This document shows positions 1 through 25,623 of a stretch of 25,623 nt of DNA, piece by piece. This DNA comes from a virus: positions 4,274 to 29,896 of IMG/VR virus record IMGVR_UViG_3300030329_003552; one strand, 5' to 3'. The first letter of the stretch is position 1, and every line of letters begins with the position of its first letter. The translations under genes and the position numbers were made by a program. Under the pieces are notes generated by a model, which saw nothing but the letters and a program-made list of their open reading frames with translations, searched no databases and had not been told where the DNA came from.

Positions 1-1680
1 AGCGCCATTATCAAAGTTTATAGTCTTTGAGATGCCTGCGTCAACGTGTTCTTGAAAAGCTGATTGCATTAGTACGTGGTCATCAGGAGCAATTTCGGGA
101 GCTGTAATATATACTTCCTTTGCCCAATCAGGAATATTAAACGAATCGTCTGCGTCACTTAATGTCCCACCAGAAGCTAAATGTTCTAATAAAGCTTCAG
201 AGTAAAAAGGTTCTTGTTCCAAATATTTATTTACATAGTGTAAGGTCTTACCTTCTAATATGTTTTGTTTTTTCCACGCCAATGCGAAAGTAGGCTCTAT
301 ACCACTAGCACAATCGGCAATCATACTAATTGTCCCAGTAGGAGCCACAGTCATTTTGCAGTGGTTTCTATAGTGAATAGGTTCTTCATTTTCATCTACA
401 AACGTTGTTGGGGTCCACGCAGGAAATTCTCCCCGTTGTTCAGCTAACTCAATAGATTGCTCATTAGCCCATTGTGTAATTTTCTCCATAAGACCACTAC
501 CAACTTCTCTAGCTTCTTCACTATCGTAAGGAATTTTTAATTGAATTAATAAATCACTAAATCCCATAACGCCTAGACCTATTTTGCGAGTAGCTTTAGT
601 CATAGTTTCAATGTCGTTCGTAGCATACTCATTAGCATCGATAACGTTATCTAAGAAATGCGTAGCGGTTTTAGTTATCTTTTCTAGTTTTTCCCAGTTA
701 ATTTTTAATTTCCAGTTTTTAGTTCTAAGATTATGTTGATAAAATCTAGCTAGATTAATAGACCCTAGATTACATGATTCGTTAGGAAGTAGCGGTTGTT
801 CTCCGCATGGGTTAGTTGCAATCATTCTGCCATATTGGTCAGTCACATGATTATCCTCATTAACCCTATCAAGAAATATCATTCCTGGTTCCCCATTTTT
901 CCACGCACCCTGTACTATCTCATCAAATACTTCTCTGGCGTTTAGTTGTCCAGTAACTTGATTCGTATGGGGGTCAATTAAATCATAGTCCATATCATTT
1001 TCAACAGCTTTCATCCAATTAGAGTCAACGCCAACTGAAATATTAAAGTTATGAATATCGCCTTCTACTGACTTACAGCGAATAAATTCTAAAATATCTG
1101 GATGTCGGATATCCATAACAGCCATATTAGCGCCATCACGCTTACCGCCTTGGGTAATCATGCTTGATACGCTAGATAAGGTCTTTAAAACTTGAATTGG
1201 TCCACACGCTATACCATGTGTTGTTTTAATGCGAGCTCCTTTTGGGCGAAGCTCAGATAAAGCAAATCCCGTTCCGCCCCCAAACTTTTGTACCATAGCC
1301 ATGTCGTTGGCAGTTTGCATAATATCTTTCATTGAATCTTTTAAAGGCAGTACAAAACAAGCAGACATTGTGCCTTGCTCTGTACCAGCATTCATTAATG
1401 TAGGACTATTAGGAAGAAAATATAAGTTCCTCATCATAAAATAAAAATCTTTATGAGTTAATTCAACCTCTACTGGTAATGCCCCATACTGTTTATCTAC
1501 TTTGGCTAAAGCCCAAGCAACTCTGTCAAACAAGCCATTAGCATCTTCAATAGGTTGTGAATTTTCATCTTTTAAATAATATCTATGATTTAAAATAATT
1601 TTTGATTGGTCGGACAATTCTTTATGTGTGAAAATTTCCGATGATGGTAAGTTCAATGATAAACGACTAGATACTGTCAT
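1..1680 (-). CDS. nrdJ: Class II (adenosylcobalamin-dependent) ribonucleoside-diphosphate/triphosphate reductase, partial
   Basis: This enzyme reduces ribonucleotides to deoxyribonucleotides for phage DNA synthesis. I translated 560 codons without a stop from the ATG at 1680; the reading frame runs off the left edge, so the C-terminus is missing. Visible family motifs are the N-terminal substrate-site cysteine in MSACFVLP (Cys108), the QGGKRDGANMAV stretch, the finger-loop NPCGEQ with the thiyl-radical cysteine (Cys292) followed by NESCNLGSINLARF, and APTGTIS followed by SGIEP (from about residue 446). No N-terminal ATP-cone is visible, and no partner small-subunit gene lies beside it, which fits the single-subunit B12 class. 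A strong AGGAGGAG ribosome site precedes the start, 18 bases after the terminase stop. It sits last in the visible gene series and may also be served by a weak promoter inside the terminase gene. Class II rather than class I rests on the motif spacing; the missing C-terminus would settle it. Confidence 0.92.
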   Translation of the reverse strand, partial: MTVSSRLSLNLPSSEIFTHKELSDQSKIILNHRYYLKDENSQPIEDANGLFDRVAWALAKVDKQYGALPVEVELTHKDFYFMMRNLYFLPNSPTLMNAGTEQGTMSACFVLPLKDSMKDIMQTANDMAMVQKFGGGTGFALSELRPKGARIKTTHGIACGPIQVLKTLSSVSSMITQGGKRDGANMAVMDIRHPDILEFIRCKSVEGDIHNFNISVGVDSNWMKAVENDMDYDLIDPHTNQVTGQLNAREVFDEIVQGAWKNGEPGMIFLDRVNEDNHVTDQYGRMIATNPCGEQPLLPNESCNLGSINLARFYQHNLRTKNWKLKINWEKLEKITKTATHFLDNVIDANEYATNDIETMTKATRKIGLGVMGFSDLLIQLKIPYDSEEAREVGSGLMEKITQWANEQSIELAEQRGEFPAWTPTTFVDENEEPIHYRNHCKMTVAPTGTISMIADCASGIEPTFALAWKKQNILEGKTLHYVNKYLEQEPFYSEALLEHLASGGTLSDADDSFNIPDWAKEVYITAPEIAPDDHVLMQSAFQEHVDAGISKTINFDNGA

Positions 1681-1698
1681 AATTTCTCCTCCTAAAAT

Positions 1699-3423
1699 TT
1701 ACCCTCTATGTCCGCAATATAAACATAGATTACGTTCTTTAACCCAATATGATGGATTACACAAGCTCTCGGAACAAGTCTTATTAGGTGCTTCTGCCCG
1801 AATTTGGTCGATACGAGCTATAGTATCTTCGGGCGTTTGTTCTGCCCACGGTTTTCCGTCCCAATTTGTTGAGTCATTATCCTTTAAGGCTGACCCATGT
1901 GTCAACACCTTTCCCCACTTCTTCTGTAAATCTGCGCTCGGATTCGACGACTTTTGCTTTGCTGAATCGGGGTCTAAATCTTCAAACCAATCCATAACAT
2001 TTCCCATAGATTGGACGCTATAAAGACTCGATTCATAAGCAGCTTGTAATGCCATCGCAATAGAAAAGAAAGCATCTCCATGTCCCATAGGGCCTTCAGG
2101 AGCCTTTAGTTCATTGTTAACTGACAGTATCTGTTGCCGTTGCCTTTCATCTGCTAATAACTTTAAATTGTCAGAATGTACATACTGTTCAAATACTTGT
2201 GCCATTGTGTTTTTAGATTTGCTACTAAACGACATTGAATGCCACACCCCATCTAATCCTCTATCCTCTAATTCACCTCTAGTATTATCTACATAGCCTT
2301 TCTGAATATTAAAATTTTCTGCTACTTGATTTAAGTATTCAATTTGGTCAGAATAGTTCCACCCATCTAACCAAGATTGATGAACTTGCTCAACCGCTGA
2401 ACCTCGTTTTCTAAAAATTACTAAATGTGAAGGGTGACGTTTTTTACCTACGTCAAACCCTGCAAATAATAAATCAGAATCATCGTCGTAATTTGAATAC
2501 GCTGAGTGATTAACAAGATTAGGGTATTCGCATTTTCTAATATCTTCTTCTTCAAAATACGACATCGTAGTTAAATGTGGAACTAACAAAAATTCTGATG
2601 CAAATGATTTAGGTCTAGCTTTTTGTTGTTGCAATAACCATTCTTCCGTATATAGTTCAGGCATTAAAACTCTTCGACCAGGTGCTGGGTCTAAAGCAGG
2701 TAATACACGCGCTAAAAATCTATCGTCTGATTGAAGTTTAGTTAGTAGGTCGCCTGGTAACATAGGTGTTCCCAGTACAATACTAGGAACTCCTTTCAAT
2801 GGAATATACATAGACTCTGTTAAAAAGTGGTCTTCAATTTTATTTATTTGTCCCATATTTAAAGGATTGTCTGGGTCACGAAGTATGTCATCGGCAATCA
2901 ATGCCCCGTTAACGTGCATACCTCTTTTAAATGAAAAAAGACCCCCATGCGTAATTTCCATTGGATTACCATTTACATAGTATCTAAAAGAATAATCAGC
3001 TTTAGGGCTTCTATTAACCATCCATTCTTTAAGTTGTGGGTTACGGTTCACTGTTTTGTTTATTTCTGAAATGTGATATCTAGCCATATGGTCGCTGTAG
3101 GATAGGTATAGCACAGAACAGTCCCTGTTGGCTTTTAAGAGCCTCCAAACGCTAAAGGCATGTCCGAGTAGGGTAGACTTAAAATGGAAGCGTGGGAGAA
3201 TAGCAACATAGTTTAACCCTTCTTCAAGGCACTTTTCAATGTCTTCTGCTACAACCCCAACGTGCCATGCTTGAAAATATTCTGGATGGTCAAAAGATTG
3301 GCTCCAAACATCCCGCAAAAACTCCCAAAAGCTACCAACCTTAATCGCTTGGCGTGCTTCTAGTCCTTGTGCTAATTTAGCAAAAGCATCGTCGAATGTA
3401 GTTGAATTTTGTTTATTCGTCAT
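1699..3423 (-). CDS. terL: Terminase large subunit (packaging ATPase and nuclease)
   Basis: This is the DNA packaging motor, which cuts concatemeric DNA and pumps it into the prohead. The 574-residue protein has a variant Walker A at residues 77-84 (PRFHFKST), a Walker B at 175-180 (LIADDI, with Asp178/Asp179 where many terminases have Asp-Glu), and a coupling-type stretch VLGTPM near 217-222. The C-terminal RNase H-like nuclease has Asp324 (FAGFDVG), Asp379 (GYVDN) and Asp450 (GHGDAFFS). The last 25 residues hold a cysteine set, Cys550-x4-Cys555 and Cys567-x2-Cys570, that looks like a small zinc knuckle and is not a standard part of the family. The start overlaps the small-subunit gene by 11 bases with no clear ribosome site, which suggests translational coupling. 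Identification is firm; the zinc-binding role of the tail is inference. Confidence 0.93.
   Translation of the reverse strand: MTNKQNSTTFDDAFAKLAQGLEARQAIKVGSFWEFLRDVWSQSFDHPEYFQAWHVGVVAEDIEKCLEEGLNYVAILPRFHFKSTLLGHAFSVWRLLKANRDCSVLYLSYSDHMARYHISEINKTVNRNPQLKEWMVNRSPKADYSFRYYVNGNPMEITHGGLFSFKRGMHVNGALIADDILRDPDNPLNMGQINKIEDHFLTESMYIPLKGVPSIVLGTPMLPGDLLTKLQSDDRFLARVLPALDPAPGRRVLMPELYTEEWLLQQQKARPKSFASEFLLVPHLTTMSYFEEEDIRKCEYPNLVNHSAYSNYDDDSDLLFAGFDVGKKRHPSHLVIFRKRGSAVEQVHQSWLDGWNYSDQIEYLNQVAENFNIQKGYVDNTRGELEDRGLDGVWHSMSFSSKSKNTMAQVFEQYVHSDNLKLLADERQRQQILSVNNELKAPEGPMGHGDAFFSIAMALQAAYESSLYSVQSMGNVMDWFEDLDPDSAKQKSSNPSADLQKKWGKVLTHGSALKDNDSTNWDGKPWAEQTPEDTIARIDQIRAEAPNKTCSESLCNPSYWVKERNLCLYCGHRG
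1876..1905 (-). promoter_or_regulatory. Weak candidate promoter for ribonucleotide reductase
   Basis: On the minus strand TTGACA (1900-1905) is followed after 18 bases by GATAAT (1876-1881). It lies inside the end of the terminase gene, about 195 bases before the reductase start. The -35 is perfect but the -10 lacks the important first T, so this is only a candidate. Confidence 0.28.
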
Positions 3424-3913
3424 TGTTTGTTTGTACCAATGCTTTTAATTTTAATGCTACTCTATTTAAAGTATCAGGGTCTTGAATTTCATCAATTAAT
3501 ACGGACATAACATCTTGTATAAATTGAAGATTAATCATACCTTCCATTACAACTCTTTCGCCCTTAATCCCTAAATCAAGAGCTTTAGCTGCATCCGATG
3601 CTCTATCAAACATCTGAGTATTTAATTCTGCTGAAGCCTTACGCCGTAAATTTTCATAACTTGCTAAATGTTCTTCTTGTAATCTAGCATATCGTTGCGT
3701 CTCAGATTCAGCAACTTTAGCTACTGCCTCCGTTCGAGAAACTGCTCTAGTCTCGCCCCATTTATATTGCGTTGCCCATGCATATATAGTAGAAGGTTTA
3801 ACAACAGTGTTAAACGTATCACTTACTTTTTCGGCTATGTCTTTAGCGGGCTTACCCTCTAAAAATAATTCCATAGCTTTTGTTTTTACTTCTTGCGCTA
3901 TTCGCTTTGGCAT
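3413..3913 (-). CDS. terS: Terminase small subunit
   Basis: The small subunit recognises phage DNA and presents it to the large subunit. The 166-residue protein begins with a helix-turn-helix-like segment (about residues 5-45, including a KPAKDIAEKV and PSTIYAWATQYKW pattern typical of DNA-binding small terminase subunits). A long charged helical region follows (about 55-105), suited to oligomerisation, then a C-terminal region rich in aliphatic residues. Its stop codon overlaps the large-subunit start by 11 bases, which is the strongest argument for the assignment. The start at 3913 is preceded by AGGA about 7 bases upstream. A general HTH regulator is the alternative, but position and architecture favour a terminase. 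Confidence 0.78.
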   Translation of the reverse strand: MPKRIAQEVKTKAMELFLEGKPAKDIAEKVSDTFNTVVKPSTIYAWATQYKWGETRAVSRTEAVAKVAESETQRYARLQEEHLASYENLRRKASAELNTQMFDRASDAAKALDLGIKGERVVMEGMINLQFIQDVMSVLIDEIQDPDTLNRVALKLKALVQTNNDE

Positions 3914-3921
3914 ACTGTATC

Positions 3922-4422
3922 CTATTGATAAAACGTATTTGAATCCATAGCTCCATATCCAGCATCAGAAACATGTTGTGAATCGATGTTCCCACCTAAC
4001 GGAGTACCATCAGAATTCAAAAATCTTGTAAAGTCTATATGACCAGCTGTTTTATTCGAAGCTGAAAAACAGAAAGGCACTTTTGCCGTGCTGTATTGCG
4101 TATTAACTTCTTGAAACTTAATTGAAATTTCATCTTTGGTACATACATTAACCCAAATATGTTCTTGCTCTCCTATAGGTTTATATGTTTTATTCTTCAT
4201 AATAGAACTGCTAGTTCGTTGTAAGTCATCTATCTCTTGATTGTATTTACAATCCGTAAACTTACACCAAATAACCGTGCCATATTTAGCTTTAACATCC
4301 TCTATAGTTGGCAAATCTTTTGGAAATGTATCTTCATACTTCCGTATTTTCTTTTTAGCTGGTCCTATAAATGCTTGTCTAATCTCTGGGCCTACTTTTT
4401 GTAGCCCACCTTTTCCCATCAT
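3922..4422 (-). CDS. Conserved-looking phage protein with DUF1540-like cysteine pattern
   Basis: I do not recognise a function. The 166-residue product has a basic N-terminus (KKKIRKYEDTFP), then a block with Cys53-x4-Cys58 followed by KYN, a spacer, Cys94 in NVCTKDEISI, and Cys118 in VPFCFS. The order Cys, Cys-x-Tyr-Asn, Cys followed by an Glu-Ile pair, then a fourth Cys is reminiscent of the small DUF1540 metal-binding-type domain, here with a longer insert; this is inference from pattern alone. The gene lies immediately upstream of the terminase pair (8-base gap), so a role in packaging or DNA end recognition is possible but unproved. Two adjacent ATG codons (4422 and 4419) follow an AAGGAG site; the first has the better spacing. 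Confidence 0.7.
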   Translation of the reverse strand: MMGKGGLQKVGPEIRQAFIGPAKKKIRKYEDTFPKDLPTIEDVKAKYGTVIWCKFTDCKYNQEIDDLQRTSSSIMKNKTYKPIGEQEHIWVNVCTKDEISIKFQEVNTQYSTAKVPFCFSASNKTAGHIDFTRFLNSDGTPLGGNIDSQHVSDAGYGAMDSNTFYQ

Positions 4423-4434
4423 AGTCTATACTCC

Positions 4435-4962
4435 TTATGATTCAATTTCTGGTAACTCATCTTTAATTCTCCTTTTTATCCATAAAGCTATGCAAGAGGC
4501 ATCACACCAATCTTGCTCAGAAAAAATATCCCCCCACTTATCAATAGTAAATTCTTTGATAGCCTGTTTGTTTAGGTTACCTTTACCTAAAATGTATTTT
4601 TTCCAATGCCGATTATCAACTGGTATACATTCTATATTATATTGGTCACATAGAATGCGAACTCCCTGAACCACTCCTGAAATTTCCATAGTTGATTTCG
4701 GATTTTGAATGAAAATAGCAGCCTCTACAGCTGCTTTGGTATCTACTTTTATTTTACTCAAATCTTTGGTAAATTTTCGTGTAATTTCAAGAATTCTTAT
4801 AGAAAAATCTTTTGTAGTACTCGACCATTTTCCTTGGGCTATAACTGTTTCAAAGTCGTCTACTAAAACCGCGTGAACTGCTTTAGATGAACAGTCAATC
4901 CCCATGTATACAACTGAAGGAAAGTTTTCAAAAATCTGCCAACCGTCTTCATTCTTTACCAA
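4435..4962 (-). CDS. RuvC-like Holliday junction resolvase (RNase H fold)
   Basis: This enzyme probably cleaves four-way or branched DNA, resolving recombination intermediates and clearing branches before packaging. The 175-residue protein shows the RuvC/RNase H acidic set: Asp23 in YMGIDCSS on the first beta strand, Glu80 in KAAVEAAIF, and Asp151/Asp154 in SEQDWCDASCIALW. Length matches bacterial and phage RuvC (about 150-190). The start is a TTG at 4962: the next in-frame ATG (4905) would remove most of the first catalytic strand, and GAGG lies about 6 bases upstream of the TTG. It overlaps the preceding small gene by 14 bases. Its position between the recombination cassette and the terminase genes fits recombination-dependent concatemer processing. 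Confidence 0.82.
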   Translation of the reverse strand: MVKNEDGWQIFENFPSVVYMGIDCSSKAVHAVLVDDFETVIAQGKWSSTTKDFSIRILEITRKFTKDLSKIKVDTKAAVEAAIFIQNPKSTMEISGVVQGVRILCDQYNIECIPVDNRHWKKYILGKGNLNKQAIKEFTIDKWGDIFSEQDWCDASCIALWIKRRIKDELPEIES

Positions 4963-5143
4963 ACTCTTCCTCTACTATTTCGTTCATGTCTAATACACAA
5001 TTACGTAAATCAGTCATGCATTTTCTTAAAGTATCAATATCTTGATATAAAACTGCATATCTTAAACCGCGAAGAACTATTTCCGATTTATTCGCAACAT
5101 CTAATAATTCGTGGCTATCTAAAGTTTTAAATCTTTTAGCCAT
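4949..5143 (-). CDS. Small helical protein of unknown function
   Basis: The function is not recognised. The product has 64 residues if translation starts at the ATG at 5143, and looks mostly alpha-helical with an acidic C-terminus (EIVEEEFGKE). The frame is open 30 bases further upstream to another start at 5173, but a near-perfect AAAGGAGG ribosome site stands 5 bases before 5143, so I take the shorter form. That site lies within the end of the upstream gene, with which it overlaps by 8 bases. It is encoded within the recombination cassette between the helical protein and the RuvC-like resolvase, so a small accessory or adaptor role in recombination is possible. Confidence 0.72.
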   Translation of the reverse strand: MAKRFKTLDSHELLDVANKSEIVLRGLRYAVLYQDIDTLRKCMTDLRNCVLDMNEIVEEEFGKE

Positions 5144-5669
5144 TAAAGCCTCCTTTGGAAACCTCGCGCCCAAGGCTTCTAAGAGTTACTACTCTGCTAA
5201 TTGCGTCGTAGGCAGCTTTATATGCATTTAGTAAACCGCTTACTTTTGTATGGATAGCCTGTTGTTCAATAATTTCTTGTCGTAATTGTTTTAAACTTGA
5301 ATAGGTATCAAAGGCTGCCCCACGAACTTCTTCTCTAGTTAATTTCTTTTTACCTAAAGTTTCGCGCTCATCAGCTAATCTATAAATAGCCGTGGCATAT
5401 GCTTCATCAAACGCTGCTTCTATTGCACCTTTTTTCGACGTAATATCTGCTAACTGATATTCTAAATAAGCTCTATAGCCACCATACATAGTTAAAAACT
5501 CTTCTAATTTTCGATTGTCCGAGTTCATTAAATTAGTAAAATCTAACCCATATTCTTTAGTCACATCTTTACTGAATGGTGGGACATTTAAATTTTGGAC
5601 AAAATCGTCTGCATCTGATAATGCCTTAAAAGGCGTCCATTTAGGATTATTGTTTTCTAAACTAATCAT
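5136..5669 (-). CDS. Helical protein, possible UvsY-like recombination mediator
   Basis: This 177-residue product is predicted by eye to be largely alpha-helical and coiled-coil. It has a Tyr-rich turn (MYGGYRAYLEYQLADI, about residues 61-76), then a long basic/acidic helix and a final helical pair ending in YDAISRVVTLRSLGRE. T4 UvsY and related recombination mediators have a comparable layout: an aromatic segment, long helices, and an Ala-rich helix with an Arg-containing end that leads into the C-terminus. Encoded two genes downstream of a RecA/UvsX-like recombinase and between nuclease genes, it occupies a plausible mediator position. No catalytic motif is seen. The mediator assignment is inference; the gene itself is well supported by coding continuity and an 8-base overlap with the upstream nuclease. 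Confidence 0.6.
   Translation of the reverse strand: MISLENNNPKWTPFKALSDADDFVQNLNVPPFSKDVTKEYGLDFTNLMNSDNRKLEEFLTMYGGYRAYLEYQLADITSKKGAIEAAFDEAYATAIYRLADERETLGKKKLTREEVRGAAFDTYSSLKQLRQEIIEQQAIHTKVSGLLNAYKAAYDAISRVVTLRSLGREVSKGGFNG
5148..5155 (-). promoter_or_regulatory. Strong ribosome binding site that decides a start codon
   Basis: AAAGGAGG on the minus strand lies within the last codons of the helical gene and about 5 bases before the ATG at 5143. It makes that ATG, not the start codon 30 bases further upstream, the likely start of the 64-residue protein. Confidence 0.7.
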
Positions 5670-6330
5670 CTATTTCTCGCTTACATGCGCAATAACGATT
5701 TCCTGTGCACTCTGTAGGCTGAGAACGTAAATTCATAATTTTCACACATCTATCAACTATTTCGTCCCAAATATCTGGGTTTTTTGTAGCCATAAATGCT
5801 TTAATTTTTTGGTCATTTTTATTTTCATAAAGCACAATACCATGCTCATAACCAGACATATTTAAATAAATCTGTAATTGAATAGTATGTTCAGGTTTAG
5901 GTTCATTTAAGAGCGCAAATCCTTTATGGTTAATGGACTTCAACTCTACAATCGACGCACCATGTTGGGGGTGCTGAATCAAAAAATCTAATCTGCCCGA
6001 AATAGGGGGCATAGTAGACTTTAATTGAGACTCTGTACCTAATAAAATTTTCATTTTCTCAAAGTATTTTTCGTATCTGTAGCCTAAATAGTCTCCACAA
6101 TCAAAAATTCTCCGCGACACCGCAGAAATTTCTTCTTGTTGTACTAGACCATTATAACAATTATATAAATATCTATCGCATTCACTACCTAAGGCAGAAG
6201 GGTAAAAAACGCCTTTGCGCGCTGGCGAAGGCATACGTTTTAATGTATTATCAATAGTTTTTAATAACCATTTATCTTGCGTGTCCTTTGCCTGTTTACG
6301 CCTATTTATAATTTGTTCAATGCCCGCCAT
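5662..6330 (-). CDS. Cas4/RecB-like PD-(D/E)xK exonuclease with four-cysteine cluster motif
   Basis: A nuclease likely to resect or trim DNA ends during recombination. In the 222-residue protein the PD-(D/E)xK core is visible as Asp115 in GRLDFLI, Glu129-x-Lys131 in SIVELKSIN and Gln151 in IQLQIYL. One cysteine upstream (Cys51 in SECDRY) and three at the end (Cys208, Cys214, Cys216 in ECTGNRYCAC) reproduce the one-plus-three pattern of the iron-sulphur cluster in Cas4 and AddB-type nucleases. No CRISPR array or other cas gene is near, so it belongs to the phage recombination set rather than to an adaptation module. It overlaps the upstream DUF559-like gene by 25 bases and begins after a GAAGAAGAG purine run. 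Confidence 0.82.
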   Translation of the reverse strand: MAGIEQIINRRKQAKDTQDKWLLKTIDNTLKRMPSPARKGVFYPSALGSECDRYLYNCYNGLVQQEEISAVSRRIFDCGDYLGYRYEKYFEKMKILLGTESQLKSTMPPISGRLDFLIQHPQHGASIVELKSINHKGFALLNEPKPEHTIQLQIYLNMSGYEHGIVLYENKNDQKIKAFMATKNPDIWDEIVDRCVKIMNLRSQPTECTGNRYCACKREIDD

Positions 6331-6605
6331 AACTCTTCTTCAATGCGTTTTTTAGTGTCTGCCCGAATATGGAAAATATATTCAATTGATGAATTTTCCA
6401 TTAACTCTATATCACGCTGCGTATCTCGTTTTTTTAAATGCCCATAAACTCCGTCAGCTTCTATTACTAATTTTAATTCTGGTATCCAAAAATCTACCCT
6501 ATACCGACTAAAATGGGTTTGCTGTTCATATCTAAACCCTAACTCAGATAAACATTCTGCAATTAAATTTTCTTGTGCCGTATATTCTGTAGGATGAATA
6601 TTCAT
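6306..6605 (-). CDS. DUF559/Vsr-like small endonuclease
   Basis: A compact 99-residue PD-(D/E)xK-type nuclease. The core reads YRVDFWIPELKLVIEADG with Asp38, Glu49 and Asp51, then His56 and RDTQRD, closely following the DUF559 / very-short-patch-repair-like pattern (VDF, IExDG, GH, RD). It may nick or cut DNA during recombination or repair; the substrate cannot be told from the sequence. The start codon overlaps the recombinase stop as ATGA, and the next nuclease gene overlaps its end by 25 bases, so it is translationally locked into the cassette. It is near the minimal size for such a fold, with no extra domain. Confidence 0.75.
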   Translation of the reverse strand: MNIHPTEYTAQENLIAECLSELGFRYEQQTHFSRYRVDFWIPELKLVIEADGVYGHLKKRDTQRDIELMENSSIEYIFHIRADTKKRIEEELWRALNKL

Positions 6606-7540
6606 AAAATTTCAGATTTTAAAAGTTCTATTTTTTCTGGGGTATCAATAAAAATTTGTTTTAATCCATTCAACCCCATTGCTTTATCATCTTTATAAGT
6701 ATACCAAGCTCCAGCTCTTGTAATCAAGCCTCTATCTAATCCCTCACGTATAAAACTTTCTAGTATATCTATTCCACCCGAAACTCTAAAGGGCACTATA
6801 GCATTACTCCAGTTTTCTCCACCAACTTTTGTTTTACGTAATCGAACTTCCATGTCAAACCCAACACGTTGTTTGTTTTCTTCTATCCAACCACTTCGCC
6901 TTACTTGTAGAAGAAAATGCGAAAAGAATGTTTGAGCTAATCCACCAGGCATATTGTCTATTGCGACAGGTCCTAAACTAGAACGGACTTGATTAATTGC
7001 CACAAATGCTGAACCATTTTTTAAATTTGGTAATAATTTAGGAAGTGCTGAATTAATAAATCGTGCTTGCCATGCCATTGGATTATAACTAAATTCTTCT
7101 TCTGCTACAGTCGTAGGAACTAAACCTGCTATACTATCTAAAACAATTACATCAACGCCTGCAATCATCATTTCTCTAACAGTCTCTAATGCTTCTTCGC
7201 CATTAGTAGGTTGGGCGACTAAAATTTTCTCCGAATCTACCCCACACTTTGCAACCCATTCCGAATCCCAAGATAATTCTGTGTCTACCCAACCAGCGGT
7301 TCCACCTTGTTTTTGCGCATTTGCGCATATCTGACTTGCTAAATAGCTTTTCCCGACGTTTGTAGGGCCATAGAGCAGTGTCATACGTTTTTTAGGTATA
7401 CCACCACCAGTAAGAGTATCTAAGGCAGGTATTCCAAACGGAATCCTATCATACGCAAATGAAGTGTTATTTCCCCTAAATAAATTTAAATTTTTATTAG
7501 CTAGGAGCTGTTGAATAACTTGTTCAGCATTATCTTTCAT
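6602..7540 (-). CDS. RecA/UvsX-like recombinase
   Basis: A strand-exchange ATPase that forms filaments on single-stranded DNA. The 312-residue protein has Walker A at 58-65 (GPTNVGKS), a catalytic glutamate in VDTELSWD (Glu88, equivalent to the RecA DAEHA region), Walker B at 131-135 (VIVLD) followed by SIAGL, and an L2/switch-type NQVRSSLG (182-189). It lacks the extended C-terminal domain of bacterial RecA and is closer in size to phage UvsX-like proteins. The start follows the upstream stop in a TAATG overlap, with GAGG upstream. A near-consensus promoter upstream of the preceding small gene probably drives this gene and the following nucleases. Confidence 0.88.
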   Translation of the reverse strand: MKDNAEQVIQQLLANKNLNLFRGNNTSFAYDRIPFGIPALDTLTGGGIPKKRMTLLYGPTNVGKSYLASQICANAQKQGGTAGWVDTELSWDSEWVAKCGVDSEKILVAQPTNGEEALETVREMMIAGVDVIVLDSIAGLVPTTVAEEEFSYNPMAWQARFINSALPKLLPNLKNGSAFVAINQVRSSLGPVAIDNMPGGLAQTFFSHFLLQVRRSGWIEENKQRVGFDMEVRLRKTKVGGENWSNAIVPFRVSGGIDILESFIREGLDRGLITRAGAWYTYKDDKAMGLNGLKQIFIDTPEKIELLKSEIL

Positions 7541-7755
7541 TACGCCTCATTTAACATATTATCAACTTGTGTATCTACTTTTGTTTTTACAATCTCAAAA
7601 ACTTTATCCATAGTATCTTGCGCTTCCGTTAATTGAACATCAATAGGTAGTCCTGTATCAATATCATTTATATTTACGTCTATTCGTCCGTATTGGTTTA
7701 AATCTAAATCACCAATTCTAAATGTGAATCCTACATGTGCGCTAACTTTTGCCAT
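7540..7755 (-). CDS. Small protein of unknown function, first gene of the recombination cassette
   Basis: The function is not recognised. The 71-residue product begins with an apparently beta-rich half (HVGFTFRIGDLDLNQYGRID) and ends in an amphipathic helix (VFEIVKTKVDTQVDNMLNE). It has an excellent ribosome site (AGGAGA, 5 bases before the ATG) and is the first gene after the strongest intergenic promoter in the window. Its stop overlaps the recombinase start as TAATG. The position suggests an accessory or regulatory role linked to the recombinase, but nothing in the sequence proves it. Confidence 0.72.
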   Translation of the reverse strand: MAKVSAHVGFTFRIGDLDLNQYGRIDVNINDIDTGLPIDVQLTEAQDTMDKVFEIVKTKVDTQVDNMLNEA

Positions 7756-7784
7756 TATTATCTCCTATATATTTATCTATTTGT

Positions 7785-7813
7785 ATTTTATTACACATTA
7801 GGTAAATTGTCAA
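7785..7813 (-). promoter_or_regulatory. Sigma70-type promoter for the recombination cassette
   Basis: On the minus strand TTGACA (7808-7813) and TAAAAT (7785-7790) are separated by exactly 17 bases. This is a perfect -35 and a five-of-six -10. It fills the only sizeable non-coding gap in the replication/recombination region (7756-7815), directly after the polymerase stop codon and about 30 bases before the next gene's start. Transcription would begin near 7777 and read the small gene, the recombinase and the nucleases. Confidence 0.8.
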
Positions 7814-7815
7814 CC

Positions 7816-9732
7816 CTAAATATCCCAATCAATGTAATCGGTAATATCATCAGTTGTTTGTGCTACCCAATCTGCTATATCTTTTTTATTTGCCCACGAA
7901 GGGGTACAAATTTCTTGGTCTACAAATAACGGTATATTTAAACTATTTGTTTGCATTAAATCTACTATAGGCTCAATAATAGTACTCATTTCCGAATCGT
8001 GTATTTCAAAAATAATTTCGTCATGTACTTGCAATAACATACGACTTTTTTTATCTGCTAAAAATTCTGAAATAGCTACAAGTCTTTCATTTAAAATATC
8101 AGCACTTGTACCTTGCACCAAATAATTAACACCTTTATAACTATAATCCGCTAAAACTTTATATATTCGCCCATAGCGGTTTTTAATCCATCCGCGTTCT
8201 TCTACAGCGTTTTCCACACCTTTTATAAACTCTCGCGCGCCAACAATACTATTTAAATATTGCTTCTTGTATCGCGAAGCATTTGGAATAGTAGTTTGCA
8301 TCTGTTTTGCTAATAAGGGATTCCCAATACCGTACATAATTCCAAATGTTATACTCTTTGCCATTTGTCTATATTCTTTAAAATCGGGGTGGTCTTCTTC
8401 CATATTAAACGCCATTTTAGCCGTTTCACTATGAAAATCCACATCCGTTCTATTTAACAACTCACGCATTTCAGGGTTATTTAAATAACTTAAAAATACT
8501 CTTACTTCCATTTGCGAATAGTCAAAACTAACAAACTGATATTCAGGACGAGGAATAAATAAACGCCTCATTGCAACTTGAGTAGGGTCGTCTTCGTTAT
8601 AAGCCCCCTCACCTTTAAAGCCCCATTCCTCATTAGACATTGAACCTATATCATCTAAGTCTAAACTTTCTAATTTAAAATGCGCCCGTGGAATATTTTG
8701 TAAATTAGGTTCGCGAGATGACAAGCGTCCCGTAACTGTGCCCCAATTACAAAACGACGTATGTAATACAGGTTTGTCTAAATAAGGCTTTAAATAAGTA
8801 GACGCTAATTTATATAAAGCTCTGTATTGACGCACCAACACTGCTAAAGGATGGTCAATTTTAGTTAACGCCTCTTCATTCCAAGATTCTCCGCCCTTTT
8901 TAGTCGAAACCTCAGAATAAATATTAAAACTATGAAAAACTTCCCCAAGTTCCGCAACACTTCGAATATTAAATTCTTTACCTGCAACACTATAAATTTT
9001 TTGGGCAACTTTATCTTGTTGGGCTTTCACTTTTTCAATAGACTTTTCAGCGTATTCGATATCAATCTGTACCCCCTCGGTTTCCATATCATATAAAACT
9101 TTAGTTAAAGCATATTCTAACTGCAAGACATCTTCTTGGTTTGACTTAATAATCTTTTCTAAACAATCCTTATACAGTTTGTATGTATAATAAACATCTT
9201 TTTCACAATATGGACCTATAAGTTCAACAGAGCCTAAAGAATAATTCCCACTAACTACTTTTGCTTTTCTTAACGCTTTTTTTGTATCAATATCATACTG
9301 CGCCTCTGCGTCGCCATATAATCTTTTTATTGTTTTTGTTAACCCTAATTCTCGAATTTCTGTGTGCGCTGTAAGGCGAACTAATAACATTACATCAATT
9401 AAAGTTTTATCTCGTAAATCTAACCCATCTTTTTCTAAAAACCGTAAATCAAATTTAATGTTATATCCCATTAATTCTGTTCTACAACTCATAGACGTTA
9501 ACAAGTCATCTAAGTATTCTATAGGTAGGTTAACACCTGTTTGGTGCCTAAAAGGAAAATAAAAAGTTTTAATATTAGGGCTATTAGGTAAACTTACGGC
9601 TACCCCCACACCGCACAGTTCATGTCCTTTCTCAACGTCTAGTCCGCTAGTTTCGACATCAACCGACCATGTGGGGTATTGAATTAGTTCATCTATAACT
9701 TCTTCATATAATTTTTCAGTAACCACTAACAT
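7816..9732 (-). CDS. polA: Family A DNA polymerase with 3'-5' exonuclease
   Basis: The replicative polymerase of the phage. The 638-residue protein has the proofreading domain with Asp25/Glu27 (SVDVETSG), Asp95 (GYNIKFDLRF) and Asp179 (YCEKDVYYTY), and the polymerase domain with RLSSREPNLQNIPR (336-349), motif A Asp404 (SFDYSQMEVR), O-helix motif B (Arg455, Lys459, Phe463, Tyr467) and motif C His570-Asp571-Glu572 (LLQVHDEI). There is no 5'-3' exonuclease domain. Phe463 aligns with E. coli Phe762. A hydrophilic insert (about 352-388) precedes the RRLFIPRPE segment. The gene starts 2 bases after the SSB stop without a clear ribosome site, and is followed by the cassette promoter. Confidence 0.95.
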   Translation of the reverse strand: MLVVTEKLYEEVIDELIQYPTWSVDVETSGLDVEKGHELCGVGVAVSLPNSPNIKTFYFPFRHQTGVNLPIEYLDDLLTSMSCRTELMGYNIKFDLRFLEKDGLDLRDKTLIDVMLLVRLTAHTEIRELGLTKTIKRLYGDAEAQYDIDTKKALRKAKVVSGNYSLGSVELIGPYCEKDVYYTYKLYKDCLEKIIKSNQEDVLQLEYALTKVLYDMETEGVQIDIEYAEKSIEKVKAQQDKVAQKIYSVAGKEFNIRSVAELGEVFHSFNIYSEVSTKKGGESWNEEALTKIDHPLAVLVRQYRALYKLASTYLKPYLDKPVLHTSFCNWGTVTGRLSSREPNLQNIPRAHFKLESLDLDDIGSMSNEEWGFKGEGAYNEDDPTQVAMRRLFIPRPEYQFVSFDYSQMEVRVFLSYLNNPEMRELLNRTDVDFHSETAKMAFNMEEDHPDFKEYRQMAKSITFGIMYGIGNPLLAKQMQTTIPNASRYKKQYLNSIVGAREFIKGVENAVEERGWIKNRYGRIYKVLADYSYKGVNYLVQGTSADILNERLVAISEFLADKKSRMLLQVHDEIIFEIHDSEMSTIIEPIVDLMQTNSLNIPLFVDQEICTPSWANKKDIADWVAQTTDDITDYIDWDI

Positions 9733-9734
9733 GT

Positions 9735-10493
9735 TTAAAACAATAAATCGTTAGTTTCGCCTATGCTAACCTCTGCACCAACTGTACTATACCCATTATT
9801 ACCGTTTAGCGACGGTTGGTACGCTGTGCTATATCTCTCCAATAAATATTCCATTATTGAAGGTAATACGTTTTCTGGCTCTACTTCGGCACGTTGTTTT
9901 GCAGTACTTTGTATATTATAAGAAGTTTCTAAGCCTGCCCCAATTCGTGAAACTCTAATAACGCCTTTAGACAAATCGCCACCTAAATCGTTAAACGCTT
10001 CTATTAATTGGTTAAACACAGAATCAGCTCTTCCGAATCCCAAGGAAATAACCTTAAAATCATTTACAGTTTCTCGGTATCGTGTGCCATTAGCTGCGCT
10101 TTCCACAGGTTCCCATCCATTCTCGCGACCCCTGTCGGTTAAATCCTTATGAATAATCTCCGTTACATATCCCCAAAACGCAAATTTTCGTCTAGGTCGA
10201 ATAGGGTTATCAAAACCATCTACATCTGGAACAGCGCTATTATCGACGTCTGGGTGTGCTAATAAATTAGTAAAACGTGGAGCATTAGCGGTATTTACAT
10301 TCCATGTATATAAATAATACTCGTCTAAATATCCTGTTTCATCGTCTACATCGTCTTTGCCTGTACACCAAGGTTGTACAAACACTTGGTCACCGTCCCG
10401 TAAATATATTTCTTGGTTGGGCGTGCTAGACTGTTGGCTAATCCTTTCTTCTTGTTCTTGTCTTCGGTTCCTTATTCTATTAATTCCGGGCAT
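9735..10493 (-). CDS. Probable single-stranded DNA-binding protein
   Basis: A 252-residue protein encoded between primase and polymerase. A basic N-terminus (about 1-20) is followed by YLRDGDQVFVQPW (30-42), a strand pattern compatible with an OB fold, then KFAFWGYVTEIIH (103-115). Residues 156-194 (VFNQLIEAF, GDLSKG, GVIRVSRIGAGLETSYNI) match the pattern common in phage ssDNA-binding proteins, where a helix is followed by a +I+R.G.GL.T.Y segment. It ends in a short acidic/hydrophobic tip (GETNDLLF), as many SSBs do. It has an AAAGGAGG ribosome site and its own near-consensus promoter inside the end of the primase gene, as expected for a protein needed in bulk. SSB is inference from pattern plus position. 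Confidence 0.65.
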   Translation of the reverse strand: MPGINRIRNRRQEQEERISQQSSTPNQEIYLRDGDQVFVQPWCTGKDDVDDETGYLDEYYLYTWNVNTANAPRFTNLLAHPDVDNSAVPDVDGFDNPIRPRRKFAFWGYVTEIIHKDLTDRGRENGWEPVESAANGTRYRETVNDFKVISLGFGRADSVFNQLIEAFNDLGGDLSKGVIRVSRIGAGLETSYNIQSTAKQRAEVEPENVLPSIMEYLLERYSTAYQPSLNGNNGYSTVGAEVSIGETNDLLF

Positions 10494-10517
10494 TGTATGC
10501 CTCCTTTATTAAATTTG

Positions 10518-11405
10518 TTACCAAGTATATCTGTTGCTAAGTATGCTGTCAAGTATCAATTTATTTCTAATATCCTGTACGTCTTTATATTCTTGTGGTA
10601 TTTTCACATAAGTCGTAGGAGCAATCTGTTTTAATTGCTGTAAAGCACGTCGTTTGCCAATTTCCCCAGCTTCATCATTATCTAAACATAAAACAAATTC
10701 TTTTGTAGGTAACGTTTTACAAAGCTCAAATTGTTTTTTAGACAAATGGATTCCGAGTAATGCCACAGCTTGATAGCCGTGTTGGTGTAACCACATAGTA
10801 TCTAGCGAACCTTCTGTTATACATATAAATTCCGAAGGCTCAACTTTATCTGCTCCAAATAATAATTGAGACTTTTTTAACCCCGTGTTATATAAATATT
10901 TAGGTAAGGTTGTCTGTCTACGACTTACATATCCAACAACTCTACTGTCATAATTCCGAATAGGAATTATAAAATCATTGTATAAATTTTTCCCACACCC
11001 CCACGCAGTTAAAAATTCTTTTGTGAAACCTCGGTCAAAAATCCATTGCGGAAATTGAGCTTCTTGAAAGTTATCTGGTAAAGCTACTGTAGGCAACTCA
11101 ATATCCTCATTAATATCTACTAATGGTATTCGTGTATTATTGTTTATAGGTATTAAGTACCTCTGTATCTCGGCATCAGTTACATCTAAATATTCTTTTA
11201 AAAATATATATAAACTACCTTCACCACAACCTGCAAAACATATCCATACACCTTTATCAGTATTTATCGCGCACGATGCATGACTATCAACATGAAACGG
11301 ACACTTAATATTAAACTGTGGCTCATCAATTGGAATATCTAAATTTGCTTCAAGTAAACTTTGTACCCAATCAACTGCTGTATTAGTACTCGCTTTCTGA
11401 TACAT
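10518..11405 (-). CDS. DNA primase, CHC2 zinc finger plus TOPRIM
   Basis: Synthesises RNA primers for the phage fork. The 295-residue protein has an N-terminal CHC2-type zinc finger (Cys35, His38, Cys56, Cys60 in KCPFHVDSHASC and WICFAGCGEG) and a TOPRIM fold with Glu198 (ICITEGSLDT) and Asp242/Asp244 (LDNDEAGEIGKRRA). It is shorter than bacterial DnaG (about 580-640) because no helicase-binding C-terminal domain is present, as in many phage primases. The start overlaps the helicase end by 23 bases and has an AAGAGG ribosome site. A promoter for the next genes is embedded in its last codons. Confidence 0.92.
   Translation of the reverse strand: MYQKASTNTAVDWVQSLLEANLDIPIDEPQFNIKCPFHVDSHASCAINTDKGVWICFAGCGEGSLYIFLKEYLDVTDAEIQRYLIPINNNTRIPLVDINEDIELPTVALPDNFQEAQFPQWIFDRGFTKEFLTAWGCGKNLYNDFIIPIRNYDSRVVGYVSRRQTTLPKYLYNTGLKKSQLLFGADKVEPSEFICITEGSLDTMWLHQHGYQAVALLGIHLSKKQFELCKTLPTKEFVLCLDNDEAGEIGKRRALQQLKQIAPTTYVKIPQEYKDVQDIRNKLILDSILSNRYTW
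10524..10552 (-). promoter_or_regulatory. Sigma70-type promoter for SSB and DNA polymerase
   Basis: On the minus strand TTGACA (10547-10552) and TATACT (10524-10529) are spaced by exactly 17 bases. This is a perfect -35 and a five-of-six -10. It lies within the last codons of the primase gene. Transcription would start near 10517, right at the primase stop, about 24 bases before the SSB start codon and its AAAGGAGG site. Confidence 0.75.
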
Positions 11406-12684
11406 AACCTCTTAATTCCTCAATAACTCCATTATTAACATCCCAAGTAAATGTCATGTCTCCTTGAATTAAAGCACCATCACGAATTTTTAAACATCTA
11501 ATCTTTCTTAATTTTTCATCATAGTCTCCGTTTCTATCATAGGTCTTTGCCATCGAAAATAAATAATCAGCAGCCGAGAGTAAACCGTCTCCAAAAGCTA
11601 CGGTATTTGCATGTGGGGGCTCAAACTCGTCTTGACTTTCTCTATTTGCTTGCGTTGAAACACAAATCGAAATATTTTCTTGTGTAGCTAAAGTTTTAAA
11701 TTCATTTGCTAACTCATACGACTTTTCCCATGTATGTTGGTTAGACCGAGAGGTTTGGCTACGAATTAAATAAATTCCATCAACAATTACAAATTCAGGT
11801 TTATATCTACGAATTAAACGTTTAATAGACTGAATAGTAATTCCATCTTCCCCACTAATACTATGGCAAATAGACTGCTTTTTTGCATTATTGTTTTGCA
11901 AAAATTCAATATATTCCGCTTCATTATCTAAAGGTTGTAAATTAGACAGCGTTGAATGTGGGAACTGGTACCCCAATTTATGCCCCAAAACTGTATCTAA
12001 TCTAGCGCTTAGTTGTTTCGTAGTCAATTCAGGTGTAACAAATAATGTTTTAGTTCCTGAAAGCGCTGAAGTCGCCGCAATTTCAGTACAAAACCATGTC
12101 TTACCTATTCCTGACCGCGCAAAAATTCCTATTAATTCCCCAGGCTTCCATCCACTACCAATTGTTTGTAGAGCGTGAAACGGTGTAGGAATTCCCATAA
12201 TACCCTTATTAGCTAATAACTTTTCACGGTCAGCTTTATATTCCTCTAATCTACTCAATGTTCCATCATCATATGTAGAAATATCATCGTCAAATTCTAG
12301 TTCCACGTTTGACAGTTGCCCCATTAAATCCACTAACCCTTTTTGTGGGTCTGTTAATAGTGCGCCACCCGAATGGTCAATAATTTCTCTTACAGTTCTA
12401 TACAATAATTGGTTTCTAAACAAATCCTCTATATAATCCCAATCAAAACCTGTAGTATTCGTTTCAATAGTAGGAAATACATCATACATTTCTTGTATGG
12501 TAGGAATTTTATGGTATTTATCTGCGTATTCACGAACCCAAGTTAGTGCATCTCCATGGGTACTAAAGTGAGCTGCCCCATACGAAAATGCATTTAATCT
12601 TTCGGTAGTTAAATTACATAAAATCGCAGATTCTACGCGTGGGTAATTAGGGGCTTGGAGTTCTTTTCTATACTGCTCTGTCAT
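11383..12684 (-). CDS. dnaB: DnaB-like replicative DNA helicase
   Basis: A hexameric 5'-3' helicase of the RecA-fold SF4 family. In the 433-residue protein, residues 1-135 form a helical N-terminal region. A linker (YDDGTLSRLEEYKADREKLL) leads to the ATPase domain, with PTPFHALQTIGSGWKPGEL (167-185), Walker A 189-196 (ARSGIGKT), a VTPEL strand (216-220), Walker B 298-302 (FVIVD) followed by GIYLI, and STQANRES (343-350). The start has an AGAGG ribosome site 2 bases after the upstream gene's stop. It pairs with the adjacent primase, overlapping it by 23 bases. Confidence 0.92.
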   Translation of the reverse strand: MTEQYRKELQAPNYPRVESAILCNLTTERLNAFSYGAAHFSTHGDALTWVREYADKYHKIPTIQEMYDVFPTIETNTTGFDWDYIEDLFRNQLLYRTVREIIDHSGGALLTDPQKGLVDLMGQLSNVELEFDDDISTYDDGTLSRLEEYKADREKLLANKGIMGIPTPFHALQTIGSGWKPGELIGIFARSGIGKTWFCTEIAATSALSGTKTLFVTPELTTKQLSARLDTVLGHKLGYQFPHSTLSNLQPLDNEAEYIEFLQNNNAKKQSICHSISGEDGITIQSIKRLIRRYKPEFVIVDGIYLIRSQTSRSNQHTWEKSYELANEFKTLATQENISICVSTQANRESQDEFEPPHANTVAFGDGLLSAADYLFSMAKTYDRNGDYDEKLRKIRCLKIRDGALIQGDMTFTWDVNNGVIEELRGYVSESEY

Positions 12685-12686
12685 TC

Positions 12687-12926
12687 TTACCTCTCTGGTA
12701 TTTCTGTTAAAATTGACTTGTCCTCCAAAATATAATACGAAAATCCTAACAGTTTATGGGTCTGCTTTAAGGTTTTTGCTTCGTTAATATTTTTTGCTTC
12801 GCCAATTTTTACAATTGTTCCGTCTGCTTTATTTACGGCAATTACATCATACACGGTACTGAAATTAGTTGTCAAGGATTTATTTCTAAAAAGCCCACCA
12901 ATTTTATTATGTAGCCGTTTTCTCAT
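12687..12926 (-). CDS. Small protein of unknown function upstream of the helicase
   Basis: The function is not recognised. The product has 79 residues from the ATG at 12926; a TTG one codon upstream is also possible but less likely. The N-terminus is basic (MRKRLHNKIGGLFRNK) and the rest alternates strand-like segments (VYDVIAVNKADGTIVKIGEA) and a helix (NINEAKTLKQTHKLL), ending in SILTEIPER, which suggests a small alpha/beta fold. The sequence VIAV..DG.I...G....EA resembles short SPOR-like or translation-initiation-like beta-alpha repeats, but too weakly to name. It overlaps the sigma-like gene by about 20 bases and sits 2 bases before the helicase. Confidence 0.68.
   Translation of the reverse strand: MRKRLHNKIGGLFRNKSLTTNFSTVYDVIAVNKADGTIVKIGEAKNINEAKTLKQTHKLLGFSYYILEDKSILTEIPER
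12846..12875 (-). promoter_or_regulatory. Candidate promoter for helicase/primase genes
   Basis: On the minus strand TTGACA (12870-12875) and TATGAT (12846-12851) are separated by 18 bases: a perfect -35 and a five-of-six -10 with slightly long spacing. It lies inside the small unknown gene, about 160 bases before the helicase start. Because it is within a coding sequence, chance cannot be excluded, but the spacing and the match with the two stronger promoters downstream make it credible. Confidence 0.5.
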
Positions 12927-13500
12927 CAAAATCTCGCTTAATTATAAAAGCTTTTATCTTTTTTTGGATTGCATTTCGCGTTTTATAAGCCGAATCTCCT
13001 AACCTTTCGGAAATATATTCCATAGTCATGCCTTCTAAACGTAACTCTAAAAATTCAAGCTCTTTATTCGATAAATTAGCCCTCGTAATCATATCCATTA
13101 ACTCAATGTTATTAACAAATTCTAGTGCCGTTAAATCAGATAATGAATTAGCAATTTCATTTGGTAAAAACCCTTGCGGATTATCGTCAACATCCATTCC
13201 ATCAATACTATAAGCAATGTTAACATTTTTGGTTTTTTGTGCTTTGGAAATTAACGTACGTAAAGTATTAACCATTACTGTATGTAAATAAGTATGAAAT
13301 ACAACACCTTTAGAATCATCATAATGGTCTGCAGCCTTTAATATAGCAATTCTAAGTTCTTGGGCGATATCATCTCTATCCATACCATTTACAAACGTTG
13401 TCTGTAAAAACTTTTGGACTTTGGGTTCCCATTTCTCTAATAAATTATCGTCGATATCCACTATTAACTTATTCCATCCCGTTGCCCCAATCCATAACAT
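12907..13500 (-). CDS. Sigma70-family-like transcription factor
   Basis: Probably redirects RNA polymerase to phage promoters. From the ATG at 13500 it has 197 residues. Residues 20-87 resemble sigma region 2 (MDRDDIAQELRIAILKAADHYD then GVVFHTYLHTVMVNTLRTLI). Residues 143-188 resemble region 4 (LSNKELEFLELRLEGMTMEYISERLG then KTRNAIQKKIKAFI), a helix-turn-helix that would read the -35 element. Size and the two-domain layout match group-4/ECF-like and phage sigma factors. Start choice is uncertain: a TTG at 13512 and a GTG at 13458 are alternatives and none has a strong ribosome site. It overlaps the zinc-ribbon gene upstream and stands at the border between tail and replication genes. Confidence 0.75.
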   Translation of the reverse strand: MLWIGATGWNKLIVDIDDNLLEKWEPKVQKFLQTTFVNGMDRDDIAQELRIAILKAADHYDDSKGVVFHTYLHTVMVNTLRTLISKAQKTKNVNIAYSIDGMDVDDNPQGFLPNEIANSLSDLTALEFVNNIELMDMITRANLSNKELEFLELRLEGMTMEYISERLGDSAYKTRNAIQKKIKAFIIKRDFDEKTAT

Positions 13501-13847
13501 TTTTGACTGCAATAAATATGTTTTCTTCCACGGTTGTAACGCTGAATTACATGACTGCGCTGTAATTGGAACTTATGATGGCAGAATGAGCATTCTACAT
13601 CTACATAATAATATGTTCGTTTACAGTCTCCCGTCGGACAAATTTTCTGGTTACGCGGAGTCGGTATTCCGCAAACCAAACACAACACTATTTTTTTCTT
13701 ATAGTGCGGTTGTCTATTATTTAATCCTGCGTCTTTTAAGACCTTATAAACATATTGTCGAGATACATCTAATTTACGCCCAATTTCTGAACCCGTCAAT
13801 AAGGGTTTCTGTTTTCGTAATCTAATAATTTTTTTATCAGTACGCAT
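13464..13847 (-). CDS. HTH plus double zinc-ribbon putative regulator
   Basis: A 127-residue putative DNA-binding protein. Residues 17-41 form a helix-turn-helix (LTGSEIGRKLDVSRQYVYKVL). Two Cys4 ribbons follow: Cys56-x2-Cys59 with Cys70-x4-Cys75, and Cys86-x2-Cys89 with Cys113-x3-Cys117. The protein is basic throughout. The start overlaps the giant fibre gene's stop as TAATG, and its end overlaps the sigma-like gene by at least 37 bases, so the two candidate regulators are probably made together. A transcriptional regulator is the best reading. A homing-endonuclease-type zinc/HTH accessory is the alternative, but no HNH or GIY-YIG residues are seen. Confidence 0.72.
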   Translation of the reverse strand: MRTDKKIIRLRKQKPLLTGSEIGRKLDVSRQYVYKVLKDAGLNNRQPHYKKKIVLCLVCGIPTPRNQKICPTGDCKRTYYYVDVECSFCHHKFQLQRSHVIQRYNRGRKHIYCSQKCYGLGQRDGIS

Positions 13848-16800
13848 TACCCGTTTTTAAGTTCATCTATTTCAGCTTTAAGTTCTTTAATAGCTGCTAC
13901 TAGTGGACCTATTAATTCGGTATATTTAAGAGACCAAAAGGTTTCCTCCGCAACAGACTCATCATTTGTAGGTTCTCCATTTTCGTCTATACGGTCGGTT
14001 TCTTCAACGTATAAAGCAATATCTTCGGTATATCCTAAAGCTAACATTTGTGTTTTTACATCTTGTGCAGCAAAACCAAATTCTACGTTAGTTTGCCCAA
14101 TTTTATTATATTGAATAGGAGTTAAACTAGTAATAATATCTAAACCATTTGTAATATTAACTACATTTTCTTTTTGTCGAATATCAGAAACTTCGCTTAA
14201 AGCATTTACTACGCTTCCCTCATACCATGGTAAAGAGCTTGTACCTAATAAATGATGGTGATTAAATGACCCACTATCTCCACTACGGTCAATATCGGGT
14301 GTTATATTTCCGTGGAATCTAGTATGAACTAAACTATTAGTGTTACCTCTATTATTTACACATTTAAAGTTTTTGCCTATCCATAATAAGTCCCCTGCGT
14401 GATTATCGCCAGCGTCCGTCCCTACTCCCATGCTTAATAAAGTTGTACCGCCAACAGCAAAGTGCATACGATTTCCAGTCGTTGTTTTTTGGAACCACAT
14501 TCCTGTACGATAATCTTGTTGGAAAGAATATGCTGGTTGCACATTACCTAAATATCTATGTTCATCAACAGTAGTCCCAGAAAGCGTCCCAGGATTATAG
14601 CTAGCATTAGCATCATTATCATCAATTTGTTTATGGTCTAAAGCTAATATATTACCAACTGGTAACTCTCTACCAACCAAAATTTCGACGGGTTGGACAG
14701 TCACAGTGGCTCCATTAGAATGCGTAGCAGCATGGGTTTCAGTAGTAGCACGAGTGACAGTTAGTACATTAGTCGACGTATTAACCGCCGTAACTTTCAG
14801 AATTTCGTTATCTATTTTAATATAGTTTCCAACGGCAATATTCCCATCTGCGACCGAATTAGTTCCAGCTACTGAGGCATTATCACTATGCGATGCTGCA
14901 CTAGTACTAAGCGAAGCACGCGTAACAGTAAATGTATTCGTATCAGTGTTAATTGCTGTGATAGTCATTTTTTCGCTATCTATTGTTATAACTTGTGATA
15001 CACTAAAATGAGCCACCGAATCAACTACAACAGAAGTTGTGTCTACACTACCATCAATTGCTCCGTTTAAGTTAGTACTTGGGGTGGCTATCGTAACATC
15101 AGTTTCACTAATAGTTAAATCTTCGTCTATGGTAGCAGTATGTCCTGGAAGTCCAGTTGCTTTGTTTGCAGAAAAAGCTCCCCAGCTGTTTAAAGTTACA
15201 GTTTCCCCATCGGCATGAACCGTTGCGGTAGTATTATTATACCCTCTAACAACTGTTAAATCGTAATAAGTAGACCCTCCTGAAGATTGTACAGCAACCG
15301 CTGTAACTAACATTTGCTCATCTGGTAAGGTGCCACTAACAACTGTTATAATTCCACCAACCCACCGTATATCTGCAGCTACTACACGTATTGTGGTTAC
15401 ATCGGCTGGGAAGGTTACTCCGTCTCCTGAATAAATTGTCCCCGCGGTTTCCGTAGTTGTGGATAAAGTTGGATGGGGGCGTTCTACTTGAACTTGTGTA
15501 TCGCTTACAACCCTAGCAACCCTTAAAATTTGATGAGTCTGTGTACCACCAGGGTCTCCTTGAAGTATTTGTAAAGTATCGCCTGGGCTTAAAAATTTAG
15601 CTACAGCTTCAGTTCGTTCGGTTACACCATCTTCATCATAATCTGCAATAGTTAACACATTATCTGTGGTACTTGTGCCTGGTACATTAGAGCTACTATC
15701 ATAAAGAAAATTTTCATCTAAATATAAATAGCCCCCCAATTGGGTATGCTCAGCTCTATTAAAAGACCCCGTAATACTAAGGTTCCCATAAATGGTTAAT
15801 GCATCACTAGTTAGTGACATTTCTCGACTTCCACCAACCGCAAAATCAAGCTCTCCTGCTTGTTCTTGATACATGCCTGTGTCTAAATCAGTACTAAAGG
15901 TATAAGTCGGATGTAGAGCAGATTGAGCTGTACCAGTTCCCCATGTGCTTCCATAAAATCTCGGAGCTTGGATAGCTAAATTATTAGCAATTAATCGAGA
16001 AGCTACTTGTAAAGTTTCTTTTCCAGAAGTAGTGTCTTTTGGTATTTCTGGATTTCTAGAAGAAGGTGCTCCATCGTTAATAATGAGATTACGTCCTCGT
16101 CCTGGGTTATCTCCTGAATTATATGCACTATCTTGGTAATCAACATCATTTTCTGTGTAACCTTGTCTATATATTTCAGTTTCTGTTTGCCCAAAAACGC
16201 TAGGAACCCAAGTAGTAACTGCCGTATTATCCGCATGCGTAGCCGCTGAAGTGCCTTCTCGTTCTCGCGTAACTGTTAAAGTATTACCACTAATTGCAGT
16301 AATTAACATTACTTCAGCATCTATTAAAATATATTGCCCGACTAAAAATCCCGTGGTGCTATCTACATCAACGCCTGTCTCGCTAGCATCTAAAGCTTCA
16401 TTTAATTGCGTAGCAGTTCTAGTTTCACTTAAAATAGCATTAATGTTATGATGAAATTTAAGTGGTACATTAGGCGTAATACGTGTTTCATTATGCCCTT
16501 GATAGCCTTGTACATTGGCATTATCGTTATATGTAACGGCAGTAGTGCCATTAAAACCTCGCGTAACAGCTAATGTAGTGCTATTAGTTACAGTATCAAT
16601 TCTTATTTGTTCGTGTACATCTGGGTCTGAACCATAAGTACTTGTACCCGACGTCGAAATTCTAATAATATCGCCTGCTAGAAAACCAGTGGTAGAATCA
16701 ACTACTAATGAGGTATCACCCGTTGCTACGTTACCAGCCATATTTATTAAAGTTGTTTTTTGACTAGGTACAGCATATGATGTACCAGTTGTAGCTATCT

Positions 16801-19800
16801 GAGTAGTATTTTCGGGTTTTTGACTATCCCCAACTGTAATTCTAGGTATGCCCATATTATCCATAGAAACAGCTTTTACTTGCGTTCCTGAGCTGTTAGT
16901 GAATAATTGAACACCTGCTGAATTAACAGTTAATAGTTGATTGGTAGCCCCACCTGCAGCACTAATAGAAAATCCTTGTTCCCCATCAATTGCCCCAACA
17001 TTATTGGTTAATTCTAATATGGCTCTCCCTTCATAATCAGGGGTACCACCATTTAAAGTTGTGCTATCGTCAGCAGATAACGAAACATTAGTTTTTGCGC
17101 GTCCTAATATAATATCGCCTCGAGGGTCCGCAATATCCGTGTATAAAGTATCAGTACCTGCACTTCTAGCATTTGCTACTATTTGTAATGATTGATGGTC
17201 ATTAGTTAAGTTGGTTAAATCTTGTTCGGCTAATGGTCGCACAAAAAGAGTATGCCATTGATTAGCCGTATTACCACTACCACTAATATCATAATTACCT
17301 GTTTTTAATAGGTAACTTTTACCATCAGGATGGGTTACAAGCGTTACAACCGAGCCTCCGTCATTAGCTACAATTTTTACTGTCTTATAGTTATCAGAAG
17401 CTGTACTACTATGACCTGCCTCAATTGTTCCGTTTGAAATTGACCAATACGTTCCTCCAGATAGTTGGCTAGTTGGAAAATCTACATCTATTGTTTTAGT
17501 CGAAGGAAGAGTAACTGGTATACCTACATCATTTATATCTAATCCATAACCTTCTATAAACGTGGTTATTATGCCATTATTTAATTCATACATATAACCA
17601 GATACTAAAATTTTATAATCTTTGCCCCACAAATTATTTTTTACATGCATTACATGTCCTGGTTGTATAGGAAGTAGTATTGCAATAGGATTACTTGCAT
17701 CTAAAGCAGTCCCGTCGCTTGTATCTGTAGCAGATGCTCCATAGGTTACAGTACTTGACGTTACAGCCGAAATATAAGCATATCTAGTAATAGCCCCAGT
17801 TGTAGCATTTAATTCACATACAACCATCCCTACTTTTGTACCATACGTAAGGGGATTATTAGCTGGCGCAGTATAATCCGCTGGCGTAAAAGCACTATTA
17901 CCAATAACTGCTACATTATCATTATGTGACGCTGCAGTTGTTTTATTAACGCCTCTAGTTACCGTAAACGTATTTGAATTAATAGCTGTAATTTGCATCT
18001 GCTCATGGTCACAAACAATAATATCATTAACACTAAAACCAGAAGCTGAATCAACTATTAATTCTGTAGCACTAGCATTAATATTACCTGCCATATTAAT
18101 CTGCGTAGTTGCAGTTGGGGATGTAGCAAAAGTTAACACATTACTACTACGCGATACATTAGCGGCTGCAGATTCAAGTTGAACATAAGGCAAACGCAAT
18201 ATATTAAAACGTGTTTTTGTAATTGTCCCCGATGAAGTTGTATCTAATATATTTAAAATTTCATGGCGAATAGCATCACGAGCAACATTTAAATTAGTTT
18301 TTAAACGGTACGGTTTTGTGTAGGACAGTTTATTTTTTCTCCGTGCTGTACTTGGAGTGAAGTCTAAATAAACACCAGTAACTGCCGTATTGTCGCTATG
18401 GCTAGCTGGAGTTGTCCCATTATATCCACGCGTTACAGTTAATGTATTACTACTACGCGCAGTAATAAGCATTTGTTCTGATTCGCAATTAATAATTTGA
18501 TTTATAGCAAACACACTAGCATCATCGACATCTACAGCAGTTTCGCTAGTATCTAACGCTTCATTTAATTGGGTAGCTGCCGTTGAAGATGCAGCAACTC
18601 CTGCAGTTAAAAAAAATCTAGTACTACTAGAAGAACTTGGAAACGGGTCAAAATCTTGTCCCGATTCATTTGTAAACTGGAAAGTAGTTGGTTCATCATA
18701 AATATTACCCAATAATACATATTGAGAAGAACCAGTACCACTTTGATACTGAAGTGTAGCACATGGATTAACCACAGTTCCAGTTACTGTAGCATCATCA
18801 CTATGGCTTGCCTCACTAGTACTACTAGATGCTCTTGTTACCGTAAAAGTATTAGTACTAGTATTAATAGCGGTAATAGTCATTTTTTCACTATCTACAG
18901 TTATAATTTGTCCTACGACAAAATCAGTAACTGAATCAACTACCACTGAAGTCACACTATCATTTATAGCTCCATTTAACGCCGTTGTGGGATTAGCTCT
19001 ATATAAAAGTAACGGATTAGTAGATTCCGCATCTTTGTCTGAGCCTGTTGGGGCAGTGTATTTAATATACGTTAAACGTTTTCCAGACCAATCTATATTT
19101 CCTACTATAGTTGCAGGTAAAAGTTCAAAAGTAGCAGTATTTTCAAATTGAGTATTTGTTCCTGAATCTGAAACCGCAGTTTCTGTATAATGTACAATAG
19201 CAGATGTGTATAATACGGATGTAGTAGAATCAAATTCACAATCTTGTAGCATTGCCCGTTTATAATTTGTTTCTCCAGTCCATCCCTCTGATGGAAATTC
19301 AACGGTTAACCCATACTTACTAGGGTCTGCAGCTGTACTTCCCCCAACTCCTGGACGGGTTCCTCTTAAAAAATAATTAAAATCCACATTAGGATTATGC
19401 GTACTAACTAAACTTGTAATATTTGGGTCTATATGAAAATCGTACCCAAAATGTTTATTATCTGTAGAACTGTGAGGTTCAGCCATAGCTAACGTATGAA
19501 TCGTACGTAATAATTGTCCTTTGCCTGATTTAGTAATATCTAACGCATCTTTATGCGCTGAAGTCGTGTCTCCAGTTGCTCGTTCATTAGCTGTAAATGC
19601 AACTTGTGATGCTTCAAATTTAGATGTATCATCGGTATCAAAATTGTCTGATACTGCGTCTAAGATTTTTTGAATTACTCCGCTTCGTTTTGTTGTATCA
19701 GGTGTTTGACCACTACTCTCAATATCAATAGTTTTTAAAGCTGAGGGAACGTGGTCTAACGGATAGTCGGATAACTCCGACAAAACTTCTCTTAATAATA

Positions 19801-20140
19801 ATCTAATAGTACTTCCTTGGTCTAAACTATATTGATTTTGCGACTCAAGAACTCTACCCCGAAACAGCATTATCCCAGTGTCTTCATCACTTACACGACA
19901 ATCTAATAACTCGGTAAACACTCCTGATAATTTGCCTTGTGAAGTATTCGATGCGGTTATATCCGTTGTTGTAGACATATAGGATTGTGAAGGATTAGAT
20001 AAAATTAATTCGCAAACCGCTGCTGCATCAATTATTTTATTAATTGTTGCTTTCGCAACCGCATTTGAGCCCCCATGCGTTAATGCTTGTACCCAATTAG
20101 TTCCATCAAAATAATCAAGTCTAATATTTAATTCGACCAT
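13847..20140 (-). CDS. Giant tail hub/fibre protein with beta-module repeats and S74 chaperone
   Basis: A 2097-residue virion protein, probably a tail-tip hub fused to a host-contact fibre. Residues 1 to about 380 look like a hub domain (TGIMLFRGRVLESQNQYSL and a following Leu-rich stretch). From about 382 to 1817 there are about eight copies of a 70-90-residue beta module (V.VDS..F..G..I.ID.E.M.ITA...NT.TVTR...GT.A..H.DN..V). Two fibre motifs, TYTFSTDLDTGMYQ (about 1413) and YSFQQDYRTGMWFQ (about 1873), each precede a Phe-Ala-Val-Gly-Gly strand. The C-terminus (about 1985-2097) is a peptidase S74 intramolecular chaperone, with VSDIRQKENV at the expected self-cleavage point before Ser1985 and an ending coiled coil (IGPLVAAIKELKAEIDELK). 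Likely trimeric. The start overlaps the preceding stop as TAATG. Confidence 0.88.
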   Translation of the reverse strand: MVELNIRLDYFDGTNWVQALTHGGSNAVAKATINKIIDAAAVCELILSNPSQSYMSTTTDITASNTSQGKLSGVFTELLDCRVSDEDTGIMLFRGRVLESQNQYSLDQGSTIRLLLREVLSELSDYPLDHVPSALKTIDIESSGQTPDTTKRSGVIQKILDAVSDNFDTDDTSKFEASQVAFTANERATGDTTSAHKDALDITKSGKGQLLRTIHTLAMAEPHSSTDNKHFGYDFHIDPNITSLVSTHNPNVDFNYFLRGTRPGVGGSTAADPSKYGLTVEFPSEGWTGETNYKRAMLQDCEFDSTTSVLYTSAIVHYTETAVSDSGTNTQFENTATFELLPATIVGNIDWSGKRLTYIKYTAPTGSDKDAESTNPLLLYRANPTTALNGAINDSVTSVVVDSVTDFVVGQIITVDSEKMTITAINTSTNTFTVTRASSSTSEASHSDDATVTGTVVNPCATLQYQSGTGSSQYVLLGNIYDEPTTFQFTNESGQDFDPFPSSSSSTRFFLTAGVAASSTAATQLNEALDTSETAVDVDDASVFAINQIINCESEQMLITARSSNTLTVTRGYNGTTPASHSDNTAVTGVYLDFTPSTARRKNKLSYTKPYRLKTNLNVARDAIRHEILNILDTTSSGTITKTRFNILRLPYVQLESAAANVSRSSNVLTFATSPTATTQINMAGNINASATELIVDSASGFSVNDIIVCDHEQMQITAINSNTFTVTRGVNKTTAASHNDNVAVIGNSAFTPADYTAPANNPLTYGTKVGMVVCELNATTGAITRYAYISAVTSSTVTYGASATDTSDGTALDASNPIAILLPIQPGHVMHVKNNLWGKDYKILVSGYMYELNNGIITTFIEGYGLDINDVGIPVTLPSTKTIDVDFPTSQLSGGTYWSISNGTIEAGHSSTASDNYKTVKIVANDGGSVVTLVTHPDGKSYLLKTGNYDISGSGNTANQWHTLFVRPLAEQDLTNLTNDHQSLQIVANARSAGTDTLYTDIADPRGDIILGRAKTNVSLSADDSTTLNGGTPDYEGRAILELTNNVGAIDGEQGFSISAAGGATNQLLTVNSAGVQLFTNSSGTQVKAVSMDNMGIPRITVGDSQKPENTTQIATTGTSYAVPSQKTTLINMAGNVATGDTSLVVDSTTGFLAGDIIRISTSGTSTYGSDPDVHEQIRIDTVTNSTTLAVTRGFNGTTAVTYNDNANVQGYQGHNETRITPNVPLKFHHNINAILSETRTATQLNEALDASETGVDVDSTTGFLVGQYILIDAEVMLITAISGNTLTVTREREGTSAATHADNTAVTTWVPSVFGQTETEIYRQGYTENDVDYQDSAYNSGDNPGRGRNLIINDGAPSSRNPEIPKDTTSGKETLQVASRLIANNLAIQAPRFYGSTWGTGTAQSALHPTYTFSTDLDTGMYQEQAGELDFAVGGSREMSLTSDALTIYGNLSITGSFNRAEHTQLGGYLYLDENFLYDSSSNVPGTSTTDNVLTIADYDEDGVTERTEAVAKFLSPGDTLQILQGDPGGTQTHQILRVARVVSDTQVQVERPHPTLSTTTETAGTIYSGDGVTFPADVTTIRVVAADIRWVGGIITVVSGTLPDEQMLVTAVAVQSSGGSTYYDLTVVRGYNNTTATVHADGETVTLNSWGAFSANKATGLPGHTATIDEDLTISETDVTIATPSTNLNGAIDGSVDTTSVVVDSVAHFSVSQVITIDSEKMTITAINTDTNTFTVTRASLSTSAASHSDNASVAGTNSVADGNIAVGNYIKIDNEILKVTAVNTSTNVLTVTRATTETHAATHSNGATVTVQPVEILVGRELPVGNILALDHKQIDDNDANASYNPGTLSGTTVDEHRYLGNVQPAYSFQQDYRTGMWFQKTTTGNRMHFAVGGTTLLSMGVGTDAGDNHAGDLLWIGKNFKCVNNRGNTNSLVHTRFHGNITPDIDRSGDSGSFNHHHLLGTSSLPWYEGSVVNALSEVSDIRQKENVVNITNGLDIITSLTPIQYNKIGQTNVEFGFAAQDVKTQMLALGYTEDIALYVEETDRIDENGEPTNDESVAEETFWSLKYTELIGPLVAAIKELKAEIDELKNG
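14690..18995 (-). repeat. Array of about eight diverged beta modules inside the fibre gene
   Basis: Approximate module positions, in gene order, are 18770-18995, 18370-18595, 17890-18115, 16495-16760, 16200-16430, 15180-15420 (degenerate), 14860-15080 and 14690-14860 (half module). Each encodes an entry strand (ATQLNEALD or NGAI), a V.VDS segment, an I.ID.E.M.ITA strand, TVTR, and an A..H.DN.AV end. The modules are scattered between unique domains rather than in one tandem block. Protein similarity is high between some copies (first and seventh) but their codons differ widely, so they are not recent duplications. Confidence 0.8.
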
Positions 20141-20766
20141 TAGATGCCACTAATCCCTGTTGTATCTGCCCGAGCTAAAGAAACTAACTGCATCTGAAAT
20201 TCCCATCGGTCTTCTTGGGAAGCAACCTGATTAAATCGACAAGCTTGTATACTACATTTATATAAAGCCCCCCCAGTTTCTGAATTAGTTCCTGAAACTG
20301 TAGATGTCGGAGTGCTTGCACCATTTGTATCAGCTGCAATATTATACCTAGGAAAATTTGCATCTCCAAATTCTACTTCAAGTTTAACGCTAGCATTATA
20401 AATCCATGTATATAAGGCTTCTTCTAATTTATTTTTATAAGGAACATAGTATGTTTGGGTCACATCTGTGTAATTGCTTGTGCTTGCCCAATATTTTCTA
20501 GTAATTGACATGCTTTCCATATTTTCAAAACCACTTGTAGTTGTGCTGGCTGTTCCAACATTATCAACAATCCCTGAAATAGAAAGAGCGGGTCTAAATT
20601 GCCCTAAATCCATTATATTTGGATTGCTCCCTGGTATTGCAAATTGAACTGGACTACGCGCAACATTAATTGCTATAGTATCTGCTTTTAAAGCATATCT
20701 TATATATGTTGTACTAGTTGCATTATTATCGTGGGCGCAATTTCTTAAAAGTACTGCTAATGTCAT
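20140..20766 (-). CDS. Distal tail / baseplate-like structural protein
   Basis: A 208-residue protein encoded between tape measure and hub/fibre genes, the place where siphophages encode the distal tail (Dit) protein. The N-terminal half has a strand-rich pattern (DTIAINVARSPVQFAIPG, then NIMDLGQFRPALSISGIVDN) similar to tail-tip proteins that begin with a beta sandwich. The middle holds YVPYKNKLEEALYTWIYNASVKLEVEFGD and the end YKCSIQACRFNQVASQEDRWEFQMQL. No enzymatic motif is visible. The ribosome site is AGGAG, 6 bases upstream, and the stop overlaps the fibre start as TAATG. The structural role is well supported by position; the exact identity is inference. Confidence 0.6.
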   Translation of the reverse strand: MTLAVLLRNCAHDNNATSTTYIRYALKADTIAINVARSPVQFAIPGSNPNIMDLGQFRPALSISGIVDNVGTASTTTSGFENMESMSITRKYWASTSNYTDVTQTYYVPYKNKLEEALYTWIYNASVKLEVEFGDANFPRYNIAADTNGASTPTSTVSGTNSETGGALYKCSIQACRFNQVASQEDRWEFQMQLVSLARADTTGISGI

Positions 20767-20774
20767 ATTTTCTC

Positions 20775-22079
20775 CTATCTATACGGTGATAAAAACGGGT
20801 TATGTCCAGATGAGCCTTGACCCAAGAACCCATACGGAGAATCTTCTCCGAAAACGTCAGCTCCTAGCATTTCGGTACTTCCGTCTCTTATTTGATAATT
20901 ATAATTTAATTGTTGGTTAGAAGCGTGAGCTTGCTGTACTGTAGGTGTTACACGAGCGCTAGAAGTATTATTAGTATTAAAGTTCATAGTTATACTAGGA
21001 GCATGCAACATTGGGTGACCTTGGTTGGCATTTAGTGGCGTTAGCCCACTCATTGTGTCGCTAAAAAGTCCCCTTACTTGGTCAAAAAATCCTGTTTGGG
21101 GAGAAACTCCAAGCCCTAAATCACCGGGTTTTCCAAACAAAAAATCTTTAGTGCCCCCAAACCCTGGAAAATTTATATCTTTTAGTTTTGGTTTTAAACC
21201 TAGCAACTTACTCCAAAATAGTCTCATTCCGTTATCTATTGCCGTCTCTATAGCTTCAGGTAAGTAATTTAAATTTTTACCTATGTCTTCAGAAAATACA
21301 CTTACTAATTGACCTACCAACTCTATTAACAATGGAAATTTTTCACTAATTTCCCCCCAAATATGTGAAAGATTTTCCCCCATAATCTTTAACGGTCCGT
21401 ATGCATAATACAGCCACATGTCTTCAATGTCTTGAGGTAAAGCCAATAGTTTGTCAACTACTTGTGTGACACATTCTCTTATTGTTTTTAATATAGGAAA
21501 TTTGTCTTCCAAATAAAGATAAGCTGCTTCAAATTGTTCCCATAACCACTCAACAACAGGGGTCATAGCTTCTTCTATAGCAGGAATTGCATGGTTAAAA
21601 AAATCTTGTGCTGATTTACCCAGCCAATTCCATAAATCTGCCCATCCTGTCTCATCACCATTAAAGATTTTATTTAATGCATCTACTGCAGGGGCAAAAT
21701 ATTCTTTAATCTTAGGAATGGATTCATCTGCTATTTTTTGTGCCCATGCAGCTACTTTAGGTATCATTTTTGCCATTAATTGTAATGCTGGAACAATTAT
21801 TGGCTCGATAAATGGTGCTAAAATTACATCAACTAAAGCTCCCATTAACTGAAAAATAGACCCAATTGTACTAGTAAAAACTTGTGACTGCTTTAAAATA
21901 GCACTAAGGGATATTGTTACACCAAGGGTTTTAGCTAAACTAACTTTTCGTTGTTTTTCCGCTTCTTTAGCATATTCAGTTTGTTGTTTAATTTGTTTGC
22001 GTGTTTCTTTATCAGCGCGCCCTATCGACCCACCAGTATCATCTGTTATTACGTGGTCAACTCTATAATTTGATGTCAT
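20775..22079 (-). CDS. Tail tape measure protein
   Basis: Sets tail length and occupies the tail lumen. The 434-residue protein starts with a hydrophilic basic helix (KETRKQIKQQTEYAKEAEKQRK, about 25-46). A hydrophobic helical segment follows (ILKQSQVFTSTIGSIFQLMGALVDVILAPFIEPIIVPALQLMAKMI, about 61-106) that could cross a membrane during DNA entry. Next come amphipathic helices with regularly spaced Trp (to about 240) and a Pro/Gly-rich C-terminus. It sits directly after the tail assembly chaperone frames, the normal place. It is short for the family; if the usual 0.15 nm per residue applies, the tail would be about 65 nm. No lysozyme or peptidase domain is seen. Confidence 0.78.
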   Translation of the reverse strand: MTSNYRVDHVITDDTGGSIGRADKETRKQIKQQTEYAKEAEKQRKVSLAKTLGVTISLSAILKQSQVFTSTIGSIFQLMGALVDVILAPFIEPIIVPALQLMAKMIPKVAAWAQKIADESIPKIKEYFAPAVDALNKIFNGDETGWADLWNWLGKSAQDFFNHAIPAIEEAMTPVVEWLWEQFEAAYLYLEDKFPILKTIRECVTQVVDKLLALPQDIEDMWLYYAYGPLKIMGENLSHIWGEISEKFPLLIELVGQLVSVFSEDIGKNLNYLPEAIETAIDNGMRLFWSKLLGLKPKLKDINFPGFGGTKDFLFGKPGDLGLGVSPQTGFFDQVRGLFSDTMSGLTPLNANQGHPMLHAPSITMNFNTNNTSSARVTPTVQQAHASNQQLNYNYQIRDGSTEMLGADVFGEDSPYGFLGQGSSGHNPFLSPYR

Positions 22080-22084
22080 ACTAT

Positions 22085-22306
22085 TTACCTATTATTTGCA
22101 ATTCTTTGTTGTCGGTCTTGTTCATCTTTAATACGTTGTTTTTGTGCCATTTCCCAACCCAAAATTATCGCGATTTCATTTTCTGACAATCCAATAATAA
22201 CCTCATATGGAATTCCTAATGCTAATAAACTTATTATGGTTCCCCAATACTCAAAAATTAGTCTTTCTTCTGGTAATATATCACCAACCCCTGCAAGAAA
22301 GACCAT
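22085..22306 (-). CDS. Tail assembly chaperone, downstream (T-like) frame
   Basis: A 73-codon frame that is probably expressed mainly as a -1 frameshift extension of the upstream chaperone, as in lambda G/GT. The ATG overlaps the upstream stop (TAATG). Upstream of that ATG the same frame is open back to the seven-A slippery run, so a slip gives a fusion in which Arg-Ile-Met-Val follows Lys128 (about 203 residues in all). The product begins with a hydrophobic helix, then EVIIGLSENEIAIILGWEMA and a basic helix (RIKDEQDRQQR). It is the gene just before the tape measure, which is where GT extensions bind. Independent initiation at the ATG is also possible; the near ribosome site is poor. Confidence 0.75.
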   Translation of the reverse strand: MVFLAGVGDILPEERLIFEYWGTIISLLALGIPYEVIIGLSENEIAIILGWEMAQKQRIKDEQDRQQRIANNR

Positions 22307-22695
22307 TATTCTTTTTTTGCGGTATCTATATCAAACTCATCTTCATTAGCGCCAAAAGCTTTTGGTACCAATGATTCTAAAGCAGCTCCTAAACGACTAT
22401 CTATAGAAATTAAAAAACTTTCCGTTGTTTTACCCCATGGCGCATCTACAATCATTTCTCTTAAACAAGAACGTACATACTCCGCACTTTGAAAAGCGGT
22501 ATTACCTTCATTGTCCCATTTAAGATGCTCAGAAAGAAGTTTATTTTTACGCGCCCAGCTCAACGGTTTTATAGTAACCTCAAACGTGTCGCCTGTTTCT
22601 TCAATAGTAACAGTCTCTACTCTGGAGCTGTCTGTAATTTGGTATTTAGATACGTCAAATGAAGACGCACCTTTAGTTCGACTAGTTGTAGCCAT
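22306..22695 (-). CDS. Tail assembly chaperone, upstream (G-like) frame
   Basis: A 129-residue cytoplasmic chaperone that is thought to coat the tape measure protein during tail assembly. It is made of a beta-rich start (SRVETVTIEETGDTFEVTIKPLSWARKNKLLSE, about 23-55), common in phage tail chaperones of the G/gp14 type, and a helical C-terminal half. It lies between major tail protein and tape measure, the standard order. Its last codons before the stop contain a slippery A AAA AAA heptamer in the correct frame to produce the longer fusion with the next frame. GGAGG precedes the start codon. Confidence 0.78.
   Translation of the reverse strand: MATTSRTKGASSFDVSKYQITDSSRVETVTIEETGDTFEVTIKPLSWARKNKLLSEHLKWDNEGNTAFQSAEYVRSCLREMIVDAPWGKTTESFLISIDSRLGAALESLVPKAFGANEDEFDIDTAKKE
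22312..22318 (-). promoter_or_regulatory. Predicted -1 ribosomal frameshift site (A AAA AAA)
   Basis: On the minus strand the upstream chaperone frame ends GCA AAA AAA GAA TAA. The last A of GCA and the two AAA codons form a textbook X XXY YYZ heptamer, A AAA AAA. After a one-base slip back, reading goes AGA ATA ATG and enters the downstream chaperone frame, which is in the -1 phase and has no stop between. The purine-rich sequence and position three to four codons before the zero-frame stop match known tail chaperone frameshifts. Confidence 0.8.
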
Positions 22696-22728
22696 CTGTC
22701 CTCCGCTATATTCAATTTTTCTATTGGC

Positions 22729-24366
22729 TTATGGGTAATAATGCTCTGAATCTACTACGTCTATCTTCAAATTACGGAAAAGAATGTCTGCATCAACTTG
22801 GAATGGGTTTTCTCCCCCAAAATCATGTTGCGCGCTTCGTATGAAAGCTCCTTGGTTATTGCCCCCCGTACCTGCACTGCCGTCATCTGGAATTGTAATT
22901 GTAATAGTATCGTTAGTTCCTCGTGTAAAGGTTAACGTTATATTAAAACCAGCTTTTCCAGAACCATAGTCACCTTCTAGTAACATTTCAGTAAATAATG
23001 TTCTTGCAGCATCACTAGCTGAAGTTAGTGCATCGGGTAATGCAATGGTTGCCGTCATCGAATATTCTCTTCGATTTTCTTTTGTCTCTACGGGACCCTT
23101 ACGGCGTCCCAGTTGCTTTTGTATGTAATATCTAGGCTCTTCACCATTAGAAATACTAAGAGTAAAGTTTCTAAGCCTAGCAATGGTTTGACCAAACATA
23201 GTTACTTCTCCCTGAGAAAAGTAATATGGGTCAGTTGTTGGGAAATTCACATCACCACTATCAATTTTTTGCATCAAAGAATAAAAAGGATGGTTGGTGC
23301 TACTTGAAAATCCTGTGTTATATTGTTGATTTGTTATCATGCCTAAAAATTGTACGCCATCCCAAGACATTGTAACTAATCCACCCTCTTCCGCAGAAAT
23401 AGAGGCACTTCCTACTTTGCCTCCATAATACCTTCTATCAAAATCTTTATCAGCGTCTTCGTCGGAAGCTCTCATGTGGGCGTGCCATGATACCGAATCT
23501 AAATCTACAGTTTCAGTAATCGCATGAGTATAATACGCTCCAGAAGAAACTTCATTAACAACGGCATTATCCGCATGGTCAAATTGTAATGGGTAATCTA
23601 ATTCAAATGTATCACTGCTATCAGATAAAATTTTTCGCACTTCAGACTTTGTTCCATCAGCTTCAACAATTTGGATATATTCATCAGCTTGTAAATTAGC
23701 TACGTTAGCGCCATCACATGTAATATGTACATCACCTTTTTTAGCAGCGCCATTAAGTAAAATAGTATCACTTGCTACAGATGAAGGTGTGGTGGTTACT
23801 TGCCCAATTGGAAACCTTAATGCTTTACCATTTAAAAGTACAAATCCACCAATAGACCCTACATAACTTTGAGAACCGCTATATGCAGCATAAAAATTTC
23901 TTTTTGACGCGGTTCCTAGAAAATATCTTCCTTCAATTGTAGGTGACATATCGGGTAAGTCTACGGTTTCATAAACGCCTGGAATAAGGTCAATATATTT
24001 ATCTTTATCTGTGTCGGTTACACCCGTTACTACTTGAATATTAGTATTATCTGCATGAAAAAACGCCGTTGGAGCGTCTAAAGTAAGACCAGTTGTTCCA
24101 TCAACATATTCTACTTTTCGTACTTCAGAAGCTCTGCTAGTCCCACTACCACTAACTTCGGGACCTATTTGGATAAATTCGCCAGCTGTAATACCAGATA
24201 AATTATCTACAGTAAGCGTTCTTGTGCCAGCGGCTACACCTGCAGAACTGTTAATGAGAGCTGTTCCAGTACCGTCTGTTACCGCACTAGCTAATTCTGG
24301 ATATCCCCCTTGGGCAGCTTCAACGCCAAAAGTTAGTTGCGTTTGGTCCGCTCGATATATTGCCAT
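22729..24366 (-). CDS. Major tail (tube) protein with inserted beta modules
   Basis: Probable tube subunit of the tail. The 545-residue protein is long for a tube protein. It carries two modules of the type found in the fibre gene: residues about 36-116 (AGTRTLTVDNLSGITAGEFIQI to FFHADNTNIQVV) and about 200-276 (LQADEYIQIVEADGT to FDHADNAVVNEV). The remainder, including GRYFLGTASKRNFYAAYSGS, SISAEEGGLVTMSWDGVQF and the C-terminal AFIRSAQHDFGGENPFQVDADILFRNLKIDV, looks strand-rich like tube proteins. It lies between terminator and chaperone genes, as expected. GAGGAGG lies 4 bases before the ATG, behind a leader hairpin, consistent with heavy expression. A sheath or large virion protein is the alternative. 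Confidence 0.75.
   Translation of the reverse strand: MAIYRADQTQLTFGVEAAQGGYPELASAVTDGTGTALINSSAGVAAGTRTLTVDNLSGITAGEFIQIGPEVSGSGTSRASEVRKVEYVDGTTGLTLDAPTAFFHADNTNIQVVTGVTDTDKDKYIDLIPGVYETVDLPDMSPTIEGRYFLGTASKRNFYAAYSGSQSYVGSIGGFVLLNGKALRFPIGQVTTTPSSVASDTILLNGAAKKGDVHITCDGANVANLQADEYIQIVEADGTKSEVRKILSDSSDTFELDYPLQFDHADNAVVNEVSSGAYYTHAITETVDLDSVSWHAHMRASDEDADKDFDRRYYGGKVGSASISAEEGGLVTMSWDGVQFLGMITNQQYNTGFSSSTNHPFYSLMQKIDSGDVNFPTTDPYYFSQGEVTMFGQTIARLRNFTLSISNGEEPRYYIQKQLGRRKGPVETKENRREYSMTATIALPDALTSASDAARTLFTEMLLEGDYGSGKAGFNITLTFTRGTNDTITITIPDDGSAGTGGNNQGAFIRSAQHDFGGENPFQVDADILFRNLKIDVVDSEHYYP
23539..23769 (-). repeat. Second fibre-type beta module in the major tail protein
   Basis: Residues about 200-276 of the major tail protein run from TILLNGAAKKGD through ADEYIQI, EVRKI, FELDYPLQ and FDHADNAVV. 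This follows the order of the fibre module (entry strand, G..I.I.. strand, E....I strand, strand, F.H.DN..V). Confidence 0.6.
24019..24261 (-). repeat. First fibre-type beta module in the major tail protein
   Basis: Residues about 36-116 run from ALINSSAGVAAGT through TLTVDNLSGITAGEFIQI, EVRKVEYV, LTLDAPTA and FFHADNTNIQVV, the same strand order as the modules in the fibre gene, with a longer loop in the middle. Confidence 0.6.
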
Positions 24367-24384
24367 ATTTCCTCCTCAAGTGAA

Positions 24385-24404
24385 AAAGAACATTTGCGTT
24401 CTTT
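24385..24404 (-). promoter_or_regulatory. Stem-loop in the leader of the major tail protein gene
   Basis: Arms 24398-24404 (AAAGAAC on the minus strand) and 24385-24391 (GTTCTTT) pair over a 6-base loop, followed by a short T run. It stands in a 56-base gap, 8 bases before the ribosome site. It could be a weak terminator after the upstream gene or a 5' stabilising hairpin of the tail-protein mRNA; with only two G-C pairs in a seven-pair stem, I lean towards the latter. Confidence 0.5.
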
Positions 24405-24406
24405 AT

Positions 24407-24412
24407 ATTATA
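24407..24412 (-). promoter_or_regulatory. Candidate -10 element before the major tail protein gene
   Basis: A perfect TATAAT on the minus strand, about 40 bases before the major tail protein start. No good -35 is found at 16-18 bases upstream (AGCAGA at best), so it would need an activator or a phage sigma factor. The predicted start, near 24400, falls at the first arm of the leader hairpin. Confidence 0.4.
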
Positions 24413-24422
24413 CTCATTTTTC

Positions 24423-24860
24423 TTAAGTTTCTGCTACGATATTTGTATTTACTACAAATACTTCTACCATTCCTGACCACACGTTTAAATCATCCCCTAT
24501 GGTCTCATTAAACATTGAAAATTGAAGTCTTTGAAAATTAGTCATACTATGAACTCGTGAATGGCAAATGCGTCGAACTTCTGCCATTAAATCATAAAGT
24601 CTTTGCCTACTATTTTTAGTTGTTAACTCTAAAATCACCGAATAACGTCTATCAACATATTTCCAATTTCCTAAAGGGGTTTCATCAAGTGTAGGACTGC
24701 CAGGTTGTCCTACTAAATAATCAGAATTATTTAAATCCATTCGCATAGTAGTAGTTTGTCCGCCGTTATACTCAATTAACGTAGGTTTTGTTACATTTGA
24801 TGCATTCCACTGCGAATTTAATTCACTAAGTACATCTGAAACTGGTAATGGTTCTGGCAT
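24423..24860 (-). CDS. Probable tail terminator / tail completion protein
   Basis: A 145-residue protein between the head-tail connector and the major tail protein, where tail completion or terminator proteins are encoded. An N-terminal helix (PVSDVLSELNSQWN) is followed by strands (KPTLIEYNGG, TTTMRMDL), a YSVILELTTK strand and a helix LYDLMAEVRRICHSR, then a strand-rich end (WSGMVEVFVVNTNIVAE). The strand, helix with Arg-Arg, strand pattern fits terminator proteins that form a ring at the end of the tube. The start has an AGAGGT ribosome site, 9 bases after the upstream stop. No catalytic motif is visible. The assignment is by size and position, so it is moderate. Confidence 0.55.
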   Translation of the reverse strand: MPEPLPVSDVLSELNSQWNASNVTKPTLIEYNGGQTTTMRMDLNNSDYLVGQPGSPTLDETPLGNWKYVDRRYSVILELTTKNSRQRLYDLMAEVRRICHSRVHSMTNFQRLQFSMFNETIGDDLNVWSGMVEVFVVNTNIVAET

Positions 24861-24869
24861 GTATTACCT

Positions 24870-25622
24870 CTAAAATATTTCAAAAGCTTTTAAGCTTTCT
24901 AATTGAGTCTCAATTTCGTACTTCCACGCGTCCATTCGTTGAGATAGTGTAACTCTATCCATGCCACTTACTACCATGCCTCCAAAATCTGCGTTCTTAG
25001 TAATTTCTATAGCTACTAATTTTTTGCATGATTCGTGGACAACTCCACTTTCACGTACATCTGTATGTAAATCCCTACCGTTTAGATAAGTAACCTTAAT
25101 GGGCATGGTAAATTCACCCCCGCCCCATCTCCATATAGGAGCGTTATAAGACTGGAATCTAGCTGGTAATAGGAAATACCTAGAAAAATGTAAGGTGCCT
25201 GTATCGGGTACTAAGAAAAAGTCTTGTTTTCGTCCTTGTGTTTTAGTGTCCCAAGAAGAGCCATTCCAAATTTTAAAATCAATAATTTTATAAGGGTCGG
25301 GTCTGTCTAATTTAAAACCACTTAAATTAAATTCATGCATTTCACCGTAAACAATATTCGGTCTCCATGATTTTCTAGTGGTAAAATCAATGTAAGATTG
25401 GGCACTGTTAATTAAACCTTCTACTTGCTCTTTAGTTGGATAAGTAGAGGTAGTAAAATCCGTTCCCCCTAATACGCCTCCCATTTGTAATAACTCATAA
25501 ATGTCTTTAGTTGTGCAATAAGCTGCGACTGGACGCATTTGTATACGCTTAAACGTAGGGTTTTGTGTTACAGAAGTAGGACTTGAAATTCGTATCCAAT
25601 ATTTTGTAGTGCTGTTTATAGC
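24870..25622 (-). CDS. Head-tail connector protein, 5' end beyond the window
   Basis: Probably an adaptor between portal and tail. Helical pattern TKDIYELLQMGG, then PTKEQVEGLINSAQSYIDFTTRKSW (about residues 34-58 from the internal Met), is typical of gp6/connector families, in which helices pair before a strand-rich domain; LDRPDPYKIIDFKIWNG and the C-terminal GMDRVTLSQRMDAWKYEIETQLE follow. The internal Met at 25538 has no ribosome site. The same frame stays open for 28 more codons to base 25622, with a protein-like KYWIRISSPTS stretch, so I take the gene to extend past the right edge. From the Met alone it would be 222 residues. Upstream neighbours would be expected to be capsid and portal genes. 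Confidence 0.68.
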   Translation of the reverse strand, partial: AINSTTKYWIRISSPTSVTQNPTFKRIQMRPVAAYCTTKDIYELLQMGGVLGGTDFTTSTYPTKEQVEGLINSAQSYIDFTTRKSWRPNIVYGEMHEFNLSGFKLDRPDPYKIIDFKIWNGSSWDTKTQGRKQDFFLVPDTGTLHFSRYFLLPARFQSYNAPIWRWGGGEFTMPIKVTYLNGRDLHTDVRESGVVHESCKKLVAIEITKNADFGGMVVSGMDRVTLSQRMDAWKYEIETQLESLKAFEIF

Positions 25623-25623
25623 T

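Follow-up and report, generated by a model that had tools for sequence, protein, structure and literature searches.

A predicted Vsr-type nuclease gene overlapping cas4 is a fixed component of a compact recombination operon in an uncultured phage lineage

The recombination machinery of phage T4, made up of UvsX, UvsY, gp32, gp46/47 and endonuclease VII (roles as given in PMC3016280), has a RecA-family recombinase, a resecting nuclease and a junction resolvase in common with the phage locus described here, which in addition encodes a candidate mediator whose best, though weak, fold match is T4 UvsY. By comparison with T4, our locus has a Cas4-like Fe-S nuclease that is predicted to carry out resection, a RuvC-like protein in place of endonuclease VII and an extra Vsr-type nuclease, which we call D559, all within a compact single operon beside the terminase. 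An analogous set is known from the Stanwilliamsviridae, where the Streptomyces phages Tomas and Faust encode a UvsX-like recombinase, a small nuclease, a Cas4-family exonuclease and a RuvC-like resolvase within ~5 kb, followed in Tomas by the terminase; our locus is therefore not alone in adding a small nuclease to a cassette of this kind. However, the small nuclease of Tomas and Faust (phrog_2002), annotated as a Holliday junction resolvase, does not lie beside cas4, and DnaE stands upstream where our module has PolA. We considered phrog_2002 as a homologue of D559 and rejected it, as there is no profile similarity between them. A literature search found no paper describing a RecA–D559–Cas4 cassette, and the fixed pairing of an EDxHD/Vsr-type nuclease with Cas4 appears to be undescribed in the literature searched.

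The window that we analysed, 25,623 nucleotides in length, is part of a 29.9-kb IMG/VR virus record (IMGVR_UViG_3300030329_003552). An almost gapless chain of genes runs along its minus strand from 7755 to 4435, beginning with a small uncharacterised protein of 71 amino acids, P71 (7540..7755), that is kept between PolA and RecA. There follow the RecA/UvsX-like recombinase (312 aa, 6602..7540), D559 (99 aa, 6306..6605), the Cas4-like nuclease (222 aa, 5662..6330), the helical protein P177 (5136..5669), a second small uncharacterised protein, P64 (4949..5143), and the RuvC-like Holliday junction resolvase (4435..4962, with a TTG start at 4962). P64 was assigned the ATG start at 5143, which has a GGAGG site; a longer form from a TTG at 5173 was judged less likely. 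Downstream on the same strand are P166 (3922..4422), a conserved uncharacterised protein recognised by synteny in the interval between RuvC and TerS, a terminase small subunit-like protein assigned by family profile matches (TerS, PF06056; 3413..3913), and the terminase large subunit (TerL, 1699..3423), which was identified by tblastn against annotated phage terminases and adjoins TerS in relatives. Upstream, also on the minus strand, the constant neighbour by synteny is a family A DNA polymerase (PolA, 7816..9732; phrog_17, E 5e-103). Successive genes of the chain overlap by 1 nt (P71/RecA), 4 nt (RecA/D559, at an ATGA), 25 nt (D559/Cas4, 6306..6330), 8 nt (Cas4/P177), 8 nt (P177/P64) and 14 nt (P64/RuvC), and these overlaps suggest that the chain is co-transcribed and translationally coupled. 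All of the genes named for 4435-7813 in a first-pass annotation of this DNA are present there on the minus strand, and its gene assignments are all supported. PHROG/Pfam-type profile scans returned no family match for P71, P177 or P64.

The recombinase matches the RecA domain PF00154 at 149.9 bits (cut-off 27; E 1e-43) and phrog_97 with E 2e-48, and falls below the bacterial RecA equivalog cut-off (TIGR02012, 177 vs 325). The RuvC-like protein matches phrog_159 (E 1e-10) and phrog_1770, and its acidic residues D23, E80, D151 and D154, which correspond to an RNase H-fold active site, occur in 100-102 of 102 sequences. The Cas4-like protein matches phrog_1706 (E 8e-22) and phrog_1990, and the Cas4 structures 4ic1 and 4r5q are among its nearest solved relatives, which include a Cas4-family exonuclease. 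It shares with Cas4 and these phage exonucleases the PD-(D/E)xK and QxxxY motifs and four candidate Fe-S cysteines. D115, E129, K131, Q151 and Y155, together with C51, C208, C214 and C216, are invariant in 104/104 sequences, in agreement with the earlier prediction of a Cas4-like nuclease with an iron-sulphur cluster. The window protein is a solo phage form; no CRISPR genes were seen nearby, and its C-terminal cysteines are spaced C-x5-C-x-C. For one Cas4-like phage protein the present locus offers a candidate function, where the roles of the class have been described as unknown (PMC5704561).

D559 matches Pfam DUF559 (PF04480) at 32.4 bits (cut-off 20.6), and its matches to Vsr families lie below cut-off (PF03852, 22 vs 27; NCBIfam vsr TIGR00632, 22.8 vs 97.85 bits). 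In a profile search its nearest solved relative was 3r3p, the catalytic domain of I-Bth0305I (E 9e-6), followed by 3hrl and Vsr; a Foldseek search with an AlphaFold2 model (pLDDT 87.8) likewise returned 3r3p first (E 3.5e-4, TM 0.69-0.71), with Vsr (1cw0) and 3hrl close behind. Residues E12, D38, E49, D51 and H56 are invariant in 93/93 sequences, and the protein has an E-x-D without the classical catalytic lysine (E-x-K). Fold and active-site residues thus agree with the proposal of a 99-residue DUF559/Vsr-like nuclease, and D559 is best described as a minimal EDxHD/Vsr-type nuclease, closest to I-Bth0305I, whose activity is predicted. As had been proposed, the operon holds two nucleases of different families; the active sites of both are intact.

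P177 had been put forward as a possible UvsY-like mediator. Its AlphaFold2 model (pLDDT 89.8) is helical, with two helices of 53-54 residues, and Foldseek against the PDB placed T4 UvsY (4zwt) first, with T4 UvsY chains occupying most of the top ranks, although the match is weak (E 0.06, TM 0.48/0.65) and helical proteins match easily. Its BFVD matches, also with weak scores, include phage proteins annotated as binding ssDNA or acting in recombination. At the sequence level P177 shows no similarity to T4 UvsY (hhalign against the single T4 sequence, E 0.55), and the KARL motif occurs in 0/98 relatives. The proposal thus gains some support from the weak fold match and none from sequence; we consider P177 a candidate UvsY-type mediator, which would place such a protein outside the T4-like phages.

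Relatives of the locus were gathered by scans with Cas4, D559, RecA and P177 as queries, which yielded hundreds of contigs. Almost all of ~200 loci share the order PolA-P71-RecA-D559-Cas4-P177-(P64)-RuvC-P166-TerS-TerL, which is conserved across hundreds of IMG/VR contigs, P64 occurring in a subset of relatives only. When Cas4 was clustered at 90% identity, 90 of the 94 clusters had enough upstream sequence to test, and in all 90 the gene immediately upstream of Cas4, in the same orientation, is D559, itself preceded by RecA. The same arrangement of D559 upstream of Cas4 was found in 58/58 clusters in a control for query bias, restricted to loci that the Cas4, RecA or P177 queries had retrieved. 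Gene order is thus conserved far beyond chance. The neighbourhood of the nuclease pair beside the recombinase, on whose conservation in related phages the first-pass annotation had staked its proposal, is kept in relatives, as is the adjacency of the recombination genes to the terminase, with TerS and TerL downstream. A 110-kb groundwater contig (JACOXG010000010.1) from a Candidatus Daviesbacteria metagenome-assembled genome has the same order plus extra genes, with identities to the window of 32-57% for PolA, RecA, D559 and Cas4 and a D559/cas4 overlap of 25 nt, as in the window. Since it carries TerS and an adjoining TerL that is 53% identical to that of the window, we regard it as a phage contig within the Daviesbacteria bin, which is possibly a hint of the host.

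The explanation that we consider best, with confidence little better than even, is that these genes form a fixed replication-recombination-packaging module with T4-like workings and different parts, in which D559 partners Cas4. According to this model, the Cas4-like exonuclease would do the work of T4 gp46/47 and resect DNA ends to leave 3' tails, consistent with the 3' overhangs that Cas4 is described as producing (PMC5704561). P177 would load the RecA/UvsX-like recombinase as UvsY does, strand exchange by the recombinase would follow, PolA would extend the invading strand, the RuvC-like protein would resolve the junctions and the adjacent terminase would package the resulting concatemers. 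D559, domesticated and without a DNA-binding domain, would provide Cas4 with an endonucleolytic step, most likely by nicking or cutting mismatched, branched or flapped DNA to open a way in or to clean the end. The make-up of the locus matches a module for recombination-dependent replication and repair; the pathway, its substrates, the physical partnership of the nucleases and their co-translation are inferred. However, neither an ssDNA-binding protein nor an Mre11-like nuclease was identified, which counts against the model, as do the missing catalytic lysine of D559 and the weak UvsY match of P177. In a stricter form of the model, which we think unlikely, D559 and Cas4, translated in a coupled manner, would be the two obligate components of a single nuclease, with D559, a domesticated catalytic domain of a homing endonuclease, making the entry cut and Cas4 resecting; such a complex would be a new kind of phage double-strand-break processing machine replacing those of the gp46/47 or RecBCD type. 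RecA, D559, Cas4, the UvsY-like protein and RuvC in any case make a compact set that is open to reconstitution in vitro.

It could instead be that the arrangement is the ordinary core synteny of one phage lineage, the overlaps being a matter of compaction and the nucleases acting in unrelated steps of DNA metabolism. Overlapping genes are frequent elsewhere in this operon, conservation extends to every gene from Pol to TerL, and part of what is shared across the lineage may come down to the general synteny of a phage core. However, the D559/Cas4 junction alone is free of insertions among the four junctions examined, in all clusters, while RecA/D559, Cas4/P177 and P177/RuvC are each interrupted in some, and we therefore consider this alternative distinctly unlikely. 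The D559 and cas4 genes overlap in 98/100 distinct gene pairs, mostly by 25-40 nt. Between RecA and D559 there is extra DNA, mostly small genes, in 13/92 clusters, and the insertions at Cas4/P177 and P177/RuvC comprise a 235-253-aa protein, a 350-aa uncharacterised protein and a ThyX-like gene. Of its two neighbours, D559 is thus more closely bound to Cas4 than to RecA. The first-pass annotation had both small nucleases translationally locked to the recombinase; that both families are fixed in the operon, with active sites intact, was upheld, and the tighter bond proved to be that between D559 and Cas4. Translation of D559 is probably coupled to that of recA, because the window gene lacks a Shine-Dalgarno sequence and starts at the ATGA overlap with recA, and across clusters such a sequence precedes D559 in 41% compared with 82-88% for RecA and Cas4.

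A further alternative to a D559–Cas4 partnership is that D559 is a Vsr-like mismatch nickase, serving very-short-patch or replication-error repair and merely co-expressed with the recombination genes. D559 resembles E. coli Vsr (1cw0, 1vsr) and Caulobacter VsrA in fold and active-site spacing, its D38-D51-H56 (D-13-D-5-H) corresponding to D51-H64-H69 of the E. coli enzyme with an aspartate replacing H64, so that D559 reads E-A-D-G where Vsr has F-T-H-G. VsrA, a Vsr-like DUF559 protein that has been proposed to act on TG mismatches, likewise has an aspartate in place of H64 (PMC12907096). On the other hand, no cytosine methyltransferase partner was seen among the window proteins scanned against families, and the constant coupling of D559 is to cas4 rather than to a methyltransferase. 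We consider a mismatch nickase more doubtful still than unrelated core synteny.

The similarity to I-Bth0305I, whose catalytic domain D559 resembles in fold and sequence profile, suggests that D559 is a homing-type nuclease that became domesticated into the recombination module. It also raises the question of whether D559 is still an active free-standing homing endonuclease at recA–cas4, spreading by cutting alleles that lack it, and in favour of this its PHROG, PADLOC and cultured-phage matches are mostly to homing endonucleases. (In cultured phages D559 was matched by three weak hits alone, of which two or more fall on a single gene of homing type, and no match to P177 was found.) A selfish homing gene is expected to be sporadically present, to have empty sites and to be inherited independently of its neighbours. 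D559 instead occupies one and the same position in all clusters that could be tested (90/90, and 58/58 in the control), leaving no empty allele to home into, and it overlaps two genes. Its length of 97-123 aa in all relatives corresponds to the catalytic domain only, with no DNA-binding region, whereas phage homing enzymes carry extended DNA-binding regions (PMC3943268). The dN/dS of D559 is 0.063, compared with 0.061 for RecA and 0.071 for Cas4, and every gene tested falls within 0.04-0.08. Tree distances of D559 correlate at r 0.68-0.79 with the distances for PolA, TerS, TerL, RecA and P177, at 0.61 with Cas4 and at 0.53 with RuvC, within the spread of other gene pairs. Always present, confined to the catalytic domain, low in dN/dS and congruent in its distances with the genome, D559 is therefore a fixed component of the module, under purifying selection and evolving with the genome, and an active homing endonuclease is very improbable. 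In this large lineage of uncultured phages, a nuclease fold of homing type has become a fixed core gene that keeps one position in the recombination operon.

The least credible reading, in our view, is that the two nucleases serve not phage recombination but the breakdown of host DNA or the evasion of host defence, for example via CRISPR adaptation. A role against defence has been proposed for phage Cas4-like proteins, and spacer acquisition is altered by the Cas4 of one Campylobacter phage (PMC5704561). However, the universal presence, slow evolution and fixed replication-packaging placement of the pair are unlike those of arms-race genes; matches to the defence library (PADLOC) were weak, and a defence-system reading of the pair was set aside.

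The chain had also been credited with a single promoter. A promoter-like site, TTGACA-17-TAAAAT, with an 11/12 match to consensus, lies on the minus strand at 7785..7813 in the only gap of the chain, before P71. However, promoter-like sites in the region are no more frequent than in shuffles (33 vs 33.7), and a site of at least 10/12 occurs at the equivalent position in only 14/72 relatives, so that while the site is in the right place, its role as promoter of the chain is merely plausible. A second site of this kind (TTGACA-17-TATACT, 11/12) is found at 10524-10552 on the minus strand, before a gene at 9735-10493. The window also encodes a sigma-70-family factor (12907-13512, minus strand; PF04542, E 3e-12); the phage may thus use promoters of its own, and scans for sigma-70 sites may mislead.

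Several minor observations concern the relatives and the rest of the window. A conserved uncharacterised protein of 235-253 aa between Cas4 and P177 (L071 2155-2871, L235 6953-7669, L304 6690-7442) carries 'FTGADDS...EWGIL...FGYAGGLNIDTLP', and a small 'MSADNYILIRKE' protein of 66-92 aa is a recurrent insert between RecA and D559 (L104 7799-7999, L097 1847-2050, L167 1885-2085). What we take to be a ThyX-like thymidylate synthase lies between P177 and RuvC in some relatives (L285 7171-7986, L201 6485-7327). One contig (L018) seemed at first to lack D559 on the forward strand, a best-hit artefact, as the gene is in place at 2120-2404; a second, inverted copy at its end (4506-4790) is probably an assembly artefact. 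A presumed ribonucleotide-reductase-like protein, assigned by motif (window 1-1680, minus strand, and L002 4124-5953), contains a short masked segment close to its end. The sigma factor gene and the tail fibre gene are separated by that of an HTH protein of 127 aa, which weakly matches an HNH-endonuclease family (13464-13847, minus strand), and the likely tail fibre or spike itself is a 2097-aa protein with a C-terminal Peptidase_S74 chaperone domain (13847-20140, minus strand).
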